A stretch of DNA of 41,663 nucleotides from a virus. This document shows, piece after piece, positions 1 to 41,663 of this stretch. The position numbers were made by a program, and so were the translations under genes. The stretch lies in the IMG/VR virus record IMGVR_UViG_3300036393_000035, positions 1-41,663 of that record; one strand, given 5' to 3'. The notes below the pieces were generated by a model. The model saw only the letters and a list, made by a program, of their open reading frames with translations, made no database searches and had not been told where the DNA came from. The stretch's first letter is position 1, and each line of letters begins with the position of its first letter.

Positions 1-609
1 TCATCGGGCTTGCTGTTCAAATCTTCGATCGGACCCAAACAGCTCAAAGTGCGACCCGCAGAACAGGCGGGAGTCGCAGGCAGGTCCGAATGAATCGGCA
101 AGCTTTTCGCGTCTGCAGTTGGTCGTAACAACGGTCTGGCTGTTGGCACGGCGTTCTCGCACGTCGAGAACCCGCCAGAGCGTTTCGCCGCGGAGCTTTA
201 ACGAGTTCTCGCTGTCGAGGCCCACCGTCACGTCGTCGAGAATAAGTAATTCCGACCGCTCCACTTCGCGCCACATGCCGGCCTGTTGATCCCACGGCGC
301 GAAGTTCAGGCGAATCAGGTCTGCGAAACTCAGGAAGAACGGATTCTGAACAGCATCGGCAAAGGCAAGCGCCGCGCAGGTTTTCCCGGTTCCAGTTGGC
401 CCGAGAATCACGAGCGGAAGCCGCTTCCAGCCCGCCAGGATTTCGCCGATCAGGGTTCTCAGAGGTGGCGCGATCTCGTCACGTGATCGTGGTTTGCCAA
501 GCTCGATGCGGCCGGAATAGTCGCCGTTCAAGTTCGGGAAGGTCCGGTAGCCGGGCCGTTTGGGCCCGGCTACCGCCTCAGTGCGTGTAAAGTCCATTCG
601 ATCGGCCAT
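1..609 (-). CDS. DnaC/IstB-like AAA+ ATPase, probable helicase loader
   Basis: A 202-residue AAA+ ATPase of the DnaC/DnaA-like loader type, expected to place the replicative helicase at the element's origin. Visible motifs are a Walker A P-loop GPTGTGKT at about 70-77, Walker B LLILDD at about 121-126, a sensor-1 TVVTTN at about 159-164 and an arginine-finger-like DSRL near 179-182. Length fits short phage and element loaders. The gene starts inside the 3' end of the replication-protein gene (32-bp overlap), so the two are probably translationally coupled and act together in replication initiation. The stop codon is the first triplet of the window. IstB-type transposition helpers share the fold, but there is no transposase here. 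Family confidence is high; the specific loader role is inferred from context. Confidence 0.85.
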   Translation of the reverse strand: MADRMDFTRTEAVAGPKRPGYRTFPNLNGDYSGRIELGKPRSRDEIAPPLRTLIGEILAGWKRLPLVILGPTGTGKTCAALAFADAVQNPFFLSFADLIRLNFAPWDQQAGMWREVERSELLILDDVTVGLDSENSLKLRGETLWRVLDVRERRANSQTVVTTNCRREKLADSFGPACDSRLFCGSHFELFGSDRRFEQQAR

Positions 610-1510
610 TGATGCGTTCGCTCCTTCTGTCCTCGTATGTGCCTTCGAGCAGTCGGTTCAAGGTGTCAGGGCTCAGAAACCAGTCGATGGTTGCTCGCCA
701 ACCGCGGTCGCCGCCTCCGCGACAAAACGTGCTGGCCGCGACGCGTGCCAAAGCCTCATCCACCGACTCACGCCAGCCAGTTTCAGAAGAACGCGTACGA
801 AGCGACTTCACTCGCTTGACTGTCATTTCTCGGCACGGCGTCACGCCATCGATCCCGTTCCACCTGAGAAGCAGTTCGTTCGGATCGAGTGACGGTACGC
901 AAGGCTTGATGCAACCTGCCCTGGGCTCTACGTCGGCGGCGCGAGGCGTAGCCTCTAAGGTTGGGGATAGGGTTAGGACTGGAGGATTCCCAGAACCGTT
1001 CCGCGAACCATTCCCATAATGGTTCCTGGTTTTGGGAATCGTCGTATCCTGTTTCGAGGAATTGTCGACACCGTCTCGACTCCCGATTCGGGGAGGGGTC
1101 GCGGCGACTGCCCCAGGTATTGTCGCCCAGTATTTTGCCGGTGCGCGCGAGCCTTTCCGACCAGGCGCGTAGTGCAGCCAGCCTGCTGCGACTGCTTTGT
1201 TCCTTGCCCGAATGAGCTGGTCGGCTTTTCGCCATCCACACTCCGCCATCAACTGTCCGTTGAAAAAGTTGGGAGGCCGCTCATATCGAAGGGCGTCTTC
1301 CCGAACTACGACGGCAAGCACAAGCAACGCGCCGTCGGCCCCGATTTCGGCTGCTGCGCCACTTTCAAACAAAGCTCTGGCAACGAGCAACGCGTAGCAT
1401 TTCGGCCTCTGCGAGTAACGGGCTGCCGGCGCAACAGCGCTGCCTGGCTCTTCCATGGTGATGCGCACTAAATGACTGCCAGTGATCCCAGACTCGCCCG
1501 TGCTGATCAT
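578..1510 (-). CDS. Putative replication initiation/primosome protein
   Basis: A 310-residue protein. The N-terminal third (about 35-135) looks like a winged-helix replication domain, with a segment reading FNGQLMAECGWRKADQLI that resembles HTH replication proteins. The middle (about 140-210) is polar and low in complexity, a linker. The C-terminus (about 240-295) has an aromatic pattern (WRATIDWFL, then LLEGTY) like the conserved tail found next to DnaC-type loaders in phages and integrative elements. The start codon overlaps the stop of the upstream gene in an ATGA arrangement, and the 3' end overlaps the loader gene. Role by position and tail motif: origin recognition or helicase delivery. 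I do not recognise an exact family. Confidence 0.6.
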   Translation of the reverse strand: MISTGESGITGSHLVRITMEEPGSAVAPAARYSQRPKCYALLVARALFESGAAAEIGADGALLVLAVVVREDALRYERPPNFFNGQLMAECGWRKADQLIRARNKAVAAGWLHYAPGRKGSRAPAKYWATIPGAVAATPPRIGSRDGVDNSSKQDTTIPKTRNHYGNGSRNGSGNPPVLTLSPTLEATPRAADVEPRAGCIKPCVPSLDPNELLLRWNGIDGVTPCREMTVKRVKSLRTRSSETGWRESVDEALARVAASTFCRGGGDRGWRATIDWFLSPDTLNRLLEGTYEDRRSERINGRSNGLYTH

Positions 1511-1803
1511 TGGATCCCTGCCTGGTCAAGCTCGCACTCTGCCGCGTCGAATCCGCGCGTGCTTTTCCGCTGGACTTGGGCGGTTGGTAGCGGCACCGGG
1601 CCAGATAATGCCGCGATGAAAGAGTTGAGCTGCGAGAGCCGTACGTAGCGGCGGCCGCCTACAAGAATCGTTTCGAGGCGGCATCCTCGCACGCCCTTCG
1701 TCCACCGATGGAACGTGCTCACGTGTGGGGGCCTACCGGGACGGATATGACGGCCGGCCTCGGCAAAGCTCAAGAGTGGGTCAGATTCAAGATCGAGACT
1801 CAT
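1507..1803 (-). CDS. DUF1580-like small HTH/excisionase-type protein
   Basis: A 98-residue protein from the ATG at 1803; a longer form could start further upstream, but that extension lacks similarity to anything I know. The core pattern, 'LLSFAEAGRHIRPGRPPHVS', then FHRWTKGVRG, LETILVGGRRYV and a final helix, is a MerR/AlpA-like winged helix of the kind filed as DUF1580, which I know mainly from planctomycetes. Such proteins sit near integrases and may act as excisionase (DNA bending at att) or as a small regulator. Here it lies between the integrase-linked gene and the replication genes and overlaps the next gene by ATGA. The excisionase role is inference. Confidence 0.65.
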   Translation of the reverse strand: MSLDLESDPLLSFAEAGRHIRPGRPPHVSTFHRWTKGVRGCRLETILVGGRRYVRLSQLNSFIAALSGPVPLPTAQVQRKSTRGFDAAECELDQAGIQ

Positions 1804-1913
1804 GGTTTGCTCACGCTTGCTGGTGCCAGCCACAAAGGATGGCTGTGTGCGCGTGAGTAAACCAAACCGCAACGCTTCGCAAAAATCAGGGTGTCCGCCG
1901 GACACCACTGTTT

Positions 1914-2759
1914 TTAGACACGCGCCTTAGCCCGCGCGTACTCCTCATAATTCCGCGCCTGGCGCATCAGGTTTTCGGCTCGACGGCGATCATCGCCCAC
2001 GATTTCTAAAGCGCAATCGAGAATCGCACCGTTCGCCGGCCTCGTCCGCATCAGTCGAAACAACTGTCGGATCTCGTTGCTGTCGGGCTGCCGGAGTTTC
2101 TTTCGGGTGTCCGGTTTGGTGTCCGGTCCGAACGCCCGATTTCCCGCATCCGACTCTGCCGCAGACGCATTTAAAGACGTTCGAATTGAAATGCTGGATC
2201 GCTCGAGAGAATCGATCGACTCGAGGGAAACCGGCAAGTTGATCGGGTCGAACCGCCGTTCCGGGCCAATCTCGCGCCCGGATCGGAGCTCATCGAGCCA
2301 TCCCCATGTGGCGACAATTCGATGAATCGCGATTCGGATTGCGAGACAGTGATGCGCGGGGCCGCCGAGCGCGATCTCAAATCCTGCCTGTTCAGATCCG
2401 GGCGGATAGAGCATGCGCCATAGCTGCGGCGCTAACGTGAGCACGTCGTTGACGCGGATAAACCGCAGCACGAAGTCGTTACTTGCGAGACTTAGGCATT
2501 CGACCGGATCCCCCTTCGACTCGTTCCCTGGGGCGGCCAACGGCGCGCGCACTTCTCGAAGCCGCTCGGCCAGCTCGGCGCTAAGCCCCGCAACGGCCTG
2601 AAGCAATTCGGGGTCGCACAGGTCGAGCAGAGCCCCCCGAGCCGTGGAAAGCTGGGGCGGGCGGGGCGGTCGATTTGCCAAGTTACACCTTTGTAGGCAG
2701 CCATAACCAGATCCAGGCCCTAGCGACGAATCCGTTACTTGTGAAAACGGGGTTATCAA
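1914..2759 (-). CDS. Hypothetical protein coupled to integrase
   Basis: A 281-residue protein that I do not recognise. It begins with TTG at 2759, overlapping the integrase stop codon in a TTGA arrangement, so it is probably translated by re-initiation after the integrase. A second TTG about 25 codons in has a better Shine-Dalgarno (AAGG). The N-terminal half is leucine- and alanine-rich and helical; the C-terminal part (about 215-281) is charged, with a helical segment IRQLFRLMRTRPANGAILD, plausibly DNA-binding. No catalytic motif or membrane segment is seen. Position between integrase and replication genes suggests a role in element maintenance. Confidence 0.5.
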   Translation of the reverse strand: MITPFSQVTDSSLGPGSGYGCLQRCNLANRPPRPPQLSTARGALLDLCDPELLQAVAGLSAELAERLREVRAPLAAPGNESKGDPVECLSLASNDFVLRFIRVNDVLTLAPQLWRMLYPPGSEQAGFEIALGGPAHHCLAIRIAIHRIVATWGWLDELRSGREIGPERRFDPINLPVSLESIDSLERSSISIRTSLNASAAESDAGNRAFGPDTKPDTRKKLRQPDSNEIRQLFRLMRTRPANGAILDCALEIVGDDRRRAENLMRQARNYEEYARAKARV

Positions 2760-3931
2760 CCAATCTGCTTGGCAACTGCTGCCGCCAACGCATCGCTCTT
2801 TTCGGCGTAGATCTGCGTCGTGTCGGCCCGACTATGGCCCAACACCACTTGGGCCGCCTCGAGGCCGAATTCGCGGCGAATCTCGGTTGCTGCCGCATGT
2901 CGCAACTGGTTGGGGTGCCAGGGAGCGATCCCTGCTTTGGCGCAGGCGCGCTCGATCGCCTGGCGATAGCCGGGCGTGCTGTACGAATTGCCTGGGGCTC
3001 GCTTGGGCGTCCGTTTCCGACGGTCCTGCTGCGAGGGCTGAACGGGCGTCTTGCGCCGCTCCCGTAGCTCGCGGCGGCGCCTCCGCTCGCTATCAGCCGG
3101 GCTAAAACAATGTGAGTCGGCGGCGCGGAGGAGATAGGGTCGGAGAATTGCTTGAGCCTTCGGTCCGACGGCAATTCGACGGCCCGCGCCGCGATAAGCG
3201 TTCTTGTGAGTTTTTGGCGAGTAGACCCAGACCTCGTGACTGATATCCAGGTCGGCTGGGGTCAGCGAACAGAGCTCGCCAGGCCGACAACCGAGCAAGC
3301 GTTGTACCCGCACCATGTCCGCGACGATCTCAGACAGGTACGGCAGGGTAGCTTGCAGGTCGGCGTCAGACACTGGCCGCACCACGCCGGGCTCGCGGGC
3401 CGCGGTTCGGCCCTTCCGGAGCCCCTCGACGCGGAGCAGGGCTTCGTGAACGCCCGATGGGACGAGTTCTTCGACGACGCCGTGCCGGAAGGCCCGCTTG
3501 ATGATCCACACCAGGGAGTTGCAATAGGACCGCGAACAGCCCTGCTCCCTAACGAGATGGTCCTGGATGGCCCGCAGTTTCTTGGGACCGAACTCGGCGG
3601 CCGGCGTCGGCCCGTAAAGGCGACGCAGGGGCCGCAGGGCCGAACGCACGGAATGCAAGTTCTTGTAGTAGCCCTGGGCGAATTTCCAGTAGGTCGCACA
3701 CAACTCGCTCACGGTCATCGCTTCGGGGCTCGCCGCGTCCGTTGGCAGCGACCGACCGGCGGCCAACCATTCTGCCACGGCCCGATCATAAGCGGCCCGG
3801 CTTTCGGCCGAGCCATGGCGTCCGGGCAAGTAGAGGTCACGGCCGCTGAGGGTCACCACACCGCGGCCGGTGGCCCGGTGTAAGCGGTAGGTCGGAACGC
3901 GAGGAGCCGTGCGGAAAATGCGTCGTGTCAT
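2756..3931 (-). CDS. int: Tyrosine recombinase (phage-type integrase)
   Basis: A 391-residue site-specific recombinase. The ATG at 3931 has GGGAGG about 10 nt upstream. An N-terminal arm/core-binding region (about 1-170) is followed by the catalytic domain. Expected catalytic residues are R216 (LLGCRPGEL), K240 or K243 (SPKTHKN), H339 and R344 (HPNQLRHAAAT), H366 (VVLGHS) and the nucleophile Y375 (TQIYAEK). A very basic insert at about 282-316, between the lysine hairpin and the HxxR motif, is typical of integrases I associate with planctomycetes. The gene points away from a tRNA-Val whose 3' end is 126 bp upstream, the usual geometry for a tRNA-targeting integrase. All catalytic residues are present, so it should be active. 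Confidence 0.93.
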   Translation of the reverse strand: MTRRIFRTAPRVPTYRLHRATGRGVVTLSGRDLYLPGRHGSAESRAAYDRAVAEWLAAGRSLPTDAASPEAMTVSELCATYWKFAQGYYKNLHSVRSALRPLRRLYGPTPAAEFGPKKLRAIQDHLVREQGCSRSYCNSLVWIIKRAFRHGVVEELVPSGVHEALLRVEGLRKGRTAAREPGVVRPVSDADLQATLPYLSEIVADMVRVQRLLGCRPGELCSLTPADLDISHEVWVYSPKTHKNAYRGAGRRIAVGPKAQAILRPYLLRAADSHCFSPADSERRRRRELRERRKTPVQPSQQDRRKRTPKRAPGNSYSTPGYRQAIERACAKAGIAPWHPNQLRHAAATEIRREFGLEAAQVVLGHSRADTTQIYAEKSDALAAAVAKQIG

Positions 3932-3956
3932 TGAATGCAAACCTCCCAAAGCTTCA

Positions 3957-4037
3957 CCGAGATCCGGTAAGCTACCGGATCTCGGCGCGGGAAATGGTCT
4001 GCACTGTCCGGAGGACAGGTATCCCTAACTCAGGGAT
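3957..4037. promoter_or_regulatory. Three tandem perfect hairpins between tRNA-Val and integrase
   Basis: Three perfect inverted repeats stand in a row. The first has 13-bp arms CCGAGATCCGGTA / TACCGGATCTCGG at 3957-3969 and 3973-3985 with a 3-nt loop. The second has 6-bp arms CTGTCC / GGACAG at 4004-4009 and 4013-4018. The third has 6-bp arms ATCCCT / AGGGAT at 4021-4026 and 4032-4037. They fill the space between the tRNA 3' end and the integrase start, so they could be att arm sites, an integrase or excisionase operator, or terminators that insulate the integrase from tRNA transcription. Confidence 0.6.
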
Positions 4038-4057
4038 TCAGAACGCTTTACGAAAAG

Positions 4058-4131
4058 TGGGCGATACTGGACTCGAACCAGTGACCCCTACCTTGTCAAG
4101 GTAGTACTCTAACCAACTGAACTAATTGCCT
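4058..4131 (-). tRNA. tRNA-Val (GAC), acceptor stem damaged; likely attachment site
   Basis: Read on the minus strand, the sequence folds as a tRNA. It has an AGTTGGTTAG-type D loop, an anticodon arm CTACC-TTGACAA-GGTAG giving anticodon GAC, and a T arm ACTGG-TTCGAGT-CCAGT. The discriminator is A and no CCA is encoded. The 3' acceptor half is ATCGCCC, but the 5' half reads AGGCAAT instead of the expected GGGCGAT, leaving two mismatches (1:72 and 5:68). The D stem is also weak. The 3' end faces the integrase, as expected for an att site in the tRNA 3' half. It may be functional, a decayed copy, or an element-borne copy. Confidence 0.75.
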
Positions 4132-4282
4132 TTACGGTCGCCGTCATCGATGCGGAACGGGTGGCCATTAGTTACAGAGACTAATCGCCTTCCCGATTCT
4201 TGCCTGCGGCCGAGACAGGCTTTAGAACGGGGCGTTCGCGGCGACGAATCACCGCGGTTAGTTGCCCTCTGGGAGGTGCTGT

Positions 4283-4756
4283 ATGGCACAGTTTTTTGTG
4301 AAGCTCGGCGGGAAGGTTTTTGGCCCCGCGAGCTCGGCCGACTTGCGGGCGATGGCGGCCGACGGCCGCGTGCAAAGAGACACGCTCATTAGCGCGAGCG
4401 CGGCCGGCCCATGGCGGACCGCGGAAAGAGTCCGAGGCCTGTTTCCCGAGACGGCCTCGATCGCCGAGCTACCGGTCGCAGCGACTCCCGCACCGGTGGC
4501 GGTTCACGTTGTCGCTCAGGCGCCCATGGTGCAAACGATTCAAGCGACCGGCAAAGTTTGGAAGGCCGTGATCCTGATGGGCACCCTGCTCACGATCGCC
4601 TCGGCCGTCGTCTTCGGCCTTTCCTTCGCCCTCATTGAGCCAGGCTCCGCTTCCGGTGCGACGGGAGCCGTGGCCGGACTAGCGTGCCTAGGCACCTTCG
4701 TTGGCCTATTCACGTTCATCCTCGGCCGGATTGGCGCGTGGTGGTTCCACGGCTAG
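4283..4756 (+). CDS. GYF_2-domain membrane protein
   Basis: A 157-residue protein from the ATG at 4283, preceded by GGGAGG at 4271-4276. Residues about 2-52 match the GYF_2 pattern: a start FFVKLGGKVFGP, then ADLRAMAADGRV and a tryptophan followed by an RVRGLF end. This small domain binds proline-rich or peptide ligands and in planctomycetes is often fused to membrane segments. After a proline/alanine linker (about 60-85) come two hydrophobic segments at about 92-115 and 125-150, so the domain is probably cytoplasmic on a two-helix anchor. It is convergent with the next minus-strand gene, the two stop codons overlapping at 4753-4756. It could be a host gene or a moron between the tRNA and the tail module. 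Confidence 0.75.
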   Translation: MAQFFVKLGGKVFGPASSADLRAMAADGRVQRDTLISASAAGPWRTAERVRGLFPETASIAELPVAATPAPVAVHVVAQAPMVQTIQATGKVWKAVILMGTLLTIASAVVFGLSFALIEPGSASGATGAVAGLACLGTFVGLFTFILGRIGAWWFHG

Positions 4757-4962
4757 ACGGCGATCTCGTCGTAGAGCTGTTCGCTCGGTTGGGCCCGCAC
4801 GTCGTCGAGCAGGGCCAGGCCGCGGCCGATCGACGCGTGATGCTTGATCGCTAGCAGCTCGTCGCGCGGGTCTTTGGGCTCGCGCAGGCGGGTCGACCGC
4901 CGTTTGAGCAGCTCGTCGGTCAGGCCCTCGATCAGCTCGAAAAGTTGGGCAGCGCGGTGCAT
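4753..4962 (-). CDS. Small hypothetical protein
   Basis: A 69-residue charged helical protein from the ATG at 4962, with GGGAGA about 6 nt upstream. It opens MHRAAQLFELIEGLTDELLK, rich in leucine heptads. I do not recognise a family and see no cysteine motif or membrane segment. It is the last leftward gene before the plus-strand GYF gene and is separated from the tail operon by a plus-strand cassette, so it needs its own promoter or readthrough. A shorter or non-coding interpretation is possible, but the ribosome-binding site and codon pattern favour a real gene. Confidence 0.5.
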   Translation of the reverse strand: MHRAAQLFELIEGLTDELLKRRSTRLREPKDPRDELLAIKHHASIGRGLALLDDVRAQPSEQLYDEIAV

Positions 4963-5138
4963 CGGCTGTCTCCCGGCAGGGCTGTACACTACTCCGTTCA
5001 GTATAGGAGGGCCGCGAGCCGAAACGGTTCGTCCTGGGGCCGGCCGGGTACCATTCGGGGTGCCGCGATCCCTGCTGCCGCGGCGTGCGTCATTGCAGAC
5101 GCACGCCGCGGCGATCGCTCCCTGGAGGCCCTCGCCCA

Positions 5139-5228
5139 ATGCTGAGCTGGTTCGATGGATTTGTGATCGTGGTGGTGGCGCTGCTCGGCGTCGTCGCCGT
5201 AGCCGTGTGGGCCGAGAAACGGCGATGA
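5139..5228 (+). CDS. 29-residue single-span membrane peptide
   Basis: An ATG at 5139, with TGGAGG at 5123-5128, opens a 29-codon frame. It encodes a short amphipathic start (MLSWFDGF), one long hydrophobic run rich in Val, Ala and Leu (about 9-24) and a basic end (EKRR). Its TGA overlaps the ATG of the Tat-signal protein (ATGA at 5225-5228), which supports translation and coupling. The shape, one membrane span with a positively charged tail, fits a small membrane adaptor, an antiholin-like peptide or a leader peptide for the downstream exported protein. No family is recognised. Confidence 0.55.
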   Translation: MLSWFDGFVIVVVALLGVVAVAVWAEKRR

Positions 5229-5485
5229 AGCGTCGCACGTTCTTCAAGGCGATCGCGGGGGCGTTTGCCGGCGCAGCCGTCGGCAAGCTGCCGGCGTTGC
5301 CGTCGCCGGCGACAACGGTTCCCGCGGCCGGCCTCATGACACGCAACCACCTACGATCGCTGCAGATTCGCAAGTCGATCTGCCTGGTGAAGGTGCCCGA
5401 GGAGCTGCTCGGCGACACCGTGTGCGACCTGAAAAGCTTCGTCGCCGTGCAGATGAGCACGCAGTTTGACCGAGGGTTTCTATGA
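5225..5485 (+). CDS. Small Tat-signal exported protein
   Basis: An 86-residue protein whose N-terminus is a classic twin-arginine signal: MKRRTFFKAIAG, then an alanine/glycine-rich hydrophobic stretch to about 28, then a proline-rich spacer. The mature part is only about 50 residues and has a cysteine at residues 53 and 67. The start codon overlaps the stop of the 29-residue peptide, and its stop overlaps the next ATG, so three plus-strand genes form a coupled mini-operon. Function unknown. A folded, Tat-exported small protein in a prophage suggests a moron acting at the cell envelope. Confidence 0.6.
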   Translation: MKRRTFFKAIAGAFAGAAVGKLPALPSPATTVPAAGLMTRNHLRSLQIRKSICLVKVPEELLGDTVCDLKSFVAVQMSTQFDRGFL

Positions 5486-5853
5486 GCCACAGCGAAAGCG
5501 AAGCTGCGCGGCGGGCGATCGAAGAGTTTTTGGCGGGCGTCGGGCCGGCGGCCGAAGTGTTCCGCGCACGGCTGGCAAACTCTGGGCAGTGGCTGGACCG
5601 GGCCAATGCGCTCTGCGACGTGACGATCTCGATCCGCCCTCGCAAGCCGAACGCGCCCGGCTACACGCTGAGCTTCACCACGATCGATCTCACCTGCCAG
5701 GTGAGCGAACCGCCCAGGATCGACATGCCGGAGCCCACGTCGCGTGGCCTGATGTTGCCCGAGCCGCCGCGGTCGATCGACTTGCACTGCGAGTTTCTCA
5801 CGCCGACGGCTCGGTGCGTGGTTGCTCCGAACGATACGGCCACCAGCGATTAG
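5482..5853 (+). CDS. Hypothetical protein, last gene of plus-strand cassette
   Basis: A 123-residue protein starting in an ATGA overlap with the Tat-signal gene. The N-terminal half (about 1-40) is helical and charged. The middle (about 45-75) has alternating beta-like hydrophobics (DVTISIRP, then GYTLSFTTIDLTC). The C-terminal third is proline-rich, with two further cysteines. No family recognised. Its 3' end overlaps the convergent minus-strand tail-operon gene by 56 bp, so the two transcripts are antisense over that stretch. Coupling to the two preceding genes implies a shared envelope-related role. Confidence 0.55.
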   Translation: MSHSESEAARRAIEEFLAGVGPAAEVFRARLANSGQWLDRANALCDVTISIRPRKPNAPGYTLSFTTIDLTCQVSEPPRIDMPEPTSRGLMLPEPPRSIDLHCEFLTPTARCVVAPNDTATSD

Positions 5854-6061
5854 CCGTCGCCTGTCGCTGCTGGCAGCCGGGGCATTTCCAGCGGACGCCG
5901 ACCGCACGGAGCGCTTTGGCGATCGTGTCGCCGAGGCCGCGGCTCCCCTGCTTCGCTTCGCACTGGGTGACCGGCCGGCCAGGTCGTTTGCGGATACGGC
6001 CGCAGGCACGGCACTCTGCACTCCCATCGGCGCGCTCTCGCCACTCGCAAGACAGGCTCAT
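5798..6061 (-). CDS. Small CxxC zinc-ribbon-like phage protein
   Basis: An 87-residue protein with cysteine pairs CRAC (about 17-20) and CPGC (about 60-63). Between them is GLGDTIAKALRAVGV (about 42-56), then a basic aromatic end with NRWWPYR. This layout (GLGD, then a KALRAVG-like helix, CxxC, RQ and an N-R-W/L-P-aromatic) recurs in small phage proteins encoded just after tail genes. No enzymatic role is known to me. Its ATG overlaps the stop of the preceding tail gene (TGATG), so it is the terminal cistron of the late operon. Structural zinc binding is inference. Confidence 0.6.
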   Translation of the reverse strand: MSLSCEWRERADGSAECRACGRIRKRPGRPVTQCEAKQGSRGLGDTIAKALRAVGVRWKCPGCQQRQATANRWWPYRSEQPRTEPSA

Positions 6062-7017
6062 CAGGCAAAGCCCTTCACCGTCATGGTGAGCGTGTCGAAG
6101 CCCGCCCCGTTGTCGTAAAACATGAACACCTCGTCCTCGTCGAGGGTGCAGTCGTAGCGATCGTTGTTGTTCGAGTAGGGGTAGTCATTCAGAAACGGCG
6201 TGTTCGGACCGCCCCAAAAGTTCCCCGAAGTAGTGAAAGTGATCGACCAACGCGGATTGCTCAGTGATGCGGCCGAGCCCGTGCCATCGAAAGAAAGGCT
6301 CATGCTCGTGACATCGCAGATCGCCGGGTCGAGATCGATCCGCCACGTGCAGCTGGCGTAGGGAGTGAGCTCGTATAGGCCGATCAGGTCGGCACCGCAC
6401 GGATTGGGGTTCACCGGGAAGGGCGAGTAGGTGTGGATGTCGAGCTCGATCGTGGAGTAGGTGCGCCGCTGCGAGACCACGCACCAATCGAGCTCGCACT
6501 CGTTGCCGCTGTCGGCGCCGGTCGCGTGGAAGCGGATGCGGACCTTGCCCAGGCTGGTGTAGTGGGCGGTGCTCAGGCCTAGGCTGCGCGTGGCAAAGAG
6601 AGCCCCAACATCGAAGTCAGTCGAACTGTCGGAGAGTTGGTCCCAGCTCGAGCTGCCCCAGTTCCACGCGTAGATGTCGATCGAGCTGCTGCCGGTGCCC
6701 GTGACGCGCCCGTTGCATTGCACCTCGCCGACCTGCGGGAACGCGCCCAAGTCGTACTCGATGTAGAAGTCGATCGTGCCGCCACTCTCTTCGACGCGGT
6801 AGTAGCCAGAGAACCCACGATGCAGGTTTCCGACCGTGCCGCCAGCGTGCGTGCCGGTGGTGATCGTGATCGACGTGGCCGGCTTGTAGCCACACATGCA
6901 GGCCGGCTGTGGTTCGGGCGGGGTAGTGCCACCGCAGCAACGGCAGCCTGGCGAGAAGCGGCCGCGACGGTGGCGACGATACGAACGCGGCAACCAGAGG
7001 TTCGGGCGGAAGATCAC
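6061..7017 (-). CDS. Putative distal tail/receptor-binding protein
   Basis: A 318-residue protein starting with GTG at 7017, four bases after the upstream stop. A basic N-terminus (about 1-25) is followed by a short cysteine cluster (CRCCGG, then CMCG at about 26-43). A long region rich in Ser, Thr, Gly, Tyr and Trp with beta-strand spacing then runs to the end, with paired cysteines. The composition fits a beta-sandwich adhesion module or lectin-like head. Position at the end of the tail genes and lack of enzyme motifs suggest a tail-tip or fibre component. No named family recognised; carbohydrate binding is a guess. Confidence 0.5.
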   Translation of the reverse strand: MIFRPNLWLPRSYRRHRRGRFSPGCRCCGGTTPPEPQPACMCGYKPATSITITTGTHAGGTVGNLHRGFSGYYRVEESGGTIDFYIEYDLGAFPQVGEVQCNGRVTGTGSSSIDIYAWNWGSSSWDQLSDSSTDFDVGALFATRSLGLSTAHYTSLGKVRIRFHATGADSGNECELDWCVVSQRRTYSTIELDIHTYSPFPVNPNPCGADLIGLYELTPYASCTWRIDLDPAICDVTSMSLSFDGTGSAASLSNPRWSITFTTSGNFWGGPNTPFLNDYPYSNNNDRYDCTLDEDEVFMFYDNGAGFDTLTMTVKGFA

Positions 7018-7021
7018 GCGG

Positions 7022-7390
7022 CTATTCCTCCGACGGACCGCAAGCGGCCGAAGTAACCTGCCAATAGCCGTTGATCCGCTGGCAGATGACGTAGCTGCCG
7101 CCCGTGATTTCGCCGGCGGCGTTCTCCATCATGCGGCCGCTGTAGACGGTGACCGGCTCCCCGTCTTCCTCTTCGCCGGGGGCCCCGATCTGGATCTTGC
7201 CCGTCGCGCTATCGCCCGGCGTGCTGGTGAGCGTTTGCCCCGAGTCGAGCTTGACGAGGATGGCGCGGGCGGCGCTTGGGTCATAGCGAATGGCCGGCCG
7301 CGCATCGCCGCTCTTCGGGCGGCCGCGCCACCAGGCGATCAGCTCGCGGAGAATGCGGATGCTGGCGGCGTCGAGGGTGAAGCCTGACAT
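7022..7390 (-). CDS. Small tail-associated hypothetical protein
   Basis: A 122-residue protein with an N-terminal helix holding a tryptophan pair (LRELIAWWRGRP, about 14-25). A beta-rich domain follows (AILVKLDSGQTL, then GEPVTVYSG and GSYVICQRINGYWQV). The second half resembles a small OB- or SH3-like barrel. It sits between the distal tail protein and the 282-residue tail protein with 3-4 bp spacings, so it is co-translated with them and probably part of the baseplate or tip. No family recognised. Confidence 0.5.
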   Translation of the reverse strand: MSGFTLDAASIRILRELIAWWRGRPKSGDARPAIRYDPSAARAILVKLDSGQTLTSTPGDSATGKIQIGAPGEEEDGEPVTVYSGRMMENAAGEITGGSYVICQRINGYWQVTSAACGPSEE

Positions 7391-7393
7391 GAG

Positions 7394-8242
7394 CTACACG
7401 GGGGCCGGCAGGTTGATGTCGGAAAAAGGCCGCTCGTCGTACTCCTCGAAGTCGATGTAATGCGCCGTCGGCGGCGTGCCCGTCGACTCGACTCCGGAGC
7501 CGTTCAGTAGCACCGGTTCGCTCAAGCGCACGCCCTCGCGTTCGATCGGCTTGGGCTTGCCGTCGGCGTCGAGGATGTGCAGCCCGCGATCGAGCAGGCT
7601 GGGTTGCCAGCCCTCGGGATTGATCTCGATCTCGTAGGTCACGCGCCAAAAGTGCATGCCCCGTTCGAACACGTTGTTGGCGTCGATCGAGACGATCATC
7701 GCCTTCCGCGCGGCGTAGGCGCCCCAGGGCTCGCTGTTGATCACGTTCTGCCACTGGTCGGCATAGGCGGTCGAGTACACGGCTTCGTTGCGCTCGACGG
7801 TGATCGCCCGGCGGTTCCACTGCCTTTCGAAGGGCGGGTCGAACAGCACCTTGCTGCTGTTCATGTACACCTTGCCGTTTTGATCCTTCTCGCAGATCCG
7901 CTTGTCGCGGATCGTTTTGAAAGAGTACTTCGGCGGATCTTCGATCGGGTTCTCCCGGTTGAGGTTGTTCACCTCATCGGGCGTGCTCGTGCTGTAGGTG
8001 GCCGTCGCCTCGTAGATCGTGTCGCAACTCTCGACCGCGTAGTCGGCCGTGATGTTGCTCACCCGGGCGTTGGGATCTTCGGGATGCACGTCGCGCCAGC
8101 GGGGCATGCCGGCGGCGAGCAGGGCGACCAGCCGCGTCGTACCCGGATCGCACGGGATGATGAACTTCCGCACGTAGCCCGTGCGGCCGTTGTCGTCGAT
8201 CGTGATGCTGTGCTTGGTCTCAGTCGCGGGGCCGGCGGCCAT
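7394..8242 (-). CDS. Putative tail tip/baseplate protein
   Basis: A 282-residue protein directly after the tape measure gene, where lambda-like phages encode minor tail proteins and distal tail hubs. It is mixed alpha/beta, rich in aromatic and charged residues, with a segment TYEIEINPEGWQPSLLDRG near 205-225. It lacks signal peptide, membrane segment or catalytic motif. Length and position suit a tip-complex or distal tail component, but I cannot assign it to Dit, Tal or gpM/gpL by sequence. The neighbouring spacings are 6 and 3 bp, so it is part of the late operon. Confidence 0.5.
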   Translation of the reverse strand: MAAGPATETKHSITIDDNGRTGYVRKFIIPCDPGTTRLVALLAAGMPRWRDVHPEDPNARVSNITADYAVESCDTIYEATATYSTSTPDEVNNLNRENPIEDPPKYSFKTIRDKRICEKDQNGKVYMNSSKVLFDPPFERQWNRRAITVERNEAVYSTAYADQWQNVINSEPWGAYAARKAMIVSIDANNVFERGMHFWRVTYEIEINPEGWQPSLLDRGLHILDADGKPKPIEREGVRLSEPVLLNGSGVESTGTPPTAHYIDFEEYDERPFSDINLPAPV

Positions 8243-8248
8243 GGTGCT

Positions 8249-9661
8249 TTAGGCGATGCTCGCCACCTCCGTGGTCGCGCTCATGTTGGTGTCGATCTTC
8301 CGCAGCAGGTCGGTTTGCCGCTTGGCTTCGTTGAGGATCGCCTTGGTGTTCTTGGCGGTCTCTTCGCCCGGCTTCGTGAGGCTGCGGTTGATCGTGGAAA
8401 AGGCCTCGGCCGAGCCGCGGGTTGCGGCGCCGGTGGTGTTGAGATCCTTGGGCTTGGCCTTCTTGGCTTTCTCCTCTTGCTCTTTGAGCTTCTCGAACGT
8501 GTCGTCGAACGCGCCGAATTGCTGGGCGCTTTCGGCCACGGCGATCGCCGCCTCGTCGGACCGCTTCCGCAGATCCTCGAAAAACGCTTTGATCTTTTCG
8601 CCGTTGCTGGGCGCAGTAAGCGCTTTGTTGAGGTCGTCCTGCAGGCCGGCGACCGAGTTTTCGAGCTCGGCGTTGAAGGCGAACAGGAAGGTCTCTTCGG
8701 GGTTGATGTCCGAGCCGATGCCGGTGAGCTCGGTGACCGCGTTGGAAAAGTCGAGCAGCTTTTGCGTCAGGCCCTGGATGCCCTGAGTCACGGCGATCTG
8801 CGCCCGCTTGAAGATCAGCGGGATCGTGCCGATCACGTCCGCAAAGAACGCGGCCCCGCCGGCGATCATTTCAAACGCTTTGCCGACGATGTCGCCCATG
8901 TTGCGGCCGCTGGTGGCCGTGCCCACGAAGCGATTGGCGAGCTCGGCGATGAACGGGCCCAGCTGAATGGCGATCTGGTTGGCGATCCCCTTGAAGACTT
9001 TGCCCATCCGCTCGAGCGCATCGTTGGCCGCTTCGACCTTGGCCGCTTCGACGCGGTCGAAGCTGATGCCCAGCAGGTCGGCGTCGGCCGCCATTTCACT
9101 GATTCCCTCGCGGCCCATCGTGAGCACGTTGAGCAGCGATTGGCCGCTCTTGCCGAACACGCTCATGGCCGCGGCCGCGCGCTCGGTGGGGTTCTCGATG
9201 TTCTTGATCGCGTCGGCGATCTGCAGGAACGACTCTTGGGCGCCGGCGTTGGCGAGCTCTTTGCCGTCGAGGCCCAGCCGGGCGAGCGCATCGGTCGCAC
9301 CGCTCTCCCCCATAGCCGCGGCGCCGATCGTTTTGTTCATCTTCTCGAGCGATCCGACGAAGGCCTCGCTCTCGACGCCGCCGAGGCTGGCCGCGTGGAA
9401 GAATTGCGACAGGGCCTTCGTGCCGATGCCCAACCGATCCGAGAGCTCGCCCGTCTTGTCGACCGCTTCCATGGCGCCGCCCACGAAGCTAGTGAATGCC
9501 GACGCGCTCAGCCCCACGCCGGCGATCGCCGCCAGACCGGCGACCGGCGACGTCACCGCCTTGGCAAAGCCGGCCAGCTCGCCGCGGGCCTGCTTCAGGC
9601 CTTTGACGAGCGGGCCGGTGACGACGGCCAGGTTGATGTTGAGACTGCCGACGACAGACAT
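8249..9661 (-). CDS. Tail tape measure protein
   Basis: A 470-residue protein from the ATG at 9661. The early hydrophobic/amphipathic region contains VTSPVAGLAAIAGVGLSASA (about 37-56), followed by GELSDRLGIGTKALSQF, a pattern common to tape measures. Middle hydrophobic helices lie near 255-290. The C-terminal part (about 350-470) is charged and coiled-coil-like. Tape measures set tail length and help deliver DNA; at about 0.15 nm per residue this predicts a short tail of roughly 70 nm. Position directly after the G/GT chaperones is diagnostic. No lysozyme or peptidase domain is visible. Confidence 0.85.
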   Translation of the reverse strand: MSVVGSLNINLAVVTGPLVKGLKQARGELAGFAKAVTSPVAGLAAIAGVGLSASAFTSFVGGAMEAVDKTGELSDRLGIGTKALSQFFHAASLGGVESEAFVGSLEKMNKTIGAAAMGESGATDALARLGLDGKELANAGAQESFLQIADAIKNIENPTERAAAAMSVFGKSGQSLLNVLTMGREGISEMAADADLLGISFDRVEAAKVEAANDALERMGKVFKGIANQIAIQLGPFIAELANRFVGTATSGRNMGDIVGKAFEMIAGGAAFFADVIGTIPLIFKRAQIAVTQGIQGLTQKLLDFSNAVTELTGIGSDINPEETFLFAFNAELENSVAGLQDDLNKALTAPSNGEKIKAFFEDLRKRSDEAAIAVAESAQQFGAFDDTFEKLKEQEEKAKKAKPKDLNTTGAATRGSAEAFSTINRSLTKPGEETAKNTKAILNEAKRQTDLLRKIDTNMSATTEVASIA

Positions 9662-9665
9662 GGCT

Positions 9666-10453
9666 TCACAGTTTCGGCTCGAGGTGGGCGGGCAAGGTGC
9701 TTCCCAAGTGGTAGCCCTCCGCATCGAGCAGCTCGCGCCGCTCCGTGCGGTCGACCGGACGACGCGGGCCCTGAGCCGCGGCGATCGCCAAGTCGAAGGC
9801 GGTCCAGATTTCTTGGGGCGTTGCTTCGCGCGGGGCGATCGGCAAGAAGTCGTCCGGCTCGAAGGGCTTGGCGCCCTTGCGACGGTTGACGTTGGCGATC
9901 GTGGCGGCGATCAGCGCGAGTTGGCGGCGGTCGTCTCCGTAGGGCTCAAGCTGGAAGAACGCTTGCCAGTAGGTGAACTCTTGCGAGTTGACTACGGCGC
10001 GGCATTCGGCGACGGATTTGCCGAGGTGTCCTGCGAGCCGGAACCAGTCCCGGAGCTCGGCTCGCTGTCGGAGTTTTTTTCCGCTTCCTCCTCGGCGTCG
10101 TCGCCCAGGCCGCTGAGTCGGAGCGCCGCCTTGTAGGCTCGATCGAGCAATTGCGCGGGCAGCTTCTCGAGCGACTTGGCTTCGTCCAGGCTGGCGAACA
10201 GCGACTTGCCGTCGTCGTCGACCAGGCAGTGCGAGAGCAGCTTGACCCGGAACGAACGGACGCTGCCGATCGCGTTGACAATCGAGCTCGAGCCGTCGGG
10301 CGCCAGGAACTGTCGCTCCCATTGCTCGCGCTCGATCCCGGTCAGGGTGCGCACGACGACGTACGTTCCCTCGCCGAGCTCGGGCGTGTCGACGCGCTCG
10401 CGCGGGAGGGGCAGATCCGGCATCAACAACTGACTGGCGGTCAGGGCTTTCAT
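9666..10453 (-). CDS. Tail assembly chaperone GT fusion made by -1 frameshift
   Basis: The upstream chaperone frame begins at 10453 and, after a -1 shift at 10073-10079, continues in the T frame to the stop at 9666-9668. This gives a product of about 262 residues. The junction reads GCG GAA AAA AAC in the zero frame; slipping back one base yields KKLRQRAELRDWFRLAG in the T frame. The T part has an aromatic helical motif (SQEFTYWQAFFQLEPYGDD), as in gpT-like or HK97 gp14-like proteins. The T frame has no convincing start of its own, which supports frameshift expression. GT holds the tape measure for tube polymerisation. Confidence 0.8.
9992..10453 (-). CDS. Tail assembly chaperone G
   Basis: A 153-residue protein located between the tail tube and tape measure genes, the invariant position for the G chaperone of long-tailed phages. 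The N-terminal domain (about 1-115) has YVVVRTLTGIEREQWERQF and a helical LDEAKSLEKLPAQLLDRAY segment. The C-terminal tail is acidic and Ser/Gly/Asp-rich and would be replaced in the frameshifted product. G stays soluble with the tape measure, while GT adds a tube-binding T domain. The slippery A-AAA-AAC lies about 125 codons in. It is not part of the virion in known systems. Confidence 0.8.
   Translation of the reverse strand: MKALTASQLLMPDLPLPRERVDTPELGEGTYVVVRTLTGIEREQWERQFLAPDGSSSIVNAIGSVRSFRVKLLSHCLVDDDGKSLFASLDEAKSLEKLPAQLLDRAYKAALRLSGLGDDAEEEAEKNSDSEPSSGTGSGSQDTSANPSPNAAP
10073..10079 (-). other. Programmed -1 frameshift slippery site A-AAA-AAC
   Basis: On the minus strand the zero-frame codons GAA AAA AAC contain the heptamer A AAA AAC, one of the most efficient known -1 slippery sequences. 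One further A precedes it. The -1 frame from here is open to 9666 and encodes a T-like domain. Location at the end of the G frame, between tube and tape measure genes, is the conserved place for this recoding event in tailed phages. I did not find an obvious downstream pseudoknot by eye. Confidence 0.85.
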
Positions 10454-10490
10454 GGTTTCCTCGGAAGGTGGTGGGCGGGCGAAGCGAGCG

Positions 10491-10910
10491 TTAGCTCGAG
10501 GCGGGCGGCGTCATGGTGCCGGTAACCTGCAGGGTCAACGTGCCCTTCAGGCCCTCGGCGGTTTGAGCGGCGTGGCCGACGCCTTTCACATAGGCGGCGA
10601 AGGCGTGCGTGGTCCCGGTCGAGCCGTCGGGATAAATCACTTTCCAGTTGCTCAGCGTCTGCGACTTGAGCAACTCGAAGAGTTTGCGGTGGGTGTTTTC
10701 GAGCGGCGTATAGAGCAGCTCCGACGTGACGTCGCCCACCTGCCACACGGTGGGCAGGAAGGTGCGGGCGTTGTCGGCGCTCTGCAGGTGCGTGGAGTCG
10801 AAGAACTCGCCCTCGGGGTTGGGCCCGTCGACGCCGACGATGAAAGCGATGTCCGTAAACACCGAGCTGATCTCCAGCTGCAGCTTGGTTCCCTGGGAAC
10901 TCCGGGGCAT
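10491..10910 (-). CDS. Major tail tube protein
   Basis: A 139-residue protein from the ATG at 10910, preceded by GGGAAAGG. It has the beta-rich tube pattern: GTKLQLEISSVFTDIAFIVG at the start, then FDSTHLQSADNARTF, a central LFELLKSQTLSNWKVIYPDG and a GTLTLQVTG end. Length and order (after the tail terminator, before the G chaperone) match lambda gpV/HK97 tube proteins, which stack as hexamers to form the tail lumen. A longer in-frame start upstream would read through a structured palindromic leader and is unlikely. The untranslated leader may raise expression of this abundant protein. Confidence 0.75.
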   Translation of the reverse strand: MPRSSQGTKLQLEISSVFTDIAFIVGVDGPNPEGEFFDSTHLQSADNARTFLPTVWQVGDVTSELLYTPLENTHRKLFELLKSQTLSNWKVIYPDGSTGTTHAFAAYVKGVGHAAQTAEGLKGTLTLQVTGTMTPPASS

Positions 10911-10922
10911 GGTGGGCCTTTC

Positions 10923-10994
10923 CCGTGTGCCGGGAAGGGCGGTAGGTTCGGCCGACGGCCGCGGGGTGGCCACCCCAACGGCCTCGGCACACGG
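10923..10994. repeat. Nested palindrome in leader of tail tube gene
   Basis: An outer perfect inverted repeat, CCGTGTGCCG / CGGCACACGG at 10923-10932 and 10985-10994, encloses a perfect 14-bp palindrome GGGGTGGCCACCCC at 10963-10976. The whole sits between the stop of the tail terminator fusion gene and the tail tube start. As RNA it could form a large stem-loop just ahead of the Shine-Dalgarno, acting as terminator, stabiliser or translation control. Alternatively its 72-bp length with terminal inverted repeats could mark a miniature mobile element. Confidence 0.55.
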
Positions 10995-11022
10995 TTCTTA
11001 CTGGCGGTGTGGTTTCAAAAGG

Positions 11023-13020
11023 TCAGCTCCCGAGTTGCCACCAGGCGCGGCGGACAGCGGTGGAAAAATCACAGTGCAGGTACCAGCCGCCGGCGAACGG
11101 CGTGCGGATGTGCTTGACACACTGCACCAGCCCGCTCGCGCCGTAGTTGCTCAGGTCGACGAAGTGATCGAGGAGCTTTTCGGGCGGACCGATCGCATAG
11201 CCGTATTGATTGGCCCACGTGCGCCACAGCGGGCCGATGTAGCTCCGCGAGTCGGCCGAGCCATGCACGAAGGCGACGCGGCAGCAATCGCCGCTGTTGC
11301 GCAGGCTGTGCAGGATGCCGGCGTCGAGATCGCGGCCGCTCTGCGTGAAGCAGAGCTGCGCGCCGGCGCCGACGGTGTAGCCGCTCTGGGGCGCTCCGGG
11401 CAGCGTAAGCGTGAGTTTGGTCGGGTCGCTTTCGTGCGGCGCTACGGCGTAGTCGCCGGTGAGGCTCGGGTGGAAGCCGAGCGCGCCCACGCGCCAGACG
11501 CTGGTGTCGGCCAAGTAGTGCGGCGAAGCAAGCGTGATGTCGATCGAGTTGGCGGCGGGCGTCACCGCATTGATCTGCACCAGGCGGTTCATGCCGTCGG
11601 TGGCGGTGTTGCGGGCGAGCGTGGCGAAGTAGCGGCGGCCGCCGCCGATCCACGGCTTGGCCAGCCAGTGTTTGATGTTCCGCTGAAAGTTGGTCCAGTC
11701 GGCGGTGCGGATCGTGTGCTCCGGCGCGAGCCCTTCGTTGTGGATGCCGGCCACGTCGGCACTAGCGAGCAGGTCGAGGTCGGCGCGGAGATCGGTGCGG
11801 TAGTGGGTCGTGATGTTGATGAAGAGAGCGAGCGCGACGTTGAACTCGGCGCGCAGCTTGTCGAGCGCACTCTTCGCGAGCAGGCACAGCCCCGACCAGT
11901 CGAGCGCGGGGATGATGTCGCGGGCGGCGTAGTTGTCGCTATAGACCGCCGTCAACTGCGGATGCTTCGCTTTGATCCGCGCGAGCATGCGGGCGTACTC
12001 GCGGCCGTGCACCTCTCGGCAGGCGGCGATCGACCAGTCGATGGGCTTTTCGTCGACGTAGAGATCGTTCGGCGAGTTGTGCGGCGGGTTGAACCAGCTC
12101 GGGTCGTAGTCGCTGGTGATCAGCGCCCGGCAGTGCGGCCAAGTCCCCTCGGCGGCGAAGGTGTTGAGCGTGCCGGCGCGGAGGAGGCTCGTGTACCAGT
12201 AGATCATCGCCTGCGGCTTGAGCTCGCGCACGCGGTTGATCGTGCCCTGGTGAGCCGACACGCCCTCCGGCAAGCCGTTCAGCCAGTCGGTGACCATCAG
12301 CGGCGTGGGGTACAGGCCGTTGAATTTGGCGGGGAACCAGCAGCCGAAGACGTCGGCGTACCAGTGTTCCTTGGCCACTGCATAGGTGCGGCGTCGAGTG
12401 TTGCCCGTGTCCCAGGTGCCCGTGTCGCCGAACTGCTCGACCATCTCGGCCGAGGCGGTCATCGCCGGGTAGGCCGGCAACTCGCCGGGCGGCGGCGGAT
12501 CGACCGGATCGGTCGGGTCCGTGGGGTCCGTCGGATCGGTGGGGTCGGTGGGGTCGGTGGGATCGACTGGCGGCCCGGCGGGGTTGGTTGGCGTCGGCGT
12601 TCGCAGGGCCACGCTTTGCGAGTGGTAGACGTCGAAGGTCATCCGCTTGCTATGCAGCGGGAACTCTTCGCCGGTGTTCGGGTCGTAAGGGAAATCCTGC
12701 GTGTTGACGTGCATGCAGTGCTGCAGCTCGCAACCGTCGACCGTGCCCCGGAAGCCGTCGATCGCGTTGCGGACCGCTTCCTCGAGCTGCCAGGCCTCGG
12801 TGTAGTCGTCACTAAGGCAATCGATGACGGGGCGGGCCTGGCCGCAGTTGGTCGGCCCGCTGAGGCATTGCACCGTCTGACGCGAAGGCAGGCGCATCAG
12901 GATCGTGGGATAGGTCGGATCGCCTTCCAACTCCGTGACGACGCGCGGGCCCACGATCGCGGCGACGGCGGGGTCGCGCTCGAGCAAACGCAGCAGCACT
13001 TGGAAATACTGGATGGCCAT
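11023..13020 (-). CDS. Tail terminator domain fused to large TIM-barrel-like enzyme domain
   Basis: A 665-residue protein whose ATG at 13020 overlaps the stop of the gp10-like gene (TAATG). Residues about 1-138 have the size, position and pattern of a tail terminator/DUF3168 protein (MAIQYFQVLLRLLERDPAVA; then TVQCLSGPTNCGQ; a helical EEAVRNAIDGF; ending RMTFDVYHSQ). A linker of about 40 residues holds six tandem PTD units between prolines. Residues about 183-665 are a separate domain with aromatic strands (MIYWYTSLL, RALITSDYDPSWF, LTAVYSDNYAARD, VAGIHNEG) that look like a TIM-barrel glycoside-hydrolase-like fold, then a beta-rich C-terminus. The terminator caps the tube at the neck, so the fused domain would project there. 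The barrel call is from strand pattern only. Confidence 0.6.
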   Translation of the reverse strand: MAIQYFQVLLRLLERDPAVAAIVGPRVVTELEGDPTYPTILMRLPSRQTVQCLSGPTNCGQARPVIDCLSDDYTEAWQLEEAVRNAIDGFRGTVDGCELQHCMHVNTQDFPYDPNTGEEFPLHSKRMTFDVYHSQSVALRTPTPTNPAGPPVDPTDPTDPTDPTDPTDPTDPVDPPPPGELPAYPAMTASAEMVEQFGDTGTWDTGNTRRRTYAVAKEHWYADVFGCWFPAKFNGLYPTPLMVTDWLNGLPEGVSAHQGTINRVRELKPQAMIYWYTSLLRAGTLNTFAAEGTWPHCRALITSDYDPSWFNPPHNSPNDLYVDEKPIDWSIAACREVHGREYARMLARIKAKHPQLTAVYSDNYAARDIIPALDWSGLCLLAKSALDKLRAEFNVALALFINITTHYRTDLRADLDLLASADVAGIHNEGLAPEHTIRTADWTNFQRNIKHWLAKPWIGGGRRYFATLARNTATDGMNRLVQINAVTPAANSIDITLASPHYLADTSVWRVGALGFHPSLTGDYAVAPHESDPTKLTLTLPGAPQSGYTVGAGAQLCFTQSGRDLDAGILHSLRNSGDCCRVAFVHGSADSRSYIGPLWRTWANQYGYAIGPPEKLLDHFVDLSNYGASGLVQCVKHIRTPFAGGWYLHCDFSTAVRRAWWQLGS
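12499..12567 (-). repeat. 9-bp tandem repeat encoding a PTD linker
   Basis: Tandem 9-bp units (on the plus strand variants of GGATCGGTC / GGGTCGGTG) encode repeated Pro-Thr-Asp triplets on the minus strand, at about residues 152-173 of the tail terminator fusion. The codons vary at third positions, so this is not a fresh slippage product over its full length. Such repeats can change length by slippage and so could vary the distance between the two domains. Confidence 0.75.
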
Positions 13021-13475
13021 TAGGAACCGCGGGCGATCGCGTCGATTTCGGACGCCAACTCTTTCGCGAGAGTCTCCGCGGCCGCTTGCTCTTTCGCTTC
13101 GAAGGCCGCGCGGATGTATCCCCGCGGCGTGATGCTCTTGCTGCCGAGCTCGATCCAACGGCCATAAAAGCCGTCGTCCTCGCCACTGAACTCTTTGGCG
13201 TCGGCCGCGGTGGTGACCTTCACGCCGAACCGGCTGCGACTTCGCTTCATGGCACGCACGCGATGACTGCGGCGCAGAGCTCCGGGCACAGGGCGGCCCG
13301 TCTTCGGATTCGCCGGCCCTTCGTAGACCGGAGCGCGTGAGCGGACTTCCGGCAAAAAGGTTTTTGCCGCCGCACGCTGGGCGCGGCGAATACCTTTCTT
13401 TGCCAGCTTGGGCTCGAAGGCGAGCAGCTTTTTGCTGAGCTGCTCGAGCCCTTGGACGTCGTACATGCGCGTCAC
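13020..13475 (-). CDS. HK97 gp10-like head-tail/tail completion protein
   Basis: A 151-residue basic protein, choosing the GTG at 13475 that overlaps the upstream stop (GTGA) and has GGAG 8 nt upstream; an ATG at 13466 is the alternative. It matches the HK97-gp10 pattern: GLEQLSKKLLAFEPKLAKKG and a helical RAAAKTFLPEVRSRAPV at the start, a basic middle, FYGRWIELGSKSITPRGYI, then a long C-terminal helix. The 'GxxxExG...RPfl'-like region (about 110-130) is the family signature. It lies between head closure and tail terminator genes, the usual place, and acts at the neck of the virion. Confidence 0.8.
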   Translation of the reverse strand: MTRMYDVQGLEQLSKKLLAFEPKLAKKGIRRAQRAAAKTFLPEVRSRAPVYEGPANPKTGRPVPGALRRSHRVRAMKRSRSRFGVKVTTAADAKEFSGEDDGFYGRWIELGSKSITPRGYIRAAFEAKEQAAAETLAKELASEIDAIARGS

Positions 13476-13816
13476 GAGCTGGGCTCCGACTCCGAGGCGA
13501 GTAGCTCGAGCGACACGCAACGCTGGCCCGGATTGACGACCGAAGTCAGGTACAGCTTCTGCTCGCCGTTGACCACGCGCATCTTCGGGGTCACGCCGGG
13601 AATCCAGTGGCTGATGATGCGATGGCTGGCCTCGGAGCCCGCGGCCCCGGCCTGCCACTGCTCGCGGCCGCCGAGCGGCTGGATGCTCACGTAGAGCTCC
13701 GCGAACAGCGACCATTGCGGCTTGAGACTGCCGTCGTCAGCCTTGCGGAGATCGCGGTGCTCGAGCCGCACCGGCGTGTCGAGCTCGCCGGCGGGTGGAC
13801 TTTGATACTTGCTCAC
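13472..13816 (-). CDS. Head closure / head-tail joining protein
   Basis: A 114-residue protein starting with GTG at 13816, four bases after the connector gene stop. The pattern (an early LDTPVRLEHRDLR, then WSLFAELYVSIQPLGGREQW, a SHRIISHWIPGVTPKMRVV segment, then LYLTSVVNPGQRCVSLELLA) fits the phage head-tail joining family (SPP1 gp16/HK97 gp7-like). These small beta-barrel proteins plug the portal-connector channel after packaging and provide the tail docking face. Gene order, capsid to connector to this protein to gp10, supports the call. Confidence 0.78.
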   Translation of the reverse strand: MSKYQSPPAGELDTPVRLEHRDLRKADDGSLKPQWSLFAELYVSIQPLGGREQWQAGAAGSEASHRIISHWIPGVTPKMRVVNGEQKLYLTSVVNPGQRCVSLELLASESEPSS

Positions 13817-13820
13817 GCGC

Positions 13821-14402
13821 TCACCAGTCGGTTGCTCGATCGCCCAGCAAACTCCGCACGGCCGGCGGCAGCATCGGCGCGTCGCCGGCGGCGGCTAGCG
13901 CCCGGGCTTCGCGGTTGCGGTAGTAGTCGCTGGCGAGCAGCAGCACGGCCTGCTTGTAGCGCTTGGGCAGCGCGGCGGGCTCGGGCCAGCCGGCGACCCA
14001 GGTCACGATCACGGCCTTCCGCGAGCAGCTCGTCGTCGGCCAGCTCTTTCCGCTCAGCAGGCAGACGGCCATGTTGCCGGCCACGTGGGCCAGCTCGTAC
14101 AGCGCCGCGTCGAGCTCCTGCTCGTTGCCGTCGGCATCGCGGTAGCGGACCGAGGTCAACGAAAGGAACGGCGGCCGCGGCAGCCGGACGTAGCCGCAGA
14201 GCGGAAAGCCGCTCAGCTCGAGCTGCCACGTGGCCGGCAGGAACTGCCGCCACGTGTACTCCTCACAGTCCTCGCGGGCTGTGGCAATTTGCTGCTCGAG
14301 CTCGGCGACTTCGCTCTCCCGCGGCGGCAGCCGGAGCTGCTTTTGCAGCTCTTCGACCGACACGGGTTCGACGTCCGGCCCGCTGACGCGCTGCCTGTGC
14401 AT
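13821..14402 (-). CDS. Head-tail connector (gp6/gp8-like adaptor)
   Basis: A 193-residue mostly helical protein. It begins with 'PVSVEELQKQLRLP' (about 13-26), followed by a long helix with IATAREDCEEYTWRQFLP, a strand pair (WQLELSGFP, then RLPRPPFLSLTSVRYRD) and a second helix KRYKQAVLLLASDYYRNREA. This is the usual layout of phage head-tail connector/phiE125 gp8-type proteins, which form a 12-mer ring under the portal. The position, after two small capsid-linked proteins and before head closure, agrees. Confidence 0.78.
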   Translation of the reverse strand: MHRQRVSGPDVEPVSVEELQKQLRLPPRESEVAELEQQIATAREDCEEYTWRQFLPATWQLELSGFPLCGYVRLPRPPFLSLTSVRYRDADGNEQELDAALYELAHVAGNMAVCLLSGKSWPTTSCSRKAVIVTWVAGWPEPAALPKRYKQAVLLLASDYYRNREARALAAAGDAPMLPPAVRSLLGDRATDW

Positions 14403-14417
14403 GGAAGCTCCGCCGGC

Positions 14418-14843
14418 CTAGACCTTCTGAGCCGTCTGCGGCACGGTCCGCGGGTTGCCGTGCAGCCACACGCCGGCGAGGAAGATGTTGCCCGAGTTGG
14501 CCGCCGGCGTGATCGTCACCCGCACATAGGGCTTGGTGCCGATGTAGCCGATCTTGAACACCTTGTCGTCGTCGGAGAACAACAGGGTGGCGCCGTTCTC
14601 GGTGCCGAGCAGATCCTCGTCGGCCACGGCCATCGCGCCCGACATGTTGGCCGCGTCGCTCTCTTCGACCAGCACGGTGAACGTGACGTCGGCGTCGGCG
14701 ATCGAGCCGGCCAGCCCGAGGAACTCGAGCGAGTCGCCGTTCGCCACGCTGGCAATCTGCGAAACGAAGGCCGTGTTGTCGGTCACGGCCGCCGCGGGGC
14801 TGATGCCGCGCTTCGGCACGATGTTGTTATGGAGATCGCGCAT
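14418..14843 (-). CDS. Capsid-associated protein, possible head decoration
   Basis: A 141-residue protein, beta-rich, with many Ala, Asp, Gly and Thr residues (DSLEFLGLAGSIADADVTF, GATLLFSDDDKVFKIGYIG, YVRVTITPAANSGNIFLAG). The pattern is similar to small phage proteins often placed between the capsid and connector genes and thought to decorate or stabilise the head. No exact family recognised. It is separated by 40 bp from the upstream small gene and 15 bp from the connector gene. Virion incorporation is an inference from location and composition. Confidence 0.5.
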   Translation of the reverse strand: MRDLHNNIVPKRGISPAAAVTDNTAFVSQIASVANGDSLEFLGLAGSIADADVTFTVLVEESDAANMSGAMAVADEDLLGTENGATLLFSDDDKVFKIGYIGTKPYVRVTITPAANSGNIFLAGVWLHGNPRTVPQTAQKV

Positions 14844-14883
14844 GGCTGATTGAGTCTCGAAGCAGGTGACGGGGGAGAGCGAG

Positions 14884-15114
14884 CTAGCGGGCGCCAGCTT
14901 TCGACGGCCGCGGCTTGGCCGCCGTCCGCGGAGGCGGCGGGGCGGACGCCGTTCTCGGCACGGGCGGCGGGGCCGGCGAGGCCGCGGCCTTCACCGGCTC
15001 CGCGCTGCCGCGTTCGATTAGGCGTAGCGCCTCGGCGTCGTCGAGCTCGACAACATCGCCGGCGTTCTGCACAAACCGTTCGCCGCAGCGCGGCGTGAGT
15101 AACTTGACCTTCAT
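14884..15114 (-). CDS. Small capsid-operon protein with proline/alanine tail
   Basis: A 76-residue protein. The first 37 residues form a compact unit (MKVKLLTPRCGERFVQNAGD, then VVELDDAEALRLIERGSAEP) like the short strand-helix 'head fiber/Rho-N-like' units that follow capsid genes in many phages, where the pattern 'G.vvel...eA..Li..G.A' is common. The rest is a Pro/Ala/Arg-rich unstructured tail. Function unknown; it could bind nucleic acid or capsid. Confidence 0.6.
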   Translation of the reverse strand: MKVKLLTPRCGERFVQNAGDVVELDDAEALRLIERGSAEPVKAAASPAPPPVPRTASAPPPPRTAAKPRPSKAGAR

Positions 15115-15171
15115 GACTGACGTTCCTTGCTCAAAGGGGAGAGCCCCGCCCAGGGGTCGCTGCGAGGTCGA

Positions 15172-16620
15172 CTAGACCTGCAGCATGTGCTTGACGGGGC
15201 GAGTGCCCGCGTCGAGCAGTTGGCCGTCGTGGCGGCCGAATGCGATGAAGCCGATCTGGTCGGTGTCGGCGAAGCGCTCCTCGAGCCGCTTGACCCGCAC
15301 TTCGCCCACGTCGCGGATCTTGTACTTACTCAGTTGGCCGAAGAGCATCGTTTTGGTGCCGGTGGCGATCGAGCTCTGCATGTTGCTGTTGAGCACGTAC
15401 GGGTGACCAAACAGCGTGCTGGGCACGCCGGCCTGAGCCCCCGGCTGCCAGATGTACTGGTTGTCGTTGCTCTTCAGCTTGCGGATGGCCAGCAGGATGT
15501 TCCGGTGGAACATGAAGCTCGCGCCGTCCCAATAGGCGTCGTCGACCGAGTGGATCAGGTCGAGGATCTCGTCGGCCGTGATCGCGGTCGCACCGGCCGT
15601 GGTCTTGCCCATGGCGCTCGCGGGCACGATGCCCATCGGCTCGACACCGCCGCCCACGCCGAGCGTGAACTTGCGGTTGGTCACGCGGCCGAGCCGCTCG
15701 CCCATGATGCGGCCGAGCGTGGTGTTGAGGTCGAGCCGCGTATCCTGGAACAACTCGAAGGGAACTTTGATCAGCTTCGAGCTGTACTTGAAGGCCCCCC
15801 AGCGCTGCTGACCGAACGTCGGGTCGAGCGGGGTCGGGGCTTTGTTCTCGCCGATCTGCTCACCTTCGTTGCTCGTGTCGTCGCAGGTCGGCCAGCTCAT
15901 CTCCTCGCCGCTCTCGGTGCGGATGACTTCCGCCACCTGCCGCATGCCGCCGAATTGCAGCTGCGCCATCTCGAGCGACTCGACGAACGTCGAGCCGAAC
16001 GTGTAACCGCCGAGCGGGCCGGATTGGGCCGACAGCGCGCGATTGTGGCGGCGCTCGTGATACTCGGCCTGCAGGCCGGAGTAGTCGTCGCGGCTGAGCT
16101 CGAAGTTGATCGTGCGGGCGCCGAGTGCCATGCCGGCCGAGCGAGCGGCCCGCATTTCCCGTTCGCTGGGCGCGACGCCGGCGGCGTTGCGGAACCAGGC
16201 CGAGAGGGCCAGGTTGCTCGCGCGGGGGTTGCGCTCCGCACGCTCGTCACGCGTACGCGGGCGTTCGCCCCGCATGGTCCGCTCGTACCAGTCTTCGACC
16301 GTGCGCCGCCGCTCGCTGCGAGTCTTGGGCTTGCCGCTGCGACGCTCCTCTTTCGAACGATTCTTGCGACGTTCGCCGTTACGATCTTCGGGCTCGCCGC
16401 CGCCGAGCAATCGGGCTTCGAGGTCGATCGCCCGCTTCTCGCGGTTGACCGCATCGTCCTTCGCGTCGAACCGCGCGTTGACGGTGTCCCACTGGCCCTT
16501 CTCTTCGGCCGTCATGTCCCGCTTCTCGTCGCTCACCTTGTCGGCGAGCTGGCGCAGCTCCTTGTAGGCGGCGGCCCTCTCCTCCATCAACACCTTGAGC
16601 GAATCGCGGCTAACTGGCAC
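15172..16620 (-). CDS. Major capsid protein, HK97 fold
   Basis: A 482-residue HK97 gp5-like protein. I choose the GTG at 16620, with GAGGA about 7 nt upstream; a longer ATG start at 16722 lacks support. Residues about 1-150 are charged and helical, a built-in scaffolding (delta) domain with a very basic Arg-rich stretch at about 85-130, removed by the protease encoded upstream. The mature region has GPLGGYTFGSTFVESL, GEEMSWPTCDDTSNEGEQIG, then LIKVPFELFQDTRLDL with RIMGERLGRVTNRKFTLG, and a P-domain end QIGFIAFGRHDGQLLD: all typical of the capsid family. Hundreds of copies form the icosahedral shell. Confidence 0.92.
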   Translation of the reverse strand: MPVSRDSLKVLMEERAAAYKELRQLADKVSDEKRDMTAEEKGQWDTVNARFDAKDDAVNREKRAIDLEARLLGGGEPEDRNGERRKNRSKEERRSGKPKTRSERRRTVEDWYERTMRGERPRTRDERAERNPRASNLALSAWFRNAAGVAPSEREMRAARSAGMALGARTINFELSRDDYSGLQAEYHERRHNRALSAQSGPLGGYTFGSTFVESLEMAQLQFGGMRQVAEVIRTESGEEMSWPTCDDTSNEGEQIGENKAPTPLDPTFGQQRWGAFKYSSKLIKVPFELFQDTRLDLNTTLGRIMGERLGRVTNRKFTLGVGGGVEPMGIVPASAMGKTTAGATAITADEILDLIHSVDDAYWDGASFMFHRNILLAIRKLKSNDNQYIWQPGAQAGVPSTLFGHPYVLNSNMQSSIATGTKTMLFGQLSKYKIRDVGEVRVKRLEERFADTDQIGFIAFGRHDGQLLDAGTRPVKHMLQV

Positions 16621-16930
16621 GGGTGAGTCCTCGGCGGGAATGCGTGCCGGCGGAGGCCCAGCAAAAGAGGGACGGCAAGCGCCGGCACCGGATGTTTGGT
16701 TCGGTGCGCTCAAGCGCTCCACCGCCGACTGGGCAGCGATCGAGATGCTTGCAACCCTACACGGCGGGGGCGACTGGGCGCCGGCGCGGCATGCAGGGCA
16801 ACAGGTTTTCCAGCAATAGGGGGCCGCAGGCGGAGGGACTTACGTGCCCTAAGCAGTTGCAAGGGGCAATGCCGACTCCGCTCTGCAGCCGAGTTTTCGA
16901 TCCTACACTGAGGTGGCCCCAGGATCGGGG
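16621..16930. other. Gap between prohead protease and capsid genes
   Basis: About 310 bp separate the protease stop from the capsid GTG, far more than elsewhere in the packed late operon. Apart from the capsid ribosome-binding site (GAGGA) near 16628-16632, I see no gene with a convincing start and no clear sigma70 promoter. A partly palindromic GGGACTTACGTGCCC lies near 16840. A leftward frame continuous with the capsid gene exists but has atypical codon composition. The gap may hold a capsid-specific promoter or processing site, as expected for the most abundant protein. Confidence 0.4.
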
Positions 16931-17599
16931 TTAGCCCAGCCGCAAACGGGCCTCACGCTCGCGGAGACGAGCTGCAATCGCGTCCCGCGACAAATGCACC
17001 TGGCCGGCCGCCCGTTGCGCCGTGCGCCATTCCTGGGCCTTGCGACGGGCTTCCTCCGCTTCGCCGGCCGCCCGGAGTTGGGCCCGCACGCCGGAGCTCG
17101 TCGCCTCGTAGGCCGGGAAGGTCACCGGCCCCACGTCGAACAGGTCGACGTCGGTGATCTCCGCGTAGAGCATTTCGCCCTCCTCGCGGTACAGCGTGTT
17201 CGTCGGGTTGAAGCTGAAGCTGGAACCGGTCACGTCGCCGCGGTTGAGCGACACCTGCAGGTCTCGGGCGGTCTGCGTGTCGGGGGCTTCGATCTCGTAG
17301 CGCAGCCCCACCTTGTCGACCGATAGCTTGCAGGTGCCGGCGGACGTTCGGCCGAGCACCAGATTCGAGTCGTGATTGAACAGCGCCCGCACGTCGTGGG
17401 ACTCACTGAGCGCACGATCAAAAGCGCCGGGCATGATCCGCTCAGAGAAGTCGGTCCAGAGGCGATACTCGGTCCGCTCGGTTCCGTCGTAAAAGACCGA
17501 GGCATACCCCACGATCAACGGCGATTCGCCTTCGGCCCGCTGCTGAATGCGGGCGCGGGCCTGGGGCAAGTAAGCGTAGCGTCGTTCCATGGCTCTCAT
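16931..17599 (-). CDS. HK97-type prohead maturation protease
   Basis: A 222-residue serine protease of the HK97 prohead family. The ATG at 17599 overlaps the portal stop (ATGA). Visible family marks are GYASVFYDG (about 31-39), MPGAFDRAL (about 56-64), LFNHDSNLVLGR with the catalytic His near 76, and GDVTGSSFSF with the catalytic Ser near 127. A GPVTFPAYEAT segment at about 157-167 is also typical. The last 50 residues form a charged, Arg-rich tail likely bound to the scaffold. It cleaves the capsid delta domain and itself during prohead maturation. Order portal-protease-capsid is canonical. Confidence 0.92.
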   Translation of the reverse strand: MRAMERRYAYLPQARARIQQRAEGESPLIVGYASVFYDGTERTEYRLWTDFSERIMPGAFDRALSESHDVRALFNHDSNLVLGRTSAGTCKLSVDKVGLRYEIEAPDTQTARDLQVSLNRGDVTGSSFSFNPTNTLYREEGEMLYAEITDVDLFDVGPVTFPAYEATSSGVRAQLRAAGEAEEARRKAQEWRTAQRAAGQVHLSRDAIAARLREREARLRLG

Positions 17600-19284
17600 T
17601 TCTCCGGGAAGGGGACGGCCCAAGCGGCGATCGCGGCCGCGGCCTCGGTGGTTTGCGTGTCGGTTGAGGGATAGCTAAACCGGCGGAAGCGGCCGAGTAG
17701 ATCGTCGGCCAGGGCCTCGGCCGAGACGCTGCGGCCCGGCGCCACCTGGTCGGCAGCCGCTGCGAGCTCGGCGAACGCGTCGACCAGCACGGCGCGGTGC
17801 TCGGCGACGAGCTGCTCACCCAGCCAGGTCCGCAGCGTCTGCTTGCGATCGTGGCGCTGACCGTGCGTCGATAGCCGTCGCAACAGGCGTTTGGCCGTGG
17901 CTTCGACCAGGCTGCGTACCAGCGGCCGCATGCGCTCGCCCTCGGCCTCGAGATCGGGCACGCCGCTCGTCTCGGCGCCCTCTTGGCCACCGGGCTCCGG
18001 AGCAGCCGGATCTGCGGGCGCGTTGTCGGCGCCGCCCTGGCCCATGTTCTTTGGCTCGAGGATCTCGTCGAGCCCTTCGATCGGGTTGCGGTTCTCCAGC
18101 GCCCGCACCTCGTTGCGGCTCATAAACGGAGCGCCGCCGAGGGCCGTGCGATAGAAGGCGGACCGCACGGCCAGGTTGGTCCGCACCAGGGCCTGGCGGG
18201 TGAACTCGATCGAGTGCGTCTCTTCGGCCTTTTGCTGCTCGGTCAGCAGCTTGTCCCACAGCTCGAGCTCGAGCGACACGAGGTGCGGATCGAGCCCGTC
18301 GTCGAGGTAGCTCTGGTTCTCTTGCTCGAGCGAGGCGTAGCCCTGCCGGCCCATGTGGCCGATCTTATGCGCGGGCACGCCAATCCAGTTGGCCATCTCG
18401 ATGATCTTGGCCTGGCTGGTCTCGAGCAGCTGAGCGCCCTGCGCGTCGGGCTGCAGCTTGGTCGCCTTCGCCCCCTGCTCCAAGATCCGCGTACGATGCT
18501 GGTTCTTCAGGCCCGCGGCCGAACGGCCCCAGGCCTTTTTCATGCGATCGTAGGCGACGTCGCTGAGGCTGCCCGGAGTCTCGATCACCAGCCCCGGCAC
18601 CGCGTTATTTTGGAAGTAGCGATTGCCGTAGTCTTGCACGGCAATCGCCCCGCCCAAGCTTTCCTTGGCGACCTCGAGCAGCGGCCGGCCACGCCAGCCG
18701 TCGAAACCCAGGCCGTACTGGTGGATCACGTCCTCCTTCGGGAACACGTACAGCTGCTCGTCAATCCACGTGGTGTAGCGGAGCTCGCCGGCGACCTTGA
18801 TGGGGCAGGTCTCTTCTGAGTCGAGCGGCAAGATCTCCTCTGGTTCGCCGAGCAGGTTGCGCACGATCAGCGCGTAGAAGTTGCCGCGGATGATCTTCTT
18901 TTGCATCAGCAGGCGGAAGAACGTAAAGCGGTTTTGAAAGCTGTTGGGCTTCCACTTCAGCAACTGATAGGCGGCGTGCTTGAGGTCGGGCTCTTTGCCT
19001 TCGCTCTTGCCGATCTTCACGTAGCGATAGGTGATCAGCGGCAGCTTGCCCACGTCGTTGGCGAGCAGGTTGATGCCGCGATAAAGGGCATGCAGCCCTA
19101 ATACGGATCGCTCCGTGACGCGCGGACCGGCGACCGATCCGCCGCTGATCGGCATAAACGTTTCGTCGTTCTCGTCGCACTCGATCGGGTTGCGAGGGTT
19201 CTCGGCCCCGCCGGCGACGATGCCGCCGAGCACGTCCCAGCTCCGCTCGGCCGAGCAATCGACCTGTGTGTACCAAGGGTTCAT
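17596..19284 (-). CDS. Portal protein (HK97 family)
   Basis: A 562-residue portal protein whose ATG overlaps the terminase stop (ATGA). The region about 65-95 holds the family mark LHALYRGINLLANDVGKLPL. A stem/crown core follows, with VIHQYGLGFDGWRGRPLLEVA and a long helix including FTRQALVRTNLAVRSAFYRT. A C-terminal extension rich in Pro, Ala and Gly, with a helical domain (about 405-562), is longer than in HK97, whose portal is about 420 residues. The dodecameric portal forms the DNA channel at one vertex and is the docking point for terminase and connector. Confidence 0.92.
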   Translation of the reverse strand: MNPWYTQVDCSAERSWDVLGGIVAGGAENPRNPIECDENDETFMPISGGSVAGPRVTERSVLGLHALYRGINLLANDVGKLPLITYRYVKIGKSEGKEPDLKHAAYQLLKWKPNSFQNRFTFFRLLMQKKIIRGNFYALIVRNLLGEPEEILPLDSEETCPIKVAGELRYTTWIDEQLYVFPKEDVIHQYGLGFDGWRGRPLLEVAKESLGGAIAVQDYGNRYFQNNAVPGLVIETPGSLSDVAYDRMKKAWGRSAAGLKNQHRTRILEQGAKATKLQPDAQGAQLLETSQAKIIEMANWIGVPAHKIGHMGRQGYASLEQENQSYLDDGLDPHLVSLELELWDKLLTEQQKAEETHSIEFTRQALVRTNLAVRSAFYRTALGGAPFMSRNEVRALENRNPIEGLDEILEPKNMGQGGADNAPADPAAPEPGGQEGAETSGVPDLEAEGERMRPLVRSLVEATAKRLLRRLSTHGQRHDRKQTLRTWLGEQLVAEHRAVLVDAFAELAAAADQVAPGRSVSAEALADDLLGRFRRFSYPSTDTQTTEAAAAIAAWAVPFPEK

Positions 19285-20939
19285 AGGAGGCGTACTCCGC
19301 GGGTGTCATAAACGCTGCCTGAGTCGTCGCGAATCCAAGCGGCAACAGCCATGATCGCGGCAGCCATCACGTCGATCTTCTTGGGGGAACCGTGTTCGGG
19401 TTTCGCGGGCATAACGTCGCCTTGGTTGCCACGCTTGATCATCAAGTTGTCTGCGCACCAGCGCATGACGCGGTGTCCGCCATGGCGAAACTTACGAGCC
19501 GTGATCAGCTCGCTCGTGACCCGAAACGCTTCGTTGTATTGAGCGAAGCACTGCGGATGCTCGACGACCTCGATGCCGTGGGTGTCGCGCAGCCGGATCG
19601 CCAGCTCGTGACAGTCGCGAGGATCGAAACGCAGCGTCCGATGCTGGTAAATCTTCTGCGCACCGACGATGCGGTTTTCTACAACCGCGTGATCGATCAC
19701 CTCTCCCGGCGTGAAGTCGATCAGGCCGTTCGCTTTCCAGTCGGTATAGGGCGTGCCATGGGCGCGTTCCTGCTCGGCGGCCGAAGCTTCCGGCAACCAA
19801 ATGTGAGGCACAAGCCAGCAGCCGCCATCGTCGTCGGGAAACAGCAGTACGTAGCTGGTCAGGTCATGCTGCCAGCCGATGTCCAGGCCCGAGTAGCACA
19901 AGCGGCCGTAGAGCATGCGCGGATCGAACGGGGCGGCATTGCCCTCGTCGTCCCAGACCGCCATGTCGATGCAGCGTTCTTCGCTCTTCACCCATTGGTT
20001 GCACCGGTAGCGGCGAAAGGTGTTTTCTTCGACCTTGCCGAGCTGCTGAGCCTCGAGGCACTTTTGCTGCATCTCCTCGGTGCGCAGCCAGCCCTGATCG
20101 AGCGACGGGTTGGCCTTCAGCCAGGTCGACCGCTTCGTCCAATCGTCCTTGTCGCTGGCGGCGTAGATCCTGGCGAAGTGACGCAGGTTGACCACGTCCT
20201 TGCACTCGATCACCTTGCGGGCGTACTCATGCTGCTCGTAGCCGAGCGACTCGCGGTTGGAGCCGGCGGTCGTGATCACGAGCGGCAGGATCGGTTGGAT
20301 CCGCGCGGCGTCGGCATGACGCAGCGCGTTCCAGAGGTCGCGCCGCACCCAGGCGTGGATCTCGTCGAGGATGGCCGCGTGCAGATTGCGGCCTTCCTTG
20401 CTGCCGGCGATCGACGAGCCGCAGCGGATCATCCCGCGCCCGGCCTCGTAGGTGATGCGCATCGCCGAGCGATGCACGTTCAGGCCAAGTTGTTTGGTCA
20501 GCTCCTCCGAAGCCTCGACCATGTTGGCCGCTTCGGTGAACACCTCGCCCGTCTGTTCCTTGTCGACGGCGAACAGCCCGATCTCCGGAGCCGGCTCGCC
20601 GTCGAGGGTCAGCAGGTAGAGAGCCACGCCCGAGCAGAGCGTGCTCTTGCCGTTCTTCTTGGCGACCTCGAGGAAGCCACTCTTGAATCGCCGCAACCCA
20701 TCAGGCCACTTCCAGCCGAACAGCGGACCGAGGAACTCGTCTTGCTGCCAGGGCAGCAAGCGGACCGGAACGCCCGTCCCCTCATGCGAGAAGATCAGGT
20801 AGTTCTCGAAGAAATCCCAGACCTCTTCGGCCGCGGCTTCGTCGAACCAACAGCCCTCGCGGATCGCGCGTTCGTCGCTGGCGTTTTGGATCCACCGCTT
20901 CGACGTCTTCGGTCCTGCCTTCGGTCGTTTAGCGGCCAC
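19281..20939 (-). CDS. terL: Terminase large subunit
   Basis: A 552-residue packaging motor. The N-terminal ATPase has an adenine-binding segment LLPWQQDEFLGPLFGWKWPD (about 61-80), a Walker A variant VAKKNGKST (about 92-100), Walker B AILDE with the catalytic Glu (about 189-193) and a coupling ITTAGSNRES. The C-terminal RNase H-like nuclease begins around SGLDIGWQHDLTSYVLLF. The set matches the Terminase_1 (HK97-like) family. It cuts concatemeric DNA and pumps it into the prohead, with the small subunit encoded just upstream (11-bp overlap) and an HNH protein further upstream. Confidence 0.93.
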   Translation of the reverse strand: MAAKRPKAGPKTSKRWIQNASDERAIREGCWFDEAAAEEVWDFFENYLIFSHEGTGVPVRLLPWQQDEFLGPLFGWKWPDGLRRFKSGFLEVAKKNGKSTLCSGVALYLLTLDGEPAPEIGLFAVDKEQTGEVFTEAANMVEASEELTKQLGLNVHRSAMRITYEAGRGMIRCGSSIAGSKEGRNLHAAILDEIHAWVRRDLWNALRHADAARIQPILPLVITTAGSNRESLGYEQHEYARKVIECKDVVNLRHFARIYAASDKDDWTKRSTWLKANPSLDQGWLRTEEMQQKCLEAQQLGKVEENTFRRYRCNQWVKSEERCIDMAVWDDEGNAAPFDPRMLYGRLCYSGLDIGWQHDLTSYVLLFPDDDGGCWLVPHIWLPEASAAEQERAHGTPYTDWKANGLIDFTPGEVIDHAVVENRIVGAQKIYQHRTLRFDPRDCHELAIRLRDTHGIEVVEHPQCFAQYNEAFRVTSELITARKFRHGGHRVMRWCADNLMIKRGNQGDVMPAKPEHGSPKKIDVMAAAIMAVAAWIRDDSGSVYDTRGVRLL

Positions 20940-21429
20940 GTTTCGCGCGCTCCTGCCGCTTCTTTTGGATCTGTTCCGCGAGTGCGCTCGGCGCCCCGCT
21001 GCCGCTCGGGCTCTCGGTGCCGATGCGCAGGCGGGCTGCCGGCGTGAGGCCGAGCTGCTTGGCGGCCGACTCGATGCGCGCGACGGCCTTGTTCTTCTGC
21101 GCGATTAGCGGATTCGCGACTGGGTAACCCTTCTCTGTCCACACGACGCGACTCGGGCACTTGGCGAGCTCAGTCATGATCGCGACGAACTCCGACCACG
21201 CTTCGCAATAAGCCGAGAGCACCGCGCGATCGGCGGCCGCCAAGGTCCCCTGCGCGAGCAGCTCTTTGACCACGCGTTTCCACTCGGCGCGCGCCTCTTC
21301 ATCGAGCCAGGTCGGACAGTCGGGCGCTTTGCTCTCGGCTTTCACCGTCGCGGCGATCGGGCGCTTGCCCGGATTGCCCGCGCGTTTCTTCGAGGCAGCG
21401 CTCTTCGCGATTGGTCCGCGACGTCCCAT
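20929..21429 (-). CDS. terS: Terminase small subunit, P27 family
   Basis: A 166-residue protein with the P27-type start (MGRRGPIAKSAASKKRAGNP, then GKRPI), followed by CPTWLDEEARAEWKRVVKEL, GTLAAADRAVLSAYCEAWSEF and a C-terminal helix with NPLIAQKNKAVARIESAAKQLG. It recognises the phage packaging site and stimulates the large subunit. The C-terminal tail is basic (EQIQKKRQERAKRGR) and overlaps the terL start by 11 bp. It is the most leftward of the pre-packaging genes and starts just 9 bp after a small unknown gene. Confidence 0.9.
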   Translation of the reverse strand: MGRRGPIAKSAASKKRAGNPGKRPIAATVKAESKAPDCPTWLDEEARAEWKRVVKELLAQGTLAAADRAVLSAYCEAWSEFVAIMTELAKCPSRVVWTEKGYPVANPLIAQKNKAVARIESAAKQLGLTPAARLRIGTESPSGSGAPSALAEQIQKKRQERAKRGR

Positions 21430-21438
21430 GCCGACCCC

Positions 21439-21684
21439 TTAGAGTTGCCACGAATGGAACTGCGGACGGCCGTCGACCAACGCGACAACCATGGTGATCG
21501 TGCGCGGGTACCGGTTTGCTTCGGGCACGCACTCGGCCGGCAGACCGTCGCCCTGCAAATGCAAGACAACATCGCGGCCGTCGTAGCTGATGCCGCGAAC
21601 GTCGACGTCCGCCGGGTAGGGCAGCAGCTGAAAAAGCAACTCGGTCGTGAGCTTCAACGTCGCGCGGCGCTGAACTTTCGCCAT
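21439..21684 (-). CDS. Small hypothetical protein before terminase
   Basis: An 81-residue protein from the ATG at 21684. It has a helix LKLTTELLFQLLPYPADV followed by strands (VRGISYDGRDVVLHLQGDG, then RTITMVVALVDGRPQFHSW). It resembles small proteins near packaging genes that I cannot name. It lies between a non-coding stretch that may hold the cos site and the small terminase, with a 9-bp gap to terS, so it is co-transcribed with the packaging genes. Function unknown. Confidence 0.55.
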   Translation of the reverse strand: MAKVQRRATLKLTTELLFQLLPYPADVDVRGISYDGRDVVLHLQGDGLPAECVPEANRYPRTITMVVALVDGRPQFHSWQL

Positions 21685-21847
21685 TTATTTTCCCTTCCAC
21701 GTGAAAAGCACTAGGCGCGACCCCCCCACCCTCAAAACCCGCGAAAAAATGTGCGCGCCCTGCGGGCGGTCTAGGAGGAGGGCCCCTTTTGAAATTTGAA
21801 CCCCCCTCGTCGTCTCACTTCGGGATTTGGTGAAAATCCGCGAATTT

Positions 21848-21895
21848 CCGGCCCATATCGCCGCGGGCATATGGGCCCGTCGCCATATGGGCCGG
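21848..21895. promoter_or_regulatory. Inverted and direct repeat cluster, candidate cos/packaging site
   Basis: An 11-bp perfect inverted repeat, CCGGCCCATAT / ATATGGGCCGG at 21848-21858 and 21885-21895, brackets a further CATATGGGCC at 21868-21877. This makes three copies of the ATATGGGCC word. It lies in a 215-bp non-coding stretch upstream of the small terminase region, next to a C7 run near 21721. Cos-type phages of the HK97 group, which carry an HNH protein beside terminase, usually have the packaging site hereabouts. A terminator is the main alternative. Confidence 0.45.
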
Positions 21896-21899
21896 ACGC

Positions 21900-22271
21900 C
21901 TAGCGGTCTTCGATCTCAAGCTCGAGCGTGAGCTCGGCCGTGGCCGCCTTCAGGTACAAGGTGATGCCCGGCTCGAGCCACACCAGCTGGGCCTCTCCGG
22001 GTGGGATGCGATTGACGTAGGCGCCCGTCGCGCCGCCCACCTGCAGGTAGTTGCCAGGGGTGGTGCTCGTGTTGCGCATCCACGTCTGGCCGAGCGACGT
22101 GAGATCGGCCGAAGGCGTGAACGTTTCCTCGCCTGTGCCCACCTTGATCGAGCGTCGGTCGTACTGCTCATTGGCTTGGTCGTATTGCCGACTGACCAAG
22201 GCCGTGGTGTACGGCGTGCCGTTGGTCGGCCGCACCGTCTTGCTGATGGTGTAGGTGAGTTGCTTGGGCAT
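21900..22271 (-). CDS. Small hypothetical phage protein
   Basis: A 123-residue beta-rich protein. It contains TYTISKTVRPTNGTPYTTAL near the start, a GTGEETFTPSADL middle, an aromatic/Gly segment YLQVGGATGAYVNRIPPGEA and an acidic C-terminal strand ELTLELEIEDR. The profile resembles a small jelly-roll or beta-sandwich with repeated Thr/Tyr, as in minor structural proteins. No family recognised. It is the last gene before the presumed packaging site and follows the HNH gene by 7 bp. Confidence 0.5.
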   Translation of the reverse strand: MPKQLTYTISKTVRPTNGTPYTTALVSRQYDQANEQYDRRSIKVGTGEETFTPSADLTSLGQTWMRNTSTTPGNYLQVGGATGAYVNRIPPGEAQLVWLEPGITLYLKAATAELTLELEIEDR

Positions 22272-22278
22272 GTGTGGC

Positions 22279-22671
22279 TCAGACGAAGGGAGGATGAGAG
22301 GGGCGACCGAAGCCGCGGTTCTCGCGTACGGTCTTTTGGCTATGGTGGGCGTGGCACTTGGGGTCCCAGTTCTCTTCGACCCAGAACAGCGGATCGTCGG
22401 GACCATCCACGGGGATCAGGTGGTCAACGTCAGTGGCCGGCGTCACGATGCCCTCACGCTCGCACTCTCGGCAGAGCGCGTTCTCCGCGCGGCCCAGGAA
22501 CTCAGCGCGTCGCACCTGCCAGCGATAGCCATAGCCACGCGCCGCACTCGACCCACGACGATGATCATGAGCCTTGCGCTTCTGCACTCGATGCGCGTCG
22601 CAGTAATGGCCACCGCGTGCGAGGCTCGTGCAGCCAGGCGACAAACAGGGTTTGTTGAAGGCGAGGGGCAT
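22279..22671 (-). CDS. HNH endonuclease
   Basis: A 130-residue HNH nuclease from the ATG at 22671 (an in-frame ATG at 22728 would add 19 residues). It shows an N-terminal zinc site (CLSPGCTSLARGGHYCDAH), then a helix RRAEFLGRAENALCRECERE. The HNH core follows as VDHLIPVDGPDDPLFW, then NWDPKCHAHHSQKTVRE. Catalytic His is in the VDH motif and the metal ligands in CHAHH. HNH proteins next to terminase are a known component of cos-type packaging in HK97-like phages, where they stimulate terminase cleavage. Alternatively it is a free-standing homing-type enzyme, but the position argues for packaging. Confidence 0.85.
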   Translation of the reverse strand: MPLAFNKPCLSPGCTSLARGGHYCDAHRVQKRKAHDHRRGSSAARGYGYRWQVRRAEFLGRAENALCRECEREGIVTPATDVDHLIPVDGPDDPLFWVEENWDPKCHAHHSQKTVRENRGFGRPSHPPFV

Positions 22672-22835
22672 GGCACGGGCTGCAGTTGAAAAGACGGGGT
22701 GAGCACCACCAGGTATTGGCTGGCCCATTCGCGATCGAATCGTCCGATGAGCCCGAGAATCTCTTCAGCCGTAATGGCCTCGTTGCAACGGCCCCAGCCG
22801 CTGCTCGTCGTCAGTTGTGTGCCAACGGTGAACAT
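22443..22835 (-). CDS. Small hypothetical protein overlapping HNH gene
   Basis: An ATG at 22835 overlaps the stop of the preceding gene (TGATG), a coupling seen throughout this operon. The first 55 residues are plausible protein (MFTVGTQLTTSSGWGRCNEA, then EEILGLIGRFDREWASQYLVVL). The frame then runs on through the HNH gene in another phase to a stop at 22443, with an Arg/Ala/Ser-rich composition typical of out-of-frame reading. Either the true gene has lost an early stop by mutation, or a longer protein with an unusual tail is made. Function unknown. Confidence 0.4.
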   Translation of the reverse strand: MFTVGTQLTTSSGWGRCNEAITAEEILGLIGRFDREWASQYLVVLTPSFQLQPVPCPSPSTNPVCRLAARASHAVAITATRIECRSARLMIIVVGRVRRVAMAIAGRCDALSSWAARRTRSAESASVRAS

Positions 22836-23983
22836 CACTTGGTCTTCACCAAAAACCGGAAGCCAAAGCATTCGCCCGTCGTGGGCGTGAACTCGATCTC
22901 GAGCGCGTAGAGCTTGCCCCGATCGGGGAACGCCTGATACAGCGCCGTGCTGGGCTGGAAGCGGAAGTTGTAGCCCTGCGAATCGGGCTGATCGTCCCAC
23001 AGGTAGTTGACCTGCAGCACGTCGAAGATTGACTCCGACACGGGGATGGCGAACTGGTAGTGGCCGGCGATCGGCCGCTCGTAGCTCGGCTCCCAGGCGC
23101 GGAGCTCGCTTACGTTGCCGCGGATCGAAGCGATCGCCGCGGCCAAGATCGGCGCGCCGCTGGCGTCGACCAGCCGCGCCAAAAAGGTCGGGGCTGCCCG
23201 CGCGTTCACCACCAAGATCGTATCGGGCTCGTTGTTCGGATCGAGCCGATCGGCCACCGTCAACACGCCATGCGCCTTCACCGCCTCGATCTTGAAGGGA
23301 GGCAGGCTGCCGCCGCTGGTCACCGAGCCGTTGAAGAGGCGAAACCGCTCCACGCCGTTCTTCGGCTCGTTGGGAAAGAGCTGGGCGTCGTAGTAGTGCA
23401 GCCACAGCTCTTGGCGGCTGCCCATGCCGTCGACGTCGATCGCGTAGACGTTGGCAAAGTCGCCCGACTCCGGCCACAAGAAGATCCGCGAGTCGCTCTC
23501 CGACACGCTGCCGAAGGGCGCCCACGCGTTGGCCTGCCGATTCCAGATCTCGCCGGTCGCATGGTCCATGGCGCGCACGAACAGTCGGTTCGGGCCCAAG
23601 CCCGTCTGCAAGTGGATGAACTCGAAATGGGCTTTGCCGGCCAGGGCGTTGGTGGCGGCGTCGGGCGTCTGCGCAAACGCCCCGTCGCTCACATAGCGGC
23701 GCTCGCAGTAGAAGGGGCGGCCGTCGTTGAAGGTCAGATCTGCGGTGTACTCATAGAACTCGCCCACCGGGCCCAACGCGAGCTCGCGGGAATAGAGGCC
23801 CAGGAAGGGCGAGGCGCCCTGCTGCAGGAACAGGCGGCGATCGGAGCTCGACACGCTGCCCGCGGCCTTCCAAGTGTTGGTCGTGACGTTCAGGGCGCGG
23901 CCGTTCTTCCGATCCAACAGGATCTTGAGGAAGCGGCCGTTGCCTGCGCCCGTGTCGTTCGATTGATAGGCGAAGCGAGCCAT
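22835..23983 (-). CDS. Tandem-domain hypothetical protein, possible structural/adhesion
   Basis: A 382-residue protein whose ATG immediately follows the stop of the beta-helix gene. It contains an internal duplication. Residues about 25-70 (KNGRALNVTTNTWKAAGSVS, then SSDRRLFLQQGA) match residues about 140-185 (ATGEIWNRQANAWAPFGSVS, then ESDSRIFLWPES), each followed by a strand pair. The C-terminal half (about 250-382) has beta-sandwich features with ILVVNARAAPTFLARLVDAS and SGAPILAAAIASIRGNVSEL. No enzyme motif or signal peptide. Order after two beta-helix proteins suggests an appendage component. No family recognised. Confidence 0.45.
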   Translation of the reverse strand: MARFAYQSNDTGAGNGRFLKILLDRKNGRALNVTTNTWKAAGSVSSSDRRLFLQQGASPFLGLYSRELALGPVGEFYEYTADLTFNDGRPFYCERRYVSDGAFAQTPDAATNALAGKAHFEFIHLQTGLGPNRLFVRAMDHATGEIWNRQANAWAPFGSVSESDSRIFLWPESGDFANVYAIDVDGMGSRQELWLHYYDAQLFPNEPKNGVERFRLFNGSVTSGGSLPPFKIEAVKAHGVLTVADRLDPNNEPDTILVVNARAAPTFLARLVDASGAPILAAAIASIRGNVSELRAWEPSYERPIAGHYQFAIPVSESIFDVLQVNYLWDDQPDSQGYNFRFQPSTALYQAFPDRGKLYALEIEFTPTTGECFGFRFLVKTK

Positions 23984-25267
23984 TTAGCGCACGGCCCTCA
24001 CGGTGAAGCTGCCCGAGCCGATGTCGAGGTTGTCGCCGCCGGCGATGTTGACGATCTGCACCTTGATCGTGTTGGCGGCGGTGATCTGCACCTGCAAGAC
24101 CACGCCGTCGGGAACGGTCGTCGCCCAATACCAGGCGGCCCCGTCGCCGACCGCAAAGCCAGTGGCGCCCGAGTCGATCACTTCCCAGCTCTCGCCCTGA
24201 TCGATCTCGGGCGGGTCGAGCGTGGTCGCGTAGCTCACCGACGTGCCGCGATAGAGCGGCTGCCAGGTGCCGCTGGTTCCGGCCGTGCTGCAGGCCCACT
24301 CGACGGCCGTGCCGGCCGAGGTGCCGGGCGTGCTGTTGCTCACGCGGTCGCCCACCTGCCAGGTCCCCGAGCTGGGGCTAGCGGTCCCAAGGTAACGGCC
24401 CAGCAAGCGGCACTGCTTGTTGGCCACGTCGCTCGGCAAGATCTCGTCTTGCTGATAGTGGTTTTCACCGATCGCGCAGCGGACCACGCTCGCGCCGATC
24501 ACGATCGACGTAGTGGCGTTGAAGTCGCAGGCCTCGACCGACACGCCGCCGGTCGTGCTGAGCGACACGCCGGTCGTGGCGCCCTGGAAGTCGCAGCCGT
24601 AGATCAGGCCGCCGCGCGAGCTCGCCCCGCGGATGATTCCGGTGGGGCAGCCCTCGAAGCGGCAGAACAGGAAGCACGGATTGAGGCTGGCCGAGCCGTC
24701 CTGATAGCCGACGTTGATGCAGTTGACGAAGTCACACTCGTAGTAGGTCGCGTTGCGGCTGACGCCGTTGTCGCTCGCGCCCACGCTGAGGCCTTCGAAC
24801 CGCACACGCTCGACGCGGTAGTTGTTCGTCGAGCCGCCGGAGACGCAGATCACTCCGTTCGCGCTCGAGGCGCCGTCGCCCAGGATCGTCAGGTCGGAGA
24901 GCACCGAACCGGTCGCCATGCGAAACGCGGAACCGGTCTTGCCGTCGGTCAGGTCGATGATGGTGGCTTCTTTGCCCGCGCCGTCAATGGTCATGCCGGC
25001 CGTGAGGGCGAAGGCGATGCTCGGGTCGAGGTTGTAACGCCCCGGCTCGAGGCGCAGCACCTTGACGCCGGCGGTGGCGGCGCGGTTGAAGGCGGCCCCG
25101 TCGTCGATCCCGTCGTCGGGGATGATGCCATACGCCAGGCCGCGGGCCTCGGTCGTCGCGGCGCCGCCGGTGACCTGCGCATGAGCGGTCGCGATCGCGA
25201 GAGACGCGACGCAGGCGAAAGCAAGGTAAAGGGCCCAGCCACAGGCGGACCAACGTCGGCTCGTCAT
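23984..25267 (-). CDS. Secreted beta-helix protein, pectate-lyase-like
   Basis: A 427-residue protein with a signal peptide: a positively charged start, a hydrophobic run (about 8-27), then ATAHAQ with likely cleavage near 30. It then shows the start of a Pectate_lyase_3-type right-handed beta-helix (GLAYGIIPDDGIDDGAAFNR, then VLRLEPGRYNL), followed by rungs with repeated Cys/Gly/Asn patterns (YYECDFVNC, FLFCRFEGC, IYGCDFQGA, VEACDFNAT) at about 20-25-residue intervals. The last 110 residues are a separate Ser/Thr-rich domain. Beta-helix proteins in phages are usually tailspikes that cut host polysaccharide, but a signal peptide is unusual for a virion part, so this one may act outside the cell or in the periplasm. 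Confidence 0.7.
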   Translation of the reverse strand: MTSRRWSACGWALYLAFACVASLAIATAHAQVTGGAATTEARGLAYGIIPDDGIDDGAAFNRAATAGVKVLRLEPGRYNLDPSIAFALTAGMTIDGAGKEATIIDLTDGKTGSAFRMATGSVLSDLTILGDGASSANGVICVSGGSTNNYRVERVRFEGLSVGASDNGVSRNATYYECDFVNCINVGYQDGSASLNPCFLFCRFEGCPTGIIRGASSRGGLIYGCDFQGATTGVSLSTTGGVSVEACDFNATTSIVIGASVVRCAIGENHYQQDEILPSDVANKQCRLLGRYLGTASPSSGTWQVGDRVSNSTPGTSAGTAVEWACSTAGTSGTWQPLYRGTSVSYATTLDPPEIDQGESWEVIDSGATGFAVGDGAAWYWATTVPDGVVLQVQITAANTIKVQIVNIAGGDNLDIGSGSFTVRAVR

Positions 25268-25271
25268 AGGG

Positions 25272-27359
25272 TCACTCGCAGACCAGGTAGGCTTCGCCGG
25301 CGGTGGCGGTCACGCTCGATTCGGCGTGGTCGGTCATCCAGAGGCGAAAGGTTTCGGGGGAGCTGCCCACCGTGTACGGCAGCACATGGGGAGAGGTGCC
25401 GCGGTCGGCATAGGCTTGATGCAGGCCGTCGACGCGGTAGGGGTTCGAGCGGGCAAAGATCACGCTCTTGTCCCCCTTACCGATCGCGTAGCGCACGGCC
25501 GTGGCTCCGCTGCTGGCGGCGGGTTTGCTGAAGCCGGCCGCGATGATCCGCGTTCCGGGCGGGAGCGTGACCGTGCGTTCGCTCGAGCCCACGCCGCTCG
25601 AGAGAATGGGCCAGGCCTGATGGTCGGCCTTGAGCTGCACGACGAACATGCGCCGCGCGGGCTCGCCCCGACCGCCGCGCCCCTTCCCAAAGTCGAAGTC
25701 GAAGCTGTAGTTGTCGGCCAGGTTGACGCTGGTGAGTGCGCGACCGCCGCGGCTGATCACGCGGCCATAGCCACCGGGGTTGCTGCTGCCCGTGTCGCGC
25801 GTGATCCGCGTGTTGAGGTTGGCGACGAAGGTCGGGCCGAGCGCGCAGTCGTCCATCACCAGCAGCGGCTGATACTGCAGCGAGGTGATGTTGTTGTTCG
25901 TCACGTCGTAGAAGCCGGCCCCCATCCGCTCGTTGCAGTGGCAATCGCGCAGATGCACGAAGGTCTGCCCGCCCATGGAAAAGTACTCGCGGCCCGTGGC
26001 GCCGCTTTCGCCGCCGTGGTTGGCGCTGAAATCGCAGCCATCTAAGAGCAGCTCGTTGGTGAAAGTAAAGCTGCTCTCTCCGCGTTTGTGGAAGATCCGC
26101 GAGAGGTAGGTGAGCCGCAGCTCCCAGCGTGAGTCGCGGATGGTGAAGTTGCGGGCGAAGGCGGCCCCGTCGTCGACTCGCACGGTGTACGAAACGTCGT
26201 CGGTCTCGGCAGCGTACGCGAGCCCGCCGCTCGTGTAGGTCCCCGCGAACGTCGAGCCGTCGAGGTCGAACGTGTTGTCCGTGATGCGCGTGATTTGGTA
26301 GCGGCTATTGGCGTTGCTCACGCCGCCCACGCTGGTGAGCGTCACGTAGTCGCCGGTCGTGAAGCCATGCGCGGTGCTGGTGATGCGGATCAGGCCGCTG
26401 CCGTTGTTGGCGCAGCCGCTCACCGTCTTGTGCCCATAGCCCTCGTGGATCAGATCGCAGCCGCTGAGCAGAATGTCGCCCGCGCCGCCCTTGCCTTGAC
26501 TCCCTTCGCCCGTCGTGTTGCGAATCCAAAACAGATCGCGCGGGTACCAAAAGCGCGAGGCATACCACTTGAACGCCAGGCACTGGTCGTTCTCCATTTC
26601 GATCGGGCCGCAGTTGTGGACCCAATTCGAGTAGCCGTGGCAGCCATCGGTGACCGCCGTCCCCGAAAACTTGAAGGGCGTGCCCAAGCCGTTGAAGCGG
26701 CAGAACTGATAGACAAAGCCCTTGTCGACCGCGGCCGTCGCCAAGCTGCCCCAGATGCGGAAGCCGTTGACGTCGGCGGCGAACGTGGGGTCGTAGCCCG
26801 CGGCCGCGTAGTTGGGCATGTCCGACCGAAACCACAGGTGCGAGAACTGCACGCGATTCCAGCCCGGGTTTTCGTCGGAGTCGTACAGCCAGCGAGGCGT
26901 GCCGCTCTCGCGGTGCAGCACGATCTGCGAATAGTTTTGGGATGCCCCGGTGAAGTTGATGCCGTAGCCCGGCGCTTGGTCGGCCGTCGCCGGATGCAAA
27001 ACGTTGTCCGTGTCGACGTCCCACTCGCCGCCGGGGAAGTGCAGGTGATACGTCTTGTTTTGGATGGCGCTGCGGATGCCGGCGATGATCGCAGCGGAGT
27101 CGTCGAGCCCATCGTTGGGCACCGCGCCGAAGTCGGTGACGTAGCAACGCGTGCGCTGCAAGATCTCGCGGGCGATCGGCTGCCAGCCGGCGCCCACGCC
27201 GATCGCGAGCATGGCGAGCAGCGCCACGCGACGCCGCCGGCCGACTTCTCCCTCGTGAAACCACCACCAATAGGCGCACCATTCGAGGGCGAGAATGACG
27301 GCGAGCACGGTCCAGACCGTGGCCAGCGCGTTGGGGAACGCGGGGATCAGATCGAGCAT
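25272..27359 (-). CDS. Membrane-anchored beta-helix protein, pectate-lyase-like
   Basis: A 695-residue protein from the ATG at 27359; an upstream extension reads through an interspersed repeat and is not used. The N-terminus has two hydrophobic segments (about 10-30 and 41-60) separated by WWWFHEGEVGRRRR, then a Pectate_lyase_3-type start (YVTDFGAVPNDGLDDSAAII, then YHLHFPGGEWDVD, about 74-120). A long region of short strands rich in Asp, Asn, Phe and Cys follows, as in beta-helix tailspikes. The last 130 residues form a beta-rich domain. Membrane segments on a tailspike-like protein are unusual. It could be displayed on the cell, or be a tailspike with a hydrophobic virion-docking end. Confidence 0.65.
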   Translation of the reverse strand: MLDLIPAFPNALATVWTVLAVILALEWCAYWWWFHEGEVGRRRRVALLAMLAIGVGAGWQPIAREILQRTRCYVTDFGAVPNDGLDDSAAIIAGIRSAIQNKTYHLHFPGGEWDVDTDNVLHPATADQAPGYGINFTGASQNYSQIVLHRESGTPRWLYDSDENPGWNRVQFSHLWFRSDMPNYAAAGYDPTFAADVNGFRIWGSLATAAVDKGFVYQFCRFNGLGTPFKFSGTAVTDGCHGYSNWVHNCGPIEMENDQCLAFKWYASRFWYPRDLFWIRNTTGEGSQGKGGAGDILLSGCDLIHEGYGHKTVSGCANNGSGLIRITSTAHGFTTGDYVTLTSVGGVSNANSRYQITRITDNTFDLDGSTFAGTYTSGGLAYAAETDDVSYTVRVDDGAAFARNFTIRDSRWELRLTYLSRIFHKRGESSFTFTNELLLDGCDFSANHGGESGATGREYFSMGGQTFVHLRDCHCNERMGAGFYDVTNNNITSLQYQPLLVMDDCALGPTFVANLNTRITRDTGSSNPGGYGRVISRGGRALTSVNLADNYSFDFDFGKGRGGRGEPARRMFVVQLKADHQAWPILSSGVGSSERTVTLPPGTRIIAAGFSKPAASSGATAVRYAIGKGDKSVIFARSNPYRVDGLHQAYADRGTSPHVLPYTVGSSPETFRLWMTDHAESSVTATAGEAYLVCE

Positions 27360-27365
27360 TTTCTT

Positions 27366-27399
27366 TACCGCAGAGGACGCGGAGGGCGCAGAGAAGAGA
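27366..27399 (+). repeat. Interspersed ACCGCAGAG-type repeat, copy 1
   Basis: ACCGCAGAGGACGCGGAGGG-type copy followed by CGCAGAGAAG, lying just upstream of the start of the membrane-anchored beta-helix gene. It belongs to a family of short repeats built from GNGACGCNGAGG-like 9-mers; other copies are listed below. Confidence 0.8.
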
Positions 27400-27465
27400 A
27401 GAGGCAGGCGAGGCGAGCTAGGCGGGCGTATCGAATCGCGTATAAAACGCGTTCGTTTTGACAGT

Positions 27466-27630
27466 TCAGCGAGCGAAGTGACCGTTGACACACAAGATGT
27501 AGCCCATCCACACGGCGCACAGCGCGCAGATGGCGGCTCCCGCGAAGTCGCGGGCGATCAGCTGTGTCAGCGTGGCGTGCGCCACCCAACCGAGCACGAA
27601 CATTGAGAACCAGACAGGCGGTTGACTCAT
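27466..27630 (-). CDS. Small two-span membrane protein
   Basis: A 54-residue protein starting in an ATGA overlap with the coiled-coil protein gene. It has two hydrophobic segments, about 7-24 (FSMFVLGWVAHATLTQLI) and 30-48 (GAAICALCAVWMGYILCV), joined by a short charged turn. The size and topology fit a class II holin or a small membrane adaptor. The upstream neighbour also has a membrane segment, so the two may form a holin/antiholin-like pair. Assignment is by topology only. Confidence 0.5.
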   Translation of the reverse strand: MSQPPVWFSMFVLGWVAHATLTQLIARDFAGAAICALCAVWMGYILCVNGHFAR

Positions 27631-27953
27631 GGGAAGAGCGGCCTTTTTTCCAGGGCGGTGAGACGTTCGTCGTGGGTTGCGAGACGCTCGTCGTGTTCCC
27701 TCAGTAGAAACTCCTGCTTGTCGAGACGCTCGTGGGCTTTCGCTGCGAGTTGCCTGGTCGCCTCGTACTCTTTGCGAATCACGTCGATGGTGCCTTGGAC
27801 GCCAGCGACGGCCAGCTCCACGCGGTGGAACGATGCGTCGATCGTCTTCAGGATCTCGTGGGCCTTGCGCAGCTTCTGCCAAATCAGCGGCCCCACCGAC
27901 GCCATGGCGGTGTAGATCGTCGGCAACACATAGCCCCAAAAAAACGCTTCCAT
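27627..27953 (-). CDS. Membrane-anchored coiled-coil protein
   Basis: A 108-residue protein from the ATG at 27953. Residues about 1-25 form a hydrophobic stretch (MEAFFWGYVLPTIYTAMASV); the rest is a long helix with heptads, including IRKEYEATRQLAAKAHERLD and REHDERLATHDERLTALEKR. Such a layout, N-terminal membrane anchor plus a coiled coil, is seen in holin-associated and spanin-like proteins. An upstream in-frame extension would translate an interspersed repeat and is not used; AGAGGAAGG from the edge of that repeat supplies a Shine-Dalgarno. Its 3' end overlaps the two-span membrane gene. Confidence 0.5.
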   Translation of the reverse strand: MEAFFWGYVLPTIYTAMASVGPLIWQKLRKAHEILKTIDASFHRVELAVAGVQGTIDVIRKEYEATRQLAAKAHERLDKQEFLLREHDERLATHDERLTALEKRPLFP

Positions 27954-27965
27954 CGGTTCGGCCTT

Positions 27966-27996
27966 CCTCTGCGCCCTCTGCGTCTCTGCGGTGAAA
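27966..27996 (-). repeat. Interspersed repeat, copy 2
   Basis: On the minus strand CACCGCAGAGACGCAGAGGG followed by CGCAGAGG, opposite in orientation to copy 1, between the stop of the TIM-barrel-like gene and the start of the coiled-coil gene. Its end supplies the purine-rich Shine-Dalgarno of the latter. Translation through it gives a TAETQRAQR-like peptide. Confidence 0.8.
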
Positions 27997-28003
27997 AAGG
28001 TCT

Positions 28004-29107
28004 TTACGGAGCGGTGGCGAACTCGACGCCGGCGGGGGCTTTGATGACGACGCCTTCGCGGCTGACTTCGACCTTGGCGGTCGGCGGCGGCGTGGGCTTC
28101 GACTCGGCCCACTCGACACGCGGCAACTGCTCGTGCAGGTCGACCGTGACGGTCAGCTTTTCGCCCGTCGGCAACGTCCAGCTCGCCCCGACGATTTGCC
28201 CGCGGTCGAACGTCTCACGCTTGCCCACGAAGTAGCGCTCATAGCCGCGAATCCGCTCGAACATCCGCTTGTAGGCGGGCAGCAGATCCCAGCGCTCGGT
28301 GATGCGATAGTACGACTTGGGGTAGCCCGGGTTGATGCTGAACGCGCTATAGAACAGCACGTCGTCGGCGCCAGCGCAGAGAGCGCACCAGATCGCCGCT
28401 TCGTTGTACGCCGCGGGCGTATAGTCTTCGCTCATCCACACCGGGTCGGGAGCTTTGCCGCTCGACGGCGCGACTTGCGACAGCGTGGGGAGCGATTTGC
28501 CCAGGTAGGGATGCACCCACAGCTTGCCCTTGTGAGCAGCCCGCCAGGCGACGACATAGTCCCAATACCACTTGCGCAGCGTCCCCTCTTTCCAGACGTA
28601 GAGCTGCAGGCCGATCACGTCGGCCGCGTCTTTCCAGAGTTTTGGGTCCGCGCTCTTGCTGACGCTGACAAACGATTGCATCCCCTCGCGATACTTGGGG
28701 CGGACCGCGGCGATCTCGGCTTTGACCTTTTCGGGCGTACTCGTGAGGTCGGCATCGTCCTTGGCGTTGTGATAGGCAACGCAGGTGTATTGCTTCCACA
28801 GCTTCGCGTGGTCGTCGATCGAACCGGTGTTCGTCTCGTAGATGACCTTTTTGCCGCGCGCCTGACAGGCCTCGAGGAAGCCTCCTTTGGCGCCGTCGTC
28901 GGGCGTGATCTGACTACCGATCCCACCGAACGTGGTGTCGTCGAGCTTGGGCAGGTCTTCGGCGCGCTTGGGCCGGCTGTCGAGATAGATCGCGTCGTAA
29001 TAGGTGCCCAGCAGCATCTGCCCTTGCACGAACCGCGGAGACGCGGAGGCGCAGAGGCTGAGCACGAGCAGCAGCAGGAACAGGATCAGACGCTTGGGGT
29101 GTCGCAT
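28004..29107 (-). CDS. Secreted TIM-barrel-like protein (glycoside-hydrolase-like)
   Basis: A 367-residue protein whose ATG overlaps the stop of the nuclease gene (TAATG). It has a strong signal peptide: MRHPKR, a leucine-rich core (LILFLLLLVLSL), then CASA with likely cleavage near 23. The following strands and helices are barrel-like (YYDAIYLDSRP, KKVIYETNTG, GMQSFVSVSK, DVIGLQLYVW, GKLWVHPYL, DPVWMSEDYT, DDVLFYSAFSI), with acidic residues at strand ends, as in glycoside-hydrolase-like barrels of unknown substrate. The last 60 residues add a beta domain. I do not recognise a GH family. Secretion suggests action on the host envelope or outside it. An interspersed repeat encodes part of the signal peptide. 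Confidence 0.6.
   Translation of the reverse strand: MRHPKRLILFLLLLVLSLCASASPRFVQGQMLLGTYYDAIYLDSRPKRAEDLPKLDDTTFGGIGSQITPDDGAKGGFLEACQARGKKVIYETNTGSIDDHAKLWKQYTCVAYHNAKDDADLTSTPEKVKAEIAAVRPKYREGMQSFVSVSKSADPKLWKDAADVIGLQLYVWKEGTLRKWYWDYVVAWRAAHKGKLWVHPYLGKSLPTLSQVAPSSGKAPDPVWMSEDYTPAAYNEAAIWCALCAGADDVLFYSAFSINPGYPKSYYRITERWDLLPAYKRMFERIRGYERYFVGKRETFDRGQIVGASWTLPTGEKLTVTVDLHEQLPRVEWAESKPTPPPTAKVEVSREGVVIKAPAGVEFATAP
29031..29060 (+). repeat. Interspersed repeat, copy 3 (inside signal-peptide coding region)
   Basis: ACCGCGGAGACGCGGAGGCG followed by CAGAGG, inside the coding sequence of the secreted barrel protein. It encodes the c-region of the signal peptide and the first mature residues (SLCASASPRF). 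Confidence 0.75.
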
Positions 29108-29478
29108 TACGGTTTGGTCCTTTTGGTGAACGTGGCGTGGCCGGCGGCGCATTGCAGCACCGCCGCCTCCGCGCCGTCGAGGTACAGGCGGCCGAGTACT
29201 CGGCCGAGGGTCAGGTGGTCGCCGACCTTGCCCGAGCCGTTGAACGACACGAGCACGGTGGCTTGCTGGGCCGCGGCGACGAGCTGCTCGAGGTGAGCCT
29301 TGGCGGCCAGGCCGGCAGGCTTCTCGTCGCCATGCACCTCCGGAGCCCAACAGTCTTCGAGCCGCAGATGCAGGGTCGGCCCGAGCAGCTGCAGCTCCAC
29401 GGTGTCGCCGTCGAGTACTCGGATCACTCGGCACGGCAGGCAGAGCCCCGGCTCGGGAGTTGGCGGCTGCTGGTTCAT
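29107..29478 (-). CDS. SNase-like (thermonuclease family) nuclease
   Basis: A 123-residue staphylococcal-nuclease-like protein. Core marks are VIRVLDGDTVEL (about 18-29), LRLEDCWAPEVHGDE (about 38-52) holding the catalytic Arg39, the metal ligand Asp42 and the general base Glu47, and LGRVLGRLYLDG (about 91-102) with the second Arg near 93. All expected active residues are present, although the family's following helix is short and the protein is somewhat smaller than Staphylococcus nuclease. No clear signal peptide; cysteines at 13 and 16 lie near the start. It is encoded directly before the secreted barrel protein. Possible roles are host DNA degradation or DNA-end processing. Confidence 0.78.
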   Translation of the reverse strand: MNQQPPTPEPGLCLPCRVIRVLDGDTVELQLLGPTLHLRLEDCWAPEVHGDEKPAGLAAKAHLEQLVAAAQQATVLVSFNGSGKVGDHLTLGRVLGRLYLDGAEAAVLQCAAGHATFTKRTKP

Positions 29479-29488
29479 GGTGTTGTTT

Positions 29489-29521
29489 TCAACCGCCGAG
29501 ACGCGGAGGCGCAGAGAATTC
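29489..29521 (+). repeat. Interspersed repeat, copy 4
   Basis: AACCGCCGAGACGCGGAGGC followed by GCAGAGAATT, filling nearly the whole gap between the stop of the 160-residue protein gene and the nuclease start. Together with copies 1-3 it marks four consecutive gene junctions or starts within 2.2 kb. Confidence 0.8.
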
Positions 29522-30002
29522 ACTTGAGCGAGTACTCCGCTTTGACCGGCCCGCGGACGGTCTCTTGCTTGGTCGTGCGCAGCCGCGCGAGAAACTCCGT
29601 GGCCTCGGCGACCAGCGCCGCCGGCGGCGACGGGTAGAGGCAGCCTGCGCTCTCGCAGTTGACCGCGATCGCGTTGAGCAGCTCGGCCCGTTTCTTGGGG
29701 GCGATCGACAGCAGGATCAGCGCGAGCACCTCGGGCAGCTTGGGCGTCACGCTGGCGTTCTTCGTCGAGGCGTGGCCGACGGTCAGCTTGCCGCTGAGCT
29801 TTTGCACGAGTGACTCGCCGTCGATCGACAGCAGAAGCTTGCCTTCGAAGGGATACGCCTTGCCGTCGACCAGGTCGTCGCGCTTGGCTTCCTTCTCGGC
29901 CACCTTGCCGAGCGACATCCAATAGGCGGATGCGAGCTCGCACACGCGACCAACGGCCGTGTGGTCGGCAGCGAGTTCGGCGGGAGTTTTCAACGCGCCC
30001 AC
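29520..30002 (-). CDS. Hypothetical protein
   Basis: A 160-residue protein starting with GTG at 30002, preceded by AAAGGAGG six bases upstream, one of the strongest ribosome-binding sites here. It is helical at the N-terminus (LAADHTAVGRVCELASAYWM), followed by a strand pair (EGKLLLSIDGESLVQKL, then GKLTVGHASTKNASVTPKL) and C-terminal helices with VLALILLSIAPKKRAELLNA. No membrane segment, no catalytic motif and no family recognised. It lies between a SEC-C-like protein and the SNase gene. Confidence 0.5.
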   Translation of the reverse strand: MGALKTPAELAADHTAVGRVCELASAYWMSLGKVAEKEAKRDDLVDGKAYPFEGKLLLSIDGESLVQKLSGKLTVGHASTKNASVTPKLPEVLALILLSIAPKKRAELLNAIAVNCESAGCLYPSPPAALVAEATEFLARLRTTKQETVRGPVKAEYSLK

Positions 30003-30014
30003 GTGGGCCCTCCT

Positions 30015-30296
30015 TTAGAGCATCCACGCGGGCAGGGCCTGGTCGGTCGGCCGGTAGCACGCGCAGCGTTTGAATTTGCGATCGGGGTGGTTGGGGCACG
30101 GCCCGTTGCGGTCGACCTTGGGCCCCAGCCGCATGGTGCGGCCGCGGCGTCGCGCCTTGCGCGAATGATTCTGGCACTCGGCCAGCTTCTCCGGGTTGAG
30201 CTTCTCGATCGCCTTCTTGGCCGCTTCCAACCCGGCCACGAAGCTGGCCGTGTCGACGCGGAGGTTCATGCAGCGAAGGTGATCGATCGTGCGCAT
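30015..30296 (-). CDS. Small basic protein with SEC-C-like metal motif
   Basis: A 93-residue basic protein. The N-terminal helix (about 10-40) is followed by an Arg-rich stretch (NHSRKARRRGRTMRLGPK) and a DRNGPCPNHPDRKFKRCACY motif. The latter resembles the SEC-C zinc motif (NDPCPCGSGKKYKKCC) with one Cys replaced by His. SEC-C modules bind zinc and can contact ribosomes or SecB-like partners. The gene ends 12 bp before the next start. Function unknown. Confidence 0.5.
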   Translation of the reverse strand: MRTIDHLRCMNLRVDTASFVAGLEAAKKAIEKLNPEKLAECQNHSRKARRRGRTMRLGPKVDRNGPCPNHPDRKFKRCACYRPTDQALPAWML

Positions 30297-30326
30297 TTTT
30301 GAGATCTAAAACTGGGATCCAAAATG

Positions 30327-30387
30327 CCCCGGGCGCATGGGACGCGTTGCGGCGTCGTCTCAGGAGAAGCTGCCCCAGCGCCCGGGG
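30327..30387. terminator. Inverted repeat downstream of 30402-31301 gene, terminator-like
   Basis: Perfect 10-bp arms CCCCGGGCGC (30327-30336) and GCGCCCGGGG (30378-30387) stand 41 bp apart, just after the stop of the leftward gene at 30402. Read leftwards the stem ends in GGGGCATTTTGG, a short T-run, so it may work as a weak intrinsic terminator. The long loop makes this uncertain. Confidence 0.4.
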
Positions 30388-30401
30388 TATACGTGAGCGG
30401 G

Positions 30402-31301
30402 TTACACCGGCGGTGGGCTGATAGTGCCGACGGCGGCGGCCGAGCCTCCGGGCGCAGCGCCGGGTTGGCCCGCGCCGATCGTGGCGGGGCCGGTGGCGCC
30501 CGGCACGCCGACCGCGCTGTAGGCGCTCGGCAGGTCGACGCCGGCGAGGCCGTCGGCGCCGGGGATCGGCCCGACCGGATACTGCTTGAGCAGCGGCATG
30601 ATCAGCGTGGCGGGGATGCCGCGGAACAGCGGCCGCAGATCGTCTTCGGTGGCCAGGCTGAACAGCGGCCCCGGTTCGTCGAGCCCTTCGAAATTGAGGG
30701 TCACGCTCTCGGGGTCGTAGGTGGCGTAGTGCGCTTCGGTGAAGACGAAGTCTTCCTTGTCGACGTCGGCCCGCGGGATGCCGAGCAGCTCGGTGCCGAC
30801 CAGGCTGGCGATCTCGCGGAAGTACTGCCAGTTGTCGCTGGCGAACTTGCTCGTGACCGTGAGCGCGAGGTTGTTGTCGCTGTGCTGCATCATGTTGGCC
30901 AGCGCCATCATGCACAGCGAGTTGTACTCGCGCAGCCAATGGTTTCGCAGGATGCCCGAGGCGAAGTAAGGCACCGGGTGGATGTTGAAGATCGCGGTGT
31001 CGGGCGTGGCGTGGCCCGGCTCGAGGCGATCTTGGTTGGCTTGCTTCTGCCGGCCGGCGAGCACGCTCTTGATGCGGTTGCAGACCTTGCCGAGCCGCTT
31101 GACGGTGTTGATCGACGGGGGCTGCTTGCGCTGGGCGTCGACGTGGGTCATCACGAAGAGCTGCGCCGAGCCGATCTCGTCGACCAGGTTGACGATCGGC
31201 TTGTTGAGTGAGCCGACGTTCTCGCCGAAATTAGGGACGCCGAAACCGTAGCGGTTCCACGGGTCGACGTCGTAGAGCAACACGCGATCGTTGCCGAACA
31301 T
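30402..31301 (-). CDS. Hypothetical protein with Pro/Gly/Ala-rich tail
   Basis: A 299-residue protein. An N-terminal region (MFGNDRVLLYDVDPWNRYGF, then GVPNFGENVGSLNKPIVNLV) precedes a helical domain (about 60-160, with ILRNHWLREYNSLCMMALAN, then MMQHSDNNLALTVTSKFAS). A mixed domain runs to about 240, followed by a Gly/Ala/Pro-rich low-complexity end (about 250-299). No signal peptide or enzyme motif is seen. I do not recognise a family. It is next to the protease and may be a structural or scaffolding partner. Confidence 0.45.
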   Translation of the reverse strand: MFGNDRVLLYDVDPWNRYGFGVPNFGENVGSLNKPIVNLVDEIGSAQLFVMTHVDAQRKQPPSINTVKRLGKVCNRIKSVLAGRQKQANQDRLEPGHATPDTAIFNIHPVPYFASGILRNHWLREYNSLCMMALANMMQHSDNNLALTVTSKFASDNWQYFREIASLVGTELLGIPRADVDKEDFVFTEAHYATYDPESVTLNFEGLDEPGPLFSLATEDDLRPLFRGIPATLIMPLLKQYPVGPIPGADGLAGVDLPSAYSAVGVPGATGPATIGAGQPGAAPGGSAAAVGTISPPPV

Positions 31302-31326
31302 GGCAGGGGGTTCCTTGTTGAGACGA

Positions 31327-32985
31327 CTACTGACTTGGAGCCTGCTTGGCGGCGACGCGCTTGCCGTGCAGGATCTGTTGCTTGCTGGCCTCGAGCCGCT
31401 CGAGATAGGGAGCGAGCTGAGGAGTGAGCTCGGCCTCTTTGCGCATGGCCTCGCGGTAGGCTTCGCCCTCGGGATCGGTCACCGGCACGCGGGTGTAGCG
31501 GTTCTCGGTCCGCTCACTGTGCGTGTGGACCGCCGGCGGCGGCGCGGGGGAGACGCGCGGCCGCGGTCGGCGAGTACTCGCTGGGTAGTTGCCGGGCGGC
31601 GCGGGCCGCTGAACATCGTGGTTCGCAGCTCGAGCGCGTAGGCGGCGTGCTAGCAGAATGGTCAGCCAGACGACGCCGGCGGCGGGCGTCGTCACGCCAG
31701 CGGCCACCAGGATCGCGTTTAAGCTTTGCTGCCAGGGAGTGGGCAGAAGCGGCCCCATGATCTCCCGCAACGCGGCAGCGTCGAGCGTGGGCGATTTGCC
31801 GGGTGGTCCGGTGGGACCAGGGTCGCCCTTGAGACCGGGCGACCCTGGCTGGCCGGCTTCACCTGGCTTCCCGTCTTTACCGGGCTGGCCAGGCTGCGCG
31901 CGCTGAGAGGAGAGCTCTGCGAGTTTCTTTTCCAGCTCGCCCAGTCGATCGGCGAGCTGCGAATCGGCCGCCGGCGGCGGCGTAGTGGCTTCGGGTCCGG
32001 CTTCGTGCTCGGGCGCCGGGCCCGGCAGGTCGCCGATGTCGACCTTGGGCGGCGTCGGCGCGTCGTCGTACAGCGGCGCGGGGCTGGGTCCTGGCGACGA
32101 GTAGGTGCGGACCGGAGGCGGCTGCTGCCGAGGGGCGATCGCGCCGCCGCCTCGCGGCGCGGGACACGGCCTGAGCGACCAGCGATTGCCTAGCCGCTGG
32201 ATGAACGCGCGGACGCGGCGGCACTGCACCGCCACGCTGCCTTGCGGATCTCCGCCCCAGCGCACGCCGGCGAGTGTGCCGTCGGCGAAAAACACGGGGC
32301 CGCCACTGTCGCCTTGCCGCGAGCTCGAGGTGCAGTTGAACCAATCGCCCGGCAAGTCGAGCCGCGGGCTCGACCAGGCGTGGATTGCGCCGGCCGTCTC
32401 GAGATACGGGTCGCTGCCAAAGCCAGCCGCGATCACCTGGTCGCCGATCGCCGGCAGCCGCTCGGCCACCGTCACTGGCTGCGCATCGCGCGGCGCGCGG
32501 GCGAGCTCGATCGCGGCCAGGTCGTAGGTCGGATCGATGGCCACCACCTTGCCCTGCACCACGTCGTGCGCGGCAGCTCCGCGAAACTCGACGATCGCCT
32601 GGCCGCTGCCGTCGGCGACGACATGCTTGTTGGTCACGACGAGCGCCGCGCCGTCGGCCGCGAGCGCCACCAGGCTGCCCGATCCACAGCTATACGCGCC
32701 GTCGCGATCGGGGATCTTGATCCGCACCGTGTGCGGCTTGGGGCGGGCGGAGCTCGCGAGCGGAGGTTGCGGTCGACCGGGCAGCGCGAACGGCAGTTGC
32801 TCGAGCGCGCCTTCGAACACCGGACCCGGTAGGGGACAGACCCCACCGACGCACTGCCCACGCGCGTAACCGCAGAGCGCGAGCAGCGCAAAGACGATGC
32901 GCGCCGCCCACAGGAAAAGAAATGCACTCGGCACCCAGGGGCCGGCGATCAAATGTTCGAAAAAGTGGCCTGGAGCGAATTTCAC
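31327..32985 (-). CDS. Secreted trypsin-like protease with collagen-like stalk and membrane anchor
   Basis: A 552-residue protein starting with GTG at 32985. An N-terminal signal/anchor (about 18-42) leads to a trypsin-like domain with His121 (VTNKHVV), Asp155 (PTYDLAAIEL) and Ser227 (RQGDSGGPVFF), so the triad is complete. A Pro-rich segment (about 280-340) and a short coiled coil (about 345-362) follow. Eleven Gly-X-Y collagen-like triplets come next (about 366-398, GQPGKDGKPGEAGQPG onward), then a membrane span (about 424-446) and a basic cytoplasmic tail. The protease would sit outside the inner membrane on a trimerising stalk. Possible roles are envelope or S-layer degradation at lysis, superinfection control, or processing of other exported phage proteins. 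Confidence 0.8.
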   Translation of the reverse strand: MKFAPGHFFEHLIAGPWVPSAFLFLWAARIVFALLALCGYARGQCVGGVCPLPGPVFEGALEQLPFALPGRPQPPLASSARPKPHTVRIKIPDRDGAYSCGSGSLVALAADGAALVVTNKHVVADGSGQAIVEFRGAAAHDVVQGKVVAIDPTYDLAAIELARAPRDAQPVTVAERLPAIGDQVIAAGFGSDPYLETAGAIHAWSSPRLDLPGDWFNCTSSSRQGDSGGPVFFADGTLAGVRWGGDPQGSVAVQCRRVRAFIQRLGNRWSLRPCPAPRGGGAIAPRQQPPPVRTYSSPGPSPAPLYDDAPTPPKVDIGDLPGPAPEHEAGPEATTPPPAADSQLADRLGELEKKLAELSSQRAQPGQPGKDGKPGEAGQPGSPGLKGDPGPTGPPGKSPTLDAAALREIMGPLLPTPWQQSLNAILVAAGVTTPAAGVVWLTILLARRLRARAANHDVQRPAPPGNYPASTRRPRPRVSPAPPPAVHTHSERTENRYTRVPVTDPEGEAYREAMRKEAELTPQLAPYLERLEASKQQILHGKRVAAKQAPSQ

Positions 32986-33028
32986 TGCGTTTTTCTCGGG
33001 AAAAACCGGGGGTCTCTGAGCGGCCAGA

Positions 33029-33613
33029 TCACGGCACGAGCACGAACAGGGGGCGCAGCAGGGTGCTGCGAGCCAGGTCGCCTGGTTCGGTGTACCGATC
33101 GGCCAGGTTGGGAACGGGGTCGCGTCGTGCGCCGATGCGCAGCGCGCAGGCCACCGCTTGCGAGCAGTACTTCGCGCCGGCGGTCGTCTCGCGGCCGTCG
33201 CGGGTGTCGACGGGGAATCGCTTGCGCAGGCCAGGCACGCGCAGCAACCACGCGCCGAGGATGCCGCGGTAGTTGTAGGGCTGGCCCAACATGCGGCAAA
33301 AAGCGTCGGCCGCGTCGTCGGCCTCTTGGTCGCTGATCGTCGGCCGATAGATGTGGATCGCGCCCGGGTAGGCGGTCACCTCATGGCGCAACGTCACCGC
33401 TCCGGAGCCGCGGAGCTCGCGGAACTGCTGCACCATCCAGCGGCCGTCCCAACCCTTGAGCATGCCGGCGTGCGTGTAGAGGCTGCGGCCGACGCCGGCG
33501 ATCTTCGAGCTCACCGGCGAGGCTTGCTTGACGAGGTGGTAGAGCGCCACGTCGCCGTTGCGCAGCCAACGCTCCGCCTCTTGCAGCGGCAGATGTTCCA
33601 GCACAGGCGTCAT
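33029..33613 (-). CDS. Permuted NlpC/P60-like cysteine hydrolase (YiiX-type)
   Basis: A 194-residue protein. The order of motifs, RNGDVALYH (about 18-26), SLYTHAGMLKG with His48 (about 44-54) and YCSQAVACAL with Cys150 (about 149-158), followed by a P-x-DL pattern near the end, fits the permuted papain-like amidase group (YiiX/DUF830-like), in which His comes before Cys. These cleave amide bonds in peptidoglycan stems or related substrates. There is no signal peptide, so access to the wall would need a holin or another route. It starts in an ATGA overlap with the methyltransferase gene. Endolysin is a reasonable guess. Confidence 0.7.
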   Translation of the reverse strand: MTPVLEHLPLQEAERWLRNGDVALYHLVKQASPVSSKIAGVGRSLYTHAGMLKGWDGRWMVQQFRELRGSGAVTLRHEVTAYPGAIHIYRPTISDQEADDAADAFCRMLGQPYNYRGILGAWLLRVPGLRKRFPVDTRDGRETTAGAKYCSQAVACALRIGARRDPVPNLADRYTEPGDLARSTLLRPLFVLVP

Positions 33614-34374
33614 GCAGCCCTCCGTTGGGAGCGGCGACCGCGGAGCTCGCTTTCGATCCGCTCAACCGCGATGTCGAAGTGAACGCGGTCGACCTCGCAG
33701 CCGACATAGCGTCGGCCCGTGCGCAGGCAGGCGATCGCTCCGGTGCCGGAGCCCATGAATGGGTCGGCCACCAGGCCGCCGGCGGGGGCAACCTTCACGA
33801 GGTTTTCGAGCACCTCGACCGGCTTGCCGGCCAGGTGGAACTTTTCCGAGTGGCGTTGGCTCGCCCGCATCACGCCGGGCAGCGCGCCCACGTCGGGCAT
33901 TTTGGGCCGCGGGCCGTTGGTGCCCCAGATGGCATACTCGGCCTGAGCGCGGAAGCGGCCGAGGTAGGGGCGGACCTGCTCGGTCTTGTCCCACACGGCC
34001 AGTCCGCGATAGATCCAGCCGCCCGACTGCAGGGCCAGCGTCGTTGCGCTCACCTGCCGCCAATCGCTGAACACGGCCGCGACGGCGCCCGGCTTGGCGA
34101 GCTCGAGGCAACGGGCGAGCCACAGCCGACACCAATAGGCGTGGCTGAGCTGGTCGCGCGTGTCGCCCGTGAAGTCGGCCCACTGCTTGCGCTGGCCGGT
34201 CTGTTGGTACTTCGACTTGGTGGAGCGCAGGCGATCGCCGGCGAACTGGCCGCCGCTCGAATAGGGCGGGTCGGCCACGATCGCGTCGACCGTGCCGCGC
34301 TCGAGCTGAGGCAGCACGTCGAGGCAGTCGGCCAAGTAGAGCGACACGCCGTCGGCTTGATAGTCCGGCTTCAT
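33610..34374 (-). CDS. Solitary DNA (N4/N6) methyltransferase
   Basis: A 254-residue beta-class amino methyltransferase. Motif IV DPPY is at 35-38 (AIVADPPYSSGG) and the AdoMet motif I DPFMGSGTGA at about 204-213, in that order. HLAGKPVEVLENLV (about 180-193) is the usual segment before motif I. No restriction partner is encoded nearby, so it likely protects phage DNA from host restriction or acts in regulation. It overlaps both neighbours by ATGA (upstream HTH/zinc protein, downstream hydrolase). The recognition sequence cannot be read from the protein. Confidence 0.88.
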   Translation of the reverse strand: MKPDYQADGVSLYLADCLDVLPQLERGTVDAIVADPPYSSGGQFAGDRLRSTKSKYQQTGQRKQWADFTGDTRDQLSHAYWCRLWLARCLELAKPGAVAAVFSDWRQVSATTLALQSGGWIYRGLAVWDKTEQVRPYLGRFRAQAEYAIWGTNGPRPKMPDVGALPGVMRASQRHSEKFHLAGKPVEVLENLVKVAPAGGLVADPFMGSGTGAIACLRTGRRYVGCEVDRVHFDIAVERIESELRGRRSQRRAA

Positions 34375-34811
34375 TCGTCGTCGACCTCCCCGCGCAAGCG
34401 GCGTGCGCGCTCTTCCTCGCTCCAGCCGGCCTGAATGTTCAGGCAGGCGGCGCGGATCTCGTTGGGCGTGGGCTCGGTCCGCTCCCAGTCGACCGGCTGT
34501 TCGAGCTCGGTGTCGCGGCGGCCGCGGGCCGCACAGGCCACGCAGACGGGCCCAGAGAAGGCGGCAAGGGCGCCGCAGCCGCTACAGCGGCGGGCAGTGA
34601 GAGTCGCTTCGCGGGGGTTCGCGTGGGCCTTGGGAGCCCAGCGGCCGGTGGCGATGCGTTGCACGCTGTTGCGTGAGACGCCGACTTGCCGCACGACGTT
34701 GCGTTGGCTCACGCCGTCGGCAAGGAGCTGTCGCACTTCGCGCGCGGTCGCTTCAGAAATCCGGCGCCGCGTGCGCGCACGCGGCGGCTCGGAAAGATGG
34801 GGTTCCCTCAT
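34371..34811 (-). CDS. HTH plus zinc-ribbon protein
   Basis: A 146-residue protein from the ATG at 34811; longer in-frame starts exist but read into non-coding sequence. Residues about 17-60 form a helix-turn-helix of the recombinase/transposase-resolvase type (EATAREVRQLLADGVSQRNV, then VRQVGVSRNSVQRIATGRW). A zinc ribbon follows (CSGCGALAAFSGPVCVACAA, about 75-94), then an acidic helical tail. It overlaps the methyltransferase start. Probably a DNA-binding regulator of the middle/late operon; a role as an antiterminator or late activator is possible. Confidence 0.55.
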   Translation of the reverse strand: MREPHLSEPPRARTRRRISEATAREVRQLLADGVSQRNVVRQVGVSRNSVQRIATGRWAPKAHANPREATLTARRCSGCGALAAFSGPVCVACAARGRRDTELEQPVDWERTEPTPNEIRAACLNIQAGWSEEERARRLRGEVDDE

Positions 34812-35175
34812 CCAGCGTATGCGCCCGCGATCATTGCGGGCGACTCTCCGGGTGCAGCAGGAGCGTGCGAGCGATGGCACACCCAGTTAACCACGAACCG
34901 GCCCCAGGAACCGGGGCGAAGATGCTAGCGGGGCGTAGAATAAGCCCGTTGAGGAACAGGGGCGGCCGCCCTCTCTTTGCGGCGGCCGCCCCGCAGTTTA
35001 GCTAGCTTTCCTGGGCGAGTTTTTTAACCGCCGAGGCGCAGAGGACGCAGAGAGAACACGATCGCGTTCCGCTGGCGAGCGGGGGACGAAAGTCCCCCGT
35101 GCAATAGCAGGCCCCGCGCCGCCTCACGAGATGCCGGTTGCGAGGCCGGCGGGCGGCGCGGGGCAGGAGATCGGG
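34812..35175. other. Highly structured 364-bp non-coding region
   Basis: No gene is seen. It holds a 12-bp perfect inverted repeat GGGGCGGCCGCC / GGCGGCCGCCCC (34959-34970, 34981-34992), a 7-bp stem with a GAAA loop on the plus strand, GGGGGAC-GAAA-GTCCCCC (35081-35098), and a 13-bp perfect repeat GCCCCGCGCCGCC / GGCGGCGCGGGGC (35111-35123, 35152-35164) with a nested GCCGG/CCGGC stem. One interspersed repeat copy lies between the first two. It separates the early from the middle genes, so it may be a terminator/antiterminator region, a regulatory RNA or an origin-like structure. Confidence 0.65.
35022..35056 (+). repeat. Interspersed repeat, copy 5
   Basis: TTAACCGCCGAGGCGCAGAG followed by GACGCAGAGAGAA, preceded by a T6 run, within the structured intergenic region. 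Confidence 0.8.
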
Positions 35176-35442
35176 CTATTTCTTGCGTGGGCGGCGCGAT
35201 GCCACCCACTGCTCGACGGCCTCTTGCGTGTCGGCGTCGGGTCGATCCTCGCCCGAGAGCCAGCGTCGGACGGAGCGATCGCTGACCCCGAGATCCTCGG
35301 CGAGCTTGCGCGCGGAGACCATTCCGCGGCTGTAGTGATTCTCGAGCAAGGCCTGCAGCGACAGCCGGACGCGCGACCACCGTCCCGAGTCCGCGTTGCG
35401 GCGTTTGCCTTTGGGCCAGTGGCCTTTGGTGGGCTTGGTCAT
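35176..35442 (-). CDS. Small HTH DNA-binding protein
   Basis: An 88-residue protein with a basic start (MTKPTKGHWPKGKRRNADSG) and a helix-turn-helix at about 38-65 (GMVSARKLAEDLGVSDRSVR, then RWLSGED), followed by an acidic helix and a basic end. It starts in an ATGA overlap with the 184-residue gene. The HTH pattern is like that of Cro/excisionase or small regulators. As the second gene of the leftward operon behind the divergent switch, it is a candidate early regulator. It may bind DNA near the switch or the structured region just downstream. Confidence 0.6.
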   Translation of the reverse strand: MTKPTKGHWPKGKRRNADSGRWSRVRLSLQALLENHYSRGMVSARKLAEDLGVSDRSVRRWLSGEDRPDADTQEAVEQWVASRRPRKK

Positions 35443-35993
35443 GAGCGGAGCTCGATCTTGGCCAGGTCGCCGCCAGGCAGCCCCGAGCTGTTGAGGTGGA
35501 TGCGATAGTACGACTCGCCCACCTTGGCGTCGACCTCCACGCCCCACATGCCGAGCGCCGCAATCGCGGCGCGCGACTCGTCGGTCAGCTTGGCTGCATC
35601 GACCAGCTTGAAGCTCCAGCGAATCAACTCGCCGAGGCCCTTGTCGGCCAGGAAGCGATCAAGCCAACTCTTGGTGCGCTCGATCCGGATGCGTTCCTCC
35701 GTCTCCCGGCGCCAAGCGGCGTTCTCGCGCTCACGAGCACGCTCTTCGGCGGCCTGCGTTTCTTCTGCCTCGCGGTACGCGGCGGCCAGATCGCGTGGGC
35801 CAACCCAACGCTCATAGCCCTGGGTCTCCGGCGTGGGCCGATCGTAGTGCGACGTGAAGCCGATCGACGCGCCGGCGTGGTAGCGGTGCAGGTGCCAGTA
35901 GCCATCGCGCGAGCGATAGAGTTGATAGGTCTCGGGGCCCGAGTGCGTGCCGGAGTCGGTCGCGACCAGAATGGCGGGGCTGTTGTCGATCAT
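35439..35993 (-). CDS. Hypothetical early protein, first gene leftward of the switch
   Basis: A 184-residue protein with AGGAG seven bases before the ATG at 35993. The N-terminal 60 residues are beta-like and aromatic (YQLYRSRDGYWHLHRYHA), the middle (about 62-110) is an acidic coiled coil (YREAEETQAAEERARERENA), and the C-terminal 75 residues look globular. It is the first gene behind the leftward promoter at 36084-36111, so it is under direct control of the plus-strand repressor. No family recognised; possibly an anti-repressor or inhibitor. Confidence 0.5.
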   Translation of the reverse strand: MIDNSPAILVATDSGTHSGPETYQLYRSRDGYWHLHRYHAGASIGFTSHYDRPTPETQGYERWVGPRDLAAAYREAEETQAAEERARERENAAWRRETEERIRIERTKSWLDRFLADKGLGELIRWSFKLVDAAKLTDESRAAIAALGMWGVEVDAKVGESYYRIHLNSSGLPGGDLAKIELRS

Positions 35994-36083
35994 CTCAATT
36001 CTCCTATCGCGGCTTCGCGGGCCGCGTGCTCCTGCTGGTCTCCGCAGGCGAGGTGCGTGTCACTCTCACACGCCACGCGTCTT

Positions 36084-36111
36084 ACTATACCGATTCGGTA
36101 TATGTCTGCAA
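36084..36111 (-). promoter_or_regulatory. Leftward early promoter overlapping an operator
   Basis: On the minus strand, TTGCAG (36106-36111) and TATAGT (36084-36089) are separated by 16 bp, a close match to a housekeeping sigma promoter. It reads toward the 35439-35993 gene. The spacer holds the perfect palindrome TATACCGA-T-TCGGTATA (36086-36102), so repressor binding would block it. Confidence 0.65.
36086..36102. promoter_or_regulatory. Operator O1, perfect 17-bp palindrome
   Basis: TATACCGA-T-TCGGTATA: 8-bp perfect arms with one central base. A second, weaker copy lies about 72 bp further right. Size and symmetry fit binding of a dimeric HTH repressor of the XRE/lambda type. Confidence 0.65.
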
Positions 36112-36157
36112 GAGGCGTGAGCTATTTTTCTGGGCCCCCGGCCGCTGGGTTTGACGC

Positions 36158-36174
36158 TATACCAATCTGGTATT
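36158..36174. promoter_or_regulatory. Operator O2, imperfect copy before repressor gene
   Basis: TATACCAATCTGGTATT keeps the ATACC...GGTAT core of O1 with the same spacing but mismatches in two arm positions. It lies 12 bp upstream of the repressor ATG, after TTGACG at 36151-36156, which may be a -35 element (a -10 would be near 36174). It suggests autoregulation by the repressor. Confidence 0.55.
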
Positions 36175-36185
36175 AGTCTTACGGC

Positions 36186-36446
36186 ATGGGAAAAAAGTCG
36201 AGAAAAAACGAGCGGCAGCTCGAGGGGAGTCAGCTCGCGGGCGCTTCGCTGGCCGAGCGGTTGGCCGAGGCGCGGCAGCTCGGCGCCGCCGGCGGGCAGA
36301 TCGCCGCGGCCGCGGCCGCCGGCATCAGCCAGCCGGCCTGGAACCGCATCGAAAAAGGCCAGCGGCTCAAGGATGTGGCCGACACGCTGCGGGCTCTCGG
36401 TGACGCCGTCGGCATGCGCGACTACCGCGAGCTACTGCCGCCCTAA
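36186..36446 (+). CDS. Short XRE-family HTH protein, probable phage repressor
   Basis: An 86-residue protein, the only plus-strand gene of the right arm, transcribed divergently from the early operon. A basic start (MGKKSRKNERQLEG) leads to a five-helix XRE-type HTH at about 24-80 (LAERLAEARQLGAAGGQIAA, then ISQPAWNRIEKGQRLKDVAD). It has no C-terminal dimerisation or RecA-cleavage domain, so it differs from lambda CI and is more like a Cro or a short lysogeny repressor that needs another route for induction. Its 3' end overlaps a decayed minus-strand gene. Confidence 0.7.
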   Translation: MGKKSRKNERQLEGSQLAGASLAERLAEARQLGAAGGQIAAAAAAGISQPAWNRIEKGQRLKDVADTLRALGDAVGMRDYRELLPP

Positions 36447-36674
36447 GATTCCTGCGGCAACACGGGGCGCAGGATCTCGGCGTCGAAGCAGGCGGTGCAG
36501 AGGCCGGGCTCGGCCCAACTGCAGCCGCCGGGTCAGGCCTCGCTCTCGGTGCAGCCGCACGTGCGGCATTGCAGCTCGCCGGCGTGGCTCACTAGAGCAA
36601 AGGCGGCGCGGGGCACATTGCCAGGTGCGATCGCCGCACTCGAGGTGCCGCCGAAGTTTAACGAGCGCGCCTCT
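36443..36674 (-). pseudogene. Decayed or UGA-interrupted copy of the Cys-rich protein at 39533
   Basis: In one minus-strand frame the sequence reads FALVSHAGELQCRTCGCTES, then EA, a TGA stop (36533-36535), then PGGCSWAEPGLCTACFDAEI, ending with TAG at 36443-36445. The intact gene at 39533-39880 has FALVATADEAQCRICGCTES, then EACPGGCGWEQDNVCSSCC, so the TGA stands exactly where that gene has a Cys codon. The upstream part is degraded and has no good start within reach, and a stop lies near 36672-36674. The likeliest reading is a pseudogene copy. Stop readthrough or Sec insertion is a remote alternative. Confidence 0.6.
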
Positions 36675-36925
36675 CATGTCGAGTTGGGCCTCGGCGTGGG
36701 GGTCGGTTGCTCGGGCACGGGCCCGAGGATGATGTTGCCGCGGAAGATGTTGGTCGACAGGCCGGCTTCCTCGAGCCGCTTGAGGTACTGTTCGTTTCGC
36801 CACTCTTCGCTTTGCAACTGCGATCGGAGCTCGCCATTCTCGCGGGCCACTTTGACCGACCAGTAGAGGGCGCCTGCGGTCATCAGCCACACGAAGGTTA
36901 ACACGACAGGGATCACCTCGGCCAT
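36674..36925 (-). CDS. Membrane-anchored coiled-coil protein with Pro-rich tail
   Basis: An 83-residue protein from the ATG at 36925, which has AAAGGAG six bases upstream; the ATG at 36952, overlapping the previous stop, would add nine residues. Residues about 4-24 are a membrane span (IPVVLTFVWLMTAGALYWSV), about 25-55 a coiled coil (ENGELRSQLQSEEWRNEQYL), and the end is Pro/Thr-rich (PVPEQPTPTPRP). This is the layout of an inner-membrane spanin (Rz-like), but the early-operon location does not fit lysis timing. No family is certain. Confidence 0.5.
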   Translation of the reverse strand: MAEVIPVVLTFVWLMTAGALYWSVKVARENGELRSQLQSEEWRNEQYLKRLEEAGLSTNIFRGNIILGPVPEQPTPTPRPNST

Positions 36926-36948
36926 GGAAGGCTCCTTTGCACGTTGAG

Positions 36949-37191
36949 TCATGAGTCCCCTTTCTGCCGTCGCATTTCGTACCGTTCCCAGGGAGAGGGC
37001 AAGCCTTTCGCCGAGACGCTAATCAGTTGGCACAGGCGATCGATCACGGCGTCGGCTAGTTCGACCTTCCAACCGGCCGATTGGTGACGCACGATCGCCG
37101 ACTCGAGCAACACGAAGGCCTGCTCGAGATCGTCGGGCAGTTCCGGGTTGCTCTGCGTCCTCTGCGCCTCCGCGGTTAATTCCTCTGTCAT
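36949..37191 (-). CDS. Small early protein with repeat-derived N-terminus
   Basis: An 80-residue protein. The first 14 residues (MTEELTAEAQRTQS) are encoded by an interspersed repeat copy; the rest is a compact helical domain (LPDDLEQAFVLLESAIVRHQ, then WKVELADAVIDRLCQLISVS). The start overlaps the previous stop (ATGA). Both this protein and its upstream neighbour end in the same RRQKGDS, whose codons supply the Shine-Dalgarno for the next start. Function unknown. Confidence 0.5.
   Translation of the reverse strand: MTEELTAEAQRTQSNPELPDDLEQAFVLLESAIVRHQSAGWKVELADAVIDRLCQLISVSAKGLPSPWERYEMRRQKGDS
37150..37185 (-). repeat. Interspersed repeat, copy 6 (encodes a protein N-terminus)
   Basis: On the minus strand AATTAACCGCGGAGGCGCAG followed by AGGACGCAGAGC, placed directly after the start codon of the 36949-37191 gene and translated in frame. 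Confidence 0.8.
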
Positions 37192-37499
37192 GAGTCACCT
37201 TTTTGGCGTCTCCGCGGGACGCCGGGAATGGGGCGAAGTTGCTTGAAATCAAACGCATGGCGGCGCGTGTAGCGTTGCTTGCGGCGGTCGACCTTGCGTT
37301 CGAGCGACAGCTCGACCATGGCGCTTTTGCTGACCTCGTCGATCACGATGATGCGGCCGCTCTTGACCATGCTCAGGTAATCGAACTCGGGCAGCGCCGG
37401 CACGAACACCTCTTCGCCGATCTTCGGCCGCCAATCCGCCGGCGAGTCGTAGAAGTAGGCCACCCACCGCGGCAACCCTTTGGCGATCGCACGAGCCAT
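37188..37499 (-). CDS. Small hypothetical early protein
   Basis: A 103-residue basic protein. It has an aromatic start (LPRWVAYFYDSPADWRPKIG), a strand region (MVKSGRIIVIDEVSKSAMVE), then a very basic C-terminus (RKVDRRKQRYTRRHAFDFKQ). The ATG overlaps a different frame of the upstream 37373-37603 gene. The basic tail suggests nucleic acid contact. No family recognised. Confidence 0.5.
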   Translation of the reverse strand: MARAIAKGLPRWVAYFYDSPADWRPKIGEEVFVPALPEFDYLSMVKSGRIIVIDEVSKSAMVELSLERKVDRRKQRYTRRHAFDFKQLRPIPGVPRRRQKGDS

Positions 37500-37603
37500 A
37501 ATCTCTCCAGGTCGATCCGCGTTTGAAACTCCACACTGGGCAAGTCGCCGCGCTGGGCCCGTGCCGCGAGCTCGTCGAACCAGGGCTGGAAGAACAGGCT
37601 CAT
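37373..37603 (-). CDS. Small overlapping ORF, uncertain
   Basis: The ATG at 37603 overlaps the stop of the J-domain gene (ATGA), as usual in this operon. The first 34 residues (MSLFFQPWFDELAARAQRGD, then LPSVEFQTRIDLERL) look like real protein. The frame then overlaps the next gene by 127 bp in another phase with an Arg/Cys/Ser-rich composition. Either a short protein whose proper stop has been lost, or a former single gene split from its neighbour by a frameshift. Confidence 0.4.
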   Translation of the reverse strand: MSLFFQPWFDELAARAQRGDLPSVEFQTRIDLERLWLVRSPKGCRGGWPTSTTRRRIGGRRSAKRCSCRRCPSSIT

Positions 37604-38205
37604 GACGACAGCAAAACCGATCGCGCGAGCTGAACACGCTTGAAGTCCGCCACGTTTCCGCCGCGGTCGGGATGCGTTATCAGCTCGGCCTGCCGGCAGC
37701 GGTCGGCCCAGCCTCCGCCCACGATCGGACCGTGCGCCTTGAGCCCGAGTATCGACAAGATGAAGCGGCCCGCGCTCTCGTAGTCGAAGCCTCCGTCAGG
37801 CGCGGGCAGCGCTTGCCAGCCCTTGTACTGCTCGGCCCGCTTGGTCACGCCGTAGCGGTCGACCGCGCGCAGGGCCTCGAGCGCGAGTGCGATCGCCCGC
37901 ACGTTGTCTTGCCACTTGTGAAAGCGATCGCTGGGGTACGACAGGGCGCCGTGCTTCGAGTTGAACGAAACGATGACGCCGGGCGAGCGGGGAATTGCCT
38001 GCGCGTAGAGCATGCCATCGTTGCGAATCTGGCCACGTTGTACGTCGGCCTGCAGCACGATCTCTCGCGCCTGCAGGTGGCGGAGCTCGCGCTCGAGTAG
38101 ATCAAGGGTCTTGCTCCAGGGCGCGGAGAACTTAGCCGGTTCGGGCCGCGTGGTTCGCGGGCCGGGCCAGTGTTCGAGCGGAACGAAGCGATACTGCAAA
38201 GCCAT
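37600..38205 (-). CDS. J-domain (DnaJ-like) protein
   Basis: A 201-residue protein starting in a TGATG overlap. The conserved N-terminal two thirds (YRFVPLEHWPGPRTTRPEPA, then LDLLERELRHLQAREIVLQA, GVIVSFNSKHGALSYPSDRF and a DNVRAIALALEALRAVDRYG helix) is a domain I have seen in phage and mobile-element J proteins. The C-terminal 50 residues are a J-domain with the invariant HPD at 178-180 (AELITHPDRGGNVADFKRV). J-domains stimulate Hsp70 (DnaK) ATPase, so this protein probably recruits host DnaK, for example to remodel replication complexes as DnaJ does in lambda. It follows the replication gene by two genes. Confidence 0.8.
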   Translation of the reverse strand: MALQYRFVPLEHWPGPRTTRPEPAKFSAPWSKTLDLLERELRHLQAREIVLQADVQRGQIRNDGMLYAQAIPRSPGVIVSFNSKHGALSYPSDRFHKWQDNVRAIALALEALRAVDRYGVTKRAEQYKGWQALPAPDGGFDYESAGRFILSILGLKAHGPIVGGGWADRCRQAELITHPDRGGNVADFKRVQLARSVLLSS

Positions 38206-38471
38206 CAGGTCGATACCTCCACTCGCTGCCATTCTTCCAACGCGCTCGCCTGGCACCATTGCACCGCGCCGGCCCGATTGACGTAGGCGACGTGCGTACA
38301 TTGCCCACGATCGTCGTCGATTCCTAGCCGCTCGAGCGTGTAACCGTTACCGGTGTAGGTCGAGCGAAACGACGCTTTGAACCAGTGCGGCTTGCGACCG
38401 AATCGTTTCTCGGCCGAGGCGACCACTCGATCGAGGAACGCCTTCGTCATGCGGTCCTGGTAATGGTTCAC
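38205..38471 (-). CDS. Small hypothetical protein
   Basis: An 88-residue protein from the GTG at 38471, which overlaps the previous stop (GTGA) and has GGAGGGG just upstream; an ATG at 38450 is the alternative. It contains a helix MTKAFLDRVVASAEKRFG and strands PHWFKASFRSTYTGNGYTLE, with one Cys in each half. The aromatic YVNRAGAVQWCQASALEEWQ segment resembles the end of small phage early proteins. No family recognised. Confidence 0.5.
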   Translation of the reverse strand: MNHYQDRMTKAFLDRVVASAEKRFGRKPHWFKASFRSTYTGNGYTLERLGIDDDRGQCTHVAYVNRAGAVQWCQASALEEWQRVEVST

Positions 38472-39484
38472 GCGCCCCTCCAACGTTTGAGTTTGCGGCG
38501 CATGGCCGCGTTGACGTACGCACTGCGCGGGCTCTTGAGCGCGCCGCTCCGCTCGAGCTTGTTGAGGTCGGCGATCAGCCGCTGCAGCTCGCCCCAGGGA
38601 AAACCATCGAACAGCACGGCCTGCGCATAGTCGACGCAACAGGCCCACACCATCCGCGGACAGTTCACCAGCCGCTCGATCTGCGTTGCCCGCGCTTCGA
38701 GCTCAGCCTGTCGATCGACCGGATCAACGGCGCCGAGCAGCGATCCCAGCACGCCGCCGATCGCCAGCGGGTCCGCTTCCGTGGGGTTTGCCTCGTGGGG
38801 TTTGCTGCGGCAATCCCCACGGCCCGCCCCCTCTAGCGCGCCTCTGCCCTTCACCGGAACGGTGAAGGGTTGAAAGGTTAAGGGTTTAGATAGATCTTCA
38901 CTCCAAGGGTTAAGGGTTAAGGGGGAGTTTTGGTGGGGATTGCCCCCGCAATCCCCACCGTGGGGTTTGCGCTCGCAAACCCCACGGCCCTCCGGCGAAG
39001 AGGGGGCCTGGTCATCGCCTTCGGCGTCCCGAAGCGATGGGCCAGGCGAGGGCCTGAAAACGAGCGTCGAGACGAGGCTCTCCGTGGCGGGGTTCGCCAG
39101 CGGTGGGGCGTCCTCTTCTTCGAGCTCGACTCCGGGCAGAGTCTGTTGTGGGTCGGGTTCGATCTTGCGCGGGCGGCCGTCGATCACCTCGGGCTCGTAC
39201 ACATAGAGCTTGAGGCCGTCCTTGCGCTCGATCACGTCGATCAGCCCGAGCTCCTCGAGCTGCGGTATCCAGTCCTTCACGGCTCCGCGCGTCACGCCGT
39301 GGCGGGCGCCGAGCTGATCGAGCGTCGTGTTCACATAGCCGGGTCGACCGCGGCACTCATGCAGCCACAGCCACATGTAGCACTTGATCGCGGCCGGCTT
39401 GCGGCTGAGCCGCAACACCGGCTCGAGTCGATCGATGTCGGCGTACGCGAGGGCCAGCGGTGCTGCTGACCTGCTGGTGTCCAT
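38468..39484 (-). CDS. Replication initiator-like HTH protein with embedded origin
   Basis: A 338-residue protein from the ATG at 39484, with AAAGGA about 8-9 nt upstream. The N-terminal 110 residues form a winged-helix (RLEPVLRLSRKPAAIKCYMW, then LDQLGARHGVTRGAVKDWIP, LEELGLIDVIERKDGLKLYV) as in phage replisome organisers. The middle (about 120-235) is low-complexity and repeat-encoded (RKPHGGDCGGNPH, RSKPHEANP). The C-terminal part (about 250-338) is helical (RATQIERLVNCPRMVWACCV, then WGELQRLIADLNKLERSGAL). By analogy with lambda O, N-terminal DNA binding to iterons inside its own gene and a C-terminal partner-binding domain are expected. The role is strongly suggested, not proven. Confidence 0.65.
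   Translation of the reverse strand: MDTSRSAAPLALAYADIDRLEPVLRLSRKPAAIKCYMWLWLHECRGRPGYVNTTLDQLGARHGVTRGAVKDWIPQLEELGLIDVIERKDGLKLYVYEPEVIDGRPRKIEPDPQQTLPGVELEEEDAPPLANPATESLVSTLVFRPSPGPSLRDAEGDDQAPSSPEGRGVCERKPHGGDCGGNPHQNSPLTLNPWSEDLSKPLTFQPFTVPVKGRGALEGAGRGDCRSKPHEANPTEADPLAIGGVLGSLLGAVDPVDRQAELEARATQIERLVNCPRMVWACCVDYAQAVLFDGFPWGELQRLIADLNKLERSGALKSPRSAYVNAAMRRKLKRWRGA
38780..38986. other. Candidate replication origin: seven iterons within the initiator gene
   Basis: A 12-bp word, CGTGGGG(T/A)TTGC with minor variants, occurs seven times: forward at 38780-38791, 38794-38805, 38932-38943 and 38959-38970; reverse at 38810-38821, 38948-38959 and 38975-38986. Several form perfect hairpins (38932-38959, 38959-38986). 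Between the two clusters lies a more AT-rich stretch (about 38868-38930) with repeated GGTTAAGGG. Iterons flanking an AT-rich core inside a replication gene are the layout of lambdoid origins. Confidence 0.65.
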
Positions 39485-39532
39485 CCGGGGCGTCCTTTCC
39501 AAGCCGCGGCTCGGGCCCGTGGCCAGAGGCGT

Positions 39533-39880
39533 TTAACTTGGGGTCGACGAGGCGTGCTCATCACGCGGCACGCCCATCTCGTTGCAGCAGCTCGAGCAAA
39601 CGTTGTCTTGCTCCCAGCCGCAACCGCCCGGGCAGGCCTCGCTCTCGGTGCAGCCGCAGATGCGGCACTGCGCTTCGTCGGCGGTGGCGACCAGCGCGAA
39701 GAACTGCCGCAGCACGCGGCCGACACGCGTGCCGTCCTCGCGTGTCGCCAGGGCCGCGCTGCCGTCGCCGTACCAGCGGGCCGCTTCGCAGAGCGTGCCA
39801 CGTGGCACCATCTCGCCGTTGCCCGCCCGAGCCGCGACGCGCAGCCTCACGAGCTGCTTCGTAGTTCGTTTCTTGGCCAT
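39533..39880 (-). CDS. Cysteine-rich zinc-binding protein
   Basis: A 115-residue protein from the ATG at 39880 with GGGAGG eight bases upstream. The N-terminal 65 residues contain a helical basic segment and LCEAARWYGDGSAALAT. The C-terminal 50 residues hold CRICGCTESEACPGGCGWEQ, then VCSSCC, with eight cysteines that could bind two zinc ions. A decayed copy lies at 36443-36674. Such CxxC-GCTE-ACPGGCxW motifs recur in small phage proteins I cannot name. The role is unknown; a redox or nucleic-acid partner is possible. Confidence 0.6.
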   Translation of the reverse strand: MAKKRTTKQLVRLRVAARAGNGEMVPRGTLCEAARWYGDGSAALATREDGTRVGRVLRQFFALVATADEAQCRICGCTESEACPGGCGWEQDNVCSSCCNEMGVPRDEHASSTPS

Positions 39881-39906
39881 GGGTAAAACCTCCCGTTGAA
39901 AGAGAA

Positions 39907-40188
39907 TCAGTTAAACAGGTTGGTCGGCTTCTCCGGCGGCAGCACATGCAAGTTGCCGTTGGGCCAAACCGTAATGAAGTTGTTGCGGCCGCAGTGGTGG
40001 CAGGTCTGCAGCCCGTCCCAACAGCCGCGGCTGTTGGCCTGCTCCTCGGTGGGCACGCGCGTCTCGATCGAAAGCTTGCAGGTGACGCATTGATAGGTCA
40101 CCGTCTTGCCGCCCCGCGCCTTGTGGCGGCGGAGGAAGTCTTCTGAGTTGGCCTTGAGAGCCTTCAGCGATCGTTTGGTGGGAGCCAT
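39907..40188 (-). CDS. Small zinc-ribbon protein
   Basis: A 93-residue basic protein with two CxxC pairs, CVTC (about 34-37) and CHHC (about 63-66), in a zinc-ribbon spacing (VTYQCVTCKLSIETRVPTEE, then GLQTCHHCGRNNFITVWPNG). The N-terminus is helical and basic (MAPTKRSLKALKANSEDFLR). It lies just before the Cys-rich protein, in the early operon. Likely DNA- or RNA-binding; function unknown. Confidence 0.6.
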   Translation of the reverse strand: MAPTKRSLKALKANSEDFLRRHKARGGKTVTYQCVTCKLSIETRVPTEEQANSRGCWDGLQTCHHCGRNNFITVWPNGNLHVLPPEKPTNLFN

Positions 40189-40192
40189 GGTT

Positions 40193-40393
40193 TCACCCTA
40201 CGCAAGAGGATTCGACATCAATGATCGAGCCGGAAAACGCTTCGGCCTCGCCGGCCTTCGTGAGCAGCAGGTGGGCCAGTTGCCGCGCCTGCTCGGCCGA
40301 GAACACGATGTGGCCCACACGGTCGTAATCGAGGTTGATCACCACCTCGCCACAGAGCGTGGTCCCCACCTCGAGGTAACCTCCGAATGCCAT
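40193..40393 (-). CDS. Small hypothetical protein
   Basis: A 66-residue protein from the ATG at 40393, preceded by AAAGGGG. It has strands (YLEVGTTLCGEVVINLDYDR, then VGHIVFSAEQ) and a helix ARQLAHLLLTKAGEAEAF. An upstream in-frame extension enters an interspersed repeat and is not used. The compact alpha/beta fold suggests a small soluble early protein. No family recognised. Confidence 0.5.
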   Translation of the reverse strand: MAFGGYLEVGTTLCGEVVINLDYDRVGHIVFSAEQARQLAHLLLTKAGEAEAFSGSIIDVESSCVG

Positions 40394-40413
40394 CGCATCC
40401 CCCTTTCGCTTTG

Positions 40414-40441
40414 CACCACGGAGACACAGAGACACGGAGAG
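40414..40441 (+). repeat. Interspersed repeat, copy 7 (forms an inverted pair with copy 8)
   Basis: CACCACGGAGACACAGAGAC followed by ACGGAGAGC, an AC-rich variant of the family. Copy 8 lies 40 bp away in the opposite orientation, giving a long imperfect hairpin around non-coding sequence. Confidence 0.8.
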
Positions 40442-40480
40442 CAGGCCAGGAGCGGATCGCTGGCGGCGCTCGTCTCTTAT

Positions 40481-40511
40481 CTTCTCCGTGCCTCCGTGCC
40501 TCCGTGGTTCA
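40481..40511 (-). repeat. Interspersed repeat, copy 8
   Basis: On the minus strand AACCACGGAGGCACGGAGGC followed by ACGGAGAAG, between the stop of a 25-residue membrane peptide and the start of the 40193-40393 gene. With copy 7 it could act as a bidirectional terminator. Confidence 0.8.
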
Positions 40512-40520
40512 ATCCCAACC

Positions 40521-40598
40521 TCAAGCGTGCGGCGCCCGCCAGACCTCGACGAGGCCGACCAAGCAAAGCACCGCGTAGATCAACAGCGCCCACCCCAT
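40521..40598 (-). CDS. 25-residue membrane peptide
   Basis: An ATG at 40598, only three bases after the previous stop, opens a 25-codon frame with one hydrophobic segment (MGWALLIYAVLCLVGLVEVW) and a short basic end (RAPHA). Tight spacing to the upstream gene supports translation by re-initiation. It is too short for similarity-based naming. Like the 29-residue peptide at 5139, it may be a membrane regulator. Confidence 0.4.
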   Translation of the reverse strand: MGWALLIYAVLCLVGLVEVWRAPHA

Positions 40599-40601
40599 GG
40601 T

Positions 40602-40799
40602 TCACGCGGCCTCCCGATGCTCGAGGATGTAAAGCAACCGCGGGCGAATCTGCACCGGCGTGGGGTTGTCGACGCCACTGGCCTGCAGGTCGAGGTAGAT
40701 CTCGGCCGCGGCGTCGAAGCACCAGGGATCGACGGCCCGCGCGCCAAGTGGCTCGATCGCCGCCCACACCACCACGCTCATCCGATCGCCGGCGGTCAT
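40602..40799 (-). CDS. Small hypothetical protein
   Basis: A 65-residue protein starting in an ATGA overlap with the 119-residue gene. It is hydrophobic and helical at the N-terminus (RMSVVVWAAIEPLGARAVDP) and ends with a helix VQIRPRLLYILEHREAA. One Cys; no motif recognised. Part of the compact early operon. Confidence 0.45.
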   Translation of the reverse strand: MTAGDRMSVVVWAAIEPLGARAVDPWCFDAAAEIYLDLQASGVDNPTPVQIRPRLLYILEHREAA

Positions 40800-41155
40800 G
40801 ACGCAGCGTCCCCGATCAGCGACTCGAGGTAGACCTCAGTCACCGGCTGCACCTCGAGCGTGCGCAGGTCGAGCGACACGCGCAGCCGTTTCTGCTCCCC
40901 GAGGAAGCCGTTCGAGAACACCACTTCAGCGACGACCATCGGCCCGCACCGCGCGAGCACGCGCAGCACGTGCCCGTCGTACGATTGGTCGACCAGCTTG
41001 ACCAGGCTCGATCCCGACAAGCTAAAGCCGCCGCCACCCACGATGCGTTGTTGGATCGGTCCCCGGACAACCACGAAGAGCTGCCCCTCTTGCAGCAGCT
41101 CGTTGGCCACTTCCGCGGCCGTGGGCTGCCCGGGCGTTTGATTGATATCTACCAT
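40796..41155 (-). CDS. Hypothetical early protein
   Basis: A 119-residue protein with an N-terminal helix (AAEVANELLQEGQLFVVVRG) and a mostly beta core (RIVGGGGFSLSGSSLVKLVD, then GHVLRVLARCGPMVVAEVVF, KRLRVSLDLRTLEVQPVTEV). The regular strand spacing resembles a beta-barrel. The ATG at 41155 has GGAGGGG about 10 nt upstream, part of which is the edge of an interspersed repeat copy. No family recognised. Confidence 0.5.
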   Translation of the reverse strand: MVDINQTPGQPTAAEVANELLQEGQLFVVVRGPIQQRIVGGGGFSLSGSSLVKLVDQSYDGHVLRVLARCGPMVVAEVVFSNGFLGEQKRLRVSLDLRTLEVQPVTEVYLESLIGDAAS

Positions 41156-41168
41156 CTGTGAAGTTCCC

Positions 41169-41198
41169 CTCCGCGTACTCTGTGTCTCTGCGGTTAAA
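41169..41198 (-). repeat. Interspersed repeat, copy 9
   Basis: On the minus strand TTAACCGCAGAGACACAGAG followed by TACGCGGAGG, immediately upstream of the 40796-41155 gene and just after the tRNA-fMet 3' end. Its last bases are part of that gene's Shine-Dalgarno. Confidence 0.8.
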
Positions 41199-41210
41199 CA
41201 AAACTCCGAA

Positions 41211-41284
41211 TGGGGGCGGCCGGATTCGAACCGACGACCTGCGGGTTATGAGCCCGCCGAGCTACCAGGCTGCTCTACGCCCCG
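41211..41284 (-). tRNA. Initiator tRNA-fMet (CAT) inside the phage early region
   Basis: A complete 74-nt cloverleaf on the minus strand. The anticodon arm is GCGGG-CTCATAA-CCCGC with anticodon CAT and the three consecutive G:C pairs (29-31 with 39-41) that mark initiators. The D arm has AGCAGCCTGGTAGCTC, the T arm GTCGG-TTCGAAT-CCGGC. Acceptor pairs 2-7 are intact while 1:72 is a C:C mismatch, the other initiator hallmark. No CCA is encoded. It lies 7 nt after the stop of the rightmost gene. It could be carried by the phage or mark a host boundary/attachment site. Confidence 0.88.
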
Positions 41285-41291
41285 CGGGCTA

Positions 41292-41663
41292 TCAGGCGGC
41301 CTTGTCGGCCGCGGCGGCGGTCTCCGGAGCCTTCTTGCTTGCCTCGTTCAAGGCGGCCGCTTTCTGCTCGTCGCTGATCCCATCGGGAGCGCCCGGCTGT
41401 CGACGTGGACGGCCTTCGTGACCGGCTCCGATGGCAGCGCCAGCGATCACGCGGCCGTTGTCATCGATCGCCGGCAGCTCGATGATGTTGCCGTCGAGGA
41501 AGGCGAGCAGCCGGCGGCCTTCCTTTTGGTCGAGCGCGATGGTGGCGCCGTTGACGAGCGCAACCTTCACGCCTTGCGTGGGATCGTCTGGGGTGATCAC
41601 CCGCACGATCGACTCGACGGCGATCAGTTGCAGGCCTTCGGCACTGCGAACGCGAACTAACAT
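41292..41663 (-). CDS. Hypothetical protein with Lys/Ala-rich tail
   Basis: A 123-residue protein whose start codon is the last triplet of the window. The first 80 residues are beta-like (MLVRVRSAEGLQLIAVESIV, then ALVNGATIALDQKEGRRLLA, FLDGNIIELPAIDDNGRVIA). The last 40 are charged and low in complexity (SDEQKAAALNEASKKAPETA). No signal peptide or enzyme motif. The stop is only 7 nt from the tRNA-fMet. Whether it belongs to the phage or to the flanking genome cannot be told from sequence. Confidence 0.5.
   Translation of the reverse strand: MLVRVRSAEGLQLIAVESIVRVITPDDPTQGVKVALVNGATIALDQKEGRRLLAFLDGNIIELPAIDDNGRVIAGAAIGAGHEGRPRRQPGAPDGISDEQKAAALNEASKKAPETAAAADKAA

Follow-up and report, generated by a model that had tools for sequence, protein, structure and literature searches.

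A tail-terminator gene fused through a Pro-Thr-Asp linker to a large C-terminal domain in an uncultured virus of bacteria

Introduction

The locus described here raises two questions: whether a tail terminator, usually a minimal and conserved part of the head-tail joint, is indeed encoded in one piece with a large additional domain, and what such a protein would do in the virion. In other phages, terminators form a ring of six subunits that sits on the head-proximal end of the tail tube and docks to the stopper (PMC11784142, PMC7296036). The gene in question comes from an uncultured virus of bacteria whose IMG/VR record is a single linear sequence of 41,663 bases; we analysed the whole of this stretch, which we refer to below as the window. 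The gene runs on the minus strand from an ATG start at 13020 to one stop at 11023, and its single ORF encodes 665 aa in three parts: a tail-terminator domain (residues 1-138), a linker (residues 139-183), and a C-terminal domain of 482 residues and 53.5 kDa (residues 184-665).

Results

One coding frame runs through the terminator domain, the linker, and the C-terminal domain

Third-position GC lies between 0.85 and 0.96 in all 80-codon blocks from end to end of the fusion gene. Codon usage, compared with that of the phage's own capsid, portal, terminase, and tape-measure genes, agrees with it only in the fusion frame, where the N-terminal part scores +0.42 and the C-terminal part +0.51, the remaining five frames reaching at most about +0.05. 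A frame error or an antisense shadow is therefore excluded; one coding frame runs through all three parts, and the fusion is real. Shadow ORFs are expected in GC-rich genes, and we read as such a 765-aa ORF on the opposite strand of the same DNA. Start codons inside the frame near residues 181-254 (among them in-frame ATG codons at residues 187 and 193) have no well-spaced ribosome-binding site, and there is no gene-boundary signal within the fusion. The sequence-only reading had described a gene that continues through six Pro-Thr-Asp repeats into a domain of ~480 residues, and the single ORF, its codon signal, and the 482 residues counted here bear this out.

The linker reads LRTPTPTNPAGPPVDPTDPTDPTDPTDPTDPTDPVDPPPPGELPA, with six PTD units and a composition of 38% Pro, 20% Thr, and 18% Asp; a matching tandem array is present in the DNA at 12505-12565. 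In an AlphaFold2 (AF2) model it has no secondary structure and a pLDDT of about 60-75. Matches of residues 148-217 to PhiKZ gp35 and PHROG 25388 are centred on this low-complexity segment, and we do not take them for homology.

The fusion gene occupies the terminator position in a conventional neck and tail cassette

The neck and tail genes are all on the minus strand and in standard order (TerS, TerL, portal, protease, capsid, adaptor, stopper, HK97-gp10-like gene, fusion gene, tail tube, chaperone, tape measure), with no sheath gene found among them (Table 1).

Table 1. Coordinates of the fusion gene parts and of neighbouring virion genes in the window.
Feature	Position	Strand	Basis
Major capsid protein	15172..16722	-	PF05065, E=5e-54
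Gene of unassigned function between capsid and adaptor	14418-14843	-	PHROG 5707
Head-tail adaptor	13821..14402	-	PHROG 442, E=2.8e-27; PF05135
Head completion / stopper protein	13472..13816	-	PF05521, E=1.9e-14
HK97-gp10-like tail-component gene, directly upstream of fusion gene	13020..13475	-	PF04883, E=1.2e-5
Tail-terminator domain, residues 1-138	12607..13020	-	PF11367, AF2 model, PDB match
Pro-Thr-Asp linker, residues 139-183	12472..12606	-	Composition, tandem DNA repeat, model disorder
C-terminal domain, fold unassigned, residues 184-665 plus stop	11023..12471	-	Coding frame continuous with N-terminal part
Major tail (tube) protein, immediately downstream of fusion gene	10491..10973	-	Relatives, codon-position GC
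Tail assembly chaperone	9992..10453	-	Relatives at same position
Tape measure protein	8249..9724	-	PHROG 9483, E=3.5e-57

At the upstream boundary, the stop codon of the HK97-gp10-like gene overlaps the ATG of the fusion gene in a TAATG junction, an overlap that suggests translational coupling of the two genes. On the downstream side, the tail tube protein is 36% and 30% identical to the products of the genes next after the terminator in loci L194 and L010, respectively; the ORF at 10450-10992 was rejected as its gene because it is in the wrong frame, codon-position GC fitting 10491-10973. The chaperone frame continues into 9666-10322 (PF06223) via a probable -1 frameshift. Within the chaperone pair (9666-10453, minus strand), position 10079 carries a zero-frame slippery sequence, the heptamer A AAA AAC, as would fit the G/GT-type -1 frameshift of lambda-like tails. 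Past the tape measure lie three tail-tip genes (4753-6027, 6061-7017, and 7022-7390, minus strand), for which we found no family match and no relative among the fetched loci. The gene between capsid and adaptor has three relatives only among those loci, the best of them 68% identical (L131).

The best relatives of the capsid protein in bacterial genomes are on planctomycete, Phycisphaerales, Pirellulales, and Kiritimatiellae contigs, and portal (47% identity to L009), terminase (TerL, 41% to L010), and tape measure lead to these loci as well. Going by the closest relatives of capsid, portal, and terminase, a bacterium of the Planctomycetota or of a related group is the probable host. Elsewhere in the window, a tyrosine integrase gene (2756-3949, minus strand) stands beside a tRNA-Val(gac) gene (4057-4131, minus strand), and a second tRNA gene (Met) is at 41211-41284; an integrase beside a tRNA gene is the typical attachment arrangement of temperate phages. 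A 739-aa protein (25272-27491, minus strand) shows a weak pectate-lyase-like match and an E1_FCCH domain (E=6e-9) besides a hydrophobic stretch at its N-terminus. It is probably a fibre or spike protein, though its gene is unusually placed, upstream of the terminase genes and not behind the tape measure. A 552-aa protein (31327-32985, minus strand) combines a trypsin-like protease domain (PF13365, E=2e-17) with a following collagen-like repeat stretch.

Residues 1-138 belong to the tail terminator family

Residues 8-110 match the SPP1 terminator family PF11367 (Tail completion protein gp17) with E=1e-9 and 39 bits, above the curated cut-off of 24.5 bits. The closest relative in the phage collection is a stand-alone protein of 127 aa from the Methanoculleus viruses Blf4/L4768, itself a PF11367 member and 35% identical. 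An AF2 model of residues 1-182, built on an alignment of 61 sequences (60 relatives), has a mean pLDDT of 85.7, with values >90 over most of about residues 1-110 (to 134). Among PDB entries this model matches the RcGTA tail terminator (6tba_4A, E=1.6e-6, TM 0.72 by target length), together with entries for T5 p142, Mu, Bxb1, and lambda gpU, the T5, Mu, and lambda gpU matches with probability 1.00; in BFVD, it matches many proteins annotated as tail completion protein or tail terminator. In the cassette, too, the gene has the place of a terminator, preceded by the HK97-gp10-like gene and followed by the tail tube gene. Family profile, fold, and genomic position agree in assigning residues 1-138 to the tail terminator family, as the sequence-only reading had proposed for the first ~138 residues; one of the checks set by that reading, a structure search with the N-terminal part, came out in its favour.

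The C-terminal domain matches no described family

The same reading had seen an enzyme-like domain in the C-terminal part, and here profile searches of Pfam, NCBIfam, and PHROGs and a sequence search of the PDB matched no family or entry. By tblastn, no relative of the domain was found among phage and plasmid records, and none was found on the contigs of 27 relatives. No homologue was found in 392 planctomycete genomes and 464 genomes of three more phyla; tblastn matches in four genomes (E 0.001-0.8) fall within unrelated genes and were set aside as chance. Peptide-pattern scans of viral and bacterial contigs likewise gave no match, such scans reaching close relatives only, and near-identical records may be missing from the comparison, so that the lack of matches does not prove that relatives do not exist. 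An AF2 model from the single sequence has a pLDDT of 34.7 and carries no confidence. We regard the domain as a candidate new fold or new carbohydrate-active family.

In composition, the domain contains 3.7% Trp and 11.4% aromatic residues, vs 1.8% and 7.3% in the core virion proteins; fibre-like proteins of the same phage reach an aromatic content of 10%, so that high aromatics are not specific to this domain. Many glycan-binding proteins are tryptophan-rich as well, a weak pointer to such a role. Cysteine makes up 1.9% of its residues.

In a narrower form of the display reading discussed below, the domain would be specifically a TIM-barrel glycoside hydrolase, as the TIM-barrel-like strand pattern named in the sequence-only reading suggests, and the neck would bear a ring of six enzymes; this is possible, if doubtful. 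By eye, its sequence alternates between hydrophobic strands and helices, with D, N, or E at strand ends (VYSDN, FINIT, GIHNEG), a strand pattern that we take to recall GH114-like barrels. However, no glycoside hydrolase family was matched in Pfam at E<=10 or in NCBIfam or PHROG, no catalytic motif was established, and the unconfident single-sequence model speaks neither for nor against a (beta/alpha)8 fold. When the domain was compared with a profile built from 24 planctomycete GH114 (PF03537) proteins, its score of 21.2 barely differed from that of the best of 100 shuffled controls (21.1), and another protein of the window scored above it; we rejected the GH114 assignment. A GHL15 lead was dropped for want of a usable family set. 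An E1_FCCH-like insertion at residues ~480-555, also an idea formed by eye, was rejected as well: with a profile built from the fibre protein and the tail tube proteins of relatives, the best relevant domain score was -1.2 bits, while shuffles reach 8.1.

The C-terminal part might instead act away from the neck, whether in lysis, as a secreted enzyme, or otherwise, if the protein were cut in the linker or the C-terminal part were also made alone. The internal ATG codons at residues 187 and 193 would allow the latter, and the former would draw on the fact that exposed linkers of the Pro/Thr/Asp kind are open to proteolysis. We judge this improbable: neither ATG is preceded by a well-spaced ribosome-binding site, the residues that follow do not, as read directly from the sequence, resemble a hydrophobic signal, and the profile searches matched no lysis-enzyme family.

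Large C-terminal extensions are rare among surveyed terminators

The survey of terminators covered related phage loci and about 790 bacterial genomes, one terminator family and roughly 235 matches in all, among which no intact terminator with a large C-terminal domain was found. In the capsid-linked loci, searched with a terminator profile seeded with the window's own domain, there were 96 domain matches, all of which end <=59 residues past the core, split partial matches aside; the 86 full-length relatives measure 107-153 aa and stop after the core domain. The window's gene, with about 525 residues past the terminator domain, is alone in this sample. PF11367 itself has 33 matches in 392 Planctomycetota genomes and about 115 in 398 Pseudomonadota genomes. 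Long open frames are common around these terminators, and in every case checked it is the region upstream of the domain that is open: 38 of the 40 long frames checked by position (nearly all in Pseudomonadota) end <=14 residues past the match. Two apparent second fusions were rejected, L222, whose 184 residues past the match look degenerate (by eye, out-of-frame-like residues), and L243, a weak partial match under the family cut-off. At six planctomycete PF11367 loci (L174, L176, L198-L200, and L203, in genomes G068, G124, and G170), the open frame is exactly 339 codons with the terminator C-terminal, which reflects either long upstream openness or an N-terminal fusion.

Because the survey took in one family and a selection of genomes, and because its profile for the capsid-linked loci started from the window's own domain, it speaks for rarity and not for uniqueness. 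Extended terminators may exist elsewhere, because two BFVD proteins, A0A8S5QQ35 (385 aa, 'Bacterial repeat domain-containing protein', Siphoviridae sp. ct6oU4) and A0A3G1L3M2 (399 aa), match the terminator model. The fusion itself has been observed in one contig so far.

A single metagenomic contig whose two domains meet at a tandem repeat could be an assembly chimera, or a private in-frame accident perhaps joined at the linker repeat and of no selected function, and the lack of another large C-terminal extension among the surveyed matches would agree with such an origin. We nevertheless consider it very unlikely. Codon usage and third-position GC match those of the phage's genes on both sides of the join and through it, and the next gene in tail order is at its expected place, whereas two pieces joined by chance would as a rule be out of frame or out of order; codon signal and gene order thus speak against an assembly join.

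Discussion

A possible display of the C-terminal domain at the neck

Taking the real fusion and the terminator assignment as given, we lean, by a modest preference, towards a virion tail terminator that displays a tethered C-terminal domain at the neck, where the domain most likely binds or cleaves a host surface glycan. Residues 1-138 would close off the tail tube and dock onto the stopper ring in the manner of the SPP1, lambda, T5, and RcGTA terminators, and would likewise assemble as a hexameric ring out of which the disordered linker of 45 residues would lead. Since the known terminators form hexameric rings, it is reasonable to expect that each virion would then carry six tethered domains of ~53 kDa as a collar round the neck. 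By its Trp-rich composition and by analogy with glycan modules known at phage necks, the C-terminal domain probably binds or cleaves glycan, most likely of the host surface or capsule, and the tethered domains may help in early, reversible capture of the host. In T5, a His-tag on the terminator C-terminus led to aberrant fibres, and the tag may fold into the lumen (PMC11784142); for this reason, the route by which the linker would exit the ring is uncertain.

The domain might alternatively be structural, bracing the neck or head-tail joint and doing the job of a decoration protein within one polypeptide, with no role in host binding. In phage 812, separate terminator decoration proteins span the stopper-terminator junction, and the terminator itself has an outer beta-sandwich domain (PMC12886913); the 1.9% cysteine would in addition permit cross-links like those of the Milano collar (PMC10491603). 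A disordered Pro/Thr/Asp linker is, however, ill suited to rigid support, and the C-terminal domain is far larger than the known decorations, so that we hold bracing to be unlikely. Display at the neck remains the reading that we prefer, and it has a bolder form, which we put forward tentatively: a siphovirus of a planctomycete-like host whose terminator ring mounts six tethered enzymes of a new glycan-active fold would bear a catalytic neck collar.

Comparison with known systems

Through residues 1-138, the protein shares profile, fold, and gene position with the PF11367 terminators and with SPP1 gp17, lambda gpU, T5 p142, and RcGTA g8. It departs from the PF11367 terminators in length, as the relatives that we found end after the core, at 107-153 aa, whereas the window protein has 665 aa. 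Additional domains that bind the sheath have been described on terminators of contractile tails (PMC11784142; phage 812, PMC12886913), and phage 812 gp99 and PVC16 resemble the window protein in joining a terminator core and an additional domain in one polypeptide (PMC11784142, PMC12886913). In those contractile systems, however, the extra part binds sheath, whereas the window's domain is larger and sits on a long disordered linker. The BFVD proteins A0A8S5QQ35 and A0A3G1L3M2 likewise have a terminator core and extra sequence, a likeness that is drawn by length, name, and fold match alone.

For the proposed function, the nearest counterpart is the neck passage structure (NPS) of lactococcal phages, a separate collar protein that bears glycan-binding or glycan-hydrolase-like domains at the neck and in one case binds host cells (PMC6669499). 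The NPS of TP901-1 and the 936 group carry such domains at the neck (PMC6669499), where the window's domain would be displayed as well. The carrier differs: an NPS is encoded separately, is built on a BppU-like ring domain, and in many cases includes a coiled coil, whereas the window's carrier would be the tail terminator itself; the BppU-like N-terminal ring domain is not present in the window protein, whose N-terminal domain is the terminator. TpeX of 936 phages and the Ig-like domains of lambda and T5 offer a further parallel, namely a structural tail protein with an extra surface domain (PMC6669499), but tail tube extensions occur in many copies along the tube, and the window's domain would be present in six at the neck.

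The sequence-only reading had called the arrangement unfamiliar among described siphoviruses. That stands insofar as we found no siphovirus terminator itself carrying a tethered domain this large described in the open-licence literature, but it needs qualifying in view of the partial precedents just named, lactococcal NPS and terminators with additional domains. Extra terminator domains and neck glycan modules are already known separately, and the novelty is the combination of a terminator with a large tethered domain. A terminator with a tethered 53-kDa domain implies that this ring can be used for display, the ring itself setting both the copy number and the position of what it carries. If the domain does bind or cleave host glycan, neck-borne host contact, so far found mainly in lactococcal phages and on a dedicated collar protein, would extend to a new carrier, and probably to phages of little-studied bacteria.
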